Positions 1 to 64,000 of a stretch of 64,000 bases of DNA are shown in pieces (positions within the stretch are counted from its first letter, which is position 1; each line of letters starts with the position of its first letter). Under the pieces are notes generated by a model. The model made no database searches, had not been told where the DNA came from, and saw nothing but the letters and a program-made list of their open reading frames with translations. Origin of the DNA: Flavobacteriaceae bacterium EG-1 (lineage in GTDB: Bacteria > Bacteroidota > Bacteroidia > Flavobacteriales > Flavobacteriaceae). The stretch covers positions 1,368,760-1,432,759 of the forward strand of contig NZ_WJPK01000001.1 in assembly GCF_009649685.1 (NCBI RefSeq). Reading direction: 5' to 3'. The position numbers and the translations under genes are program-made.

Positions 1-2222
1 TGATTAGTTTTGACATTCCTGGTGATGTTAGTTCAATGCAAATTAATGATATTATAATTGAGTATCCAATGGGTTCTGGTAATACAGAATCGGTAATACC
101 TACTATTACAGGCAACACAGTTACGATTAATTTATTAGATCACTCTGGCATTGCAACGAATAATGGCCTATTAGGTTCATTAAATGCTACAACTTTAGCG
201 CGACAAATTGCAATTGTTAATATCAATTTAAGTCCACAGTGTAACTACTTATCAAATACTGGAACAGCTTATACAATGGTAGGTAATAATCCTTCAGGAA
301 CAGATGCTACCGGAAGCGGTAGTAGAATTTCTGCTAATCCGATTATTATTACGGGTGCAGAACCACCCTATAGTGCAAATACTATTGTTTTAGATTCTCC
401 AACATTTTCAGGCTGCGAAATAGAAACTGTTTCTGTAGAAACTTTTATTGAAAATGGTATTACTGCATCCAATGATTTCTCAAGAATAGTTTTACCAGAC
501 GGTTTAACCTATGTAGATGGATCATTGAATTCAACAGGAACAAGACCCGTAACATTTGTATCCAGAGATATTGTAGCCAATCATGAAGAGATAATAATTG
601 CATTACCTGTGGGCGCAGACAATACAGATATACTTGCGTATACAATTGGAGTTCAAGGAACTGGTAATGTTTGCGAAGGAACTTACAACCTAGACTTAAG
701 TACATTTGTTACAGTAACCGGTTTGTCCTGTTCGGGCGTATCTTGTGGTACAACTGAAGTAAATACAGGTACAGCAAGTGCAACAGCCACAGTTACCAAA
801 GGAAATTTAATTGCCTCTTCATATGTATCCACAGCATCATATGCTCAAAGTGGTTCTACCACAAATTATTCTATTTTAGTTGGATTAGAAAACAATGGCA
901 CCGAAGATTTAGCATCGGGAATCTCATATGAAGTATTTTGTGCTGACAATTTTGGTGTTAAAAATGGATCTTCAATATTCAGTGGTTCATTATTACAAGA
1001 TATTCCAGCTGGGGCTTCTATAGAAGAATCTATTGCATTTAATAGTACTACATTTTGTGGCGCGAATAGTAATATTATTGTCGAATTTATGCCATCAGCA
1101 TCAAACTGTTTTTGTAACCCACTTTCATTGTTGATCTCAAGTGAGCCCGCAACAGATTTAGCCGATTTAAGTATTGATAAAAGATTAGCAAGTAGTAGCA
1201 ACATTAATCCAACTGCAGGTGATCAATTGAATTTTGAAATTGAAATAACCGCCGATGCTATGGCGACAAATATAGCTTTAGAAGATATTATTCCGATAGG
1301 TTATACGGTTGACGAAACCACAATCTCTAATGGCGGAATATTAAATGGAAATACTATTAATTGGGTTATTGCAACTTTAAATAATTCATCTATAATATTA
1401 ACCTATTCAGTTACAATGAATGCTTCTACGGGCGCTATTGACGAATACAGGAATATAGCACAAATAACAAACGTAGATCAAATAGATCCAGATTCTACAC
1501 CTAATAATGACGATGGTGATCAATCTGAAGATGATGAAGACAGTGTAACCATCTCGTCTATGAATATTATTGATCTTGGAATAACGAAAACCGTTGATCC
1601 TAGTACGGCAGAAATTGGTGATACTGTTGTTTTTACTATAACAGCAAACAACTTAGGTGATATTGAATTAACTAATATTAATATAGTAGATGAACTCCCA
1701 AATGGTTATTCATTTGTATCTGCAACAACAGACGTAGGCACATATGATGTGACTACAGGATTATGGATAATAAATATACTTTCTTCACAAGAATCTGCAA
1801 ATTTAAATATAGAAGCAATCGTACAAGATGGTAATGATTATACCAACGTTGCCGAATTGATTTCTATGGACCAAATTGATGAAAATGAAGGGAATGATCG
1901 CGATGAAGCATCAATACAACTCGTAGATAATAATTGTATCACAATCTATAATGAGTTTTCTCCTAATGGGGACCAAAGCAATCAATATTTCCATATCGAT
2001 TGTATCGAAAATTATCCTAACAACCACTTAGAGATATTCAACAGATGGGGAAATAAAGTTTTTGAAACAATGGGTTATGCAAATGATTGGGATGGAACTT
2101 CGGAAGGACGATCAACTGTAAACAGAGGAGAAAAACTTCCTGTCGGTACATATTATTATATTTTAGATTTAGGCGATAACAAAACACAACCAACTTCTGG
2201 ATGGTTATATATTACCCGATAA
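1..2222 (+). CDS. DUF11-repeat surface protein with T9SS type-B C-terminal domain (5' truncated)
   Basis: The reading frame is open to the left edge, so the start lies outside the window; the first internal ATG (position 36) is not taken as the start. The visible part is Thr/Ser/Asn-rich and beta-rich. Counting from that ATG, two DUF11-type repeats are visible at about residues 375-490 (DLSIDKRL) and 512-625 (DLGITKTVDPS), with an acidic Asp/Glu-rich linker near 485-503. The last 95 residues (EFSPNGD, IFNRWGNKVFE, GTYYYILDLG, GWLYITR) match the gliding-motility-associated C-terminal domain, the type-B sorting signal of the type IX secretion system. By family knowledge the protein is secreted and displayed on the cell surface, possibly as an adhesin. 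Its PorP/SprF-like neighbour 6 bp downstream fits, since type-B cargo genes often sit beside such genes. The target bound is unknown. Confidence 0.85.
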   Translation, partial: ISFDIPGDVSSMQINDIIIEYPMGSGNTESVIPTITGNTVTINLLDHSGIATNNGLLGSLNATTLARQIAIVNINLSPQCNYLSNTGTAYTMVGNNPSGTDATGSGSRISANPIIITGAEPPYSANTIVLDSPTFSGCEIETVSVETFIENGITASNDFSRIVLPDGLTYVDGSLNSTGTRPVTFVSRDIVANHEEIIIALPVGADNTDILAYTIGVQGTGNVCEGTYNLDLSTFVTVTGLSCSGVSCGTTEVNTGTASATATVTKGNLIASSYVSTASYAQSGSTTNYSILVGLENNGTEDLASGISYEVFCADNFGVKNGSSIFSGSLLQDIPAGASIEESIAFNSTTFCGANSNIIVEFMPSASNCFCNPLSLLISSEPATDLADLSIDKRLASSSNINPTAGDQLNFEIEITADAMATNIALEDIIPIGYTVDETTISNGGILNGNTINWVIATLNNSSIILTYSVTMNASTGAIDEYRNIAQITNVDQIDPDSTPNNDDGDQSEDDEDSVTISSMNIIDLGITKTVDPSTAEIGDTVVFTITANNLGDIELTNINIVDELPNGYSFVSATTDVGTYDVTTGLWIINILSSQESANLNIEAIVQDGNDYTNVAELISMDQIDENEGNDRDEASIQLVDNNCITIYNEFSPNGDQSNQYFHIDCIENYPNNHLEIFNRWGNKVFETMGYANDWDGTSEGRSTVNRGEKLPVGTYYYILDLGDNKTQPTSGWLYITR

Positions 2223-2228
2223 TTCGCA

Positions 2229-3161
2229 ATGAAATTGAAAGCTATACATATCAAAATTACTTATTTATTAATGGCATTCATTGGCATTGGTCTTACTTGT
2301 AATGCGCAACAAGAACCTCAATACACGCAATACCAATACAATACTATGACTGTAAATCCAGGTTATGCTGGATCTCAAGGTCATGCTTCAATTATAGCTT
2401 TGTATCGTGATCAGTGGGTGAACATTCAAGGTTCACCAAGAACAATTAGTCTTGGTGTTGATACACCATTTAAATTATTTAGTGGCATTGGATTATCTAT
2501 TGTTAAAGATGAATTAGGCCCAGCTGATGAAACCTACTTTGATGCCAATTATTCACACAGTATAATACTTAACCGATATGGTCATCGATTAGCTTTTGGC
2601 TTAAAAGCAGGAGGAAAATATCTTTCCGTAGACTGGTCTAAAGGAACCTTTAAAGATCCAGATGTTGCATTTCAAGAAAATATAAAAGGAAGATTTTTAC
2701 CGTCTGTCGGTGCCGGAATATATTACTATACAGACAATGCATATTTAGGTCTTGCTACACCTAATATTTTAAAAAACGAACATTATGATGCAATACAAGA
2801 AGCTGTGGCTTCGGACAGAATGCACTTATATTTTATTGCAGGCTATGTTTTTGATTTAAATAATTCTTTAAAATTTAAACCTTCAACTTTTATAAAATAT
2901 GTAAATGGGGCACCTCTAATATTTGACATATCAGGTAACTTTTTAATTAATGAGAAACTTCATTTAGGATTAAGTTATCGCTGGGACGATTCAATAAGTG
3001 CTATTTTAGGATTTTATATTTCTCCTCGATTACATATAGGATATTCATTTGATTACAGTACTACTAATCTCACAAATTATAATGACGGAAGTCACGAAAT
3101 ATTTTTAAAATTTAATTTAATACCTAGACTCACCAAAATTAAATCTCCAAGATTTTTCTAA
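2229..3161 (+). CDS. PorP/SprF family type IX secretion membrane protein
   Basis: A 310-residue protein with a signal peptide (ending near CNAQQEPQ) followed by the family hallmark QYTQYQYNTMTVNPGYAGS. A run of amphipathic strands (LGLSYRWDDS, LHIGYSFDYS) ends in FLKFNL, as expected for an outer-membrane beta barrel. PorP/SprF paralogues are linked to T9SS secretion and surface anchoring of type-B cargo. The gene starts 6 bp after the stop of the T9SS-tailed gene, so the two are very likely co-transcribed and the protein is probably its dedicated partner. The partnership is inferred from position only. Confidence 0.88.
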   Translation: MKLKAIHIKITYLLMAFIGIGLTCNAQQEPQYTQYQYNTMTVNPGYAGSQGHASIIALYRDQWVNIQGSPRTISLGVDTPFKLFSGIGLSIVKDELGPADETYFDANYSHSIILNRYGHRLAFGLKAGGKYLSVDWSKGTFKDPDVAFQENIKGRFLPSVGAGIYYYTDNAYLGLATPNILKNEHYDAIQEAVASDRMHLYFIAGYVFDLNNSLKFKPSTFIKYVNGAPLIFDISGNFLINEKLHLGLSYRWDDSISAILGFYISPRLHIGYSFDYSTTNLTNYNDGSHEIFLKFNLIPRLTKIKSPRFF

Positions 3162-3328
3162 AATTCCAATTTCATTTTTGTTCCTCAATTTTCGGAATTT
3201 CACATAAATTCAACCGAATAAAATAAGTTGCTTTAACTGTTTATTACAAATGTTCTATATCTATGTAGATCGTTAAAATAATGCTAGTGATAATTAATTC
3301 AAATTCACTTTAAAAACCTATTTTCTGT

Positions 3329-3336
3329 TATTTTTG
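3329..3336 (+). promoter_or_regulatory. Candidate Bacteroidota -7 promoter box
   Basis: TATTTTTG fits the Bacteroidota -7 consensus TAnnTTTG and lies 44 bp upstream of the ATG at 3381, in the 219-bp gap after the PorP-like gene. I see no good TTG at the -33 position, so this is only a half-supported promoter. Confidence 0.3.
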
Positions 3337-3380
3337 GTAAGATTGTACCAAACAACTTCAACTTCTTAAATAACACGAAA

Positions 3381-6300
3381 ATGAAAATTTCTCATCGAAC
3401 CAATGTATTTTTATTTACACTATTATATTTCGCTTTTTATACAAATACTTTTGCACAAGTAAAAGTTTTTGAAGGCAAGGAAATTATTCCAACTTATCAA
3501 AAAGGTCCGGACGAAAAAAGTCCAATTTTCTATACAGGTAGAGGCGTCCAAGGAGCACAAGGTAAAGTCTACCCCTACCCTTCACAAACAAAACTAGTTA
3601 GTACGTTAAGCGATGTTACCTATGACATGGTATACCTCGAAAATGAATACATCAAAGTAAAAGTTCTTCCACAATTTGGAGGGCGATTATTTTCTGCAAT
3701 AGACAAAACAAATGGTCATGAGTTATTTCATACCAACAGTGTTATTAAACCAGATTTAATTGGCACCTTAGGTGCATGGGTTTCTGGTGGAATAGAATGG
3801 TGTTTTCCTCATCATCATAGAACTACAACAATGATAAAAAGCGATTATCGAATGGTTAAAAATGAGGATGGTAGTGCCACGGTATGGATTGGGGAAACAG
3901 AAAAAACAAGAGATATGAGAGGTGTGATTGGAATGACCTTACGACCAGGTAGATCTTTTATAGAAGTAGATTATAGAATAACCAATACAAGCGATGTTAC
4001 AACTACATTTCTTTTTTGGGCTAATGTAGCAATTACTGCAAATGATGATTTTCGAACATTTTGGCCACCAAGTCAAGAAATAGGTGTTTTTCATAACAAC
4101 AGTAGTTTTATACAATGGCCATTTTCAAATGCTACTGAAAACTATGGGAGAACGAATTATAAAGCAGGCGTTGATTTAACCTGGTGGAAAAATCACCCAA
4201 ACCCAGTTTCATTTTTTATGTGGGATATTAAAGAAGGTTTCATCGGTGGATATGACTATGGGCAAAAGGCCGGAACAGTGCATGTTGGTAATCCTCATGA
4301 AAATAATGCGTCAAAACTTTGGCAATTTGGACCTGGGCTACAAGGACAAAATGCCAGAAGGAAATTAACCGATGATGGTAAAGCTTATGTAGAATTAATG
4401 ACCGGAACTTTTTCTAATAATCAACCAGATTATAGTTGGATACTACCCCATTCTGTAAAAGATGCAAAAAACTATTGGTATCCAATTCGCGATTTAGAAG
4501 TTGTTAAAAATTCAAACATTGATGCAGCCGTAACACTTCAAATGAGAAGTTCAAAATCAGTTTTCTATGGTTTTAATACAACCAAAGCTTATAAAAATGC
4601 GAAAGTAATTTTATCTAGTGGTGAAACTATATTAGATGAAAAAGTAATCGCTATAGATCCAGCAAAACCATTTACTACAACTTATAAAAGCCGCAAACCA
4701 TTAAATGAATTCGAATTAAAGGCAACATTAATAGATAGTGATTCAAATGAATTAATCTCATATGCTCCGAAAAAACTTGTAAAACCTGAATTGCCTGAGG
4801 TTCAAGAAAGAATTAAAAAACCTAAGGAATTAAAATCAGTTGAGAATCTCTATCTTACAGGTAGATTCGTTGAACAATTTAGAAGACCTGGTCTCGAACC
4901 AGATGATTATTATCTTGCTGCTTTAAAGTTATCACCAACAGATTATCGTACAAATATAGCACTAGGCAAACGTAGATTTAATCAAACAAAATATTCTGAA
5001 GCGTTACAGTATTTACAAGTTGCTGCTGATAAATTAAAGGTAAAATATTACCAGCCGGAAGAAGGTGAATTATTTTACTTTCGAGGTTTAACTCGCAAAG
5101 CGCTTGGAAATAAAGAAGAAGCATATAAAGATTTGGCTAGATCTACATGGTACTATCAATGGTATTCATCAGGTAATTTTCAACTAGCTCAAATTGAAAG
5201 TGGTAAAGGAAATTATGCTAAGGCCTTAGATTACATAAAAGAAGCATATTCTACTAATAATCGCGATGGGCGTATTATAGTACTATATAGCGCATTATTA
5301 AGGAAAGCTAAACATGAGGCACAAGCGAAAAACTTCATAGAAAAACAATTAGCCTATGACCCTCTTGATTTTTCTATCTTATACGAAAAAGAACTTTTAG
5401 ATAATAACAAAAGCTTACAAGATTGGCTTGTAAATATGCAAGACCCAGCCAACAACCATATAGAGATATCGACCAACTATATGAACGCTGGACTTTTTGA
5501 AGATGGTTTATCGTTATTAAACTCATTAAAAAATACTGATAACATCCTTATTCCCTTTTATAAAGCCTATTTTCTTTCAATGCTAGGTAAAGATAAAGAA
5601 GCTAAAGATATGCTTATAAATGCCAAAAACATCGCATTAGATTATGCCTTCCCCTATCGACCAGAAACAGAAATTGTAATAAGAAAAGCACTTGAATTAA
5701 ATTCGGATAATGCTACGGCATACTATCTTTTAGGAAATTTACTATATGACAAGAGACCTGAAGATGCCATGAAATCGTGGCAAAAATCAGGATCAATAAA
5801 CAATAGTATTCCTATGGTTTGGCGTAATCTCGCATTCGGAGCTTTCTATAATGATAAGCAACCCGAACGAGCTATTGAGTATATGACTAAAGCAATTAGT
5901 TTGGATAATTCTAATCCATTATGGTTTTCAGAATTATCTAAATATTATGATGAATCTGATTCCGATTACAAACAGAATTTAGAAATTCTAAAGAAGAATT
6001 TAAATACTGTTAAAGAAGATGTAGCCGCACCTAAAACATATGTTGCACTTTTAAATTTAAATCGGGAATACGACGAAGCTATTAAGTTTATAAATAATCA
6101 TCATTTTAGAACCTGGGAAGGAGGTCGTGAAACCTATTGGCATTATGTGGATTCACATACTTTAAAGGCTAAGGAATTGCTGACAACTAACAAATATGAA
6201 GAAGCCATTTCTCATTTAGAAAAAGCCCTATTATATCCTGAAAATCTTGAAGTAGGCAAACCAACTCATGACGAAAAAAATGCAATGATTTACTATTATA

Positions 6301-6692
6301 TGGGTACGGTATATTCTAAAATGGGAGACAATAAAAAGGCAAAAGAAAGTTATCAAAAAAGTTCCGCAGCCCAAAATGGTCGTGGTATGTATGACCTATT
6401 GTATTTTCAAGCAAAATCGAATGAAAATCTAGGCAATATAGACATTGCTAAAAAGATGTATTCTAACTTAATAACGAGGTCTCAAAAACAAAGAAACGAT
6501 GGTGCAAACAATACGTTAATCGCTGTTGAAGAGGCATCAGCAACAAATAAAAAAGCGGTTTCAAAATCATACTATTTAGAAGCGCTAGGTAATATGGGCT
6601 TAGGCAATGAAGAACAGGCAAAGATTTTACTAGAAAAGTCCCTTAAAGAATATAAAAATAATCTTTGGGCAAATATAATGGCTGAAAATTAG
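3381..6692 (+). CDS. DUF5107 domain protein with C-terminal TPR array
   Basis: A 1103-residue exported protein (signal peptide ending near NTFAQ). Residues about 60-370 form a DUF5107 domain, a beta-sandwich of the galactose-mutarotase type with conserved LENEYIKVKVLPQFGGR and GGIEWCFPHHH. Residues about 480-1100 are tetratricopeptide repeats. DUF5107-TPR proteins are common in Bacteroidota carbohydrate loci, but I do not know a confirmed reaction; a role in handling or cleaving oligosaccharides is inference from fold and context. A paralogue of exactly the same length lies at 52577-55888. The CBM9-like gene follows after 4 bp, so the two form an operon. It is the first gene of the PUL on the plus strand. 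Confidence 0.85.
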   Translation: MKISHRTNVFLFTLLYFAFYTNTFAQVKVFEGKEIIPTYQKGPDEKSPIFYTGRGVQGAQGKVYPYPSQTKLVSTLSDVTYDMVYLENEYIKVKVLPQFGGRLFSAIDKTNGHELFHTNSVIKPDLIGTLGAWVSGGIEWCFPHHHRTTTMIKSDYRMVKNEDGSATVWIGETEKTRDMRGVIGMTLRPGRSFIEVDYRITNTSDVTTTFLFWANVAITANDDFRTFWPPSQEIGVFHNNSSFIQWPFSNATENYGRTNYKAGVDLTWWKNHPNPVSFFMWDIKEGFIGGYDYGQKAGTVHVGNPHENNASKLWQFGPGLQGQNARRKLTDDGKAYVELMTGTFSNNQPDYSWILPHSVKDAKNYWYPIRDLEVVKNSNIDAAVTLQMRSSKSVFYGFNTTKAYKNAKVILSSGETILDEKVIAIDPAKPFTTTYKSRKPLNEFELKATLIDSDSNELISYAPKKLVKPELPEVQERIKKPKELKSVENLYLTGRFVEQFRRPGLEPDDYYLAALKLSPTDYRTNIALGKRRFNQTKYSEALQYLQVAADKLKVKYYQPEEGELFYFRGLTRKALGNKEEAYKDLARSTWYYQWYSSGNFQLAQIESGKGNYAKALDYIKEAYSTNNRDGRIIVLYSALLRKAKHEAQAKNFIEKQLAYDPLDFSILYEKELLDNNKSLQDWLVNMQDPANNHIEISTNYMNAGLFEDGLSLLNSLKNTDNILIPFYKAYFLSMLGKDKEAKDMLINAKNIALDYAFPYRPETEIVIRKALELNSDNATAYYLLGNLLYDKRPEDAMKSWQKSGSINNSIPMVWRNLAFGAFYNDKQPERAIEYMTKAISLDNSNPLWFSELSKYYDESDSDYKQNLEILKKNLNTVKEDVAAPKTYVALLNLNREYDEAIKFINNHHFRTWEGGRETYWHYVDSHTLKAKELLTTNKYEEAISHLEKALLYPENLEVGKPTHDEKNAMIYYYMGTVYSKMGDNKKAKESYQKSSAAQNGRGMYDLLYFQAKSNENLGNIDIAKKMYSNLITRSQKQRNDGANNTLIAVEEASATNKKAVSKSYYLEALGNMGLGNEEQAKILLEKSLKEYKNNLWANIMAEN

Positions 6693-6696
6693 GAAG

Positions 6697-7470
6697 ATGC
6701 ATTTAAGAAAATTAGTATTCTTTTTATTCTCTTTTACATTCTCAATAATAGGTGTTGCGCAATCAAATGCAAAATTATCCTTGGGTCAACAACCCATTTT
6801 TAAAGCTTTAAAAACATCAGAAAAAATAAATATAGACGGAAAATTAAATGAAGCGATATGGCAGAATACAGAGGAGAGGAAATTCGACTATTTTTATAAT
6901 ATTGCTAAACCTTACGACCAACAACAGAGCACTTTAAGAATGTTATGGGACAAGAATAATATCTACTTGTTTTATGAGATGCAAGATAAATATTTGACTG
7001 CACGAGAAACCAAAAGAGATGGAGAACCTTATTTAGATGATTGTGCTGAAATATTTTTTATCACAGCTCCAGATAGTTTAGACACACATTTCGGCTATGA
7101 ACTAAATCTAAATAAAACGTCTAATGACTTTATATATTTTAACGACTTTTATGATGGAAAAAGTGTTGCCTTTAAAGCTTATAATCCAAATTTTAAAGTT
7201 GAAGTAACTTATAATGGAACTATAAATAACAATTCAGATATTGATATCGGATGGACTATGGAAATTGCGATTCCGATATCTAATTTCGGTAAACTAGGAA
7301 CTATTGTACCTATAGTTGCAGGAAATCGCTGGGCCTTTTTAGCCGTGCGTCAAGATCGAAATGATGTAGCGGGAAATCGAAGATCTACTTCAACCATTTT
7401 TCCCATTTATGATATTTCGAAAAACGTGCATCAAGCCAATCGGTTTGGTTTGGTAGAGTTTATTAATTAA
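6697..7470 (+). CDS. CBM9-like carbohydrate-binding protein
   Basis: A 257-residue exported protein (signal peptide ending near GVAQS). The body looks like a family-9-type carbohydrate-binding (DOMON-like) domain: KINIDGKLNEAIW near the start, then LRMLWDKNNIYLFYEMQD, a DDCAEIFF core strand, WTMEIAIP and a closing NRFGLVEF. The protein is one such domain with nothing attached, so it is more likely a periplasmic or surface binding protein than an enzyme. It follows the DUF5107-TPR gene by 4 bp. Its stop lies only 6 bp from the stop of the converging enolase gene. The ligand is not deducible from sequence. Confidence 0.78.
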   Translation: MHLRKLVFFLFSFTFSIIGVAQSNAKLSLGQQPIFKALKTSEKINIDGKLNEAIWQNTEERKFDYFYNIAKPYDQQQSTLRMLWDKNNIYLFYEMQDKYLTARETKRDGEPYLDDCAEIFFITAPDSLDTHFGYELNLNKTSNDFIYFNDFYDGKSVAFKAYNPNFKVEVTYNGTINNNSDIDIGWTMEIAIPISNFGKLGTIVPIVAGNRWAFLAVRQDRNDVAGNRRSTSTIFPIYDISKNVHQANRFGLVEFIN

Positions 7471-7476
7471 AGTAAT

Positions 7477-8640
7477 CTACCAATTCGTTAACGAGCCGTC
7501 ATTTCTATATAGTCTTGGTATATCCACTAATTTAAATTCCTGTCTTTTCGCTAGTTCTTCATTAAAATCTACACCCAATCCCGGGGTATCTGATATGTGA
7601 TATCTTGCTCCATGTAGCTTGTGTTGTACCCGATAAAATTCAGGAGCATTTGTGCCCATATATTGTGCTGGTGTATTTACTTCTTCTAAATAACTAAAGT
7701 TTGAACATGCTGCCGCCAAGTGTATAGATGCCGCCGTACAAACAGGACCTAAAGGATTATGAGGCATTAAATCTATATAATGAGTTTCTGCCATTGCAGC
7801 AACTTTCATAGCCTCAGTTAATCCGCCAACATTACAAACATCAACACGAGCAAATTGCGTAATATTATTTTCTATGAATGGCATAAAATCCCACTTGCTA
7901 GCAAACTCCTCTCCTATTGCAAACGGAACATCTACCATTCTTCTAAGTTCTTGATATGTTCCAGGGTTTTGATCGCGTATTGGTTCTTCAAGAAAATCGA
8001 TTGTACCCGCTGGCATACGTTTCACAAAAGAATATGTTTCTGCTACATTTAAACGAGTATGATAATCTATACCAATAGTTATTTCGTTGCCAACTTCCTT
8101 TCTTAATGTAGTAATCCAATCTGCAAGTATAGCAATGGACAATCTCGGTTCAAACGTACTTTTATCTTCCTGAGTTTCAAATTCTGCAGGAGCTAACCTT
8201 AACACTTTCCAACCTTCTTGAATACAAATTTTTGAATATTCCAGTAGTTCTTCCTTGGTTGTAAAGCGTATAGAAGCAAAACATTCTACAAAATCTCGTT
8301 GTTTTCCTCCCAATAACTCATAAACCGGAACACCTAATGCCTTGCCTTTTATGTCGTATAATGCGATATCAATTCCTGAAATAGCCGCAGTAATCACTCT
8401 TCCACCTTCAAAATACTGACCCCGGTAAAGCAATTGCCAAATAGCACCAATCTGCATTGGATCTTTACCGATTAGAATAGTTCTAAAATGTTTAATAAGG
8501 CCAACTACCGAGAGTTCTCTTCCCGAAAGTCCAGAACAACCCCAACCATATATTTCAGAATCAGTCTCGACTTTTATGACCAACTGTACTCCTCCACCTT
8601 TAATATTTATAGGATATGTTTTAATATCAGTAATTCTCAT
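7477..8640 (-). CDS. Enolase-superfamily sugar-acid dehydratase, galactonate dehydratase-like
   Basis: A 387-residue cytoplasmic enolase-superfamily protein. Visible active-site positions are D192 and H194 (GIDYH), E218 (FLEEP), E244 (IGEEF) and H294 (MPHNPLGP). This Asp-His/Glu/Glu/His layout is that of the D-galactonate and mannonate dehydratase groups. The Lys-x-Lys pair typical of racemases and cycloisomerases is absent; VLRLAP stands in its place. The likely reaction is removal of water from an aldonate to give a 2-keto-3-deoxy acid. D-galactonate is a reasonable guess in a galactan locus, but the exact sugar acid is not certain. It lies 12 bp downstream of an MFS transporter of the sugar-acid type, which may import its substrate. 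Confidence 0.8.
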   Translation of the reverse strand: MRITDIKTYPINIKGGGVQLVIKVETDSEIYGWGCSGLSGRELSVVGLIKHFRTILIGKDPMQIGAIWQLLYRGQYFEGGRVITAAISGIDIALYDIKGKALGVPVYELLGGKQRDFVECFASIRFTTKEELLEYSKICIQEGWKVLRLAPAEFETQEDKSTFEPRLSIAILADWITTLRKEVGNEITIGIDYHTRLNVAETYSFVKRMPAGTIDFLEEPIRDQNPGTYQELRRMVDVPFAIGEEFASKWDFMPFIENNITQFARVDVCNVGGLTEAMKVAAMAETHYIDLMPHNPLGPVCTAASIHLAAACSNFSYLEEVNTPAQYMGTNAPEFYRVQHKLHGARYHISDTPGLGVDFNEELAKRQEFKLVDIPRLYRNDGSLTNW

Positions 8641-8652
8641 AAACTACATTTT

Positions 8653-9936
8653 TTAATTTTCAGTATTAATTCGTTCCACTTTACCAACAATTAATGTGTA
8701 ACTAATTAATCCGACTAAAGCCATTGCTCCTATAAAGAATAAAGCCGGACTAAAATCGCCACCTTGAACTAGATATCCAATAACTATAGGAACTATTACC
8801 GCTGATAGCCCTCCAATAAAATTAAAAGTGCCACCTATTAAACCGATATTTTTTTTTGGTGCAATTAGCGACACAAATATCCAAGCAATACTAGCTAATC
8901 CATTTCCAAAAAATGCAATAGATAGAAATACGATTATTAAGGTAGTGTCATCTGTATAATTTGCACCTATGATAGCAATTGACAACAACATTCCAACAAT
9001 AATTGGAGCCTTTCTAGAAACTTCTGCTGAATATCCTTTTTTCACCAAATAATCAGAGGAAAAGCCAGCCAACAAAACACCACAAAAAGCTGCTAGATAA
9101 GGAACAGATGCATAAAAACCAGATTTAATGAAATCTAATCCTCGAAAGTCTATTAGGTATGTTGGAAACCATGTTAAAAAGAAAATTGTAGTTGCACCCA
9201 AACAGAATTGCCCAATATACAAGCCCCATAATTTCCGGTAACGAAATGCTTGCAATAGATCTGACCATTCGAATTTTTTTGGTGTGGATTTTTGACCATC
9301 ATTATCAACCAATCCACCACCATCTTTAATTAATTTCAATTCGGCACCACTTACCGTTTTATGATTTAGTGGGTCTCGATAAAAAACAAACCATACAGCC
9401 GCCCAAAGTAAACCAATTAAACCTGAAACTATAAAAAGCCCTCGCCAACCCAAAGCATCTTGAATTAATGTGAGTATAGGAAGTAATAGTGCCATTCCTA
9501 AAAATTGACCAGATGTATAGGTAGCAATCGCAGTTGCTCTTTCATTTTCAGGAAACCATCGTGTGACTATCAAATTGTTAGTAGGATAAGATGGTGCCTC
9601 AAACATTCCGATACTCGCTCGAAGTCCAAGCAGTGTTATAAATGAATTTACCATACCTTGTATTAAGGTTGCTACGGACCATAGCGCCATTATAACTGGA
9701 TACAATATTCTTGATTTTACCTTATCTGCAACAATACCACCAGGTATCTGTAGCAATGAATAAGTCCACCCGAAAGCAGAAAAGATATAACCCATTTGTA
9801 CGGCATTAATTCCTAATTCTTCTTTTAATGCAGAGGCCGCAATTGATATATTTGTACGGTCTAAGTAGTTAATAACTACGGTTACAAATATCATTGCAAG
9901 TATGTTGTATCTTTTTTTTGAGTTAATTGATTTCAT
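8653..9936 (-). CDS. MFS transporter, anion:cation symporter type (sugar acid permease)
   Basis: A 427-residue membrane protein with about 12 hydrophobic segments. The N-terminal signature NYLDRTNISIAA and the central GMFEAPSYP, WFPENERATA segments are typical of the ACS family, which carries hexuronates, galactonate and related organic anions with protons. The start is MKSINSKK at 9936. An upstream ATG at 10026 was rejected because it would run 90 bp into the preceding gene and add a charged, non-family extension. With the chosen start the gap from the preceding stop is one base. Pairing with the dehydratase suggests aldonate uptake, by inference. Confidence 0.85.
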   Translation of the reverse strand: MKSINSKKRYNILAMIFVTVVINYLDRTNISIAASALKEELGINAVQMGYIFSAFGWTYSLLQIPGGIVADKVKSRILYPVIMALWSVATLIQGMVNSFITLLGLRASIGMFEAPSYPTNNLIVTRWFPENERATAIATYTSGQFLGMALLLPILTLIQDALGWRGLFIVSGLIGLLWAAVWFVFYRDPLNHKTVSGAELKLIKDGGGLVDNDGQKSTPKKFEWSDLLQAFRYRKLWGLYIGQFCLGATTIFFLTWFPTYLIDFRGLDFIKSGFYASVPYLAAFCGVLLAGFSSDYLVKKGYSAEVSRKAPIIVGMLLSIAIIGANYTDDTTLIIVFLSIAFFGNGLASIAWIFVSLIAPKKNIGLIGGTFNFIGGLSAVIVPIVIGYLVQGGDFSPALFFIGAMALVGLISYTLIVGKVERINTEN

Positions 9937-9937
9937 T

Positions 9938-11746
9938 CTATTTTTTCGTAAGTAAAACAACCCAATCGTTATCTCTTTCTTTTCGTACGGGTGGTAAACC
10001 CAACGATTGTTTTCCTGATCTTGCAATTGTTTTTATTTTACCTTTTTGAAGATCACCACCTTTTCTGGGATTGTACCAAGAAACATCATATTCCGTATTT
10101 ATATTTCCTAAATCTAATATAGACGCTCCGCCATTTTTAAGAAATACAACATAAACTTCACCTTCTTTGGCTAAGACATAGTCACCCTCTGAAGAAATTA
10201 GCTGATCATTCGCATTCATTTCCCAAACGGGAATTTTGTTTTTATTAAAAAAGTCGAGGCAAATTTTTCCCTGCTCCCAAAATAAATCTCGAGATCGATA
10301 ATCTTCACAACTTAAATCTGAATGCGGATGTTTATAACCAAAATACCACTCAGTACCCCAAGCACCTGCCATCATCGCTCCCCAAAGTCCATTTTTTCGA
10401 GCATCATTATGTTCTGGATCTTCTTCATCAGTTATTAATGAATGCTGCGCATCACCAGGTTCATCAACAGCAACCGCCCAAACTTTTCCAGCATTTTTAG
10501 CTTCTTCTAGTACTCTTAAGGTCTGCGAGTGCACACGACTAAAATCTGCTTTATTGGTTTGTAAAGATGCTCCTGTAAATTTTGTTTTCTCACCATAAAG
10601 TGCATCAAACCATGCTCCATTATGTATTACAATGTGATGCTTATACGGATCAATTGCAGCAACATATTCGGCCAAACGAATTCGCTCGGCATCATCTAAC
10701 GGAAAAGTTGGAGGTTTCGCAGTCCAGTCACCTGTTTCTTCAGCAAGATTCCAGTTTAACGCTAAATGATGGCCAAAACGAGCAATGAGTTCACGATAAT
10801 ACAATTTTGTATAAAGCCCCGTACCGCCATTATCTAGCAAACCTTGATTTTCGTGTTCTAAGGTTTTAAAATGTAAGAACATACCCAATTTATCTGCATG
10901 TTCGAAAACTACTTCCCATTGATCCAACTTTGAAATATCGAAGCTATCATAAGTGTCATAATCTACATAAGGAAATACATTTTGGTCATCACCGGCAATA
11001 TTCATGGTTAAGAATGAAAATGCGTTCATGCCTTTAGCCGCCAGATAGTTTATTGCACCAATAATTTCTTTTCCTTTACCATTTTTCCAAGTTGGATTAC
11101 CAACTTGCCAATCTTGAAGATGAGCAGACCACTTTTTTACTAAATTATCTTTATGACCATCATTATGAAAAGTTCCATCAAACTTAACATAGGCTAAAAA
11201 GTTTTCAGGGGCATCAGATCCACATTTTAGGAAATATTCTCCATTTTGAAATTTTAAATAGCGTTCACCAACATATTGTAAGCGACCTTTACCTCTAAAA
11301 TCTCTACCACCCTTATCGGTATCCGCTATAAAAAAACTACCCGTAACACCGTCCATAAAACCAGCGCTCTCAATTTTTTCAGAAGTACGAACCGCAGCCC
11401 ACTTTCCTTTTTTAAAATCTACTGTATAACTCCACTCCCCTTTTCGATCTGGTGAAAAATGTACTTTCCATTTATTTCCAGCTTCAGCTCCAGTATTTCC
11501 TGCGTCACCATCTGCCGCATAATAACCGGGCACCACATACTTTTGATTAGTACTATTGTGCCTAAAGGTGACATTTAATCGATAGTTTAAAAATGGATTC
11601 TCTTTAGCATTTTCTGAAGATTCTGGTCCATCAAAAACAAGCGTAACTTTATGCCATTTTTTTAATTCTCCTTCTATTTTCTGAGCGATTAAAATAGTTG
11701 ATGAGAAAAATAATACTAGTAAAAAGGTAAATTTAGATTGGTTCAT
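9938..11746 (-). CDS. DUF5060 domain glycoside hydrolase-like protein
   Basis: A 602-residue exported protein (signal peptide ending near ILIAQ). Residues about 25-145 form a DUF5060 beta domain (HKVTLVFDGP, NPFLNYRLNVTF). Residues about 165-500 look like a (beta/alpha)8 barrel, with LNWNLAEE at 330-337 and AVDEPG near 426-431 as plausible acid/base and nucleophile glutamates. The last 90 residues form a small beta domain of the kind often called a putative collagen-binding domain (VYVVFLKNGG, WYNPRKGG). Proteins with this architecture are frequent in marine PULs and are treated as glycosidases. I cannot name the bond cleaved. It heads a three-gene group with the MFS transporter and the dehydratase. 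Confidence 0.75.
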   Translation of the reverse strand: MNQSKFTFLLVLFFSSTILIAQKIEGELKKWHKVTLVFDGPESSENAKENPFLNYRLNVTFRHNSTNQKYVVPGYYAADGDAGNTGAEAGNKWKVHFSPDRKGEWSYTVDFKKGKWAAVRTSEKIESAGFMDGVTGSFFIADTDKGGRDFRGKGRLQYVGERYLKFQNGEYFLKCGSDAPENFLAYVKFDGTFHNDGHKDNLVKKWSAHLQDWQVGNPTWKNGKGKEIIGAINYLAAKGMNAFSFLTMNIAGDDQNVFPYVDYDTYDSFDISKLDQWEVVFEHADKLGMFLHFKTLEHENQGLLDNGGTGLYTKLYYRELIARFGHHLALNWNLAEETGDWTAKPPTFPLDDAERIRLAEYVAAIDPYKHHIVIHNGAWFDALYGEKTKFTGASLQTNKADFSRVHSQTLRVLEEAKNAGKVWAVAVDEPGDAQHSLITDEEDPEHNDARKNGLWGAMMAGAWGTEWYFGYKHPHSDLSCEDYRSRDLFWEQGKICLDFFNKNKIPVWEMNANDQLISSEGDYVLAKEGEVYVVFLKNGGASILDLGNINTEYDVSWYNPRKGGDLQKGKIKTIARSGKQSLGLPPVRKERDNDWVVLLTKK

Positions 11747-11863
11747 TATTTAGATTATTTTAGACTAAAATGTACAACTTTTCTTTAAAAACTCAATTAA
11801 TCAATTACCAAAAGACAACCTTTAAACATATACTATTTAAAGCAATTTACATTAACAAGAAAT

Positions 11864-12276
11864 TTAGTTTCCTCTGGGTATAATCGTAAGCTTATTTATT
11901 GTATTTGTAATAATAACAACATCATCAGAAATTGTAAAGAAAACTACTTCCCTACCCTAATCAGTTTTCACCCATTCTGCATTAATTAGATTTGAAATAC
12001 CAGCGTTATTAATTAGTAGGCAAAGATTTACTTTTTTGGATTTCAACCAATGTTCCATTTTTAGATTGACAATTCTTCTGCAACATGCACCCCGATTATT
12101 TCACGAATACCAGGGCACCTATTCTGATGTAACTGTAATTATTTAATCAACTAATAACTTTTATAGGTTATGATAACTTTATTACCACTCTTTAAATAAT
12201 GTTTAAAACATCATAAATCAATACTTCTTTTTGCTCCAGTAATAAATACAATAGGAGATGCAGAATTCCTTTTCAT
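11864..12276 (-). pseudogene. Decayed short-chain dehydrogenase/reductase relic
   Basis: Reading the minus strand from an ATG at 12276 gives an SDR start (IVFITGAKRSID, the TGxxxGxG cofactor loop with its last Gly positions lost) and then a TGA stop. The same frame continues with KHYLKSGNKVIITY, a normal second SDR strand, and then two further stops. After a frame change at about 12050 come LLINNAGIS, the SDR NNAG motif, another stop, and SDDVV..INKLTIIPRGN, which resembles an SDR C-terminus ending at 11864. The part that should hold Ser and YxxxK is missing. The relic is about 410 bp against roughly 750 bp for an intact gene, so this is a dead gene with stops, a frameshift and an internal deletion. 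It lies in the 538-bp gap 11747-12284; I see nothing else there. Confidence 0.72.
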
Positions 12277-12284
12277 AATTTATA

Positions 12285-13307
12285 TTAAGCCTGTCCGTTT
12301 CCGTAAGCTATAATTACAATACCCACAATCATACAGGCCAACCCTGTATATAAATACTTTCGCGCTTTTGGAGAAGCTTGCAACCACTCTGCAGTTGCGA
12401 TACCACTTACGATAGCAGTTGCAACGGAAGCTGTGTTAAAAATAGCATAACCAACAGTATTACCTGCAGCTCCTAATTTTGATGCAGCAAACGCAAATAG
12501 TGCTGATGCCGCATAATGAAAAATAGCCATTATTAAAATTAACAAAAAGTTCTTTCCAAAAGATGAAGTTTTAAAATCGCCCCATGCTTTTTTAGCATTT
12601 AATTGCCACAGAAAATACGCGGTCATTACTATTCCACCACTAAGAAAAATTGGGAACATAACAGCAACAGCCGTAATCCAATCTGCATTACCAAATTGCT
12701 TTACAGCTTCTCCTAAATACGGTCTACCGACCGCATTAGCATAACTAAATCCAGTTGCCAAAAGTCCACCAACAATAGCAATTAGTATTCCGGTAGTCAT
12801 GGAACCTTTTACCGAGACACTGTCTTCTTCTATATGTAATTTAGCTTCATCTTTTTCACGAGTAAGGCCAGCCTTACCATTTAATATTACACCTAAAAGA
12901 ACAACTAAAATTCCAATTAAGACATAAGTTAATACGTTTGTTGGTGGAAGTCCGTCAACAATAAAAGGTAATAATGAACCTACTAAAATTATAGTACCGA
13001 TAAAGATTGAGAAACCTAAAGAAAGGCCAATGTGGTTTATTGCTTTACTCCACATCATAACACCGATTCCCCAGAGAAAACTAGACAGCCCCATTTTAAT
13101 CCATATTTCAGTAGGCATATTACCAAAGATTTCTCCAAAGCCCCGAATTAAAACTACAGATGATACAAGTGGTACTACAAACATTGTGAGTAGGAAAAAG
13201 AGACTCCAAGTATTTTCATATTTGAATCCTTTCGTGAATTTCTCAGGTAGTGCATATAGCCCTAACATTAATCCGGCAAAAATTGCCCATAATACTCCCT
13301 CAGTCAT
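12285..13307 (-). CDS. RhaT/GRP-family sugar transporter
   Basis: A 340-residue protein with about 10 hydrophobic helices and short loops. The opening VLWAIFAGLMLGLYALPEKF and the later MMWSKAINHIGLSLGFS, LLATGFSYANA and GNTVGYAIFNTASV segments resemble the RhaT (L-rhamnose:proton symporter) and glucose/ribose porter group of the drug/metabolite transporter superfamily. It probably sits in the inner membrane and imports a monosaccharide released by periplasmic enzymes. Its position just downstream of galM and the anhydrogalactose genes makes galactose or 3,6-anhydrogalactose a candidate substrate, which is inference. Confidence 0.82.
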   Translation of the reverse strand: MTEGVLWAIFAGLMLGLYALPEKFTKGFKYENTWSLFFLLTMFVVPLVSSVVLIRGFGEIFGNMPTEIWIKMGLSSFLWGIGVMMWSKAINHIGLSLGFSIFIGTIILVGSLLPFIVDGLPPTNVLTYVLIGILVVLLGVILNGKAGLTREKDEAKLHIEEDSVSVKGSMTTGILIAIVGGLLATGFSYANAVGRPYLGEAVKQFGNADWITAVAVMFPIFLSGGIVMTAYFLWQLNAKKAWGDFKTSSFGKNFLLILIMAIFHYAASALFAFAASKLGAAGNTVGYAIFNTASVATAIVSGIATAEWLQASPKARKYLYTGLACMIVGIVIIAYGNGQA

Positions 13308-13373
13308 AATGTTGTATTTAGTTGGTTGATTATAAAAAACTACTATTTGGTTATTGTCATTTCCTTATTGTGA

Positions 13374-14417
13374 TTATTTCCAATCAAACTTAAAAACGGT
13401 TGTACTAGCATAGGTCTCACCCTTTTTTAATATACTTTTCGGAGATTTAATATTAGGTCCATTAGGGTACCGATGTGTTTCGCAACAAAACCCTCGATAC
13501 TTCCCATATTTTATACCAGATTCTCGCTTTAACTCGTCACTCGTATATTTTCCGGTATACAAAAGCATGCCAGGCTCGGTAGTTGCAATCGCTATAGATC
13601 GACCGCTTATTGGATCCTTTATTTCTGCTACATTTTCAAGCTTAAAACCTTTTTCCTCAAATAAATAAAAATGCTCAAAACCATCATCTAAAGCCTGGTG
13701 AACATCGCCTATTCGTTTTGCTGTTCGCAAATCATCGGGAGCATTTTCAACCGATATATTTTGGCCTGTTGCAGCACCCGTAGCATCCCAAACTTGTTTC
13801 TTCTCAGCGTTTACTTGTACCCAATGGTCTTCAACTGTAGTTTTAAAGCCTGTTAAATTAAAATAAGAATGATTTGTAATGGTAAAAGGGGTATCTGCAT
13901 CGGTTGTGGCATAATAATCGATCTTAAGCTCGTTATTATTTGTTAAAGTAAACTTTACTATTACTTTTACATTCCCAGGAAAACCTTCTTCTAAATCTTT
14001 ACTTAAAAGATGCATAGAAATTTCAGAAACACCCTTATTTATCGTTTCTACCTCCCATATTCTTTTATCAAACCCTACTTTACCACCATGTAAATTATTA
14101 TCGCCAACAATTTTGGCCAAATGATATTCCTTACCATTAAGCTTAAATTTAGCATCTTTAATTTGTGAGCAAAAACGACCCACAGTTCCACCAAAATATG
14201 GTGCATTTTCTTTATAAGCATCAGAAAAATAACCTTGTAATGTATCAAAACCACAAACAATTTCTTCCGGTTCTCCATTCTTTTGAGGCACTATTAATGA
14301 AGTAATTGTAGCTCCGTAATTTGATATTTTTACAAAAATACCATTATCATTTTCTAGAGTGTACAATTTAACTTCCTCACCCTCAAGAATTCCAAAATCT
14401 GTTTCAACCGTTCTCAT
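13374..14417 (-). CDS. galM: Aldose 1-epimerase (galactose mutarotase)
   Basis: A 347-residue protein of usual length for GalM. Catalytic and substrate residues are visible: H110 (NNLHGG), H183 (TNHSYFNLTG), D245/D246 (LDDGFEHF) and the catalytic base E313 (CCETHRYPNG). No signal peptide is apparent, so it is cytoplasmic. It interconverts alpha and beta anomers of galactose or a related aldose. The gene starts 11 bp after the cycloisomerase stop and clearly belongs to the same operon, where it would prepare hexoses liberated by GH117 for oxidation. Confidence 0.9.
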   Translation of the reverse strand: MRTVETDFGILEGEEVKLYTLENDNGIFVKISNYGATITSLIVPQKNGEPEEIVCGFDTLQGYFSDAYKENAPYFGGTVGRFCSQIKDAKFKLNGKEYHLAKIVGDNNLHGGKVGFDKRIWEVETINKGVSEISMHLLSKDLEEGFPGNVKVIVKFTLTNNNELKIDYYATTDADTPFTITNHSYFNLTGFKTTVEDHWVQVNAEKKQVWDATGAATGQNISVENAPDDLRTAKRIGDVHQALDDGFEHFYLFEEKGFKLENVAEIKDPISGRSIAIATTEPGMLLYTGKYTSDELKRESGIKYGKYRGFCCETHRYPNGPNIKSPKSILKKGETYASTTVFKFDWK

Positions 14418-14428
14418 ACAACTTATTC

Positions 14429-15517
14429 TTATTTAAAAGGATTAAGTTTCTCCCAATCAAATATGACCCCAGTACCAGGAGTATCTGGCGCTACAGCTCG
14501 ATGATTTTCCACCACCAAAGGTCTTGTAGTATATTGGTCAATGGGAAAACTATGTACCTCTAACCAACCTGAATTTGGCTGTGCAGATACTAGACTTACA
14601 TGTAATTCTTGCATACCATGTGAGCACGCTGGTATATTATTTTTAGCTGCTAATTTAGCTGCTCGAATCCAACCTGTTATTCCTCCGCAATTTGAAGCGT
14701 CTGGTTGTATATATGAAAGTTTAGCTTGCTCCAAAGCATATTCAAATTCATGTATGGTATGTAAATTTTCACCCATAGCCAATGGGAAATCTGTTGCATC
14801 TGAAATTTCAGCGAAACCTTTGTAATTATCAGGAATTATAGGTTCCTCGAACCAAGTAATATCATACTGGCGGAATTTTTCAATGGCCTCAATAGCTTTA
14901 TCAACCGTCATCGAATAATTAGCATCTACCATGAATGTAACTTCTGGCCCAATAAATTCTCTTACAGCTTTTATCCGCTCAATATCTTCATCTAAATTTT
15001 CGCGTCCTATTTTAATTTTAACCGCATTAAATCCTGCAGCTAAATAACCTTCCATGTTTTTTAATAACTTCGGAATAGGAAATTGCAAATCAATTCCACC
15101 ACAATAGGCCTTACAAGTATTACCTGCACCACCAGCCATTTTCCAAAGTGGTTGTCCTGTCTTTTTACCTTTAATATCCCAAAGTGCAATATCAATAGTA
15201 GATACGGCAAAGGAAAGAATGCCTCCACGTCCTACATAGTGCATGTGCCATTCCATAAAATCATAGATAGCATCAATATCACTAGCATCTTTATTTAATA
15301 AGGCTGGCGCTATATCATAATCAACCATGGCCTTTATAGCATGTCCTCCCTTACCACCTGTGTACGTATAACCCGTTCCATAAGTGCCATCATCTAAAGT
15401 GATGGTCGTTGTTACCAATTCAAAATGCGTATGATCGCCATGCTTAGCATCATTCATCACTTCAGGTAATGGCACCCTAAACAAACAGCAGTCAATGGCC
15501 TTAATTCGTGTATTCAT
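14429..15517 (-). CDS. 3,6-anhydro-L-galactonate cycloisomerase-like enolase-superfamily enzyme
   Basis: A 362-residue enolase-superfamily protein. Metal and catalytic residues are in place: K167 and K169 (VKIKIG), D198 (MVDANYS), E224 (WFEEP), E250 (MGENLHTI) and H300 (CSHGMQELH). The N-terminal [20 protein letters not shown] and [10 protein letters not shown] segments match my memory of the characterised 3,6-anhydro-L-galactonate cycloisomerase. That enzyme opens the anhydro ring to give 2-keto-3-deoxy-L-galactonate in the cytoplasm. The aldehyde dehydrogenase stop codon directly abuts this ATG with no spacer, which supports coupled function. The assignment rests on motif resemblance plus context; another sugar-acid isomerase of the same subgroup is the main alternative. 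Confidence 0.8.
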
Positions 15518-16972
15518 TTATGCTTTATGTCTAATGTAATAAGTCTTTTTTTCCATATACTGCTCAAAACCATATTTACCATCTTCTCCTCCACTTCCTG
15601 ATAGTTTGTAGCCATTATGAAAACCTTGATGTTGTTCTCCGTGACCTCGGTTTACATAAATTTCACCATATTCCAATTCATCATTACACTTCATTATTGT
15701 GTTCATATCATTTGTGAAAACCATTGCAGCCAAACCATATTCACAATCATTAGCATAAGCTATAACCTCATCAAAAGTTTTAAACTTTAATACGGGTAAA
15801 ATTGGTCCGAATGACTCTTCGTGAACAATAGTCATATCTTGAGTTACATTGGTTAAAATAGTCGGTTCAAACCAAAATCCTTTTTCAAATTTAGCGCCAA
15901 CAGGTCGCTTACCTCCAGCCGCCAACGTAGCGCCCTCTTTTAAACTTACTTCTACCAAATGCTCCATATGTTTTAACTCCGAAGCATTTACTTTAGGCCC
16001 CATGTCGGTTTCTTCTAACATTGGATCGCCAACTTTGATTTCAGCAACTTTTGCCAAGAATTTTTTCATGAACATATCATAAATACCTTCATGAATGTAC
16101 ATACGTTCATTACAAGTACAGACTTGACCGCAATTATCGAATCGCGAATGTAATGCTGCCTCAACTGCGGCATCTATATCTGCATCTTCAAAAACAATAA
16201 AAGGCGCCTTACCTCCAAGTTCTAATTGAACATGAGTTAAATTTTGAGCAGCGTTTCGAGCTATTTGTTGTCCTACAGGTGTAGACCCTGTCATCGTTAC
16301 CATTTTACAAATTGGATTTTCAACCAAAGCGTTACCCATGGCCCTACCTGGACCTGTTAATATATTTATCACTCCCGCTGGTATACCTACTTTTTGAGCT
16401 AGATTACCCAATTCTAATGTTGCCAGAGGTGTTTCGGAGGTGGGTTTAATAACAATAGTGTTACCGGCAACAAGTGCAGGTCCTAGCTTACGACCAGCGA
16501 GCGCAAATGGAAAGTTCCAAGCGGTGATCGCTACTACAACACCTCTTGGTACTTTTTGAATCCAAATTTGCTCATTAGGATTATCTGAAGGTATTATATC
16601 GCCTTCAATTCTTCTTGCTCCCTCGCATGCATATCTAATAAATGAGGCTCCTACAGCCACTTCAAAACGAGCTACTTTTAAAAGTTTGCCCTGTTCTTTC
16701 ACTAATAATTGTGCCAATTCTTCAGTATTGGCATCAATTTCATCAGCCAACTTATATAACAAATCTGCACGCGATCTTGCTGGTAATTTTTTCCAATTTT
16801 TTTGTGCAGTTTCCGCAGCTTCTAAAGTGATTACCGCTTCTTCGACCGTTCCGTTTTGAACTCTTGCAACTATTTCTTCTGTCGAAGGACTAATAATGTC
16901 AATAGTTTCTCCTGAGCTAGATTTTACCCATTCTCCATTGATAAATAATTTATATTCCTTTATTTCCGCCAT
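15518..16972 (-). CDS. Aldehyde dehydrogenase, probable 3,6-anhydro-L-galactose dehydrogenase
   Basis: A 484-residue NAD(P)-dependent aldehyde dehydrogenase of full length. Visible are the cofactor region (AWNFPFALAGRKLGPAL, KPTSETP, MTGSTPVG), the general base E251 (LELGGKAP) and the catalytic C285 (NCGQVC). The C-terminal GFHNGYKLSGSGGEDGKYGFEQYM places it with AldA-type (lactaldehyde/glycolaldehyde) enzymes, the group that also holds the anhydro-L-galactose dehydrogenases. It would oxidise 3,6-anhydro-L-galactose to 3,6-anhydro-L-galactonate, the substrate of the next enzyme. It is cytoplasmic. Without the neighbours it would be called only an AldA-like dehydrogenase. Confidence 0.83.
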   Translation of the reverse strand: MAEIKEYKLFINGEWVKSSSGETIDIISPSTEEIVARVQNGTVEEAVITLEAAETAQKNWKKLPARSRADLLYKLADEIDANTEELAQLLVKEQGKLLKVARFEVAVGASFIRYACEGARRIEGDIIPSDNPNEQIWIQKVPRGVVVAITAWNFPFALAGRKLGPALVAGNTIVIKPTSETPLATLELGNLAQKVGIPAGVINILTGPGRAMGNALVENPICKMVTMTGSTPVGQQIARNAAQNLTHVQLELGGKAPFIVFEDADIDAAVEAALHSRFDNCGQVCTCNERMYIHEGIYDMFMKKFLAKVAEIKVGDPMLEETDMGPKVNASELKHMEHLVEVSLKEGATLAAGGKRPVGAKFEKGFWFEPTILTNVTQDMTIVHEESFGPILPVLKFKTFDEVIAYANDCEYGLAAMVFTNDMNTIMKCNDELEYGEIYVNRGHGEQHQGFHNGYKLSGSGGEDGKYGFEQYMEKKTYYIRHKA

Positions 16973-17039
16973 AATGTTCTAATTATGCAATTGATTAATT
17001 TAAATATAAAGAGTACTAGTTTTTTTAATTGGACAAAAA

Positions 17040-17810
17040 TTATCTACCCATCCATCCTCCATCAACAAGCATTGTTCCTCCATTCATATAACCAGAAGCT
17101 TCAGAACAGAGAAATACAATCGGCCCTTTAAAATCATCTGGTTGACCCCAACGACCTGCTGGTATACGAGCTAAAATTGATTCTGAACGTTCTGGATTGT
17201 TACGTAGGGCTTCGGTATTATCGGTACTAATATAACCTGGAGCAATAGCGTTTACATTCACGCCTTTGCCTGCCCATTCATTAGCAAAAGCCATGGTCAT
17301 TTGACCAATAGCCCCTTTACTGGCCGCATAGCCCGGAACTGTAATTCCGCCTTGAAAAGTTAAAAGTGAAGCTGTAAACACTATTTTACCCTCACCACGA
17401 GCCACCATTTCTTTACCAATTTCACGAGTTAAAACAAATTGTGCCGTTTGATTCACCTCAATAACTTTGTCCCAATATTCGTCGGAATGTTCTACGGCTG
17501 GTGCTCTTAGAATTGTACCTGCATTATTCACGAGAATATCTATTTTGGGAAAATCATCTTTTACCTTTTTTATAAACTCGTAAAGTGAATCACGATTACT
17601 AAAATCACAAGTATAAGCTTTAAATTTTCGCCCTAAACTTTCCACTTCTTGTTCTACCATACTGCCATATTCTTCTAGGCTGGCACTAACCCCAATAATA
17701 TCTGCCCCAGCCTCGGCTAAACCAATAGCCATAGCTTTTCCTATTCCACGCTTACAACCTGTTACTAAAGCTGTTTTTCCTTTAAGACTAAAATTATTTA
17801 ATATACTCAT
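17040..17810 (-). CDS. KduD-like short-chain dehydrogenase, probable 2,5-diketo-3-deoxy-hexonate reductase
   Basis: A 256-residue classical SDR. It has the cofactor loop TGCKRGIG (17-24), NNAG (95-98), catalytic S148, Y161 and K165 (YAASK) and a PGYISTDNT segment after the active site. The overall look is that of 2-deoxy-D-gluconate 3-dehydrogenase/KduD enzymes, which interconvert 2-keto-3-deoxygluconate and its 2,5-diketo form. In this operon that chemistry fits the second half of a C5 epimerisation: reduction of 2,5-diketo-3-deoxy-L-galactonate to 2-keto-3-deoxy-D-gluconate. The family is seen directly; the substrate is inference. It lies 67 bp before the aldehyde dehydrogenase on the same strand. 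Confidence 0.8.
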   Translation of the reverse strand: MSILNNFSLKGKTALVTGCKRGIGKAMAIGLAEAGADIIGVSASLEEYGSMVEQEVESLGRKFKAYTCDFSNRDSLYEFIKKVKDDFPKIDILVNNAGTILRAPAVEHSDEYWDKVIEVNQTAQFVLTREIGKEMVARGEGKIVFTASLLTFQGGITVPGYAASKGAIGQMTMAFANEWAGKGVNVNAIAPGYISTDNTEALRNNPERSESILARIPAGRWGQPDDFKGPIVFLCSEASGYMNGGTMLVDGGWMGR

Positions 17811-17842
17811 TACTACTTTTATTTTCTAGTTTGATTTCTTAT

Positions 17843-19042
17843 TTACTCTGCCCTTTGCACATAGGTTTTAAATCCTGTTATATAATTCCAACCTTCCTTA
17901 GCATCAAAACAAATTCCCCACTCTAATGCTGCCAATGGACTTTTATCTGAATCTAATGAGCGAACAATACCTGCGGCATGTGGCGGTTTTGTTCTGCCAC
18001 CTATATGCGATTTAATCTCAAAATTAATGCCGTCGGAAGCCCATTGAATGGTATTATTCTCTGGACCATCAGAGGTTAACATAGCGGCCATTCCGCCTTG
18101 GTACGGCCAAACACATATTTCGTGACCACTATTGGAAATAGGGTTAAAAGGAGATTTTACATACGGCCCTTCAATATTATCAGCTATGGCCACACCCCAT
18201 TTAATTTCTCTACCTCCTAAATAATGTTCTTCACCCATACGCTCACCTTTATAATAGAGGTAGAATTTATTTTTATAAAACATTAAACAAGGGTCATGTA
18301 CTTTTTGACTATCAAAATCGCCCTTTTCTACAACTTTAAAACGACTGTCTTCTTCTCCAAGCCATTCACCATTATCTGCAGGAGAAAGAATTGGTTCTTC
18401 TAATTTTTTCCAAGGTCCAAGAGGAGAACTAGCAATTGCCATACCTACTTGATTTTTAACACGATTGACATATGGAGCTTTTACTGTTTGATAAACGAGA
18501 TAGTATTTTCCTTCATGTGCTAAAATTTCTGGAGTAAAAACCGATCGATCATCGTAAGCGCCCGCTGCTCCTCTTCCGATTGCCATTCCCTCATCTTTCC
18601 AGGTTAAACCATTTTTAGAACTTGCACACCAAACTTCAGATTTATCCCAAGGAAATACTTTCTTTTCTGGGTCTCCCGTATGAAAGCCATATGATTTTCC
18701 AACACTTTTTGAATAATAAACATAGTAGGTTTCGTCAACTTCTATTATAGCACTTGGATCGCGACGATAAACTCCAGGTTCAAATTCAAATACACCTTTT
18801 AAATCATATTGACTAAACTTAGTCCACCATTCAGGACCCGCATCATACCCCATTTCAATAGCACGTTTCGAAGCTGCACTCAGACTATCTTTATTGGTAA
18901 TGCCCAGCTTCTTTACTATTTCATCTGAAACAACGTCAACTTCGTTTTCTGTATTATTTTCATTTATCGTATTACATGAATTGAAAACAAATAAGAATGT
19001 CAATACTAACATTGCTGTCTTTATCACATTTATTTTTCTCAT
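17843..19042 (-). CDS. GH117 exo-alpha-1,3-(3,6-anhydro)-L-galactosidase (first copy)
   Basis: A 399-residue lipoprotein with lipobox FNSC. The body is a five-bladed beta-propeller glycosidase of family GH117. Expected acidic residues are present: D95 (RRDPSAI), D250 (VHDPC) and the H307-E308 pair ([11 protein letters not shown]). The N-terminal [11 protein letters not shown] helix corresponds to the dimerisation segment of the family. GH117 enzymes remove 3,6-anhydro-L-galactose from the non-reducing end of neoagaro-oligosaccharides. The ATG at 19042 was chosen because it overlaps the TGA of the preceding dehydrogenase as ATGA; an ATG three codons earlier (19051) is possible. It is anchored in the cell envelope, probably facing the periplasm. 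Confidence 0.88.
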
Positions 19043-20055
19043 GACTGGCAATCCATTAAAACCTTCATGCCGTCAGGGTTGTTGTCGATATTTTCAAAAA
19101 CCTTTTGAATATTGCTCAATGGCTGAACATCTGTTATCATTTCTTCAAATGGTAATTCGTTTTTGGTAATTAGATCGATTGCCCTTTCGTAATCTTCCTT
19201 TTCATAAACACGAGCGCCTATCAATTTTAACTCCTTCCAAAAGAACTTAAATAAGTCGATTTCTTTTTTCTGGCCATGAATGGCTACCATTAATATTCTT
19301 CCACGAATACCGGCAACTTCAGTCATAACGTCTAGGGCTGGTTGCACTCCTGCAACTTCAAAAACAACATCTGCGCGTCTACCTTCCGTTTGCTCCTTTA
19401 CATATTCGACCAAATCAATTTTCATTGGATTAACCGCATTCAACCCCAATTCTTTTGCCTTGGCAATTCTATTTTCATTTACTTCGGATACAATAACATT
19501 AGCTCCTGTTTCTTTAGCTACCATAGCCACTAAAAGCCCTATAGGACCACCCCCTAAAACAACCGCTGTTTCACCAGCTTTTAATTCGCTTAAACGTACG
19601 TCGTGTACCGCAACCGAAAGTGGTTCAATTAAAGCCGCTAATTTTAAATCGGTTTCCGCTTTTAGTTTATGTAAAGTAAAAGCTGGTACATTCCAAAATT
19701 GCTGCATAGAACCTGGGCTATCTATTCCGATAAATTTTAAATCCTCACAAATATGATTAAATCCTTTATCAGACGGCTTTACACCTCTATCATCTAAAGG
19801 TCTAACTACTACTTTCTCCCCTATTTGATAACCTGAAACACCTGCGCCAACGGCATCAATTGTACCGGACATTTCATGACCAATAGTAACTGGAATACTA
19901 ACCCGCTTATCCATCATCCCATGATAAATATGTACATCGGTACCACAAACACCAGAATACGCGACTTTAATTCTAACTTCGCCTGCTTGAGGGTTTTCTA
20001 TTTCTTTTTCTATCACGGTGAAGGTTTTATTTCCTTCGTATACTGTTGCTTTCAT
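19039..20055 (-). CDS. Zinc-type medium-chain dehydrogenase, probable 2-keto-3-deoxy-L-galactonate 5-dehydrogenase
   Basis: A 338-residue MDR-family enzyme. The catalytic zinc ligands are C37 (SGVCGTD), H60-E61 (IGHEMSG) and E144 (LIEPLSV), and the NAD-binding loop is GGGPIG (168-173). The four-cysteine structural zinc loop is missing; only C103 remains in the stretch where it should be (about 90-105). It resembles threonine/sorbitol and L-galactonate-5 dehydrogenases. Lodged between two GH117 genes, it is the natural candidate for oxidising C5 of 2-keto-3-deoxy-L-galactonate ahead of the KduD-like reductase. The substrate is inferred. The start lies 17 bp after the upstream GH117 stop. Confidence 0.82.
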
Positions 20056-20072
20056 TTTCTTTTAATCTGAAT

Positions 20073-21296
20073 TTATTTTGTTTCCCCTTTTGCAACATGC
20101 GTTGTTTTTCGCTCTGAAGAAAAACGCATGATACTTTGATAATCAGCATTATTATATACATGTGTTAACCCCCAACGAAGTATTTCTGTTGGTTCTTTTT
20201 CATTGTCAGCAGTTCTATTTAATCCAATAGCATGAGCATTAACCCCAGGTATAACAGACATAATTTCAAAGTTTATACCATCTGGGGCCCATTGTATAGT
20301 ATTTTTTTCGGGTCCATCTGTCGTTATTAATGATGCAATACCACCTGCATATGGCCATACACAAATTTCGTGTCCACTATTGCTTATAGGGTTATATGGC
20401 GATTTCACATAAGGTCCCTCAGGTTTATCTGCAATAGCTACACCATGACGTATTTGTCGCCCACCAAAGGTTATTGCTTCTCCCATTTGTTCACCTTTAT
20501 AATATAGATAGAATTTACCTTTGTAAGGAATAATGCATGGATCATGCACTTTATGGCTATCAAAATCACCTTTTTTCTCTACTAAAAATCGATTTTGTTT
20601 TTCGCCTTTCCAAATACCATTATCAGCAGGAACCAATATCGGCTCTTTACTTTTTGTCCAGGGTCCATTTGGAGAATCAGACCAAGCAAGGCCAACTGTA
20701 TTTTTAACACGAACATTATAAGGAGATTTCACAGCCTGATAACAGAGGTAGAATTTATCTTCCCATTTCATTATCTCTACTGTAAAAACCGAGCGATCAT
20801 CATAAGCTCCTTTTTCGCCACGTGACACGGCCATACCTTCTTCTTTCCATGTCCAACCATCTACAGAAGTTGCATACCATATATCACATCTATCCCATGG
20901 AAATACTTTTTCATTTTCAATATCGCCACCAAAACCTTGTGTAGGTCCAGTACTTTTGGTATACCAAACGTAGTACTTTCCATTCTCTTTAATAATGGCA
21001 CTAGGGTCTCTGCGCACAACCCCTTCTTCATAAGCCAAATCACCTTTTAATGGTTTTAACGGTCCGAATTGTATAAACCATTCATTTCCCAAATCGGTAC
21101 GCCATTTTAAAGCTCTTTTTGAGGCAGCACTTAAATGATTTGTATCTGTTATACCCAAGAAATCTATTTGGGCATCTGTAAATTGAATTTTCTGATCACT
21201 CATATCGTTAATTATTTCAGAAGATTTTTCATTGGTATTACAGGCCGAAACCAACACTATTATTTTAAGAATTACAAGGTATTTTTTAAATGCCAT
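20073..21296 (-). CDS. GH117 exo-alpha-1,3-(3,6-anhydro)-L-galactosidase (second copy)
   Basis: A 407-residue lipoprotein (lipobox VSAC). It is clearly homologous to the GH117 protein at 17843-19042 through its whole length. The acidic residues fall at D97 (RRDPSAI), D252 (VHDPC) and H309-E310 ([11 protein letters not shown]), which are the positions I remember for the characterised Zobellia enzyme. Differences cluster at the substrate-facing loops (GFGGDIEN here, GFHTGDPE in the other copy) and the C-terminus, so the two copies may differ in specificity. This is the first gene of the anhydrogalactose operon and the 138-bp gap upstream should hold its promoter. Confidence 0.9.
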   Translation of the reverse strand: MAFKKYLVILKIIVLVSACNTNEKSSEIINDMSDQKIQFTDAQIDFLGITDTNHLSAASKRALKWRTDLGNEWFIQFGPLKPLKGDLAYEEGVVRRDPSAIIKENGKYYVWYTKSTGPTQGFGGDIENEKVFPWDRCDIWYATSVDGWTWKEEGMAVSRGEKGAYDDRSVFTVEIMKWEDKFYLCYQAVKSPYNVRVKNTVGLAWSDSPNGPWTKSKEPILVPADNGIWKGEKQNRFLVEKKGDFDSHKVHDPCIIPYKGKFYLYYKGEQMGEAITFGGRQIRHGVAIADKPEGPYVKSPYNPISNSGHEICVWPYAGGIASLITTDGPEKNTIQWAPDGINFEIMSVIPGVNAHAIGLNRTADNEKEPTEILRWGLTHVYNNADYQSIMRFSSERKTTHVAKGETK

Positions 21297-21395
21297 AGTT
21301 GTACTTTTTTTCCAATTGAGTTTTAGGGTAAGCCATGTATTAACCCAGGTTTTAGATTTTTTAAAAATAATAGAATAACCTGTACACTAAAGCAT

Positions 21396-21409
21396 ACTAG
21401 AACTAGACA
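21396..21409. promoter_or_regulatory. ACTAGA-type repeat upstream of the GH117 operon
   Basis: The sequence ACTAGAACTAGACA holds two ACTAGA units in tandem about 100 bp upstream of the GH117 start at 21296. The 8-mer ACTAGACA also occurs twice upstream of the first susC gene. It could be an operator of one of the two local regulators; this is a weak pattern-based suggestion. Confidence 0.25.
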
Positions 21410-21434
21410 AATACTGAACAATACAATTTGGTTA

Positions 21435-23078
21435 TCAAATATTCGCAATAAAATCTTCTAGATTAACACTTCTGTCTAATCCCATTTTTTTACGTAACCT
21501 ATAACGTGTAGTGTGTACAGATTCCACTGAAATTCCAAGAAGTCTTGCCATTTCTTTACTGGAGAAATTTAACTTGATTAATGCACATATTTTTTGATCA
21601 GCCTGACTCAGTTTAGGATATCTTGTAGTCACTTGTTTATAAAAGTCTTCATTCACCTGTGTAAATCGAAGTTTAAATTCTTCCCAATTATTCTGATTGC
21701 TATGTGAGATTGATTTAAGTACTCTATTTATTTCATCAGTTTGAATATTGCCATTTTCACCTTTCAACTTATTTTTAATGTCTTTAAGAAATTCGTCTTT
21801 TTCTACAAGTTGAAGTGCTGAAGTAGCTAGTTCTTTATTTTTTAGTTCTAGAAGCTCCTTAGATTTTTGAATTTCCAATTCTTTATTACGTCTTATTAGG
21901 GCTTTTTCTACTTTGTGTTTTGCACGAATTTGTAGAACATATACAAACGCTATTATTAAGGTAAATACTAGGGCTCCAAGCAAAATAATTCGTTGCAAAA
22001 ATGAAATTTTATCTTCTTGCTCCAATTGTTCTAACCGTTGTTTTTGAATTAGCTTTTCTTGTCTTTCTTTTTCTAATCTAAATTCATCTTTTATCTCTAA
22101 TAATGGTCTGTTAACTAAGCTTCTACTGTCAAAAAACTGTGTATCTAACTCTTTTGCTATTGATTGACTAGCAAAAGCTTTTTTATAATTACCTTTTGAC
22201 ACATATAAATTAGCTAATCTTTCATGCACTAAAATAGAAAAGTCCAAATGACTATTGTATTTCACAGATGTTTCAATCGCCTTTTTAAAATATTTTTCAC
22301 TTTCTTTTAAATTATTTTGATTACCGTAGATATCCCCCCAATACGTATATACCAGAACCAAATAAGAAGGACGATTTTCTATAAACCAAGGCTCAATTTC
22401 ATTCATTATTTCAAGTGCCTCATTATACCTTTCCTCTTTAGTTAAAATGAATGATTTTTCAAATTTTAAATAAGACTTAAATATAATTTCATTTGAATTC
22501 TTATAATTTAAAAAACAACTATCTAAATATTTTTTGGCCAAATTAGGTTTATCCAGCTCACGATAAGTAGCGCAAAACAAATAATAGTTTTGCACTAAAA
22601 TGGAAGTATCAACTTCATTTTTAGAGATTAAATCTTTATTAATTTCAAGGGCAGTATTTAAATACTCTAGTGCCTTTTCTTCTTTTTTATAAAAGCTGTA
22701 AAGCCTACCTAAACGCGTATATATAGTTGCCTTTATCGCTTGATTATCTATATCATCTGCTAAAAAAAGTGCAAGCCAAAGACCATCGTAAGTTTTAGCA
22801 TAATCTACTTTTTGACCATATTGATATGGCATTTCAAGAAGTGCTTTAATCGCTTTTAAAGTATCTCCGACTATTAAGAAATTTTTATGTGCTTTCTCAA
22901 GTAAAGTTATTGATTGATTAGGGCGTTGAAACCTAAGCGCTACACCCTTCTCATATAATACATCTGAATTTAAACTATCTAAATCAGCTTGAGAATCTTG
23001 GGCAACCACATGCTTAACCGCACAAAAAATGCAGCATAATATAATTATAGAGCTTATCTTATTTAGAAAACGAATCAT
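21435..23078 (-). CDS. Membrane-bound TPR and LuxR-type helix-turn-helix regulator
   Basis: A 547-residue protein: signal peptide (ending near VVAQ), TPR repeats at about 40-310, a coiled coil around 325-360, one membrane helix (363-385), a second charged coiled coil (390-445) and a C-terminal helix-turn-helix at about 488-535 (SQADQKICALI, SSKEMARLLGIS, VHTTRYRLRKKMGL). The layout puts the TPR sensor in the periplasm and the DNA-binding domain in the cytoplasm, in one polypeptide without a kinase. Such regulators are common in Bacteroidota and often sit near SusCD genes. It lies 13 bp downstream of the FG-GAP/ASPIC gene and upstream of the GH117 operon, which is the likely target. Confidence 0.82.
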   Translation of the reverse strand: MIRFLNKISSIIILCCIFCAVKHVVAQDSQADLDSLNSDVLYEKGVALRFQRPNQSITLLEKAHKNFLIVGDTLKAIKALLEMPYQYGQKVDYAKTYDGLWLALFLADDIDNQAIKATIYTRLGRLYSFYKKEEKALEYLNTALEINKDLISKNEVDTSILVQNYYLFCATYRELDKPNLAKKYLDSCFLNYKNSNEIIFKSYLKFEKSFILTKEERYNEALEIMNEIEPWFIENRPSYLVLVYTYWGDIYGNQNNLKESEKYFKKAIETSVKYNSHLDFSILVHERLANLYVSKGNYKKAFASQSIAKELDTQFFDSRSLVNRPLLEIKDEFRLEKERQEKLIQKQRLEQLEQEDKISFLQRIILLGALVFTLIIAFVYVLQIRAKHKVEKALIRRNKELEIQKSKELLELKNKELATSALQLVEKDEFLKDIKNKLKGENGNIQTDEINRVLKSISHSNQNNWEEFKLRFTQVNEDFYKQVTTRYPKLSQADQKICALIKLNFSSKEMARLLGISVESVHTTRYRLRKKMGLDRSVNLEDFIANI

Positions 23079-23091
23079 TAAGTATTACAGC

Positions 23092-26000
23092 CTATTTTTT
23101 TACTTCGAAAAATTCATAAAAACTATTATTATTTGCTACTAAAACTAATGCATCATTGCCTGAGTTTAATAACAACATGTTTCTAACATCTTTATCAACA
23201 AAAAAACCAGTTTTCAAATTATTAATTAAATCAAAACTACCGTTACCATTTCCCTTTAAAAAACAACCGATACCCGCATCAGCTCTAGTAGTTTCTACTT
23301 CCGATTGATAATTATTACCAGCCAAAAGCAAATCTTTTTTTCCATCAGTATCGAAATCTACAAAAAGTATACTGTTTATTGGTGACTGCTGTACGCTATT
23401 CTCAAAAGGCTCAAAAACAAATCCTTTAGTTCCATTATTAACAAAAACTCCTGATCGAAATTCTGTTGCCTTATAATGTAATGCATTTTCTAATCCACTG
23501 CCAACGATACCTTTTAAATCTTTGCTAGCAAAGTCGTTATACGACGGTATTTTCTGCGCTAATTGTGGCAACTGTTGTGTCATACATGTTTTGCCTCGTA
23601 CAGGAACTTGTTTTCCACCATATTCCTTGGCAAGAATTACATCTTCAGTTCCGTTTAAATCGAAGTCGGAGGTATATATTTCAAATGGTCTTTCTTTTGA
23701 TGCATGAAACTTATAATTCAATCCTAAATTTCCAGCTACAATATCTTTATCTCCATCATTATCAATATCCTCAATTAAAAGTCTATTCCACCAACCAACA
23801 GCATCTGATAAATTCTTATAATTTGTGCTTTTTATAAGTCTATTATTCTCATTAAAAAACACATGAATACCCATCCATTCACCAGTAACTATTAAATCTG
23901 TTTTTCCATCAGCATTTAAATCTGTCCAAACGGCATCAGTTACCAAACCCAATCCACCTAAATCGGGTGCAAATTGATCATTACCCATTTTAAAATTTCC
24001 ATTCTCATTAATCAACAAAGCGCTACTTGCGGGATACGGGTATCTACCAGTTATTAATCTACCCCCTACAAACAAATCAAGATCACCGTCGTTATCATAA
24101 TCACTTGGAATAACAATTGATCCAGCAATACCTACTAATGGTAGAGCATCTTTAGACTTAGTAAAATTTCCAGAACCATCATTTAAATACAACCGATCTA
24201 CCAATAATCGTGGATTTTCTCTAAATTCATAACTTCCGCTAACAACATATAAATCTTGATCCCCATCATTATCAGCATCAAAAAATGTAGCACCAACATC
24301 CTCGGAATCTTTGTCTTTTTCAAATTCTGAAACCTGTTTTACGGTAAATTTTTTATCCGGTACACCAAATATTAATTGGCCTGCTTGACCGCTACCACCA
24401 CCGAGGAACACATCATCATAACCATCATTATTAAGATCTGATTTAGCAATACCCGGACCTGTTTGTGACAATTTATGAGGAAGCAAAATTTGCAACTCAA
24501 AATCATTAAAATAAGGGTCTGTATGTTTAAAATTACTAGCCATTTTACTAAATAACACGGACTCTGTTTTTTTGTCTTTTTTTTCTGGTTTGGTTGCGTA
24601 ACTATAATCTATATGTAGATGCTGATTTGCATGGACATCGTGCAGAGTTTGCACCTTACCATCGGGCCAAATAACTTCCATTTTTATTGCTGATAGATTC
24701 TCGCCCATACCAAAATACAATACATTTGATACGGAAGATAAAAACCCTCTCGTATTTATGAGTTGTCTTATTTGCGAAGTGCCATCGGCTAAGTACAATT
24801 TTACTGTGGTTCCTATTCCTGACAAGTTTTTTTCAGGACCAATAAATTGAACTTTTAACTGATATTTTCGACCCAGAATATCCGAGTTATTCTTTAATAC
24901 CGTTGCTTCATCATTTATATTATTAACGACAATATCTAAATCGCCATCATTATCCAAATCTGCATATAAGGCTCCATTTGAAAATGTAGGTTTATTTTCA
25001 GACCAATTACTAGAGGTATCTTTAAAAGTAAAGTCACCATTATTTTTAAAGAAAAAATTACTTAATTTTTGTTGTGGTAACATTTTGGTGAATCTTAAAA
25101 AATCTTCGGCGGTAGGTTTTCGAGAGTTTTCTCTTAATATTCCTAATATTTCATTATTCTTATCTTGATCAATAACATCGCGATACACTCCATTTGTAAT
25201 AAATATATCATTTAACCCATCTAAATCAAAGTCTGCTGACAAAAGTGACCAACTCCAATCTGTATTCGCCATACCTGCCATTTTGCTTATTTCACTAAAC
25301 GTACCATTTCCATTATTGATTTGAAGCATATTATGCATGTATTGATGATGGTACCCTTTTTCTACCATTAATTCAAATTTGGATATAGAGGTCATAGCCA
25401 TGGTAGTCTTAGATCGCACATAATCTTCCGGATTCATATCTAATGTCATAAGATCCATAAGCCCATCATTATTAACATCTGCCAAATCACTGCCCATACT
25501 ATTAAATGACATGTGTTTAAACATTTGATCTCGAGACTCCGTAAAGGTTCCATTACCATTATTAATATATACTAGGTCTGGAGCATTAAAATCGTTAGAA
25601 ACATAAATATCTAACCACCCATCATTATTCAAATCACCTACTTGTGGATTAAGACCAAAACCAATATCATATTGCAAGCCTGCTTTTTGCGATACATCTG
25701 TAAAATGACCGTTACCATCGTTATTATAAAGACGATCGCTACCTTTCAATTTCATAGTTTTTGGATCCTTCTGTATATTTTTAAGATCTACTACCTCTGA
25801 TCGGCTGGTTATATCTGGTGTATTAGAAATATAAACATCAATATCATTATCTCTATCATAATCAAAAAAAACAGCCTGTATCGTTCTATTTTTATCCGCT
25901 AGACCATATTCCTCTGCTTTTTCAGTAAAAGTAAGGTCACCATTATTTACGTATAGAAGATTAGCAAACTTATTATTATCATCTTTCCATCCCCCTCGTG

Positions 26001-26445
26001 AAACATAAATATCTTGCAAACCATCATTATTAATATCAACCATGGTTACTCCTGTATTAAAACCATCGTTAATATTAATACCTGCTTGTTCTGTAATGTC
26101 GACAAAATTTAATCCGCCATGATTTAAATAGAGTTTATCCTCGTCTGAATTTGAAATAAAATACAAATCTAAAAAACCATCATCGTTTATATCTCCAACT
26201 GCAACACCACCTCCAATGTAGGTATACATGTATTGATAATAATTAGATTCTAATGTTTCTTCTAACTTGTTTACAAAATTAATTCCTGAGTCTTTAGAAC
26301 TCACCATTGTAAAAAGTTTTGCAGTTTTGTTTGTACTTTTTTTTGCTTTTTTTTGATTATCATTTTTACAAGCAATAAATGTAAGACTACATAAAAAACA
26401 AATTACGGTATACCGTTTTATTCTAAACCGTTGATTGCATTTCAT
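23092..26445 (-). CDS. FG-GAP/VCBS repeat lipoprotein with ASPIC/UnbV domain
   Basis: An 1117-residue lipoprotein (lipobox FIAC). It carries many calcium-loop repeats of the FG-GAP/VCBS type such as DINDDGFLDLYF, DLNNDGWLDIYV and DYDNDGDLDLFV, which fold into two beta propellers. An ASPIC/UnbV domain lies at about 530-610 (GIGTTVKLYLADG, WPDGKVQTL). It matches the CRTAC1-like proteins found beside SusCD and TPR-LuxR regulators in marine Bacteroidota. The role is not established; glycan binding or calcium-dependent organisation at the cell surface are guesses. It sits between susD and the regulator, separated from susD by a terminator, and so probably has its own promoter in the gap 26446-26539. 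Confidence 0.85.
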   Translation of the reverse strand: MKCNQRFRIKRYTVICFLCSLTFIACKNDNQKKAKKSTNKTAKLFTMVSSKDSGINFVNKLEETLESNYYQYMYTYIGGGVAVGDINDDGFLDLYFISNSDEDKLYLNHGGLNFVDITEQAGININDGFNTGVTMVDINNDGLQDIYVSRGGWKDDNNKFANLLYVNNGDLTFTEKAEEYGLADKNRTIQAVFFDYDRDNDIDVYISNTPDITSRSEVVDLKNIQKDPKTMKLKGSDRLYNNDGNGHFTDVSQKAGLQYDIGFGLNPQVGDLNNDGWLDIYVSNDFNAPDLVYINNGNGTFTESRDQMFKHMSFNSMGSDLADVNNDGLMDLMTLDMNPEDYVRSKTTMAMTSISKFELMVEKGYHHQYMHNMLQINNGNGTFSEISKMAGMANTDWSWSLLSADFDLDGLNDIFITNGVYRDVIDQDKNNEILGILRENSRKPTAEDFLRFTKMLPQQKLSNFFFKNNGDFTFKDTSSNWSENKPTFSNGALYADLDNDGDLDIVVNNINDEATVLKNNSDILGRKYQLKVQFIGPEKNLSGIGTTVKLYLADGTSQIRQLINTRGFLSSVSNVLYFGMGENLSAIKMEVIWPDGKVQTLHDVHANQHLHIDYSYATKPEKKDKKTESVLFSKMASNFKHTDPYFNDFELQILLPHKLSQTGPGIAKSDLNNDGYDDVFLGGGSGQAGQLIFGVPDKKFTVKQVSEFEKDKDSEDVGATFFDADNDGDQDLYVVSGSYEFRENPRLLVDRLYLNDGSGNFTKSKDALPLVGIAGSIVIPSDYDNDGDLDLFVGGRLITGRYPYPASSALLINENGNFKMGNDQFAPDLGGLGLVTDAVWTDLNADGKTDLIVTGEWMGIHVFFNENNRLIKSTNYKNLSDAVGWWNRLLIEDIDNDGDKDIVAGNLGLNYKFHASKERPFEIYTSDFDLNGTEDVILAKEYGGKQVPVRGKTCMTQQLPQLAQKIPSYNDFASKDLKGIVGSGLENALHYKATEFRSGVFVNNGTKGFVFEPFENSVQQSPINSILFVDFDTDGKKDLLLAGNNYQSEVETTRADAGIGCFLKGNGNGSFDLINNLKTGFFVDKDVRNMLLLNSGNDALVLVANNNSFYEFFEVKK

Positions 26446-26539
26446 AGATATAAATTTGAATAAATTGGAAAAGTGGCTTTCTAATGTACGAAGTTTTTTT
26501 GATGATTAAAGTACAGGTAAAAACTAATCTTACTTAATA

Positions 26540-26582
26540 AGTAAAGCAGCAAAATCATTTAACAATCTTACTGCCTTACTTA
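26540..26582 (-). terminator. Terminator hairpin after the first susD
   Basis: On the minus strand, two 14-base arms (26569-26582 and 26540-26553) pair with two G-U wobbles around a 15-base loop and are followed by a T-rich run. It starts 17 bases after the susD stop, which fits an intrinsic terminator for the first susCD pair. Confidence 0.65.
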
Positions 26583-26598
26583 AAACTAACTCAACATT

Positions 26599-28272
26599 TT
26601 ATCCCCCGAGGTTGGGATTTTTTTCTATTTCTGATGCCGGTATAGGAGCGAAATAATTATCTGTTCCTAAAGAACCTAATATTGGATTCGACGGTGCGGT
26701 TAACGGTGTAGGAGTTCCATTTCCATCGCCATCATATAGCGTTCCAATAGAAACTCGTGGATCACGTGCAGTACCACCTAAAGCAGCTTGCACTTGTTCT
26801 CTACGAACTAAATCACTCCATCTAAGGTATTCACCCGCCAACTCCCATTTACGTTCTTCAAATGCCAAATCCTGAATTGCACCATCGGCAGATGTTGCAT
26901 CAACATAAGTTAAACCGTTAGGCACATCATCTTCATCTACCAAATCAATTTCAGTCGGTACCGGTTGATCAGCTGGTAAACCAGCAGCTCGTCTTCTAAC
27001 CATATTTAATGCTTCCCAAGCATCAGCACCATCAGTTCCTGCTTCTCCTGATGCCTCTGCATAAATTAAAAGTAATTCTGCGTAACGCATAAACATATCA
27101 TTACGATCACTTTGAAAACCTGACCAAATACCATCTTCAAAAGGACCAACAATTTTTCGAAATACCGGATTTTGCTGATCAGCAAATTCAGTCCATGGCA
27201 ATTCATCTACGATGGGAGTAGCATCGTCACTAATAATATTGCCATCAGCACCCAAAGACATTGAATGATGATATGTTGCATCTTTTCTTACTCCTTCTGG
27301 CATATCTTCATAAAAACGAATTTCAGCAAATGTCTCTTGCCATCCATTGGTTGGAGCTGTTCCCGGTAATCCTAGTTTCCCAGTCTTTCTATTAGGTAGT
27401 CCACAACTCGCACAATATGCAATGGTAAACATTGATTCTGTACTAAATCTTCCATCAAGTGTATATAAATCACCGATATTAGGAACAAGTGAAAAACCAT
27501 GTCCACCATCAATTACTTGTTTAGCACTAGCTGCTGCTTGAGCATATTTAGAATTATCTTTAACGGGATATCCAGCCCAATCAAGATATAATCTTGCTAG
27601 AATACCTCGTGCAGAACCTTTATTTGGTTTCACGGCACCTACTGCTGAAGTTTGTGGTAAAAGTGACTCAGCCATTAACATGTCACTTTCAATTTGAGTA
27701 TATACATCTACTTCTGATGACAATGAAGGTCTGGCATAAGGGTCTACTTCTAATGGCAATGGAATTTTACCGTGTATTCTTGCTAAATGATAAAACATTA
27801 AACCTCTTAAGAAATAAGTTTCGCCTAGAAGTCGGTCTTGTGTTGTTGCATCGGGTAAGGTTTGACCTTCCGCACTTTCTAATACTGTATTTGCAGCTCT
27901 TATCATTTCATAAACTCCAGCCCAGTTAGTTGCAGTTCGCGAGTTATCTGAAGTAATTGCTCGTTGATCATATTCTCTAAAATCTGCCTTATTACTTGCT
28001 CTATGCGTAGTCATATCATCACCTGACCATCCATTTACATAAAAGGTAGTCATCCAAGCAGCTTTATTCAATTTACCATAAATTCCTTCTACCCCTAAAG
28101 ACATTTGCTCAGTGGTAGTATATGGTACAACCGCCAATTGAGAACCTGCTGGAGCTTCATCTAAATCAAATTGTTCACAACTATTAAAAGTTGTTGCAAA
28201 GGCTACGATGCAAATAATAGCAAAATGTGCCTTCAAAGAATTAAAGATTTTTATTGTTTTCATATTTTTCAT
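26599..28272 (-). CDS. susD: SusD/RagB-like outer-membrane glycan-binding lipoprotein (pair 1)
   Basis: A 557-residue SusD homologue with lipobox FNSC near residue 32. Hallmarks include MTTFYVNGWSGDDMTTHRASNKADFREYDQR, split here as WSGDDMTTHRASN and FREYDQR, the TPR-like RLLGETYFLRGLMFYHLARIHG region, MRYAELLLIYAEA and the C-terminal APIPASEIEKNPNL. SusD proteins form the lid on a SusC barrel and capture oligosaccharides at the cell surface. The ATG at 28272 (MKNMKTIK) was chosen over 28287 because the second SusD begins with the same residues and the 22-bp spacing to its susC then matches that pair (26 bp). Confidence 0.92.
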   Translation of the reverse strand: MKNMKTIKIFNSLKAHFAIICIVAFATTFNSCEQFDLDEAPAGSQLAVVPYTTTEQMSLGVEGIYGKLNKAAWMTTFYVNGWSGDDMTTHRASNKADFREYDQRAITSDNSRTATNWAGVYEMIRAANTVLESAEGQTLPDATTQDRLLGETYFLRGLMFYHLARIHGKIPLPLEVDPYARPSLSSEVDVYTQIESDMLMAESLLPQTSAVGAVKPNKGSARGILARLYLDWAGYPVKDNSKYAQAAASAKQVIDGGHGFSLVPNIGDLYTLDGRFSTESMFTIAYCASCGLPNRKTGKLGLPGTAPTNGWQETFAEIRFYEDMPEGVRKDATYHHSMSLGADGNIISDDATPIVDELPWTEFADQQNPVFRKIVGPFEDGIWSGFQSDRNDMFMRYAELLLIYAEASGEAGTDGADAWEALNMVRRRAAGLPADQPVPTEIDLVDEDDVPNGLTYVDATSADGAIQDLAFEERKWELAGEYLRWSDLVRREQVQAALGGTARDPRVSIGTLYDGDGNGTPTPLTAPSNPILGSLGTDNYFAPIPASEIEKNPNLGG

Positions 28273-28294
28273 TTTTTCTATTAACACATTTTTT

Positions 28295-31200
28295 TTAAAA
28301 CCCTACTTTAACACCTAAAGTATATGTTCTTGGATTAGGGTAAGAACCTACTTGAACACCCGCAGCAACATCCTCATTACCTTGATCCGTTCGACGTGAA
28401 GTAGATTCTGGATCATAGCCTGAATAGTCAGTAATTAAAAATAGATTTTGTCCACCTCCATAAATCTTAATACTATCAAGACCCAAAACATCCTTTATAG
28501 TATACCCTAATGTTAGGTTACTTAATCTCGCAAAATCACCTTTTTCAACATAGCGTGAAGAATTGAAAAGTTGTACCGTATTAGGAATATCCGTTTCGTT
28601 TTGTGGTGTCCATTGATTTACTTGATTTGCTGCCATAAAACTTCTAGAATCTCCAGCACCACCTGTAATACCTGCTTGCATTAAGTTGTATACTTCAAAC
28701 CCACCTGCACCAGAAAAGAAAACATTTAATTCCAAATTCTTATAGGTAAGGGTATTATTCCATCCCCAAAAAGTAGTTGGTGATCCGTTACCAATTGCAC
28801 CAAACCAAATTTCACCGTTTTCATCACGTAAGTATTTTGGTTCTCCTGGAACTTTATCATAAACCGCTGCTTGAGCAGCTTCTGAGGTTTTCCATGTACC
28901 TAAAAACTTAGCTCCATTAAACTGACCTAATGGTTCATTTAATTGAATTAAATTCGCTCTTCTCGCTTGTCCACCTGGCACTGCAAATTGTCCTTCAATT
29001 TCTTCAAGACCATCAAACAAGCTAGTAACTTCGTTTCTTGTATATGATAACGAAACATTAGATGACCAATTAAAATCTTCTGAGTCAATTATATCATAAC
29101 CCAAAGTAATATCATAACCATAATTTTTTACTTCACCAATATTTTCAATGGTAACACCACCACCGTTAGTAGTAGGAACTGGTACTTCAAGTAAAAGATC
29201 TGTTGTTAATTTTTGATATACATCTACACTAAAATTACCTCTTCCATTTGAAAACCCAATATCAATACCAGCATTAGTCTGTGTTGTAGTTTCCCAAGTA
29301 AGCTCTTCATTTGCAAAACTATTTATAAATGTTCCTGGTCCTGCAGCACTCCCGTTTGGCGCATAACTATTAACACCTAAACTAGCAAATGTACCGTATG
29401 TAGATATCCCCTGGTTACCAACTTGACCCCATCCTGCCCTTAGTTTAAATGCACTTAAGAATTCTGAATTTTCAACTACACCATTTAAACTATATGCTAA
29501 AGCTAAAGATGGAAAGAAACCCCATTTTTTACCCGGACGAAAAACCGAAGTACCATCATAACGACCTGTGGCAGTCAAGAATAAATTATCATTTAAAATG
29601 TACTCCGCTCGTAACATCCAAGAAGATAATTCTCTTTCACTAAAATTATTGGATACTGTTTGGCCAGCATTGGGAGCCAATTCTGCAAAATAAAATCCGT
29701 TGGGCAATGCTAAGTCATTTGCAGTATATTGATTGTATACATTTTTAGTATTTTGATATTCTTGTACTCCAGTTAATTTAATATCATGTTTACCAAACTC
29801 TTTTTGCCAAGTTAAAATATTACTTACTTGATATGATGTAATTTTATTATTGCTAAATGAAGCATCAGGAATTTCATTATTCCCTTCGTTTGCATAACGT
29901 TGAATATTATAATTACTTAATTGAGTTCCTATTACGGTTGAAAAACTTAAATTATCTGTAATACTATATCTCATGTTCAGTGCTGAATTCAATTTTTCTT
30001 CCACATCACTAAAATCGCTACCATTTAATGTTAATACAGGGTTTTGATTTAATGAACCAATACCTTTAATTGAACGCTTATTATAATTACCATCGGCATC
30101 AAAAATTGGTGTTGAAGGATCCCATGTATTTGCTTTATACATTAGACTACCTTGGCCACTACCAAAAGTTTGAAAATTATTGCCAATTTCACCACGACTA
30201 CCATAGATATTAAGGCTGGTTGTAAACCTATCGGAAATTTTAGCTTCCAAATTTGAACGTAGTGATAATTGTTGGTAACCTGTATTTATAACAATACCTT
30301 CTTCATCTCTATAATTACCAGATATAAAGTATCGAAGACTACCTTCTGATCCGCTAGCAGATAGTTGAAGATTTTTACTTACACCACTTCTAAGTATTTC
30401 ATCTTGGTAATTAGTACCTCCATTGGTCTCTAATGCTGATATTTCTGCATCTGTAAAAACCGGACTGCCACCTGTACTAACCCTTCTAAGATTTTCAATT
30501 CTAGCAAACTCACCTGGATTGTCAGCAAGTGTTGGTATCAACTTGGGAATATTAGAAAATGTTGTAAAAAAATCAACATTTACTTTTCCTTTTCCTGAAC
30601 CTTTTTTAGTGGTAATTATAATTACCCCATTAGAACCTCGCACCCCATATATTGCAGTTGCAGAAGCATCTTTTAAAACGTCCATTGCGGCAATATCATT
30701 GGGGTTAATTGTACTTAAATCACCACCCAATATTCCATCGATAACGACTAACGGATCATTATTACCAGTTATGGAATTTACACCACGTATTCTAACCTTT
30801 ATATTTGCACCAGGTGCACCATTTGCTTTTGCAACAGTAACTCCGGCAGCTCTACCTTGTAATGCTTCCTCTACTCTAGTTAAAGGTTGATTTTCAAAAG
30901 ACTTTGAATCTACTCTTGTAACCGCTCCGGTAACATCTGATTTTTTTACAGTTCCATAACCAATTACAACAACTTCATCTAGTTGCTGTTGATCAAGTAC
31001 TAGTTGCGTGTTAATACTTGTTTGATTACCAATAGTAATACTTTGAGTAGCATAACCGATATACGATATCACCAAAACGTCTTCTGGAGAAGCTTCAATT
31101 GAATAATTTCCATCAAAATCTGATTGCGTACCATTAGTGGTCCCTTTTACTACTATATTAGCTCCTGGAACAGGATCTCCATTCTCATCTATTACATTTC

Positions 31201-31303
31201 CGGAAATGGTCTGTTGAGCATGAGCATATTGCATCCCCATTAAAGCAAAAAACAGTCCCATTAGGAAACTCTTTTTTAAAAAATTGAAAAATAGTTTTTT
31301 CAT
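28295..31303 (-). CDS. susC: SusC/RagA-like TonB-dependent outer-membrane transporter (pair 1)
   Basis: A 1002-residue TonB-dependent transporter: signal peptide (to AHAQQ), a carboxypeptidase-D-like regulatory domain (about 30-110, ISGNVIDENGDPVPGANIVV), TonB-box/plug (LDEVVVIGYGTVKKSDVTGAV, NDPLVVIDGILGG, ATAIYGVRGSNGVI) and a barrel ending in TYTLGVKVGF. It imports oligosaccharides across the outer membrane with its SusD, powered by TonB. The ATG at 31303 is preferred to 31309 because GATTATGAAAAAAC is conserved at the start of the second susC, where the earlier ATG does not exist. The upstream gap (31310-31890) should hold its promoter, but I saw no clear TAnnTTTG box. Confidence 0.94.
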   Translation of the reverse strand: MKKLFFNFLKKSFLMGLFFALMGMQYAHAQQTISGNVIDENGDPVPGANIVVKGTTNGTQSDFDGNYSIEASPEDVLVISYIGYATQSITIGNQTSINTQLVLDQQQLDEVVVIGYGTVKKSDVTGAVTRVDSKSFENQPLTRVEEALQGRAAGVTVAKANGAPGANIKVRIRGVNSITGNNDPLVVIDGILGGDLSTINPNDIAAMDVLKDASATAIYGVRGSNGVIIITTKKGSGKGKVNVDFFTTFSNIPKLIPTLADNPGEFARIENLRRVSTGGSPVFTDAEISALETNGGTNYQDEILRSGVSKNLQLSASGSEGSLRYFISGNYRDEEGIVINTGYQQLSLRSNLEAKISDRFTTSLNIYGSRGEIGNNFQTFGSGQGSLMYKANTWDPSTPIFDADGNYNKRSIKGIGSLNQNPVLTLNGSDFSDVEEKLNSALNMRYSITDNLSFSTVIGTQLSNYNIQRYANEGNNEIPDASFSNNKITSYQVSNILTWQKEFGKHDIKLTGVQEYQNTKNVYNQYTANDLALPNGFYFAELAPNAGQTVSNNFSERELSSWMLRAEYILNDNLFLTATGRYDGTSVFRPGKKWGFFPSLALAYSLNGVVENSEFLSAFKLRAGWGQVGNQGISTYGTFASLGVNSYAPNGSAAGPGTFINSFANEELTWETTTQTNAGIDIGFSNGRGNFSVDVYQKLTTDLLLEVPVPTTNGGGVTIENIGEVKNYGYDITLGYDIIDSEDFNWSSNVSLSYTRNEVTSLFDGLEEIEGQFAVPGGQARRANLIQLNEPLGQFNGAKFLGTWKTSEAAQAAVYDKVPGEPKYLRDENGEIWFGAIGNGSPTTFWGWNNTLTYKNLELNVFFSGAGGFEVYNLMQAGITGGAGDSRSFMAANQVNQWTPQNETDIPNTVQLFNSSRYVEKGDFARLSNLTLGYTIKDVLGLDSIKIYGGGQNLFLITDYSGYDPESTSRRTDQGNEDVAAGVQVGSYPNPRTYTLGVKVGF

Positions 31304-31538
31304 AATCATTAGTTTATTGAGTTAATTAAGTTTAATAGCTAATTAGCAATTGTGAGTTGTTTTATTGAATCGTTGAAATTGATACTTACACGATTTAATC
31401 ATGGAAATGATTCGAAATTCGACTTACACCCTTGTAAATCCAAAAACCATAACCGCAATAAATCTTCAATTAAATATGAATTATGTAATTAATTCATTCG
31501 AAAAATACATAAATCGTATTTTCAGACCTAAATAGAAC

Positions 31539-31557
31539 ACTAGACATAAACTAGACA
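31539..31557. repeat. Direct repeat ACTAGACA upstream of the first susC
   Basis: ACTAGACA occurs at 31539-31546 and 31550-31557, an 11-base period close to one helix turn. It lies about 240 bp upstream of susC in the 581-bp gap 31310-31890, which otherwise holds only the terminator of the second susD and AT-rich DNA. The same 8-mer occurs at 21402-21409 before the GH117 operon. Confidence 0.3.
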
Positions 31558-31835
31558 CAAAACAAAATAGAATGATTATGATTTTAGTTGATTATCTAAG
31601 TCAATCATAAAATTACTTGGAGTAAGCACCTTTTGATTATCATCAATTATCAATAACTGGCACTATATTAACTAAATTAACACTAACTGTTCAAAAATGG
31701 ATAATTGAACTTAAAAGCAGATGATATTGAATAAATTTTACCATTGAACCAGAGCAAACTTAATTTACAAAAAAAGCATAATTTCTAATAAAGCTAAATC
31801 GATTATATAAATAGAGATTGACCATAAAAAAGAAA

Positions 31836-31863
31836 GCGGTAAGATTATCTAAAATCTTACCGC
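31836..31863 (-). terminator. Intrinsic terminator after the second susD
   Basis: A perfect 11-bp inverted repeat (arms 31836-31846 and 31853-31863, GCGGTAAGATT paired with AATCTTACCGC) with a 6-base loop. On the minus strand the stem is followed by TTTCTTTTTT. It begins 27 bases after the susD stop. This is a textbook Rho-independent terminator closing the second susCD pair. Confidence 0.85.
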
Positions 31864-31890
31864 CTTGCAAAACTAACTCAACTATTATTT

Positions 31891-33426
31891 TTAATTTGCT
31901 AAATTTGGATTTCTTGCAACTGCATCAGCAGGTACTGGTGCTAAATAATTACTTGTTTCAAGACTACCTATTATTGGATTATGCTCTGGAATAGAACCAC
32001 TTACATTATCTCTAACAGATAACACCTCCGCCACTTTTTCTCTTCTCATTAAATCGAACCATCTTTTATATTCTCCGGCGAATTCCCATTTACTTTCGGA
32101 AAATGCTAATTCAGCAATATCACCTGAGGTAACATCAACACTTGCATCAGGGGTTCCATAAGGTAATCCTGCTGCTCTACGTCTTATCATATTCAAAGCC
32201 TCCCAAGCATCAGGTGTTACATTTCCTGAAAGACCAGAAGCTTCAGCATATATTAATAAAATCTCAGCATAACGCATCAAGAAATCATTTCTAACAGTAA
32301 TGAAATCGCCAGGATTTAAATCACCCTCAGGGCCAGTTATTTTTTTGAACACAGGACTTTTTTGCGCATTAAACGATTCCCAATCTAGGTCTGTTCTATA
32401 TGTTGCTTCTTTTCGTGGACCTTCTGGGAAGTCTTCAAAAAACTTAATTTCAGCAAAAGTTTCATTCCATCCACCTAAATCGGCTGGTAACCCTAATCGA
32501 GAAAATTTTCTATTTCCAAGGCTATTGTTCGGGCATCCTTTACAATAAGCTAGTGTGAACAATGATTCTTGGTTAAAGCGACCAGCTACCGTCCATAGCG
32601 TTTCTAAATCATCAACCAAACCAAAACCGTAAGATGCGGAGTTATCCATAACATCCTTAGCAGTACTCGCAGCTATAGCATACTTACTTGAATCATTGTT
32701 AGGGAAACCAGCCCAATCCATATACAAACGCGCTAAAAAAGCTTTAGCCGAACCTTTATTAGGTCTTGGAGCGCCAGGTAATACTCCTGGATAAATATTA
32801 GGCAATCTTTCTACAGCAGCTTGTAAATCTGATTCAATTTGACCATAAACTTCAGTTAAAGAAGATCGCGAAATATCTGGATCAGGAAACTTTGTTAAGG
32901 GTAATGGTATTCTTCCATGCACCCGTGCTAGCTGATAAAATAAAACACCTCTTAAGAAATAAGCTTCACCAATTTGCCTTTGTAAAATATCTTGGTCAAT
33001 ATTGTCTAATCCTACTAATCCTTCTGATCGCTCTAACACCCCGTTAATAGCATTTACAGCATCAAAAATTGCATTCCAGTTTCGCAATAACCTATTATTG
33101 GTAGACAAAACAGTTCTTTGATCAAATTCTCTAAAATCTGCTTTATTCAAAGCGCGGTGTGTTGTCATATCATCCCCAGCCCAAGCTGGCGCATAAAAGG
33201 TGGTCATTCGTGCAGCTAAGGTTACTTGACTATAGACACCTCCTATTCCTTTGTCCATATCCTCTAAACTTGCAAAAGATTCTGGTGGAGTATCAAACTC
33301 ACCAAGATCTGGATCTAAATCTGCGCAACCATGAATTATTAGGCTCACAACACAGAGAAAAAACAACGCAAAATGCGATGAACTTTTTATATTTTTAATC
33401 TTTTTTATTGTTTTCATATTCTTCAT
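31891..33426 (-). CDS. susD: SusD/RagB-like outer-membrane glycan-binding lipoprotein (pair 2)
   Basis: A 511-residue SusD homologue with lipobox IHGC. It shares with the first SusD the start MKNMKTIK and the motifs AGDDMTTHRALNKADFREFDQR (as WAGDDMTTH and FREFDQR), FLRGVLFYQLARVHGRIPLPL, MRYAEILLIYAEASG and APVPADAVARNPNL. It is about 45 residues shorter, mainly from loops, which may alter ligand preference. Its role is surface capture of oligosaccharides for the SusC encoded 26 bp upstream. The close likeness of the two pairs points to an old tandem duplication. Confidence 0.92.
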   Translation of the reverse strand: MKNMKTIKKIKNIKSSSHFALFFLCVVSLIIHGCADLDPDLGEFDTPPESFASLEDMDKGIGGVYSQVTLAARMTTFYAPAWAGDDMTTHRALNKADFREFDQRTVLSTNNRLLRNWNAIFDAVNAINGVLERSEGLVGLDNIDQDILQRQIGEAYFLRGVLFYQLARVHGRIPLPLTKFPDPDISRSSLTEVYGQIESDLQAAVERLPNIYPGVLPGAPRPNKGSAKAFLARLYMDWAGFPNNDSSKYAIAASTAKDVMDNSASYGFGLVDDLETLWTVAGRFNQESLFTLAYCKGCPNNSLGNRKFSRLGLPADLGGWNETFAEIKFFEDFPEGPRKEATYRTDLDWESFNAQKSPVFKKITGPEGDLNPGDFITVRNDFLMRYAEILLIYAEASGLSGNVTPDAWEALNMIRRRAAGLPYGTPDASVDVTSGDIAELAFSESKWEFAGEYKRWFDLMRREKVAEVLSVRDNVSGSIPEHNPIIGSLETSNYLAPVPADAVARNPNLAN

Positions 33427-33452
33427 TTTTTAAGTAACGTTAATTCCTGATA

Positions 33453-36400
33453 TTAAAAAGTAACTTTAATTCCTAATGTCCCAGTTCTAGGATTAGGATA
33501 GGCTCCTACATCAATACCTGCTCCAGCATCAGCATTAGCAGTCTCACCAGAATAAGTTCTTACGTTTGATGATACTTCTGGGTCAAAACCACTATAATTT
33601 GTTAATAACAAAAGGTTTGCTGCACTCGCATATAGTTGTAAACTAGTAATTCCTTTTATAATAGTATCATCAAAAGTATAGCCTATTTTAAGATTAGATA
33701 ACCTTACAAAATCACCTTTTTCAACCCAACGAGAACTGTTTAAAACATTTCCCGTGCCAGCTCTTGGAATATCTGTTTCATTCGCTTCTGTCCATCTATT
33801 ATATACATCTGGAGACAGGTTGCTCCTATTACCACCATTTCCACTTATAGTACCGGTAACTTGGTTATAAACATCAAATCCAAAAGAACCATTCCAAAAC
33901 ATATTTAGACTCCAATTCTTATAATTAAATGTATTATTGAACCCAAAAGTGATATCAGGAAGACCGCTTCCTATAGTCTTAAATTCTAACTCATTGTTTT
34001 CATCTAATGCAAATTTAGCATCACCAGGTTGAAATAAGGCATTACCATCATTATCAGTAGGTATATTGTCTGTTGTTTTCCATGTTCCTAAATATTCATA
34101 CCCCCAAAATGTTCCTAAAGGTTCACCTATTTTTATAACGTTAAGACGAATACCTCCGCCTCCAATTCCTGCTGCATTACCAACGATAAAATCAGTATCA
34201 TCATTTAAACTTGTAACCTTATTTTTAATTTTTGAAAGAGAAATTGTCGTATTCCAACTAAAATTATCAGTTTGTACAATTCCTGCTGACAATGAAAGGT
34301 CAATACCTGTATTATTAACTTCTCCGGCATTAATGAAATTTCTAATTGATGTTCCAGGCACTATTGTTTGAAGCAGTAAATCTTCGGTATCTTTATTAAA
34401 CCAATCTATTGATCCAGAAAGCCTATTGTTAAATAAACCAAAATCTAATCCAATATTTGTTTGGGTTGTTGTTTCCCATGTTAAATCAGGATTACCCTCT
34501 TGATCCTGTACTTCGCCTGTATTTGACGATTGACCATCAAAAGTATAAAGTCCGGTTCCACTATTAGTTGAAAATCTAGCAGAAGCATTAATATTTTGAT
34601 TTCCTACTTTACCCCAACCTGCTCTAAGCTTTAGAGCAGAAAATATATTACTATCTTCTATAAATGCTTTATTACCAAAGTTTAATGCTAATGCACCAGA
34701 TGGAAAATATCCAGTTCTATTTCCTACTGAAAACCTAGACGATTCATCTACTCTCATTGATCCAGTGAGGTATATAAAACTATCATAATTATATTGTATT
34801 CTTCCCAAATAAGATTGAATTGCGGATTGGTTCCCCGAATTGTAGAAATTCTCTGCGTTACTATTATCAGCCAAGTAAAGACTAGTTACCTTTAAATCAG
34901 ATACATCATATCCATTAGTTAAACTTCGATTACCTTGAAATTCATATACAGCAGTTACATCTAAACTATTTTTATTAAACTCTTTATTCCAGTTTAATAT
35001 ATTACTTACTTGATGAGATGTACTTTTGAAGTTTCTATAACCAATATTTACGAACCCTGTTGCCTCAAAGTCACCTTCTACACGATACGATTCCGTATCT
35101 GAGTGAACTGTAGATAACGCTCCAATTAAGGTATAACTAAAATTATCAGTAAAGTTATATTTACCATTTAAAGTAAAATTTAATCTGTCGGCAGCAACTT
35201 CATGATCACTAAGTTCTAATCGTCTTATTGGATTATAATTATTGTTAGCAACCTCTCGTGGTGATCTCAAAATATAATTTCCTTCATTATCCTTAACAGG
35301 TGCAGTAGGGTCCCAGGTTATCGACCTTAAAATACCACTACCATCTCCACTACTAAATGCATTTTGATTATTCTTAGTAATTTCTCTACTAGCCGTAATA
35401 TTTGCAGCCAGACTGAATTTATCATTAAACTCTTTGCTTAAATTCGACCTGAAGGAATATCTATTATATTTCGAAGTAATCTGTGTTCCTGTTTGATCAA
35501 TATAATTGCCCGATAGAAAATAACGAAGTCCATCATCAGTACCTCCTCCTATAGATAGCTGTGTGTTATTTGTAATTCCAGTTTGAAAAATCAAATCTTG
35601 ATAATTAATAGGGTTTGCTTCAAAAGCTGCAATTTGCGCTGCACTATAGGGTGCATCTGCAGCATTATTTACTGGATTCGCAATAAACTCTTCATTCTCT
35701 AACTGTGCAAACTGAGCCGAGGTTAGAGTAGGCAGTCTTTTTTCAACTGTTGAAAATGAAACAAATTGATCAATAGATATTTTAGCCTTTCCTGAGCCCT
35801 TCTTAGTTGTGACTAATATTACTCCATTTGACCCTCTTGACCCATAGATTGCAAGAGCTGATGCATCTTTTAACACTTCTATTGATTGAATATTATTAGG
35901 ATTTATAGTACTTAAATCTCCTCCAAAAACACCATCTATAACTACCAATGGATCATTATTTCCAGTTATAGAATTTACTCCTCTAATTCGCACCTTAGTT
36001 GGTGCTCCTGGCTGCCCAGATCCAGCTACAGTAACACCTGCAGCTCTACCTTGTAATGCATCTTGAACTCTAGTTAAGGGTTGATCCTCAAAAGATTTTG
36101 CCGATACTTGCGTCACCGCACCTGTAACATCGCTTTTTTTGGCCGTACCATATCCAATTACTACTACTTCATCTAAAAGACTCGCATCTTCAGTTAATTG
36201 TACGTTGATTATGGTTTGATCGCCAACTTCAATATTCTTCGATGCATAACCGATATAAGAAATTACTAATATATCCGTTGGAGAAGCCTCAATTGAAAAA
36301 TTTCCATCAAAATCAGTTTGTGTACCCGTCGTGGATCCCTGTATAATTATATTCGCTCCGGCGACCGGACCTATTTCATCCGTTATTGTTCCAGTAATTG

Positions 36401-36494
36401 TTTCTTGCGCATTTGCATTTTGCATGCCCATAAGCGCTAAAAACAGTGACGTCAGGAAACATTTTTTTAAAAAAATTAAGAATAGTTTTTTCAT
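33453..36494 (-). CDS. susC: SusC/RagA-like TonB-dependent outer-membrane transporter (pair 2)
   Basis: A 1013-residue TonB-dependent transporter with signal peptide (to ANAQE), regulatory domain (ITGTITDEIGPVAGANIIIQG), plug (LLDEVVVIGYGTAKKSDVTGAV, DPLVVIDGVFGGDLS, ALAIYGSRGSNGVI) and a barrel ending in TGTLGIKVTF. The first 240 residues are nearly the same as in the first SusC, while the barrel loops differ, which suggests that the two import related but different oligosaccharides. It is the first gene of its transcription unit; a candidate -7 box lies about 100 bp upstream. Confidence 0.94.
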   Translation of the reverse strand: MKKLFLIFLKKCFLTSLFLALMGMQNANAQETITGTITDEIGPVAGANIIIQGSTTGTQTDFDGNFSIEASPTDILVISYIGYASKNIEVGDQTIINVQLTEDASLLDEVVVIGYGTAKKSDVTGAVTQVSAKSFEDQPLTRVQDALQGRAAGVTVAGSGQPGAPTKVRIRGVNSITGNNDPLVVIDGVFGGDLSTINPNNIQSIEVLKDASALAIYGSRGSNGVILVTTKKGSGKAKISIDQFVSFSTVEKRLPTLTSAQFAQLENEEFIANPVNNAADAPYSAAQIAAFEANPINYQDLIFQTGITNNTQLSIGGGTDDGLRYFLSGNYIDQTGTQITSKYNRYSFRSNLSKEFNDKFSLAANITASREITKNNQNAFSSGDGSGILRSITWDPTAPVKDNEGNYILRSPREVANNNYNPIRRLELSDHEVAADRLNFTLNGKYNFTDNFSYTLIGALSTVHSDTESYRVEGDFEATGFVNIGYRNFKSTSHQVSNILNWNKEFNKNSLDVTAVYEFQGNRSLTNGYDVSDLKVTSLYLADNSNAENFYNSGNQSAIQSYLGRIQYNYDSFIYLTGSMRVDESSRFSVGNRTGYFPSGALALNFGNKAFIEDSNIFSALKLRAGWGKVGNQNINASARFSTNSGTGLYTFDGQSSNTGEVQDQEGNPDLTWETTTQTNIGLDFGLFNNRLSGSIDWFNKDTEDLLLQTIVPGTSIRNFINAGEVNNTGIDLSLSAGIVQTDNFSWNTTISLSKIKNKVTSLNDDTDFIVGNAAGIGGGGIRLNVIKIGEPLGTFWGYEYLGTWKTTDNIPTDNDGNALFQPGDAKFALDENNELEFKTIGSGLPDITFGFNNTFNYKNWSLNMFWNGSFGFDVYNQVTGTISGNGGNRSNLSPDVYNRWTEANETDIPRAGTGNVLNSSRWVEKGDFVRLSNLKIGYTFDDTIIKGITSLQLYASAANLLLLTNYSGFDPEVSSNVRTYSGETANADAGAGIDVGAYPNPRTGTLGIKVTF

Positions 36495-36592
36495 AATCCT
36501 TGGTTTAAATTGAAAAAGTTTGAGTTTAATTATATAATTGAGTTGTGTTGATTACTAAAATGTTATTGTTAATTTTTACAATGGTATATTGT

Positions 36593-36600
36593 CAAATATA
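36593..36600 (-). promoter_or_regulatory. Candidate Bacteroidota -7 box before the second susC
   Basis: TATATTTG on the minus strand matches TAnnTTTG, 98 bp upstream of the susC ATG at 36494. No convincing -33 TTG follows at the right distance. The 511-bp gap 36495-37005 otherwise shows only AT-rich DNA without a recognised gene. Confidence 0.33.
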
Positions 36601-37005
36601 AAATCTCACTTGCTAGTGGTTGTATTCGAGCGTTAATAATTTGTATTTCTGAGTATAGAGAGTATGGCAACCTAAGTTTTAAGCTAAATGATAATTAAAA
36701 ACATTATTAATTGTATTTATTACTTGGTTCTCTTTAAAACATAAACCATTTAAATTTGCCCTGAAAGGAGCATTAAGTATTGATAGTATTTAGCTCTTTA
36801 ATTTGGTTCTTAAACGTAACTTTTATGTAAAAATAATTATCAAAATAGAAGAGTTCTTCGTTGAATTTAACAAGAACTAACCGTATTTTAACCATTAAAT
36901 GTTAATATACTGTGAATATTAGAGAATATTATGAAACTTTCATTCCAGATTACAGAAGGACCTCGATATAATCATTATTTAGAAACAGCAAGCTAAAAGT
37001 AGAAT

Positions 37006-38388
37006 TTAATACAACGGAACTGCTTCTGTCTCCCAATTTTGTAGATCAGTTTTTAGTGTTGCCGCATGATGAAACTCAACATCAATCAAATTACTTTTTT
37101 CTGAAATATCTTTTGCAACATTAAACAATTGAAATTTACCACTATGGTATTTGACCAATTTCCAATCTCCACTTACAATAGAAGCATATTGATCTTCATA
37201 ACTACGAAAAAAATACAGATTACGTGGAGCCATTTCTTCTCCTTTTAATAATGGCATTATACTTTTACCATTGATTTGGTTATCGTTACATTCCTTGCCA
37301 GAAGCAATTTCAACTAACGTTGGGTAAAGATCTACTGATTGTACCGGAGTATTGCTGGTAGTACCCGATTTAGTAACACCAGGGTAATTAACAATAAACG
37401 GAACACGGGCACCTCCTTCTCCGAGCGTATTTCCAATTTTGCCACCACTCAATGGCGCATTTGTAAATTTTCCGCCTTGGTCAGATAACAAAATGACCAC
37501 AGTATTTTCTGAAATTCCTTTTTGAACCAAGGCCTTACGAACACGACCAACGGACTCATCCATGACACTTACCATGGCTGCATATTCGGCATAATCATCA
37601 TCTAAGCCTTCTGCCTTATATTTTTCAAGCCAATCTTTTCTACCAACAAAAGGGCCATGTACACTGTAGTACCACATGCTTAGCATAAATGGTTGCTTTT
37701 TATCATATTCTGAAATGAATTTCTCAGCACCCTCGGTTAAAACGTCAGTTAAATATTCGTCTTTATAATCATTTGCAAAACCCATAGGATCTTGTTCTTT
37801 TTTGAAAAATGGAGGGTAATAACTTCTAGGATGACCAGCATTTGTTGTGCCAAATTGTGCATCGAAACCTTGATGGATTGGATGGTATTTTTCCTCCCCT
37901 AAATGCCATTTCCCGATAAACATATTATAGTACCCGAAATCTTTTAACCGTTCTGCATAGGTTACTTCTTCTAAAGGCAGCCAGTTTCTTGACGGCCTTT
38001 GAACTGGGTCTTTTGGCCAAAGATTAAACTCTTTGTTTCCACCAGCTTGATTAACTTTTTCTTTATTATCAATAATATGACGCGTCATTTGAAAGCGAAC
38101 TGGTTCTTTACCCGTTAAAAGTGAAGCTCGACTTGGACTACAAGTAGGAGTTGCGATATAAGCACGCTCAAAGTTGAGACCGTCTTTTTTTAATTGGTCG
38201 ATATTGGGCGTGTGAAAAATAGTATTTCGAAACCCTACATCGGCCCAACCCCAATCATCAACAAATAGTAAAACGATATTTGGTTTTTTCGAGGTCACAG
38301 TCGCTTGTACTACTTCTGCCTTCTCTTTATTTTCGCCACAGGAAAATAAAAGCAAAAAAAACAATACTCCAAATACAACAATTCTCAT
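37006..38388 (-). CDS. S1 family sulfatase lipoprotein (FGly motif CSPSR)
   Basis: A 460-residue lipoprotein (lipobox FSC) of the S1 formylglycine sulfatase family. The metal site begins at FVDDWGWADVG; C83 in CSPSRASLLTG is the residue matured to formylglycine. GKWHLG and the later metal motif LSDQGG (Asp-Gln where most siblings here have Asp-Asn) are visible, as are GGARVPFIVNYPG and the C-terminal LFNVAKDISEKSN. It hydrolyses a sulfate ester on a glycan in the periplasm or at the surface; the position attacked cannot be told from sequence alone. It is the last gene of the sulfatase/GH110 run, 9 bp after the next sulfatase. Confidence 0.9.
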   Translation of the reverse strand: MRIVVFGVLFFLLLFSCGENKEKAEVVQATVTSKKPNIVLLFVDDWGWADVGFRNTIFHTPNIDQLKKDGLNFERAYIATPTCSPSRASLLTGKEPVRFQMTRHIIDNKEKVNQAGGNKEFNLWPKDPVQRPSRNWLPLEEVTYAERLKDFGYYNMFIGKWHLGEEKYHPIHQGFDAQFGTTNAGHPRSYYPPFFKKEQDPMGFANDYKDEYLTDVLTEGAEKFISEYDKKQPFMLSMWYYSVHGPFVGRKDWLEKYKAEGLDDDYAEYAAMVSVMDESVGRVRKALVQKGISENTVVILLSDQGGKFTNAPLSGGKIGNTLGEGGARVPFIVNYPGVTKSGTTSNTPVQSVDLYPTLVEIASGKECNDNQINGKSIMPLLKGEEMAPRNLYFFRSYEDQYASIVSGDWKLVKYHSGKFQLFNVAKDISEKSNLIDVEFHHAATLKTDLQNWETEAVPLY

Positions 38389-38397
38389 TTCAATAAT

Positions 38398-39870
38398 TTA
38401 TTGGGTTAATGGAAATAGTTCAGAATCTACGTGAGCCTCTTGCATCACTTTTAATAATTCAGCTATGACTTCAGGATGGTCTTTTGCTATATTATACTTC
38501 TCACTTACATCCGTAGTTAAATCATATAATTCAATGTTGGTTGGGTCTTTTTGAATATCATATAAGACAGCCTTCCAGTTTCCTTTACGTACAGCTTGCC
38601 TTCCTCCTTTTAGGTGAAACTCCCAATACAAGTACTCATGTTCAACTTGATTTTTTTCATTCAATAATGTTGGCAAAAAAGAAACACCATCGGTTTTTGT
38701 AGGCACTTCCAATTCGACAATATCAGCTAGGGTTGGCATCATGTCCCAAAAAGTAGATATATGGTCTGAAACTGTATTTTCTTTAATTTTATTGGGCCAT
38801 ACGGCGATAAACGGAGCTCGAATTCCACCTTCGTATAAATCGCGTTTCACCCCTCTTAAACCTCCTGTACTGTTAAAGAATTCTGGGTCGGCACCGCCCT
38901 CAACAGCAGGGCCATTATCACTTGTAAATACTATTAAGGTATTATCAGAAAGACCTAATTTCTCAACATGGGCTACAATTTGCCCAACATAAGCGTCTAC
39001 TCGAGTGACCATGGTTGCGTAAACCGCATGAGGTTCTTGTGTCGATGCATACTTATATGGAATCATCTCAGGTCCGTAATCAGATAAATAATTATGCGGT
39101 AATTTAAACGGCTTATTTTCTTCGAATTTGCCTTTATATAATTCGTAAATAGAATCTTTTGGAGAAATTAGTTCTGCATGTGGAAGTACCAATGGTACAA
39201 AAGCAAAAAATGGCTCATCCTTATTATTAGATATAAAGTTTAAAGTAGCTTCTTGAATTTTATCAGGAGCATAGGTAACGGTATTTGTCCAATCATTACC
39301 TTCGAGTAAAACTGAATCTTGATTATGCCATAAATAAGGAGGATAATATCGATGTGCCATACGCTGGCAATTATACCCATAGAACTCATCAAAACCCTGA
39401 TTGTTTGGATCGCCCTCACTACCGATAAAACCCAAACCCCATTTACCAAAAGCACCAGTATTGTAGCCTGCATCTTTTAACAGTTCTGCAATTGTAACTG
39501 AACTTCCTGGTAACGGATTTTGCCCCTCTAAAGGTAATTCTCGATTACCTCGTATGGGTGTATGCCCCGTATGCAAACCTGTCATTAAAGCAGAACGAGA
39601 TGGTGCACAAACTGTAGACCCCGCATAATGCTGGGTAAAACGGATTCCGCGTGTGGCTAATTTATCTATATTCGGAGTTTTTATTTTTTCCTGTCCATAA
39701 ACGCCTAAATCGCCATAACCCATATCATCTGCTAAAATGTAGATGATATTTGGTTTTTGCGAAGTTTCTTTGGTTTCAGCAATTGTTGATTTGTTGACAT
39801 CTACTTTGCAGGAGAATAGAAAAATCCCGAGAAAACAAATTTGAAAACTTTTTACAAAACATCTTTTCAT
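38398..39870 (-). CDS. S1 family sulfatase lipoprotein (FGly motif CAPSR, GKWGLG variant)
   Basis: A 490-residue lipoprotein (lipobox FSC). Metal-binding ADDMGYGDLG, FGly C88 in CAPSRSALMTG and TSDNGP are intact. The usual GKWHLG is replaced by GKWGLG, followed by GSEGDPNNQGFDEFYGY and CQRMAHRYYPPYLW. As I recall, this set is typical of the S1_16 subfamily, whose studied gut members remove 4-O-sulfate from galactose or N-acetylgalactosamine. That makes galactose-4-sulfate a plausible target, which would suit a carrageenan or sulfated agar. The subfamily call is from memory and unconfirmed. It lies 11 bp after a GH110-like gene. Confidence 0.9.
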   Translation of the reverse strand: MKRCFVKSFQICFLGIFLFSCKVDVNKSTIAETKETSQKPNIIYILADDMGYGDLGVYGQEKIKTPNIDKLATRGIRFTQHYAGSTVCAPSRSALMTGLHTGHTPIRGNRELPLEGQNPLPGSSVTIAELLKDAGYNTGAFGKWGLGFIGSEGDPNNQGFDEFYGYNCQRMAHRYYPPYLWHNQDSVLLEGNDWTNTVTYAPDKIQEATLNFISNNKDEPFFAFVPLVLPHAELISPKDSIYELYKGKFEENKPFKLPHNYLSDYGPEMIPYKYASTQEPHAVYATMVTRVDAYVGQIVAHVEKLGLSDNTLIVFTSDNGPAVEGGADPEFFNSTGGLRGVKRDLYEGGIRAPFIAVWPNKIKENTVSDHISTFWDMMPTLADIVELEVPTKTDGVSFLPTLLNEKNQVEHEYLYWEFHLKGGRQAVRKGNWKAVLYDIQKDPTNIELYDLTTDVSEKYNIAKDHPEVIAELLKVMQEAHVDSELFPLTQ

Positions 39871-39881
39871 AATTGCTCTAA

Positions 39882-41765
39882 TTATCTAAATTTCAATTTA
39901 AGCGTGTTCTTATCCGTTTCTAAAATATTCTTTGCCTTACCTTTATAATTGTTCTTTTGAAACTTAATATTTTTAGAAGTCTTAACTTTAATAACAGGGT
40001 TATCAGGATATAACATCGGGAAACTTCCTGAATTTGTAATGCTATTTCCTTTAAACAATAGGCCATCTGTATTGGCGATTTCCAATATCAAATTATCAAA
40101 TTGATTAAAGGTATTGTCTACGATTTCAATATTCGTAAAAGCAATATTCTCATTATCATCATCGGTTACAAATCGAATAACTCCCCTACTGAAACCACTG
40201 TGTTGCCCATCTTGAAAAATATTGTTTTTGATAAGCACGTTAGCCGCATTTCCGGCCTCGAACCAATGCCCACTTTCTACAGGAATTAAAATCGACTCCA
40301 TTTCTGTACTGAAAGTACTGTTCTGAACGACCGTTTTCTTTGGATTGGAAATCAATAATCCCCTAGCTCGGTTGTTACCAATGTTACAATTCTCTACAAG
40401 TAGTTCGGGATAGGCATCTAAATTCTCTATCAAATCACCAACCGCAAGTGTTGATGGTAGTTTTTCGTTAACGGTAATAATTTGATAACGCCCGTTTATT
40501 TTTTGAACATTTTTAATGGTCAACTTGTCATAAGGAAAAAAGGAATCGTTTAATCGTAAAATTCCTAGGGTATCTTTTACTTTTCCAATAGTGAAACCTT
40601 GTTGTTGCGAATGTCCCATTCGAACACCAATTTTGTTTTCGCCTTGAATATCCATGATTTCTTGATATACCCCATGAAGGTTTAAACCATCGTCTAACAT
40701 ATTATTTAGAGTGCAATTGCGCAGCGTAACTTTACCACGACATCCTATAAAATGCGTAGCATCTGCCGTCGTTGAAACCATTCGGCCATTGGAGGCGGAC
40801 ACATTAAAATTCTCTAGAAGCAAATCGGCTGAATTTTCAACGATTATTCCCATTCCGCCTGCATGATGTACTTGCAAATTTTGCGCGGTAAAACCATCTA
40901 CATCTTTAATTCGAAACGCGGGTGCTAAACGATTTAAACTTTGGTGTCCTTTACTGGACAATATCATACCTACCGGTGGTAACTTTTTAGTGTGTCCGTG
41001 AATACGAACCAATCCGGGCTCTATCTGCTCTGCCCATGCTTTATTTTCAAAACCCCAAGACTTATGAAGCTTTGATCGCGGATCGGTTTTGTATTTGTAA
41101 TCAATTTTGTCCACATTATTTTGCAATGCCGTTTTTGAAAGTGTAGTTATATTGGTATAGGCTTCTGTGTTGAACATTATGGCTTTGCGTTCTGGGTCAA
41201 ACAAAATAGTTTGCCCAACTGTATGTTCGTAATAGGGCTTTATAAATATGAGTTGTCCATTTCTGATTTCATAAGGATATTCATCTGTAAATTTCCAATC
41301 AAAAGTGCCATTTTCTTTATCATTGGCAACAATAACACCTTCACTATGAAATGGGATCTCCCAATCAATTGAAACATTAGTAACAGTTATGTTATCAGAA
41401 TTTTCAATTAAAAAAGGAATCATCCTTCCATGAAAAATAAATGTAGAACCTTGTCCATCAACAATTAAATTTTTGAAGCCAAGTATCGGAAACGCAGTAT
41501 AAATAATAACATCATCATGGTTTGAGATGTTGCTGTATACTTCATATGCCTTATCAGGATAAAAATGATAGGTGCCTTTTTCAAAAGTTATTTTTGATAT
41601 TGGTTTCTCTTGTACATCCAGAACTCTTGCTAAAACAGCAGGTGAAGCATCTTCAGAAATTTCAGTGGTAAAATAAACCAGCTCATTATCTTTAGAATCT
41701 TGAGCTACACCTATGAAGACATGCGTTAGAAACAATACAATTAAGACATTTTTTATAAACAGCAT
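39882..41765 (-). CDS. GH110-like alpha-1,3-galactosidase (copy A)
   Basis: A 627-residue exported protein (signal peptide to GVAQ) with a right-handed parallel beta-helix. Family GH110 features are visible: FPILGFKNLIVDGQGSTF, FHGRMIPF and VSIDWEIPF near the start, then TTADATHF (D335) and LDDGLNLHG (D358, D359). The 23/24-residue spacing between these Asp residues equals that of the three catalytic Asp residues I recall for a marine GH110. GH110 enzymes are inverting exo-alpha-1,3-galactosidases, and marine members act on non-sulfated ends of carrageenan-type chains. Here it would act after neighbouring sulfatases. It lies 6 bp after its paralogue. Confidence 0.83.
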   Translation of the reverse strand: MLFIKNVLIVLFLTHVFIGVAQDSKDNELVYFTTEISEDASPAVLARVLDVQEKPISKITFEKGTYHFYPDKAYEVYSNISNHDDVIIYTAFPILGFKNLIVDGQGSTFIFHGRMIPFLIENSDNITVTNVSIDWEIPFHSEGVIVANDKENGTFDWKFTDEYPYEIRNGQLIFIKPYYEHTVGQTILFDPERKAIMFNTEAYTNITTLSKTALQNNVDKIDYKYKTDPRSKLHKSWGFENKAWAEQIEPGLVRIHGHTKKLPPVGMILSSKGHQSLNRLAPAFRIKDVDGFTAQNLQVHHAGGMGIIVENSADLLLENFNVSASNGRMVSTTADATHFIGCRGKVTLRNCTLNNMLDDGLNLHGVYQEIMDIQGENKIGVRMGHSQQQGFTIGKVKDTLGILRLNDSFFPYDKLTIKNVQKINGRYQIITVNEKLPSTLAVGDLIENLDAYPELLVENCNIGNNRARGLLISNPKKTVVQNSTFSTEMESILIPVESGHWFEAGNAANVLIKNNIFQDGQHSGFSRGVIRFVTDDDNENIAFTNIEIVDNTFNQFDNLILEIANTDGLLFKGNSITNSGSFPMLYPDNPVIKVKTSKNIKFQKNNYKGKAKNILETDKNTLKLKFR

Positions 41766-41771
41766 ATAAAA

Positions 41772-43592
41772 TTACTTTTTAGTTGGTTTTTGAAAACCTT
41801 TATTCTTTTTCATTTTTAAGGTTGCTCGACTTGCTTCATCAGCTTCTAATGATTTTACCTGCATACCTTCATAGCTGTTTTTCTCAATAACAACATTTCG
41901 ACAATTGATGAGTTCAAACTGTGCTCGATCTGGGTACAATGCTTTTGCATCAGTTGTTCTTTTAATTGTGTTTTTTCTTATCGTGAGTCCGTCTACGCGA
42001 TCTGCCCAAATTAAAGCAGCATCAAAATTTTCAATCGAATTAAATTCAAAAACAATATTGCTATCGTACAAGATTGTATTATCAAAGCTTTTTGCCAATC
42101 GAGGAGTAACTGTCAAGACCGCATGTGGGCTCCCGCTATATGCACAATACTTAAAGTTATTATTGCGGATAACTACATCGTTTACTGCACCAGATTCATA
42201 CCAGAAAAATGTCTCTCCACGAAGTAATATTGATGACATCATTGAAGAAAAATCATTATTCTCAATAATGATTTTTTCTGGTGTTTTAACTATTACGTTT
42301 CTAGCACGATGGTCTTTAATTGTGCAACCTCGCATTGTAAAAACTGGGTTCCATGTTTTGTTTTCAACTATATCTCCTTTTTTTAAATCGTTCGGAATCG
42401 TATTTTTGAATGTCAACAATGAAAATTTTTCGTTGATATACTTTACTTTAGCTACGGTATTTACCGCTCCCCTGGTTGGGTCAGGATTTTGAATAAACCA
42501 TACTTGATCACCTTCTTCTGCGAACTTAAAACCTGTTTGTTCAAAATGCATAAGTGCAACACGAATAGTATTTTCATCTAGAACCTTATCAACCTCAACA
42601 TAAGTTCCATGTACATTTGTGCCATCATCAAGCATATGCATAAACTGGCAATTTTCAATTAAGATATCACCTTTACAATTTGCAAAATGAGTAGCATCGG
42701 CAATGGTAGAAACTACTCTATCGGAACCTTCTCGCACATAAATTCCGCTTTTTGCTATCACAATGTTTTCAGAGCGCTCAAAAAGAAAACCCATACCAAG
42801 CGCATGATGAATAGTAATACCCTTAAAATAAATGTTTTGAGATTCTTTTATCTGAAAAGCTGGTGCATAACGATTGTGAGCCTTATCGCCTTTTGAATGT
42901 AAAATACTTCCGACTGGTGGATAGTGTTTCAACGATTCATGAAATCGAAGATTACCATTATCCAATTCTTCAACATATCTAGGATTACTACTCATATCCC
43001 AAGCGCCATGGGCTACACGTTTATTTTCTTTATCAAATGCCAATGTACTTCCCAAATAATCAAATGAAAATCCATCTATATTCGGAAAAAAAACTCGACC
43101 GTTTTTCAATTCCCAAGAAAATCCATTCGAATAAGGTTTAATGTCTCGCCAACCTTCTTTTTCATTAACTTTAATTACTTCACCTTGAAATGAAAAAGGA
43201 ATGTCCCAATCTATTGTCAGATTATTTACCTTGATTGAGGCACAATTCTCAAATTGAAAAGGGGCAATTTGCCCGTGAAATATAAACTCAGCGCCGTTAC
43301 CTTCAATTTCAATAGAATCAAAATCGGTCATTCTAAAAATAACTCTTTTTAACCCGTTACCATGATTCGTAACTGCACTATAATGTTCTAATGCATAGTC
43401 TGGAAAAAACGAATAAGTTCCTTTTTCAAAAACAATTATGACCTGTTTAGAGGTTAGCTCTTCTATTGCTTTACGGACAATAGGGGTCATGTCTCCTTCT
43501 TGATGTGCAATTTTAATCACCTCTTGTCCTTTAGCAGAAAGCGAAACGAAAATTAAAATCAATAAAAACAGTGGCTGATGTATAAATTTCAT
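41772..43592 (-). CDS. GH110-like alpha-1,3-galactosidase (copy B)
   Basis: A 606-residue exported protein (signal peptide to AKGQE), paralogous to copy A along its whole length. Beta-helix motifs include IEGNGAEFIFHG, LTIDWDIPF, IADATHF (D299) and LDDGTNVHGTY (D322, D323), keeping the same Asp spacing. Copy B has closer to the usual GH110 wording (DDGTNVHGT) than copy A (DDGLNLHG). Two different GH110 genes in tandem among sulfatases suggest separate substrates, for example different sulfation or linkage contexts. This is inference. It is 9 bp downstream of a sulfatase gene. Confidence 0.83.
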   Translation of the reverse strand: MKFIHQPLFLLILIFVSLSAKGQEVIKIAHQEGDMTPIVRKAIEELTSKQVIIVFEKGTYSFFPDYALEHYSAVTNHGNGLKRVIFRMTDFDSIEIEGNGAEFIFHGQIAPFQFENCASIKVNNLTIDWDIPFSFQGEVIKVNEKEGWRDIKPYSNGFSWELKNGRVFFPNIDGFSFDYLGSTLAFDKENKRVAHGAWDMSSNPRYVEELDNGNLRFHESLKHYPPVGSILHSKGDKAHNRYAPAFQIKESQNIYFKGITIHHALGMGFLFERSENIVIAKSGIYVREGSDRVVSTIADATHFANCKGDILIENCQFMHMLDDGTNVHGTYVEVDKVLDENTIRVALMHFEQTGFKFAEEGDQVWFIQNPDPTRGAVNTVAKVKYINEKFSLLTFKNTIPNDLKKGDIVENKTWNPVFTMRGCTIKDHRARNVIVKTPEKIIIENNDFSSMMSSILLRGETFFWYESGAVNDVVIRNNNFKYCAYSGSPHAVLTVTPRLAKSFDNTILYDSNIVFEFNSIENFDAALIWADRVDGLTIRKNTIKRTTDAKALYPDRAQFELINCRNVVIEKNSYEGMQVKSLEADEASRATLKMKKNKGFQKPTKK

Positions 43593-43601
43593 AAGGTATT
43601 A

Positions 43602-45095
43602 TTATAAGTTAAGACCTGATCCTTGTAAAGCTGGGTCATAATTCCATGAATTATACCATGGGTCTTTGGTTTCTAATTGAAAGGCTTTCATTTTTACTAT
43701 GAGTTTTTCTAACACTTGATCATACTGCTTGCTATAGGCTAAATTATTCAATTCATTTGGGTCTTTAGATAAATCAAATAGTTCAAATTCTGGTCGATGT
43801 AAATAATCTTTGGTTTTTTTATTGCCAAAAAATTCTTTCTTACTTCGATGTACTTCTTGCCAAGTAGACGCTGCCCAAAGGTCAGATGCGAAAGGGTATT
43901 CAAGGCCCCATGCTATGTTTCTAATTAATTTATAATCACCCTCTCTAACCACACGCATCGGATAATACATTGTGATTTCATGGAAGGTATGTGATGCATA
44001 AATTTCGTTCCAATCTTCTTTTGTATAATTGGAATCGTTTAAAACTGGTTTAAAAGATTTTCCATGGGTTTTCAGTGAATTTAAATCCACTTTTGCCATA
44101 TCTAGAATTGTAGGGGTTAAATCGGCCCAAGTAATCATGGCATCGATAGTAGTACCCTTAGCTTCTATAGATGGGTCTTTAACAATACATGGCAATTTCA
44201 TACCCGGCTCATATAAAGTTGTTTTTGCCCCTGGGAATGCCATTCCGTTATCGGAAATATAAATCACAACCGTATTGTTAGCTTTGTCAGATTCTTTTAG
44301 TATTTGCATCAGTTTACCAAAACCTTGGTCGATTCGAGAAATACTCTGATAATATTGAGCAATTTCTTCTCGAGTTTCTTTAGAATCTGGAAGAAAATCT
44401 GGCACTAAAACATCTTTAGGGTCGTAAACAACTTTTTCGATTCCGGGATATCCCTCTGGTTTATTTCCAAAACTATTTGGTGCGCGCCAATTTCCAGGAT
44501 CAGTAGATTTTGCTCTATGTGGATCATCAGTGCAGAAATATAAAAAGAATGGTTTTTCATTCTCAATTACTTGTTTGCAAGCTTCAGCCATTTCATAGGT
44601 ACTACGTGCATTTGCTTTCAAAACCTTAGTAAATTTATATACATCTTCTGGGGCTAAATGATACTTTCCAATTCTAGCCGTAAGATATCCTTCTTGTTCG
44701 AGTCGTACCGGCAACGAAGTAATTGTATCATAGGTACTAAAATGATGGTAATCATGTACATGACCATACGAACCTGTAGCGTGACCATATTTACCAGTAA
44801 GAATTACAGATCGACTTGCAGCGCAACTTGCACTGGTACAATATGCATTGGTGAATTTAGCGCCTTCGCTAGCCAATTTATCTAAATTCGGAGTTTTAAT
44901 TACTGGGTTTCCATATGCACCAATAGCATCTAAGCCGTGATCATCGGCAACGAAGAGGATAATATTCGGACGTGAATCATCCTTGACTGCCATAGTTGTA
45001 GTTTCTGATTTTGTCTTTTCAGAACAAGCAGTACTAATTGAAGCTAAGGCAACGATAAAAAATAGTAAGCGATATTTTTTTAAATTGTTATTCAT
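43602..45095 (-). CDS. S1 family sulfatase lipoprotein (FGly motif CAASR)
   Basis: A 497-residue lipoprotein (lipobox STAC). Visible are FVADDHGLDAIGAYG, the FGly cysteine C91 in the rarer form CAASRSVILTG, the GKYHLAPE segment replacing GKWHLG, and YISDNGMAFPGAKTTLYEPG. The C-terminus carries FELFDLSKDPNELNNLA. The altered motifs (CAASR, GKYHLA, TTLYEPG) mark a subfamily different from the other sulfatases here, so it probably attacks a different sulfate position or sugar. It needs a maturation enzyme that is not encoded in the window. It is 35 bp downstream of another sulfatase. Confidence 0.9.
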   Translation of the reverse strand: MNNNLKKYRLLFFIVALASISTACSEKTKSETTTMAVKDDSRPNIILFVADDHGLDAIGAYGNPVIKTPNLDKLASEGAKFTNAYCTSASCAASRSVILTGKYGHATGSYGHVHDYHHFSTYDTITSLPVRLEQEGYLTARIGKYHLAPEDVYKFTKVLKANARSTYEMAEACKQVIENEKPFFLYFCTDDPHRAKSTDPGNWRAPNSFGNKPEGYPGIEKVVYDPKDVLVPDFLPDSKETREEIAQYYQSISRIDQGFGKLMQILKESDKANNTVVIYISDNGMAFPGAKTTLYEPGMKLPCIVKDPSIEAKGTTIDAMITWADLTPTILDMAKVDLNSLKTHGKSFKPVLNDSNYTKEDWNEIYASHTFHEITMYYPMRVVREGDYKLIRNIAWGLEYPFASDLWAASTWQEVHRSKKEFFGNKKTKDYLHRPEFELFDLSKDPNELNNLAYSKQYDQVLEKLIVKMKAFQLETKDPWYNSWNYDPALQGSGLNL

Positions 45096-45130
45096 ATAGT
45101 TTAGTTAATGAAAGCTAACAAGCTCATTTT

Positions 45131-46873
45131 TTAATCTTTAAAGGTTTTATCGGTAATGTGAGAAAAAGGTTTTTGCAATTCTTCCCATTTGCTTCTATTC
45201 CAAGTTGTGGGTGGTTTAAAATCGGTGGTCTCTTTAAAATAAACCGCTTGCATTTCTTCAACCAAATCAGGCATTAATGCTACCAAATCATTACGCTCTT
45301 TGGGGTCATTTTTTAAATCGTATAATTCAATCACTGGTTCTCTTCCATCCATAAAATCTTTATAAATACCATTTTCAAGTGTGCCCGTAAAACGAAGGAG
45401 GTAATTGTCTTTGATAATCGCCCAAGCTGGTGGAGCAAACTGCGCTTCATCACTGTGATCTTTGGTAGATTTATTAATAGTAAAACCCCATCGCGTTGAT
45501 TGAATGCCTGCCCAATATAATTGATTGTGAATCTCAGGAGAATTGGCATCCTGCAAAATAGGGAGAAGACTTTTTCCGTCAATATCATTTGGCACTTCTC
45601 CTCCCCCAGCATCAATTGCTGTTGGAATGATATCTAAAGCAGAAACCAAATGTTTTGATTGCGAAGGGTTTTTAATTCCGTTAGGCCAATGTACAAATAG
45701 TGGCACTCGAATTCCTCCCTGGTAATAGTTTCCTTTGTGTCCTGAATACGGAGCATTTCCTGGTAATGGAGAACCAGTTTTATGACCATCATAAGAACCT
45801 CCTGCCATGGCTCCATTATCAGAGGAGAATATGATGATGGTATTTTCATATTCCTTTTTTGATTTCAGAAAATCTATCATCTTTTTAATATTCTGGTCAA
45901 CACCATATAGATGCGCATAGAAGTTGTTCAAATCATAAGAATCGGACTTTAGGTGGTCAAAATATTTCGCCGGAGCTTTTGGTTCTAATGAATCATGAAC
46001 CGCATGATAGTGCAGTTGTACATAAAATGATTCATCTTCATCAATTTGTTTTTCAATAAAACTTAAGGCCTTGTTGGTAAAAGTGTCGGTGTTATATTCT
46101 TTTTGAAGACCAGCGTGTTCTTTATTTTCCCAAACATTGGTTGCATTATAAAATTGACTCGCCCAGTAATTATACCCATAAAAATAGTCGAAGCCATGTA
46201 TTAAAGGATGGTGTTGCTCAGCTGTCGAACCCATGTACCCACCTTTAATTAATTCATCATAAATATTTGGATTCTTCTTTCTTATCTGATGTAGTTTCAA
46301 GGTATCACTTAATCCATTCTCTTTTAATGCGCTTTGTACCATAGAATTATCAAAATGCCCGATATGCCATTTGCCAATATGCGCAGTTTGATACCCTAAA
46401 TCTTTCATTTTTTGGGCCAAATGATTGCCTCGGTCAATTCCACGTCTTTCTGCATCAACATTAGTATACGCTCCAAACCTATTTTGCATTACCCCTGTCG
46501 CAATACCCATTCTTGAAGGCGCACATAAACTACTCGATGTAAAAGCATTCGTAAAATACACTCCGTCTCGAGCTAGTTTGTTAACCGTAGGCATTGCCGT
46601 TTTAGAAAGATCTAATGCTTCGTCAAGTGAATATCCTTGAAGGCTATCAACCAGCTGAACAAAGTAGGGGTCAAAATCTGCTGTTTTCAAAGTGTCATTG
46701 TGCACACCAAACTGCCCATACCCTAAATCATCCATTAGAACAAATATAACGTTGGGTTTTTGTTTTACTACATTTTCAGCTTTTTCAGTTTTACATCCTA
46801 CGAAACAGAATACGAATAGCAATAGTATTGCTACAAGATATTGAGACGATGTAAATGTTTTAAAAGCTTTCAT
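45131..46873 (-). CDS. S1 family sulfatase lipoprotein with insertion (FGly motif CAPSR)
   Basis: A 580-residue lipoprotein (lipobox VGC), the longest of the group. It has VLMDDLGYGQFGVHND, an insertion of about 35 residues (YFVQLVDSLQGYSLDEAL) before the usual helix, FGly C117 in CAPSRMGIATG, GKWHIGH and SSDNGAMAGGSYDGHKTG. Another insertion around 165-210 carries IYDELIKGGYMG. The DNGAMAGG/GGIRVPLFVHWP segments complete the metal site and substrate lid. The large insertions probably shape an oligosaccharide cleft. The target sulfate is unknown. It starts 11 bp after the stop of the following sulfatase. Confidence 0.9.
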   Translation of the reverse strand: MKAFKTFTSSQYLVAILLLFVFCFVGCKTEKAENVVKQKPNVIFVLMDDLGYGQFGVHNDTLKTADFDPYFVQLVDSLQGYSLDEALDLSKTAMPTVNKLARDGVYFTNAFTSSSLCAPSRMGIATGVMQNRFGAYTNVDAERRGIDRGNHLAQKMKDLGYQTAHIGKWHIGHFDNSMVQSALKENGLSDTLKLHQIRKKNPNIYDELIKGGYMGSTAEQHHPLIHGFDYFYGYNYWASQFYNATNVWENKEHAGLQKEYNTDTFTNKALSFIEKQIDEDESFYVQLHYHAVHDSLEPKAPAKYFDHLKSDSYDLNNFYAHLYGVDQNIKKMIDFLKSKKEYENTIIIFSSDNGAMAGGSYDGHKTGSPLPGNAPYSGHKGNYYQGGIRVPLFVHWPNGIKNPSQSKHLVSALDIIPTAIDAGGGEVPNDIDGKSLLPILQDANSPEIHNQLYWAGIQSTRWGFTINKSTKDHSDEAQFAPPAWAIIKDNYLLRFTGTLENGIYKDFMDGREPVIELYDLKNDPKERNDLVALMPDLVEEMQAVYFKETTDFKPPTTWNRSKWEELQKPFSHITDKTFKD

Positions 46874-46884
46874 TCTACTAATTT

Positions 46885-48429
46885 CTACTCTTTAAATTGA
46901 TCATATTCCGGATTCACATCTGCTTCAGCAAATCTTGGTCGATCTTTCCAAAGGTCATACGTCGCCTTCAATTGTTCGGCTGTTTCTACATACTGACCTT
47001 TATCATCTGTAGCCTTAATCCAATCTTCTAAAACAGTCCTATGCTTATTAAGAACTGAAGCGTATTCTAATTTTTCTGCCAAATTGTCAATTTGATGCGG
47101 GTCAGTTTCAATATTATAAAGCTCTTCTTCTGGCCGTACGCCAAACCAATGCTCTGCTTGATACTTGGTTAATTTACCTTCTTTAAAAAGTCGTTTCATA
47201 TCTTTTACAATAGGTTGGTTATCGCGATAGCCAGCTTGTAGCATCGGCCTCTCAGGAAAATAATTACGGATATACCTAAATTTACCTGTACGAACCGTAC
47301 GAATTCTATCAATGGTATAATCACAGCGATCTCTTGCTCCAATGACGTAATCAGTTGATTTAAAGTCTTTGTCGAAAAGATTTTTACCGTTGAAATAATC
47401 GGGCAACTCAACGCCGCCGAAAGCTAAGGTGGTTGCCGATACATCTAGTAATGAGACTAGTTCCGTACGAATAGTACCCGCTTTCAATATAAAATTATTT
47501 CCTTTAACAATTAACGGTACATGCATACCACCTTCATAACAAAATTGTTTATGCCGTAAAGAAGTATTACTACCATGATCTGAGAAGAAAAATATAATGG
47601 TGTTTTCTAATTCACCGTCAGCTTCAAGCTGCTTTAGAATATTTTCTACTCTGGTATCTGCACCCCGGTTTGCATTGTATTGTTGTGTCCAAGCTTTTTG
47701 TTGTGATACTACCTCAGGAAAATAAGGTGGTAATGGAACAGCATTATCATCTAACTTCTCGCCCGCTCGAACATGTTTAGAACCAGCTTTGCCGCCCATA
47801 ATCTGAACTTGTCCGAACCAAGGCTGGTCTTTGTTCTTCCGGGCACTCCAAACACCTTCAGTTAAAGACATGAATTTTTCTGCCCGATTACCTTGCCAAC
47901 CGTTCATACCAGGTTTGTATTCATCAGCACTACCTACATTATATAATGCATTACGGTCATAGTGAAAATTATAGTCGTCTTTACCATTGTTAAAAGTAAA
48001 GTAACCCGCATCGCACATTAATTCAGGAATGGTTTTTATCCCTTTCGGTAAATGAATTCGCAATTCTTCAGAAACCACTTGGCCATCTGTTGTGCGACTA
48101 GAGCGATGGTTATGCGTACCCGTTGTTGTTTGCATCACACCAGTAATTAGAGCGGAGCGACTAGCTGAACAAACTGGTGCAGTTGCATATGCCTTTTTAA
48201 ACATAACACCCTCAGCTGCTAACTGATCTATGATTGGAGTATGATCTTTATTAATAGCGTCACCATAACAGCCCATAAAAGGTGATAAATCTTCGGCAAT
48301 TATCCAGAGAATGTTGGGTTTGCGAATTTGCGCTTCAACCTGGCATATAAAGACAGAGAAACATGTAATAATAGCAATGATGAAGCGCCGAAAAGTCTTA
48401 TTTAATTTCAAAGTATAATTTACGTGCAT
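46885..48429 (-). CDS. S1 family sulfatase, secreted (FGly motif CSASR)
   Basis: A 514-residue protein with a signal peptide ending near VEAQI and no lipobox, unlike most siblings. WIIAEDLSPFMGCYGD replaces the usual DD metal motif with ED; FGly is C87 in CSASRSALITG; the second metal motif is FSDHGSN. This ED/CSASR/DHG set recurs in a sulfatase group often annotated as heparan N-sulfatase-like, but in a galactan locus a sulfated galactose is more likely. The C-terminus (GKLTKYQAEHWFG, EEELYNIETDP) resembles that of the truncated sulfatase at the right edge. A TAnnTTTG-like box (TAAATTTG, 48438-48445, minus) lies very close to the ATG. Confidence 0.9.
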   Translation of the reverse strand: MHVNYTLKLNKTFRRFIIAIITCFSVFICQVEAQIRKPNILWIIAEDLSPFMGCYGDAINKDHTPIIDQLAAEGVMFKKAYATAPVCSASRSALITGVMQTTTGTHNHRSSRTTDGQVVSEELRIHLPKGIKTIPELMCDAGYFTFNNGKDDYNFHYDRNALYNVGSADEYKPGMNGWQGNRAEKFMSLTEGVWSARKNKDQPWFGQVQIMGGKAGSKHVRAGEKLDDNAVPLPPYFPEVVSQQKAWTQQYNANRGADTRVENILKQLEADGELENTIIFFFSDHGSNTSLRHKQFCYEGGMHVPLIVKGNNFILKAGTIRTELVSLLDVSATTLAFGGVELPDYFNGKNLFDKDFKSTDYVIGARDRCDYTIDRIRTVRTGKFRYIRNYFPERPMLQAGYRDNQPIVKDMKRLFKEGKLTKYQAEHWFGVRPEEELYNIETDPHQIDNLAEKLEYASVLNKHRTVLEDWIKATDDKGQYVETAEQLKATYDLWKDRPRFAEADVNPEYDQFKE

Positions 48430-48571
48430 GTTTAAATCAAATTTACAGTTCTACAGCGTTATTATGTAGTTGGTAGTAAAAATGATGTGCTTTTGCGTAC
48501 AAGTACCTAATGAAAGATTTCTTAATATAGTTTCTAAATTTTACAACGGGCATATTTCAAGATTCGCTCAA

Positions 48572-50629
48572 TTAATCTATTAACTTATTTTTAAAAAACT
48601 TCGCTACCTTTTCGTGCTCCGAAGCGCCTATAAAAAAGGAGTGAACCCCATTTTTTACCACTATATATTCTGAGTCTACACCTACTTTTTGCAGGGCCGA
48701 ATGAAATAATTCACTCTGATCAATGGGTACCAAGGGGTCTTTTTCACCATGCATAATCAAAAATGGTGGGTCGTCTTTTGTAACATAGATTATCGGGCTT
48801 GCCATTTTAGCTTCATTTTGTTTTTCCTCAAAAGACCCTCCTAAGAATTTTACAATGGGCTTTGTATTTTGTTTTGCCCCTTTTGATTTATCGGTTGAGG
48901 AAGCATTCATTTGATTCAAATCTGATGGCCCAAACCAATCGCATATGGCCTGAACTTCGCTAGAAACATCTGTTACACCTAGATTACCTTCTAAATCTTG
49001 TATTCCATTCGTAGTTCCAACTAAAGAAACTAAATGCCCCCCAGCAGAAGAACCCCAGAGTCCAAATTTATTTGCATTTAATCCATATTGTCCGGCATAC
49101 TTTCTCAAATAGCGAATGGCTGCTTTGGTGTCATAAACTTGCTCAGGAAAATGTGCTTCCCTTGTTAAACGATAGTTTATAGAAGCCATTGCGAAACCAT
49201 GCTTTAACAAAGAGGTCTGCTTTCCGAAAAGGTCTTTTGTGCCTTTCTGCCAACCACCACCATGAATCCATATTACAAGAGGATATGGCTTCTTGAATTT
49301 CGTCGTGTCTGGCAAATAAAGGTCTAAAGTATGTCTATTGTTACCATCAAGTATATAGGGTATATTGCGATATATTCTGGTATTTTCTGGAATTAAAGTA
49401 CGATCCTCTTTCATCCTTTTTTTAAAGGCTATATAACTACGATATTCTTTCTCGGATAATTGCCAATCAACATCGCTGTCTGAATGGTCGAAAACATCTT
49501 GGTCTAATAATGGAATTTCCGTTGGCGTTAATCTACCATCTCCATTGACATCGAACATTGAAAATTCCGATTCATCCTTTTCGGTTTTTTTGTAGTCAGG
49601 ATTAATACGAGGTCTTAGCTGAATATTTCGATATTTCACAGCTGTATGATCTCCCTGAAAATAGATTGGACCTGGTTTAGAGTCGTCCGCATTAAGCGAA
49701 CCTTTAGTTGCTCCAACAACAGGTTCGTTGTCAATCACTTTTTTGCCATTGAGTATTACGGTTACATGCTGGTCCACTAAAGTGATGTCATATGTTTGCC
49801 ACTCCCCGCCTACTTTACCCGCATTTTCACTTGGTTTTATTCGAGCGAATAAAGCACCAACACCTTGTAATCCTTGCATTCTACTATCTCTATCTACCAC
49901 TTGGGTTTCATATCGCCCACATAGGTATATTCCACTATTTCCTTTTAATGGAACATTAAATTCAAGTTTCAGATTGAAGTCTTTGAACTCTCCATCGGTA
50001 CGTAGATTACCATACTTTGAAAAGGGATCGAAATTAAGTTTTGGAGTTTCATTTATTAGTACTCCATTTTCCGCTCTCCAACCATTAATTTGATTGGGGT
50101 TCGTTAACCGCCAACCTGATAAATCTTTACCATTAAAAAGTGAAATAGGTTCGCCGAACTTTATTTTATCTAAATTAGGCTTCGAAGGTAATGGAGCTAA
50201 TCGCTTTCCTATAAAATTCAGTTTTTTGAATGTACCATCGGGTAAAGGCCAATCCATAGTAAGGAATATCTTATCCGTTTCCACAGTTGCCTTCGTCTGT
50301 ACAAGAACTTTTTCACCTGTTGGAGGGCCACCTGAAAACTTAGGCTCACCCACTTTATAGTTCCTTTTAAAATATAATGTATCGCTTTCTACTTTAATTT
50401 CAGAAATAGCATTTCCTAAACCAACCGACCAAGCTTCGCCATCAAGTGAATTATTTTTTTCATAGATAGAAAGCCAAAGCGGATGCCCATCCGGTAAAAC
50501 TATAGCCCAATTGCCGATAAACGATTCGTGGGGACTTGATGTGCTAACCTGAGCATTAACACAAAAAGCAAGAACCAACATAAAAAAAATGCTAATGCTA
50601 CTTTTTCTATTTATACAATATTTATTCAT
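48572..50629 (-). CDS. Fusion of DUF1080 (3-keto-disaccharide hydrolase) domain, EF-hands and alpha/beta-hydrolase esterase
   Basis: A 685-residue exported protein with three parts. After the signal peptide (to VNAQV) and a small beta domain (about 35-145) comes a DUF1080 domain at 160-340 (PISLFNGKDLSGWR, GNSGIYLCGRYE, PGPIYFQGDH), a jelly-roll fold known from 3-keto-glycoside-acting enzymes. A paired EF-hand follows at 356-396 (DVNGDGRLTPTE, DSDVDWQLSEKE). The C-terminal 415-685 is an esterase-type alpha/beta hydrolase: HGGGW (456-460), nucleophile S528 in GSSAG, D631 and H663 complete a triad. It could deacylate and open an oxidised sugar. The frame runs unbroken, so the fusion is real. 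It lies 33 bp after a TIM-barrel gene. Confidence 0.85.
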   Translation of the reverse strand: MNKYCINRKSSISIFFMLVLAFCVNAQVSTSSPHESFIGNWAIVLPDGHPLWLSIYEKNNSLDGEAWSVGLGNAISEIKVESDTLYFKRNYKVGEPKFSGGPPTGEKVLVQTKATVETDKIFLTMDWPLPDGTFKKLNFIGKRLAPLPSKPNLDKIKFGEPISLFNGKDLSGWRLTNPNQINGWRAENGVLINETPKLNFDPFSKYGNLRTDGEFKDFNLKLEFNVPLKGNSGIYLCGRYETQVVDRDSRMQGLQGVGALFARIKPSENAGKVGGEWQTYDITLVDQHVTVILNGKKVIDNEPVVGATKGSLNADDSKPGPIYFQGDHTAVKYRNIQLRPRINPDYKKTEKDESEFSMFDVNGDGRLTPTEIPLLDQDVFDHSDSDVDWQLSEKEYRSYIAFKKRMKEDRTLIPENTRIYRNIPYILDGNNRHTLDLYLPDTTKFKKPYPLVIWIHGGGWQKGTKDLFGKQTSLLKHGFAMASINYRLTREAHFPEQVYDTKAAIRYLRKYAGQYGLNANKFGLWGSSAGGHLVSLVGTTNGIQDLEGNLGVTDVSSEVQAICDWFGPSDLNQMNASSTDKSKGAKQNTKPIVKFLGGSFEEKQNEAKMASPIIYVTKDDPPFLIMHGEKDPLVPIDQSELFHSALQKVGVDSEYIVVKNGVHSFFIGASEHEKVAKFFKNKLID

Positions 50630-50662
50630 AATGTTCTAATAATTAATATTTTAATAGTCTTG

Positions 50663-51595
50663 TTAAACTTGTGACCCAGCCTTAATAAGTAAATCTCGAG
50701 TTAATTTAATTCCTTGTGCTTCAGAAGCCTTAGCGGTTCCAAACTCAATACCAATAAAACCTGTATATCCGGAGTCTTTAACCATTTTCATCATTTTAAA
50801 ATAATCTATAGTTGTCTCGTTACCCATTCCATCGAACTCTATAGACTTTGCACTTACTCCTTTTGCAAAAGGCAATATTTCAGCAAATCCTTTGTACTTA
50901 TTATACTCATTAATACATTCGCGATCTTTATTTTTTTCAATACAAAAGTTTCCAAAATCGGGCAGTGTACCACAGTTTTCTCTTTCTACATTACGCATAA
51001 TATTGGATAACCATAGCCCATCGGAAGAAAAACCGCCATGGTTTTCGACTAGAATATTAATATTGGCATCTTTAGAATAATCAGAAAGTTGTTGTAAAGA
51101 ATCTAACGCTGCCTTTGTCGCTTCATCCTTTTCTACTCCACCACCCAAGTTTACACGAATAGCATGGCAGTCTAAAAAATGTGCTGCATCTATCCATTTG
51201 TAATGATTTTCGATAGCCTTAAAGCGTTTTTTTGAATCAACATCTGCTAATTGTCCTTCTTTATCAATCATAATTAGAACATTCTCTACCCCTTCTGAAT
51301 TGGCTCTATTGTTCATCTCAGACAAGTACTTTTTGTCTTTTGCCTTATCCATAAAAAATTGATTGACATATTCCAATCCCTCACAATTAAAACTTTTTGC
51401 TTTGGCTGCAAAGTCAAGATTGTCCATCTTACCAGCTCGTAATGCGTTATGAAATGACCATTGTGCTAAAGAAATTTTGAAAAATAATTCATTTTTCAAG
51501 AGGTTGAAATCACCCATTCCGAAAGCAGGAATACCGGTCATTGCAACCAAACTTGAGGCTTGTAGTGTTCTTGATATAAATTTTCTTCGTTGCAT
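50663..51595 (-). CDS. Tat-exported sugar isomerase/epimerase-like TIM-barrel protein
   Basis: A 310-residue protein starting with a twin-arginine-type signal (RRKFI) and a hydrophobic stretch, so it is probably exported folded. The body is an AP-endonuclease-2-type TIM barrel seen in sugar-phosphate isomerases: ISLAQWSFH, CHAIRVNLGGG, ILVENHGG, LPDFGNF and GFIGIEFG carry the usual metal-ligand Glu, Asp and His positions. Members of this fold near DUF1080 genes take part in 3-keto-glycoside breakdown, so that is one possible role; it is inference. It starts 10 bp after the stop of the Hyi-like gene. Confidence 0.78.
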   Translation of the reverse strand: MQRRKFISRTLQASSLVAMTGIPAFGMGDFNLLKNELFFKISLAQWSFHNALRAGKMDNLDFAAKAKSFNCEGLEYVNQFFMDKAKDKKYLSEMNNRANSEGVENVLIMIDKEGQLADVDSKKRFKAIENHYKWIDAAHFLDCHAIRVNLGGGVEKDEATKAALDSLQQLSDYSKDANINILVENHGGFSSDGLWLSNIMRNVERENCGTLPDFGNFCIEKNKDRECINEYNKYKGFAEILPFAKGVSAKSIEFDGMGNETTIDYFKMMKMVKDSGYTGFIGIEFGTAKASEAQGIKLTRDLLIKAGSQV

Positions 51596-51605
51596 TATTA
51601 CTATT

Positions 51606-52523
51606 TTATTTGAAATTATCTATTTCTTTATAAGCATCAATAACCACCTGTTCACCTACTTTACCTGGTTTTGAATTTTTATGTTCCATTCCCAAAATGC
51701 CATTATATTCTTTGGAATGAATAAACTTCAACACATTTTTATAATTAATTTCTCCTGATGTTGGCTCCTTTCTTCCAGGGTTATCACCGATTTGGATGTA
51801 TGCAATTTCGTCCCAACAGGCCTCCATATTTGGAATTAGATTTCCTTCTTGAATCTGCTGATGATAGATATCGAACAAAATTTTACAAGATGGAGAATCA
51901 ACCGCCTTGCAAATTTCATAGGCCTGAGGTGATTCGGTCAAAAAGCAACCAGGGTGGTTAAAGAAATTAAGCGGCTCTAAAACCATAGTTAAATTATGCG
52001 GTTCGAAAATCGCAGAAGCTTGCTTCAAGGTCTCCACAACATTCGCTGTCTGATAACCCATATTAATTTTCGGGGCAATTTTACCGGGCACTACAGTCAT
52101 CCATTTGGCATTGACTCGTTTTGCAACTTCAACAGATTGTTTGCAAAAACTAAGAAATTCTTCGCGCTTATTAATATCGCCCGAAGCTACGTCGCCCTCT
52201 TTTAAAAATACAGCAACAAAAACACCCATTTCCAGTCCGCGCTTTTGCATAATTTTTGCCATCTTTTCTTGCAAGACTACTTCTCGTTTGCGCATGGTAT
52301 TATCTTCAAAAGCTGTAAAACCTTGGTCGGCCATAAAATTTAATTGGTCGATTGGGTCATTGCCGGCAGATTGTTCAAACATACCAATATGCGGTGCATA
52401 TTTTAGGTTAAAATTGTGCTTTGAGCTGCTACTCTCACTATTATTAAATGACATAAGACTACCGGCTAATGGCAACGTGCCACTTGCTAAAGCTGACTTT
52501 TTTATAAAATTTCTTCTTTCCAT
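51606..52523 (-). CDS. Tat-exported hydroxypyruvate isomerase-like TIM-barrel protein
   Basis: A 305-residue protein with a twin-arginine-type start (RRNFIKKSALASG). The barrel has the Hyi-family pattern: LEPLNFF with metal-binding Glu, FDIYHQQIQEGNL, IQIGDNPGRKEPTSGEINY and GMEH near the end. Cytoplasmic homologues isomerise hydroxypyruvate and similar keto sugars; an exported one is more likely to act on a sugar or keto-sugar in the periplasm. It shares fold but little close sequence with the next gene. Both are between the fusion esterase and the DUF5107-TPR gene and form one transcription unit. Confidence 0.8.
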   Translation of the reverse strand: MERRNFIKKSALASGTLPLAGSLMSFNNSESSSSKHNFNLKYAPHIGMFEQSAGNDPIDQLNFMADQGFTAFEDNTMRKREVVLQEKMAKIMQKRGLEMGVFVAVFLKEGDVASGDINKREEFLSFCKQSVEVAKRVNAKWMTVVPGKIAPKINMGYQTANVVETLKQASAIFEPHNLTMVLEPLNFFNHPGCFLTESPQAYEICKAVDSPSCKILFDIYHQQIQEGNLIPNMEACWDEIAYIQIGDNPGRKEPTSGEINYKNVLKFIHSKEYNGILGMEHKNSKPGKVGEQVVIDAYKEIDNFK

Positions 52524-52576
52524 TTGTTTTATTATTGACTATTTGTCGTGTCCACTTGCTAAATCTGTTTTCCAAA

Positions 52577-55500
52577 CTAATCTATAGTATGCTTTTTAGA
52601 ATTTAAAAAGGCAGATGCATACATTGCACTATAAGCGACGTTAAAATCTTTTTGCAAAGCGGCTTTCATATGGTCACTTGCTTTCTTCTCATCACCTAAA
52701 TAATCATAAGCAGATGATAAAACATAATCATTGATGGCTCCTTTATTTTTAGACTGCTCAGAATTTATATTTTGTAATTGGCCGATTAATCCTTCTATCA
52801 TTTTATCAGCTTCTTCTGTTTTACCAATCTCTTTTAGTGATTTTGCTTTATAAATAGTAGCGATTGAAACTGGGTTAATTTCTTGGTTGATGGCCTTTTT
52901 AAAATGTGAATTTGCTTTCCCTACTTGCTTATCTTTCTGATATGCCAATCCTACTAGATAATCCGTCCGGGTGGTTATGGGAAGATTTACTTTAGCTTCT
53001 TTTAAGTACTCCGGATATTCGTAAGCTGCTTCCAATACTTTTATAGCGGCTTTGGCCTCACCTTCATTAATTAAAATTTGGCCTTTTCCTAACAATGCTT
53101 CTTGATAACGTTCATGTCGATATGGTGTACCTAGTTGACCTTCTTTGGCATAGAAATACGTTTTTTTTAGAACTTCTAAAGCATCATCATAACGACCAAT
53201 TCTAGTATAAAAATCTGAAGCACTTAACGCATTCTTTCCTTTACCATAAAGAATATTAAGGTTTGCATCATAATGTTTTTCAATTTTTTCTAAATCACCT
53301 TTTTTAAGGTATAGGAATTCTAATTCGCTAAATATTCTCGCACTCTTATCAGAATTATTAAATGATTTTTCTAGAAGTGTTATCGTTTCGTCTAAGTCAT
53401 CCATTTTAGTTACATGACGACCAATGGCAAGATTTCTAGTAACCCTCGAATTGTTAATATCTAGTTTATGAGCTTTCTCCCAATGCATTATAGCCTCGTT
53501 ATGACGGCGCAAATGGAAGAACAAATCACCTAAATACATCTGAGCTATAGCATCATTCGAGTTGTACTTTAATACGTCTTCTAAAATGGAGATAGAGTTA
53601 ACGCGGTACGGAAAAACATATTCAGTTTCAGTCTCCGAAGCTTTTTTATAATAAGCCTGCCCTTTTTTAAGGTCGCCAGTTTGGTTATAACAATACCCTA
53701 AATAATAGGCTATCATTGGGTACATTTTTTCTTTGGATGAAAAATTATCTTCTGCAATTTTTAAAACCTTGATTGCCTGATCATAATCTTTAATATCCAT
53801 ATAGAAAATGGCAGTCTCTACATAATTTTGTGACCCAAGAAATAACTTATCTTTTCTATCGAATAGAAAATTAATTTTATCAATAGCGGCATCGGTCTGC
53901 CCGTTAATTTCTAAGTTCTCAATATACCCCACGAAGTTTAATGGATCTCTCTTTAGCCCTGTAGATAAATACTCCTTAGCCTTATCGTTAAACCCTAATT
54001 TTCTGCATACATAAGTGGCGAGATTATAAATTTCTGGATGGGTTAAATAGGAAAACGGCACTTCTTGCAAACGACGTAAAGCTTCATGTAAATTACCCTG
54101 CAAGACCTCACCTTGAGCCATATAGTACAACGAATTATCCATTTCTTCTCTATGTCGTGAAGAGCGAGCTAAATAACCGTGAGCCTCATCGTAATCCCCT
54201 AATTTAATAAGTGCATAACCTATGTGAAAATCGGCTCTAGCACGACCATCTAAGTGGCCAGAGATGAAAGATTGCTGTAATGTTTTTATAGCTTTTTCAT
54301 ACTGCCCTCGTTTCACCTGTGTTGCTCCTTTAAATCGCAAAGCCCTAGATTCATTTGGGTCTCTTGACAACACTTCTTCAATACAGCCATCTGCATCGGT
54401 GCCATATGCGTCAAAATAGTTCGAACCTGCTTTGGTAATCAATTGGTCAATAGTCAAGGATTTCAAATCATTTTTTGGAACCTCATGGATAACGGGTTTT
54501 TCTGACTTTATTTTACTGATATATTCGAAATACGGCTTTTTATTGGAATCTATGATTTTGATTTCCAATATATCTGCAGCTGCAGCACTTAAAGCTAATT
54601 TTTCGTTATAGACTTGGCCTACTTTAAAATCATACTCGGATTCTTTTATCTTTTTGCCATTTTTTAGAATAGTGACTACAGATTTAGGAAGATTCATTGT
54701 GTGATGAAAATCTAACCTGAATTCTTTACTATTTAATTTTTTGAAATTGACAGCAATTTCTTTAGTGGCTTTCGTAAATCCTGAAGTATTTTTTATAGGA
54801 TACCAGAAAATAGAAAACTCCTTCACTTCTAAAGGTTCTAGAATACCATGATCATAATTCATTTTTTGATTAAAAGCTTGATGCTGCAATTCAACGTAAC
54901 CACCATCTTTATCACTTAAAAAAGTATCCCATTGACGACCGCTAGCTGATTTACCCCAAGTGAAATATTTCTTTCCCGGACTGGTGCGATGATCCGCAAC
55001 AACAACAGACCCAGCATCAATATCTTTTTCATGAGAATAGACACCCCAATAATCCATAGTAAGGCCTTTTCCATCTACAAAAGCGGAAAGACCGTGTTTA
55101 ATGTTCTTAACCCAATTCCAGTCGGTCCCATCAGTTGAATATTCGGACCATTTCTTTAAATTACTATTACCATGACCTGTGGCGTAAGTCTCTTGTGGAT
55201 AAATTAATTCCATCTCATCAGTAGCATGCATAGCAGCATTGTTTGAAGAAACAAATGGTACCTTAACAGGTGCTATACTCATAAAGCGCCCTTTAGTCTC
55301 GAAGAATAATTGTTCTGGCCGCAAGGTAATTTCATACTCCCATTTCATCATGCGAACAGGTTCGATTTCCGCTACGATTACCGTTTTACTACCATCAGCA
55401 TTCTCTCTAATATCATAGCTTATCTTATTCATCTGGGTATACCCGTGCCCCCCAGGATGATTGTATTCTAGCCCACCAGAAAGCCATGCAGAACGTACGG

Positions 55501-55888
55501 CTATTTCTGCAGGTTTTATTACATTGTTGTAATAGAGAAAATCCCAACCATTTCTTTTGTCGACTGCTCCTTGAATTCTTCCTCGCAGTTGTGGAATAAT
55601 ATCTAAATAAATATGCTCATTTTCTAGACGAACAATTTCATATTCAACATCTTGCTTTGTAGGTTTATAGTCATTCTGAAACGAATATGGATAGGTGGAT
55701 CTTTTTTCTCGGAAATAACTTAATCCTTCTATTTTAAAATCTTTGAAATATGCGTTAGGGTCATCATCTCCCATATCATATGTGGGAATATTTTTTTTAA
55801 AGGTTTTTACTGCTACGTTTTTATTTTGAGCAGAAAGATTGAGAATAGAAAGGAGTGAGATTGAGAGTAATAAATGATGTAGTTTCAT
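52577..55888 (-). CDS. DUF5107 domain protein with C-terminal TPR array (second copy)
   Basis: A 1103-residue exported protein (signal peptide to LSAQN). Residues about 75-360 form the DUF5107 beta-sandwich (RLENEHIYLDIIPQLRGR, SAWLSGGLEYNHPGGHG), and residues about 480-1090 are TPR repeats (YEKAIKTLQQSF, YDEAHGYLARSS). It is a clear paralogue of the protein at 3381-6692 with the same length and domain order. The His cluster of copy 1 (CFPHHH) is NHPGGHG here. A mutarotase-like carbohydrate active site is plausible but no reaction is established to my knowledge. It heads the operon running to the sulfatases, with a palindrome just upstream. Confidence 0.85.
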   Translation of the reverse strand: MKLHHLLLSISLLSILNLSAQNKNVAVKTFKKNIPTYDMGDDDPNAYFKDFKIEGLSYFREKRSTYPYSFQNDYKPTKQDVEYEIVRLENEHIYLDIIPQLRGRIQGAVDKRNGWDFLYYNNVIKPAEIAVRSAWLSGGLEYNHPGGHGYTQMNKISYDIRENADGSKTVIVAEIEPVRMMKWEYEITLRPEQLFFETKGRFMSIAPVKVPFVSSNNAAMHATDEMELIYPQETYATGHGNSNLKKWSEYSTDGTDWNWVKNIKHGLSAFVDGKGLTMDYWGVYSHEKDIDAGSVVVADHRTSPGKKYFTWGKSASGRQWDTFLSDKDGGYVELQHQAFNQKMNYDHGILEPLEVKEFSIFWYPIKNTSGFTKATKEIAVNFKKLNSKEFRLDFHHTMNLPKSVVTILKNGKKIKESEYDFKVGQVYNEKLALSAAAADILEIKIIDSNKKPYFEYISKIKSEKPVIHEVPKNDLKSLTIDQLITKAGSNYFDAYGTDADGCIEEVLSRDPNESRALRFKGATQVKRGQYEKAIKTLQQSFISGHLDGRARADFHIGYALIKLGDYDEAHGYLARSSRHREEMDNSLYYMAQGEVLQGNLHEALRRLQEVPFSYLTHPEIYNLATYVCRKLGFNDKAKEYLSTGLKRDPLNFVGYIENLEINGQTDAAIDKINFLFDRKDKLFLGSQNYVETAIFYMDIKDYDQAIKVLKIAEDNFSSKEKMYPMIAYYLGYCYNQTGDLKKGQAYYKKASETETEYVFPYRVNSISILEDVLKYNSNDAIAQMYLGDLFFHLRRHNEAIMHWEKAHKLDINNSRVTRNLAIGRHVTKMDDLDETITLLEKSFNNSDKSARIFSELEFLYLKKGDLEKIEKHYDANLNILYGKGKNALSASDFYTRIGRYDDALEVLKKTYFYAKEGQLGTPYRHERYQEALLGKGQILINEGEAKAAIKVLEAAYEYPEYLKEAKVNLPITTRTDYLVGLAYQKDKQVGKANSHFKKAINQEINPVSIATIYKAKSLKEIGKTEEADKMIEGLIGQLQNINSEQSKNKGAINDYVLSSAYDYLGDEKKASDHMKAALQKDFNVAYSAMYASAFLNSKKHTID

Positions 55889-55904
55889 AAGCGATACGTT
55901 TAAG

Positions 55905-55916
55905 CCACTTAAGTGG
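55905..55916. promoter_or_regulatory. 12-bp palindrome before the second DUF5107-TPR gene
   Basis: CCACTTAAGTGG is a perfect 12-bp palindrome located 17-28 bp upstream of the ATG at 55888. Its position in the untranslated leader suggests either an operator or a small RNA hairpin. No regulator can be assigned. Confidence 0.3.
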
Positions 55917-56156
55917 TTTGGTTCGTACCGAAAGTAATTTTTAACTACCAGAAGTATGTATTTATGAATAACTTAGTTGTATCTAACAATAAATTTGGTT
56001 ACATATTTGGAGGTACCCGAGAAAAAATTTGAAATCGTTAATCAGCCCTAATAATAAACTATATTTTAAACAAACTTATGCTAATCCTATCGCATAAAAA
56101 TATATTGCTTACAACAAAATATATTATAACCAAACGCTAATACTATACTATATTTT

Positions 56157-56405
56157 CTACTCTGACCATGCTTTGCCATCGGTCAATTCGTTTAAACTTC
56201 CACAAGAAATATACTCCCCTGGAACTGGGGCATATGCCAACAACTCCTCTCCTACATACGCATTACATTTGTATCCTAAAATTGTTAAATCGCGCAACTT
56301 TTTAACATAAGACAGTGCTCCCTTTTTTTTTCCAATACCGCGGTTTTCACAATGGGTGTTAAATATGAAACCGTTATTTATGTATTGTAAATGGAAACTT
56401 CTCAT
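56157..56405 (-). CDS. Small hypothetical protein
   Basis: An open frame of 82 codons in the gap between the hybrid two-component gene and the DUF5107-TPR gene. It encodes a basic N-terminal half (GIGKKKGAL) and a Cys/Gly/Pro-containing tail (EYISCGSLNEL). No signal peptide, membrane segment or family motif is recognised. The start is an ATG preceded by TATAATAA, which is acceptable for this phylum. It may be a real small gene, a relic or chance; I lean only weakly to real. Confidence 0.3.
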   Translation of the reverse strand: MRSFHLQYINNGFIFNTHCENRGIGKKKGALSYVKKLRDLTILGYKCNAYVGEELLAYAPVPGEYISCGSLNELTDGKAWSE

Positions 56406-56567
56406 TTATTATAGGTTTCAATTTCAAATAAATTCAAATTCAATTTACATGAAGTATTTCCAAGTTTATATTTAGTATTACAAACAATTAAATTTATATA
56501 GCTCAAATTCCACTTAAGAGAATATAATTACAATTTGCAACAATAAAAAAAATGCAAAATAAAATTT

Positions 56568-59500
56568 CTAATTCGACAACTCTGATTTTACAAATTTACC
56601 TGGAGAGACTTTATATTTTTCCTTAAAAAGTTTGCTAAAATGCGTTCTACTTTTAAAACCTGTAAGAACATAAACTTCACTTACCGATAACTTTTTATCC
56701 TGCGCTAATAACTCGGCAGCTTTTCTTAAACGATACATTTTCAATAATTCAAAAGGTGTTTTATTCGTTAAACTTTTAACCTTTTGATAAAAATGCGTAC
56801 GGTTCATAAAGAGCTTCCGTGCAAATTCATCCATATCTAAATTTTCATTCGATAAATTATCCGCAATCAAATCGTATAGCTTCTCTAAAAAGGCATCATC
56901 ATTTCTATTATTAATATTATTGTCTTTAATCATCGGCAAACCAATTTCAAAACGCTCGCGTAACCTTTTCTTATTTTCTAGAAGTGCAACTATTCTTGTA
57001 ACCAATTGCCTAGTATCAAATGGCTTTTTAATGTAAGCGTCTGCACCATCTTTTATACCCTGAATACGATTTTCTATGTCTGCTAAAGCTGTAAGTAATA
57101 TGATAGGAATATGACTCGTTTTCATGTCTGATTTAATTCGTTTACACAAATCCATACCATTCATTACAGGCATTTGAATGTCACTGATTATTATTTCCGG
57201 CCATTGCTCATCCATTGCTACTAAACAATCAGCCCCATTATTAAAAACTTCAACTTTAAAATTTTTAGAGAGCATATTTGAGACATAAATTTGCATATCA
57301 ACATTATCCTCTACATAATAAATAAGATGTTCAGCGTAGTCATTTGAAACCTCTATTGGAATGGTTTCTAATTCATGAAGCCATTCATTTTTATTGACAA
57401 AATCATTTTCTGCAACAAGTATTTCTTTTCTTTTAATTTCTTGATCAAATGAAGATTCTTTTTTTACTATGGGCAAACGCACTTTCATGGCGGTACCTTC
57501 ACCTAATTTACTTTTAGCTTCAATATATCCGTAATGCATTTCTACCAAACGTTTGGAGAATGCTAAACCTATACCTGAACCCGAAGCATGTTCATTTTGA
57601 TTTTTTCTTGATCTAAAAAAGCGTTCGAATATATAAGGTAAATCTTCTTGGTCGATACCCCGTCCTGTATCGGTTACTGTTATGGAAAGATCTTTCTCAG
57701 TAGCATTAAACCTCACCTTTATTATATCGCCAGAGTCGGAGTATTTAAAGGCATTACTTAACAGGTTGTTGAATATTTTTTCTAGCTTATTTCGGTCGGC
57801 GGAAACAACTATATTCGAATCATCGGCGATAACCTCCAATACTCGATTACTATTTTTAGCCAAAAAATGAAAATCGATTAACATCTCTTTTAAGAAACTA
57901 TCGAAATAAAATCTAGAATATTCCATCTCCATCACGTTAGCTTCTACTTTTTCGAAGTCATTTACTTGGTCTATTAATTGACTAATTTTACGCGATTGAC
58001 GTTCTACAATGTTCAATTTCTCTTCAACATCTTTATTGCCTTTAAACGTTGTTAACAATAACCTTACAGGGCTAGTTATCAGATTCAAAGGCGTTTTTAA
58101 TTCGTGCGATATGTTTGCGAAAAATCGAAGTTTTGCGTCATTAATAGTTTTAATAGTATCACGCTCTATTTTTTCAATCTGAATTGAATAACGTAATTTT
58201 TGCATTTTCAAAATATAGTATAATATTGCTCCCAAAAATAACAGCGCACATAATATATAAAGTATATAAGCCATAGTTGTTTTCCATAATGGCGGTGCTA
58301 TAGTTATAAAAAGAGTTTTTGGAATTGTCCATTCACCAATGGCATTAGAAGCAGAAACTTCTAATTTATAATCATCGGGTTGTAAACCGCTATAAGTAAT
58401 TGTTTTCTGGTCAGAGTTAACCTTGTGCCACTCAATGTCAATGGGACTTAATTTATATTTTATTCTATGATTATCTGGGGCTTTAAAATGTAGTGAATGC
58501 ATTTCCAAGGCGAAGACATTTTCATTATATCTTAAATTAATCTTTGCGGAATCTACGAGACGTTCTGTTATTAAAACTCGATTATTAATATAGTCTAAGG
58601 GCTTTATCTTTTGATTTGAGATTCTGAAATCACTAAATTCTACTTTTGGAAGCTTTTCTTGAGAAATGATATCTGCCGGATGAAAATAACTGAACCCTTC
58701 TAGACCAGTAAATAATAATTTACCATTTTCAAAATTTGTAGCTGTGTACCAAAAATCCTCAAATGTAAGTCCATCTTCCTTTTTAAATCTTCTAAATGAT
58801 TTTTCGTCTGCTGTAAATTTATTTAAACCAATGTTTGTTCCCACCCAAAGATTTTCTTGCTCATCTAGAAGAATACTTTTAACTACATTATTTGATAGAC
58901 CTTGTTTTTCTGAATAAGAAATAAATTCAGGCTTTCTATCACTATGAATAACATTGCATATACCAGCACCTTCAGTGCCAATCCATAATTCACCTTTTGG
59001 TGTTCGCAATATTGAAGAAACAAAGTTGCTTGGTATACCATACTCAACACCATTGTTTCTGTATTTATCAATATTTAAAGATTTCAAAGGTTCATCTTTG
59101 CTAATATTGATTCTTATTAAACCATCATCAGCCGTACCAAGCCAAATAAAATCATATATAGGATCTGCATAAACGTACCTAACTAAGGATAACTTATTAG
59201 TGTTAAACAGTTCATTAGCATTCAAGTTCTCTAATTTTAATACTTTTCCATTTGCATCTATTTTTAATCGGAACACATCATTTTTACAAGAAACCCAAAT
59301 ATATCCGTACTTATCTTCAGCGAATTTATATGGGGTATCCGCAGCAAAATTCGGCAACAGTGAAGTATCTATTTTATGTGGTTTATTTTCGTTTAACTTC
59401 TTAAAAAAGTAACCGCCATTGGTTACCTTTATTAATGTATTTTTCTTACTATCAATAAATATTGCTGAAATCTTAGAAAGATAAGATTTAGGCATTAGAA

Positions 59501-60683
59501 TGGGAATTGGCTCAAATAGATTGGTGTTAATATTAAATAATGCCAATCCACCCCTATTTTTTGTTATATAAAACCGATTATCATTAAGTTTGCTAATATG
59601 TCTTATATGTCTATTGTTAACCCCGAAATCAAATTCTGAAAAGGTACCAAAACTTTTAAAAGGATTTATCGAAGTGTCAAATTGATAAATACCCTTATCA
59701 AAAGTCCCCATCCAGAAATCTGAATTCCCAACTGATTTAAAAGTACTAACCCGCAACAATCCGTTCTTTGGTTTAAACTGGAAATAGTCATTAGAATTAT
59801 TTTTAAAAGCTTCAACATTATTAAATACAAGTGCCCCATCGTTTAAAGTGCCCAACCAAAGTTTATTTGCTTGATCTAAATGAGCACTCTTAAAACGATA
59901 ATCTGGTAAAATATCTTTTCGAATTAATTTATATTCAAGATTTTCTTCAATTATCTCATAGCTTACTCGAGCAATTCCATTTTGTTGGGCAAGTAACAAT
60001 GTATTATTTTTCAACACCGATACGGATCGGCATAGTGAAATTTCATCACTCAGAATTTTTTGAAAATCACCTGTCTTAATATCAAAAGCATATAAACCTT
60101 CTGATGCTGCAAGTAAGTATGTATCTCTTTCTAGAAAAGTAGCTTCAAAAACCTTCCGATTAATTGTTGTCGAATTCGGTAAGGTAAACTGTTTAATAAA
60201 ATTGTAATCTGTGTCAAAAAGTAATATCCCGTCAGTTTCGGTTATCACCAAAACAGTATTTTCAGTTTCATTATAACTAAAGCTTCTTACAACAGGACCC
60301 TTTCTACTATTATTTGCATAAAGGTTTCTAAATTGGTCATATCTATAGTCATATAGGGTAATTCCTTCATCGGTACCTATCCATATGTTTCCGTTTTTAT
60401 CTTCTTTAAGTGCTCTAATTCTATTGCTTAAAAACAATTGGTTATCAATAGTATTTTTAAACATCTTAAGTTCATGACCGTCATATCGATTAAGACCATC
60501 ATACGTACCAAACCACAAATAACCTTTTGAATCTTCAAGAATCGATGTAACTCCGTTATGAGCAAGACCCTCTGAAATAGTCAAATGCTTTTTTATGTTT
60601 ACTTTATTTTCTTGTCCTAAAAAAATAATCGGAATTAAACATACTATAAACAAGACGCTAATATTTAAGCGGATGTTTTTCAT
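56568..60683 (-). CDS. Hybrid two-component system regulator (HTCS)
   Basis: A 1371-residue one-protein sensor-regulator. After a signal peptide (to FLGQE) come two seven-bladed propellers made of Reg_prop repeats (about 30-690, e.g. GYLWFGTYDGLNRYDG, ELWIGTEGAGI), a Y_Y_Y domain (about 710-795) and one membrane helix (about 803-826). The cytoplasmic part holds a HisKA domain with phospho-accepting H860 (ISHELKTPL), ATPase boxes (NNLLSNAFKY, DTGRGI, GSGIGLAF), a receiver with D1168 (ISDIQMPVMNG) and an AraC-type HTH at about 1265-1368. HTCS proteins sense PUL-derived oligosaccharides in the periplasm and activate susCD and enzyme genes. It is 51 bp downstream of the GntP gene. Confidence 0.95.
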   Translation of the reverse strand: MKNIRLNISVLFIVCLIPIIFLGQENKVNIKKHLTISEGLAHNGVTSILEDSKGYLWFGTYDGLNRYDGHELKMFKNTIDNQLFLSNRIRALKEDKNGNIWIGTDEGITLYDYRYDQFRNLYANNSRKGPVVRSFSYNETENTVLVITETDGILLFDTDYNFIKQFTLPNSTTINRKVFEATFLERDTYLLAASEGLYAFDIKTGDFQKILSDEISLCRSVSVLKNNTLLLAQQNGIARVSYEIIEENLEYKLIRKDILPDYRFKSAHLDQANKLWLGTLNDGALVFNNVEAFKNNSNDYFQFKPKNGLLRVSTFKSVGNSDFWMGTFDKGIYQFDTSINPFKSFGTFSEFDFGVNNRHIRHISKLNDNRFYITKNRGGLALFNINTNLFEPIPILMPKSYLSKISAIFIDSKKNTLIKVTNGGYFFKKLNENKPHKIDTSLLPNFAADTPYKFAEDKYGYIWVSCKNDVFRLKIDANGKVLKLENLNANELFNTNKLSLVRYVYADPIYDFIWLGTADDGLIRINISKDEPLKSLNIDKYRNNGVEYGIPSNFVSSILRTPKGELWIGTEGAGICNVIHSDRKPEFISYSEKQGLSNNVVKSILLDEQENLWVGTNIGLNKFTADEKSFRRFKKEDGLTFEDFWYTATNFENGKLLFTGLEGFSYFHPADIISQEKLPKVEFSDFRISNQKIKPLDYINNRVLITERLVDSAKINLRYNENVFALEMHSLHFKAPDNHRIKYKLSPIDIEWHKVNSDQKTITYSGLQPDDYKLEVSASNAIGEWTIPKTLFITIAPPLWKTTMAYILYILCALLFLGAILYYILKMQKLRYSIQIEKIERDTIKTINDAKLRFFANISHELKTPLNLITSPVRLLLTTFKGNKDVEEKLNIVERQSRKISQLIDQVNDFEKVEANVMEMEYSRFYFDSFLKEMLIDFHFLAKNSNRVLEVIADDSNIVVSADRNKLEKIFNNLLSNAFKYSDSGDIIKVRFNATEKDLSITVTDTGRGIDQEDLPYIFERFFRSRKNQNEHASGSGIGLAFSKRLVEMHYGYIEAKSKLGEGTAMKVRLPIVKKESSFDQEIKRKEILVAENDFVNKNEWLHELETIPIEVSNDYAEHLIYYVEDNVDMQIYVSNMLSKNFKVEVFNNGADCLVAMDEQWPEIIISDIQMPVMNGMDLCKRIKSDMKTSHIPIILLTALADIENRIQGIKDGADAYIKKPFDTRQLVTRIVALLENKKRLRERFEIGLPMIKDNNINNRNDDAFLEKLYDLIADNLSNENLDMDEFARKLFMNRTHFYQKVKSLTNKTPFELLKMYRLRKAAELLAQDKKLSVSEVYVLTGFKSRTHFSKLFKEKYKVSPGKFVKSELSN

Positions 60684-60734
60684 AAAAAAATTAATGATTT
60701 AGTTTACAACAAGATAATAGAATTTAAATAAAAC

Positions 60735-62030
60735 TTAACTAAAATAGTAAAGAGCCAAAACCATTAGTCCGCCCGAAAAGGCAACTACAGCCGTGAGCAA
60801 ACTAAAAGTCTTTAACAGTTTTGATGTATCTATTTCATGTACTTCTTTAAAAAGCCAAAAGAAACTGCTATTAACATGAATAACACCCAAGGAACCTGCG
60901 CCAATGGCAGCTGCGGTAAATTCGGGCGAAAGACCTCCATTTGTCACTATTGGTGCCATGACAGATGCAGTTGTGATTAAAGAAACAGTTATAGAACCTG
61001 TTACGGTCGTAAACATAAAGCTTAGCAAGAAAGGAAGAATAATGCCAAAAGCTGCTAAGCCTCCTGCATCTGGTAATAGTGAATTTACAATTTCGGTGTC
61101 TTTAATAACCTGGCCAAAAGCACCACCTGTACCTGTTATTAAAATAACAGTTGCTGATTTCGCTCCAGAAGTTTGAAAATAATCATTTAATTTTTTAGAA
61201 AAGTTTTTTCGTTCTAATAATGGTAATGCGAAAACCACCCCAATTAATAATGCCCAAATCGGGTTTTTTATAAAAGCTATTACTGGATTGTCATTGGAAA
61301 AAAGATTTCCAATCCCCATTAAAATTAATGGAATCAACAATGCAACAAAAGGTAAAACTCGTTTAAAGCCGCTAATAGATTTTTTTTCTTGTGTCTTTTG
61401 TAAAACCTCTTTAGGTAGCGATATTTGCAAGTTATTTTTATTGAATTTTATAAAAACTAAGCCTCCAATTACAGCAAACATACCAACAGTAATGTTAACA
61501 GGAATCATGCCCCCAATATCAGTTTCTAGAATGGCGGCAACTGCTAATGGGCCTGGTGTTGGTGGAATTAGCGCATGGGCAACTGTTAAACTACTTGCAA
61601 GCGATAGTCCCAACACTAACACCGAATGTCCTGATTTTTTGGATAAGGCAATTATGGTCGGCAATAATGTTAGATAAGCAACATCTACAAAAACTGGTAT
61701 ACCAACCAAAAAACCAATAACAGCCATTGCCAATGGTAATCTTCTTGTTCCGAAAACCTTAATTACACTATCGGCAATTACATCGGCTCCACCAGTTACA
61801 GCAAGAATCTCTCCAAGTAATGTGCCAAAAAGAATTACAAGACCAATCCATTTTAATGTATTTCCAAACCCACTTAAAAGGCTCTCTGTAACAACTTCTA
61901 CAGAATTTCCGGATGCTAACCCTAAAATTAAACCGGCAATCAATAAAGCAGGAATCGGATGAACTTTTAAAACCGTAATAGCTATTATCAGCAATACAAT
62001 ACATCCGATTAAAATAAAGAGACCGGTCAT
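60735..62030 (-). CDS. GntP-family gluconate/sugar-acid permease
   Basis: A 431-residue inner-membrane protein with about 12-14 hydrophobic segments. HPIPALLIAGLILGL, ALIPPTPGPLAVAAILETDIGGM and GTGGAFGQVIKDT are typical of the GntP gluconate:proton symporters. Family members import gluconate or related aldonates. In this locus a galactonate or 2-keto-3-deoxy acid is possible. It is 7 bp after the sulfatase stop, so the two are co-transcribed. Together with the MFS and RhaT-like proteins it gives the locus three different inner-membrane importers for sugar-derived compounds. Confidence 0.9.
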   Translation of the reverse strand: MTGLFILIGCIVLLIIAITVLKVHPIPALLIAGLILGLASGNSVEVVTESLLSGFGNTLKWIGLVILFGTLLGEILAVTGGADVIADSVIKVFGTRRLPLAMAVIGFLVGIPVFVDVAYLTLLPTIIALSKKSGHSVLVLGLSLASSLTVAHALIPPTPGPLAVAAILETDIGGMIPVNITVGMFAVIGGLVFIKFNKNNLQISLPKEVLQKTQEKKSISGFKRVLPFVALLIPLILMGIGNLFSNDNPVIAFIKNPIWALLIGVVFALPLLERKNFSKKLNDYFQTSGAKSATVILITGTGGAFGQVIKDTEIVNSLLPDAGGLAAFGIILPFLLSFMFTTVTGSITVSLITTASVMAPIVTNGGLSPEFTAAAIGAGSLGVIHVNSSFFWLFKEVHEIDTSKLLKTFSLLTAVVAFSGGLMVLALYYFS

Positions 62031-62037
62031 TTGGTTT

Positions 62038-63591
62038 CTATTTTAATTCTAACTGTTGAATTTCAGTATTTTCTGTACCACGAATTGTTTCATACGCTGT
62101 AATTAATTCTTGAAGTTTTTCTGGCTTACTTGACGCTAAATTGTGTTGCTGCGCTATATCTTCTTTTAAATTATACAATTGATACTCGGCTGCGTTTGCT
62201 AACTCAATATTGACATGTTTATTAACTGCAGGCCCCTTGTAAGGTGGAATCATTGCCCAATCTCCTTTTCTAAATGCCGTTCTTGAAGTTGCTTCAATAA
62301 CCATTTCGTTACGACCTTTTGCGCTTTTACCTAAGAAAACATCTAAAAGTTCTTGACTATCATTGGTGCTTTCTTCACTACCAGTTAATGCCGCAAGCGA
62401 AGCAAACAAGTCTAATTGAGAGACCATTGCATCTGATACACCTGGATTTATTTTTCCTTTCCAATATGTGAAAAATGGCACTCGAGTTCCTGCCTCAAAA
62501 AGACTATATTTTCCACCACGCAAAGCACCAGCAGGCTTATGATTGCCTAATTTTTCTTCTGAATCGTCATAATAACCATCATTTACCACCGGTCCATTAT
62601 CACTAGAGAAAACAATAAGGGTATTTTCTAATAGTCCTTCGGCTTCTAAAGTTTTAATAAATTCGCCGACCATCCAATCTGCTTCAACAATAACGTCTCC
62701 TCTTGGTCCCATGCCAGATGAGCCTACAAATCTCGGATGCGGTGTTCTAGGTACGTGCGGTTGTTGTAATGCATAGTACAGAAAAAATGGTTCTGATTTA
62801 TGTTTCTTAACATAGTCTTGAGCATCTGCCAAAAAGTAGTCGGCCATATCTTCATCGACCCATTTTGCAGCTTCACCACCTTTCATAAAACCAATTCGTG
62901 GTATTCCATTTACGATACTATTATTATGACCGTGATGCCATTTCATTTTCAACAATTCAGGGTTATCTAAACCTGTCGGTTCGCCCTCAAAATTCTCTTT
63001 ATAATTTACTTCTATAGGATCGTTCGGATCTAGATTTACCACATTGCCATTTTCAATATAAACCGTTGGAACCCGATCTTGTGTAGCCGCTAAAATATGA
63101 CTATAATCGAAACCTACTTCATTGGGTCCTGGGGCAATTCGTTCATTCCAATTAACATTTCCATTCCCCAATCCTAAATGCCATTTCCCCACTATTCCCG
63201 TATGATAACCTTGGTTTTTCAGCATCTTAGGAATCGTTGGCTGATCAACATCTATTATTAACGGCGCTGTACCAGGAAGTATTTTAGCACTTTTATTCCG
63301 CCATGGATAAACACCTGTTAACAAAGCATATCTGCTTGGTGTGCATGTTGCAGAAGATGCATAACCATTGGTAAAACGAACACCTCCATTTGCCAACTTA
63401 TCTAAATTTGGTGTTTTTAATGCTGTTGCACCATAGGCGCCTATTTCACCATACCCCAAATCATCGGCATAAATAATTACGATATTTGGTTTTGTTTTTT
63501 CTTCGGATGTTTCAATAGTCTTTTTCTCATCTTTACAAGATCCTAGAATTAGCAGGAAACTTATTGTAAAATACAGGATACTACTTCTCAT
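62038..63591 (-). CDS. S1 family sulfatase lipoprotein (FGly motif CTPSR)
   Basis: A 517-residue lipoprotein (lipobox LGSC). The metal motif YADDLGYGEIGAYG, FGly C83 in CTPSRYALLTG, GKWHLGLG and SSDNGPVVNDGY are intact. The segments GFDYSHILAATQDRVPTVY, HHGHNNSIVNGIPRIG, VPRTPHPRFVGSSGMGPRG and HKPAGALRGGKYS resemble the S1_15 subfamily as I remember it. Studied gut members of that group remove 6-O-sulfate from galactose or N-acetylgalactosamine. Galactose-6-sulfate would be an apt target in porphyran or a carrageenan precursor. This subfamily call needs checking. It lies 1 bp after the stop of the truncated sulfatase. Confidence 0.9.
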   Translation of the reverse strand: MRSSILYFTISFLLILGSCKDEKKTIETSEEKTKPNIVIIYADDLGYGEIGAYGATALKTPNLDKLANGGVRFTNGYASSATCTPSRYALLTGVYPWRNKSAKILPGTAPLIIDVDQPTIPKMLKNQGYHTGIVGKWHLGLGNGNVNWNERIAPGPNEVGFDYSHILAATQDRVPTVYIENGNVVNLDPNDPIEVNYKENFEGEPTGLDNPELLKMKWHHGHNNSIVNGIPRIGFMKGGEAAKWVDEDMADYFLADAQDYVKKHKSEPFFLYYALQQPHVPRTPHPRFVGSSGMGPRGDVIVEADWMVGEFIKTLEAEGLLENTLIVFSSDNGPVVNDGYYDDSEEKLGNHKPAGALRGGKYSLFEAGTRVPFFTYWKGKINPGVSDAMVSQLDLFASLAALTGSEESTNDSQELLDVFLGKSAKGRNEMVIEATSRTAFRKGDWAMIPPYKGPAVNKHVNIELANAAEYQLYNLKEDIAQQHNLASSKPEKLQELITAYETIRGTENTEIQQLELK

Positions 63592-63592
63592 A

Positions 63593-64000
63593 TTAATTGG
63601 TTTTATTTAATTGGCTATGTTCTTTCGTTAAAGCTTGAAATCCTATTTCAACACCTGCCAACATTTCTTGGTATAATGCTGGTTTTTCAATTTTAACCCA
63701 TTCAAGTAAATCAACTGCGCTTGCATGAACAGGATTATAAACGTCACTTATTGGTTTCATGTCACTATCATACATTAAAGTTTTATCTCTCATTTCTTCT
63801 AGGACAGCTACGAATTCTGGGTTGTCTACAAGGTTTTTTAATTCAAAAGGATCTTCTTGTATATTATATAATTCTTCTTTTGGTTTTGAATTTTCGAAAA
63901 ACTGTTTTTGGAAATTATTTAATCTCCCTTCTTTTTTTAAGGTCCGCATTACATGCACTGCTGGACGGTAAAATTCAAGATATGCTTGACCCGCGTCCCA
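63593..64000 (-). CDS. S1 family sulfatase, C-terminal part (truncated by the window edge)
   Basis: About 135 C-terminal residues are present; the frame stays open to the right edge, so the N-terminus with the formylglycine site is outside. The GTG at 63958 is an internal codon, not the start. EEELYNIQ-like KEELYNIQEDPFELKNL, preceded by GRLNNFQKQFF, parallels the C-terminus of the sulfatase at 46885-48429 (EEELYNIETDP, GKLTKYQAEHWF). This supports a sulfatase of the same subgroup. It is followed immediately by the CTPSR sulfatase gene. Confidence 0.78.
   Translation of the reverse strand, partial: WDAGQAYLEFYRPAVHVMRTLKKEGRLNNFQKQFFENSKPKEELYNIQEDPFELKNLVDNPEFVAVLEEMRDKTLMYDSDMKPISDVYNPVHASAVDLLEWVKIEKPALYQEMLAGVEIGFQALTKEHSQLNKTN

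Follow-up and report, generated by a model that had tools for sequence, protein, structure and literature searches.

Proteins with a DUF1080 domain have been linked with 3-ketotrehalose, and a role with 3'-ketolactose has been proposed for them (PMC9007349); TIM-barrel enzymes that take part in the cleavage of 3-keto-glycosides are also known (PMC10628242). According to an older remark, the annotation of DUF1080 overlaps with that of CBM66 on one and the same domain (PMC5673643), which points to an accessory or binding role of DUF1080. A β-sandwich module beside CE1 esterase domains has a precedent in a Bacteroidetes PUL, DmCE1B (PMC8040265). In λ-carrageenan breakdown, GH110A is an exo-6-sulfo-α-galactosidase (PMC12549532).

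The gene analysed here joins a DUF1080 domain to an esterase of the BD-FAE type. It lies in a stretch of 64,000 nucleotides from Flavobacteriaceae bacterium EG-1 (assembly GCF_009649685.1, contig NZ_WJPK01000001.1, positions 1,368,760–1,432,759 of the forward strand), hereafter referred to as the window. Its two halves correspond to proteins that are ordinarily encoded apart in Verrucomicrobia and Planctomycetes. The join in a single gene is real and rare; what is new is the arrangement, since the parts themselves are known and ordinary.

Domain organization of the fusion gene

The gene is one unbroken frame of 685 codons on the minus strand, encoding 685 residues (Table 1); read on the plus strand, these positions contain many stops. 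A preliminary description, made from the sequence alone, had already placed the domains in one uninterrupted frame, and the present analysis confirmed this. It had regarded the protein as three-part (DUF1080, EF-hand pair, and esterase); the protein has four parts, the N-terminal eight-stranded barrel having been overlooked.

A Pfam search assigned residues 161–339 to PF06439 with 137 bits (cut-off 26.8, E 9.9e-40), above the gathering score, in agreement with the DUF1080 domain proposed earlier, and residues 435–646 to BD-FAE (PF20434) with 235.4 bits (cut-off 26.8, E 6.6e-70). Residues about 37–145 gave no Pfam match. In the AlphaFold model (pLDDT 91), an eight-stranded barrel is followed by the DUF1080 sandwich, and the barrel region is conserved together with DUF1080 across the subfamily. 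The barrel alone was not identified by Foldseek, the best matches being DUF1080 structures. A barrel of this kind, lacking a Pfam match, is common to a large DUF1080 subfamily of Bacteroidota, PVC, and Acidobacteriota.

The two halves are linked by two loops of 12 residues each, DVNGDGRLTPTE (residues 360–371) and DSDVDWQLSEKE (residues 384–395), both of which are canonical by eye (D1, D or N3, D5, and E12) with a spacing of 24 residues. The Pfam EF-hand model scored 18 bits, below its cut-off of 25, and covered the first loop only (356–372). The loops align with the equally spaced EF pairs of verrucomicrobial EF-hand and esterase proteins, and a bridge residue is present in each loop of the AlphaFold model. 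The EF-hand pair of the preliminary description is retained on the canonical loops and the shared spacing, with the Pfam score under the cut-off.

On the question of how often the fusion recurs, no second four-domain fusion was found in about 1,500 sampled genomes (301 of the family, 396 of the phylum, 3 of the genus, 388 Verrucomicrobiota, 392 Planctomycetota, and 60 of the nearest verrucomicrobial family), where the large scans scored the best few candidates from each genome in non-exhaustive samples, so that absence is not proof. The full fusion was likewise found neither among the matches listed in a further scan of genome contigs nor on 72,556 plasmids. A single known instance of the full architecture does not allow selection for the fusion to be shown. 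An architecture seen in no second genome among those sampled might be suspected of being an artefact, in which an assembly error fused two adjacent genes. We consider this highly improbable, because the frame runs without a stop across a join that is in phase and at natural domain borders, the EF-hand linker is part of the esterase family, and the gene lies deep in a 1.87-Mb contig of an assembly that is 99.94% complete. Separate genes brought together by misassembly, which the preliminary description had named as a ground for refutation, are thus unlikely.

Table 1. Positions of the fusion gene, its domains and catalytic codons, and the neighbouring features, numbered from the first letter of the window.
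Feature	Position	Strand	Basis
Whole gene, four-domain fusion	48572..50629	-	frame and Pfam search
Sec-type signal peptide, about residues 1-26, MNKYCINRKSSISIFFMLVLAFCVNAQ	50552..50629	-	by eye
N-terminal eight-stranded barrel, about residues 37-145	50195..50521	-	AlphaFold model, conservation; no Pfam model
DUF1080 / PF06439 3keto-disac_hyd, residues 161-339	49613..50149	-	Pfam, structure comparison
EF-hand pair, residues 356-396, linker between halves	49442..49564	-	Pfam (weak), alignment, model
BD-FAE α/β-hydrolase esterase, residues 420-683	48581..49372	-	Pfam, alignment, model
Ser528 codon	49048-49046	-	triad
Asp631 codon	48739-48737	-	triad
His663 codon	48643-48641	-	triad
TIM barrel (AP_endonuc_2), Tat-type by eye, directly upstream, 33-bp gap	50663..51595	-	best solved relative 4ovx, E 4e-84
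Second TIM barrel, Tat-type by eye, hydroxypyruvate isomerase/epimerase-like	51606..52523	-	similarity
Sulfatases, downstream	37006-38388, 38398-39870, 43602-45095, 45131-46873, 46885-48429	-	similarity
Two GH110-type proteins, downstream	39882-41765, 41772-43592	-	similarity
Whole downstream block (five sulfatases, two GH110-type)	37006..48429	-	
Anhydrogalactose (AHG) module	14429..21296	-	
AHG cycloisomerase	14429-15517	-	626 bits to 5xd7
AHG dehydrogenase-like	15518-16972	-	735 bits to 6j75
SDR	17040-17810	-	
GH117	17843-19051	-	469 bits to 3p2n
ADH	19039-20055	-	
Second GH43/GH117-like	20073-21296	-	
Two SusC/SusD pairs	26599..36494	-	
Hybrid two-component regulator (propeller, kinase, receiver, AraC)	56568..60683	-	

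Catalytic residues of the esterase half

The triad S528, D631, and H663 had been given exactly in the preliminary description. The three residues (S188, D291, and H323 in the alignment) are invariant in the 24 relatives aligned, and the same holds for G526, S528, and G530 of the GxSxGG elbow. The closest solved structures are the carbohydrate esterases 6tkx and 6xyc and the bifunctional GH43-CE 6mly (2.0–2.3 Å). The BD-FAE relatives also include a rumen lipase, Lip_vut4, and broad esterases. Judged from the sequence, esterase activity of this half is well supported; that both halves still work as enzymes is unproven. In the L195 sequence (1492–3807), two lobes resembling sialate acetylesterases by eye precede a BD-FAE esterase in a single frame.

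The DUF1080 half and 3-keto-sugar chemistry

Foldseek matched the DUF1080 domain to AL2 hydratase (8v31), BT hydratase (8tda), and a 3-keto-glycoside eliminase/hydratase (8rr2/9fbe), with a probability of 1.00, E of about 1e-9 to 1e-10, and a TM score by target of about 0.6 for 8v31, 8rr2, and 8tda. The identity to the solved 3-keto enzymes is only about 20%. In a printed alignment with BT2157 and the DUF1080 proteins of the same genome, read by eye, the NSG, ExQ, GEW, and terminal Q...H motifs are kept in the window protein, and loss of catalysis is thus not established. The DNxHP and DKW segments, which occur in BT2157 and in some of the DUF1080 proteins of the genome, are gaps or other residues in the window protein and in L002, L145, and L048.

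A dehydrogenase acting at C3 is a prerequisite of a 3-keto pathway, and the lack of a GFO/IDH gene both inside the window and at less than 50 kb from the fusion counts against a 3-keto step; the nearest such genes are about 53 kb and 64 kb away. The genome has 42 GFO/IDH matches per 4.45 Mb, and 16 PF06439 matches beyond the two of the N-barrel subtype. A GFO/IDH gene lies within 5 kb of nine of these 16, compared with neither of the two N-barrel proteins. Among the DUF1080 relatives, a GFO gene is present within 5 kb in 10 of 84 loci, compared with eight or so expected from the density in the genome, although this survey may undercount owing to few reference proteins and some short loci. One further open reading frame of the genome (L170:207–1583, 458 aa) carries two tandem PF06439 domains and adjoins a GFO/IDH gene.

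These results bear on whether the protein is genuinely bifunctional. In that case, deacylation of an algal oligosaccharide by the esterase would be followed by elimination or hydration of a 3-keto-sugar by the DUF1080 domain, with the dehydrogenase encoded elsewhere and the upstream TIM-barrel proteins acting in the same periplasmic route. We regard this as possible but rather doubtful. The PF06439 score, the Foldseek matches, and the kept motifs have to be weighed against the missing BT2157-type segments, the low identity to the solved enzymes, and the absence of any characterised member of the subfamily from the literature that we found. A dehydrogenase for the oxidation could come from among the 42 GFO/IDH matches in the rest of the genome, and the Tat-type TIM barrels lie 33 bp upstream; yet the surrounding 50 kb holds no GFO gene, and the relatives are near one in just the 10 loci mentioned above, even if one member of the same subfamily (L051) is located near both a TIM barrel and a GFO gene. 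A more specific version appears unlikely, namely that a single periplasmic enzyme removes O-acyl groups from an oligosaccharide of red-algal sulfated galactan and couples this to its oxidative (3-keto) cleavage, the TIM-barrel proteins carrying out the steps that follow. If true, the 3-keto-glycoside route would reach as far as marine sulfated galactans, and this would be the first known fusion of this chemistry to an esterase.

Sugar binding or presentation by the N-barrel and DUF1080 domains is favoured over 3-keto cleavage. The fusion partners of this domain pair vary: it is fused to a seven-bladed β-propeller lactonase in Verrucomicrobiales (L048:862–2847) and to DUF7402 and a GH92-type domain in the Planctomycetota sample (L147:1–2493, an open frame of 1243 aa), which is the pattern of an accessory module. 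Residual 3-keto activity is possible, since the next two genes upstream encode isomerase-like TIM-barrel proteins of Tat type. The preliminary description had suggested that an acyl group is removed and a 3-keto-type modified sugar is cleaved in succession. The esterase chemistry (from the sequence), the secretion, the algal locus, and the fusion are supported; the succession with 3-keto cleavage is not supported as worded there, on the grounds of the GFO/IDH distance, the 84 loci, and the two absent BT2157 segments. The results also raise the question of the role of the abundant N-barrel and DUF1080 subfamily, whose members are mostly not beside 3-keto dehydrogenases despite the Pfam name, 3-keto-disaccharide hydrolase.

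Genomic context and the putative substrate

The window contains the components of a PUL: two SusCD pairs, two GH110 proteins, GH117, six sulfatases, and a hybrid two-component regulator. The sulfatase cluster noticed earlier is a sulfatase-rich algal polysaccharide locus. One of the GH110-type proteins matched GH110A (9beh) with 778 bits, and the cycloisomerase match is a 3,6-anhydro-α-L-galactonate cycloisomerase; 6j75 is an anhydrogalactose dehydrogenase. The AHG dehydrogenase, the AHG cycloisomerase, GH117, and GH110 together define the locus as one for red-algal galactans, with more than one candidate polymer. Two DUF5107 and TPR proteins of identical length (1103 aa) lie far apart in the window (3381–6692 and 52577–55888), and an FG-GAP and ASPIC/UnbV protein of 1117 aa (23092–26445) separates the SusCD pairs from the GH117 module.

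The fusion gene shares its strand with the sulfatase block. Scans for promoters and terminators gave no more matches than expected by chance, and no terminator-like site was found in the gaps. This arrangement is relevant to the possibility that the esterase cleaves a non-acetyl ester (feruloyl-like aryl, methyl, or lipid) unrelated to sulfated galactan and sits in the cluster solely through its transfer history. Position in a cluster does not by itself set the substrate, and the BD-FAE relatives named above, a rumen lipase and broad esterases among them, would be compatible with such an activity. The gap of just 33 bp to the upstream gene, the strand shared with the sulfatases, the terminator-free gaps, and the fusion to a sugar-type domain, however, make it improbable. 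The weakest link of a galactan-related substrate is that no acyl ester on red-algal galactans relevant to the locus was found documented; pyruvate acetals are not esters. Such acetals are carried by red-algal galactans (PMC6801904).

Origin of the two halves

The genome also encodes a standalone N-barrel and DUF1080 paralogue (L002; 42% identity to the window protein), and proteins of this type are scattered across the family. The first half of the fusion is nearer to planctomycete L145 (56%) and Verrucomicrobiales L048/L128 (55%) than to L002. In the tree, it falls inside a PVC clade (support 97/93) and groups with L145 and L048/L128 at 99/96, apart from L002, which groups with rows from the window's own family. 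The second half is sister to L134 (EF-hand, BD-FAE, and PF06439) at 100/95, in a tree that resolves no deeper forks and from which very long branches of the same genome were left out. L134 and L048 belong to the same Verrucomicrobiales genome. EF-pair and BD-FAE proteins of about 365–382 aa with the same loop spacing occur in at least 8 of the 60 genomes of the nearest verrucomicrobial family. The two halves were aligned and modelled separately; a joint MAFFT alignment was discarded, as it placed esterases onto the DUF1080 half.

Because the first half nests in the PVC clade, the second half is sister to L134, and EF-pair and BD-FAE proteins recur in that verrucomicrobial family, the gene looks like two complete PVC-type proteins placed end to end. 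It was probably assembled from PVC-type genes, with the direction and date of transfer a matter of inference; the GC content is about 35% throughout and gives no indication that a transfer was recent. In a Bacteroidota seaweed-sugar locus, a composite of two PVC-type proteins would represent gene assembly across phyla. In a Verrucomicrobiota genome (L169:6936–10371), a protein of the same DUF1080 subfamily precedes an alcohol dehydrogenase and an SDR that are 54% and 77% identical to the ADH and SDR of the anhydrogalactose module (19039–20055 and 17040–17810), a second sign of gene sharing between Verrucomicrobiota and Bacteroidota.

Discussion

We propose, with about even confidence, that the gene encodes a secreted, probably periplasmic carbohydrate esterase derived from a joined N-barrel and DUF1080 protein and an EF-hand-pair and BD-FAE esterase. 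The fusion protein would be exported to the periplasm via its predicted signal peptide, and the EF-hand and BD-FAE partner would have lost its own signal peptide. The EF pair would serve as a calcium-stiffened linker. Judging from the relatives 6tkx, 6xyc, and 6mly, the BD-FAE half would remove O-acyl groups, most likely acetyl, from algal oligosaccharides. With less certainty, the N-barrel and DUF1080 half might hold a galactan oligosaccharide and present the sugar to the esterase. Deacylation may then let the neighbouring sulfatases and the GH110 and GH117 exo-enzymes proceed.

Each part of the protein has a known counterpart. The gut Bacteroidetes enzymes 6tkx/6xyc and 6mly share the BD-FAE-type α/β-hydrolase (33–37% identity, 2.0–2.3 Å over 278–290 columns), and 6mly likewise joins the esterase to a second carbohydrate enzyme. 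The partner in 6mly is GH43, however, and unlike the window protein, none of the three has DUF1080 or an EF-hand. The verrucomicrobial EF-hand and BD-FAE proteins (L134, L158, L183, L185, L187–L189, L191, L193, and L194) have the EF pair with the 24-residue spacing directly before BD-FAE and conserve the triad, but each begins with a signal peptide of its own, and the N-barrel and DUF1080 half is missing. L134 does possess PF06439, although this domain is distant (31.5 bits) and C-terminal, that is, on the opposite side. The N-barrel and DUF1080 proteins (L002, L145, and L048/L128) share two domains with the window protein, residues about 1–345; they are mostly standalone, at about 340 aa, and none is joined to an esterase.

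The likeness to BT2157 (3osd, 8rr2, 9fbe, and 8tda) and AL2 (8v31) consists of the DUF1080 fold and the four kept motifs. The window protein differs from them in lacking DNxHP, DKW, and a partner dehydrogenase in the locus, at about 20% identity, and adds the N-barrel, the EF pair, and the esterase. At the level of the locus, the λ-carrageenan PUL of Pseudoalteromonas distincta U2A, for which the published text mentions no esterase, also has a GH110A-type exo-6-sulfo-α-galactosidase and several S1 sulfatases (PMC12549532). To this set, the window adds GH117 and the anhydrogalactose pathway.
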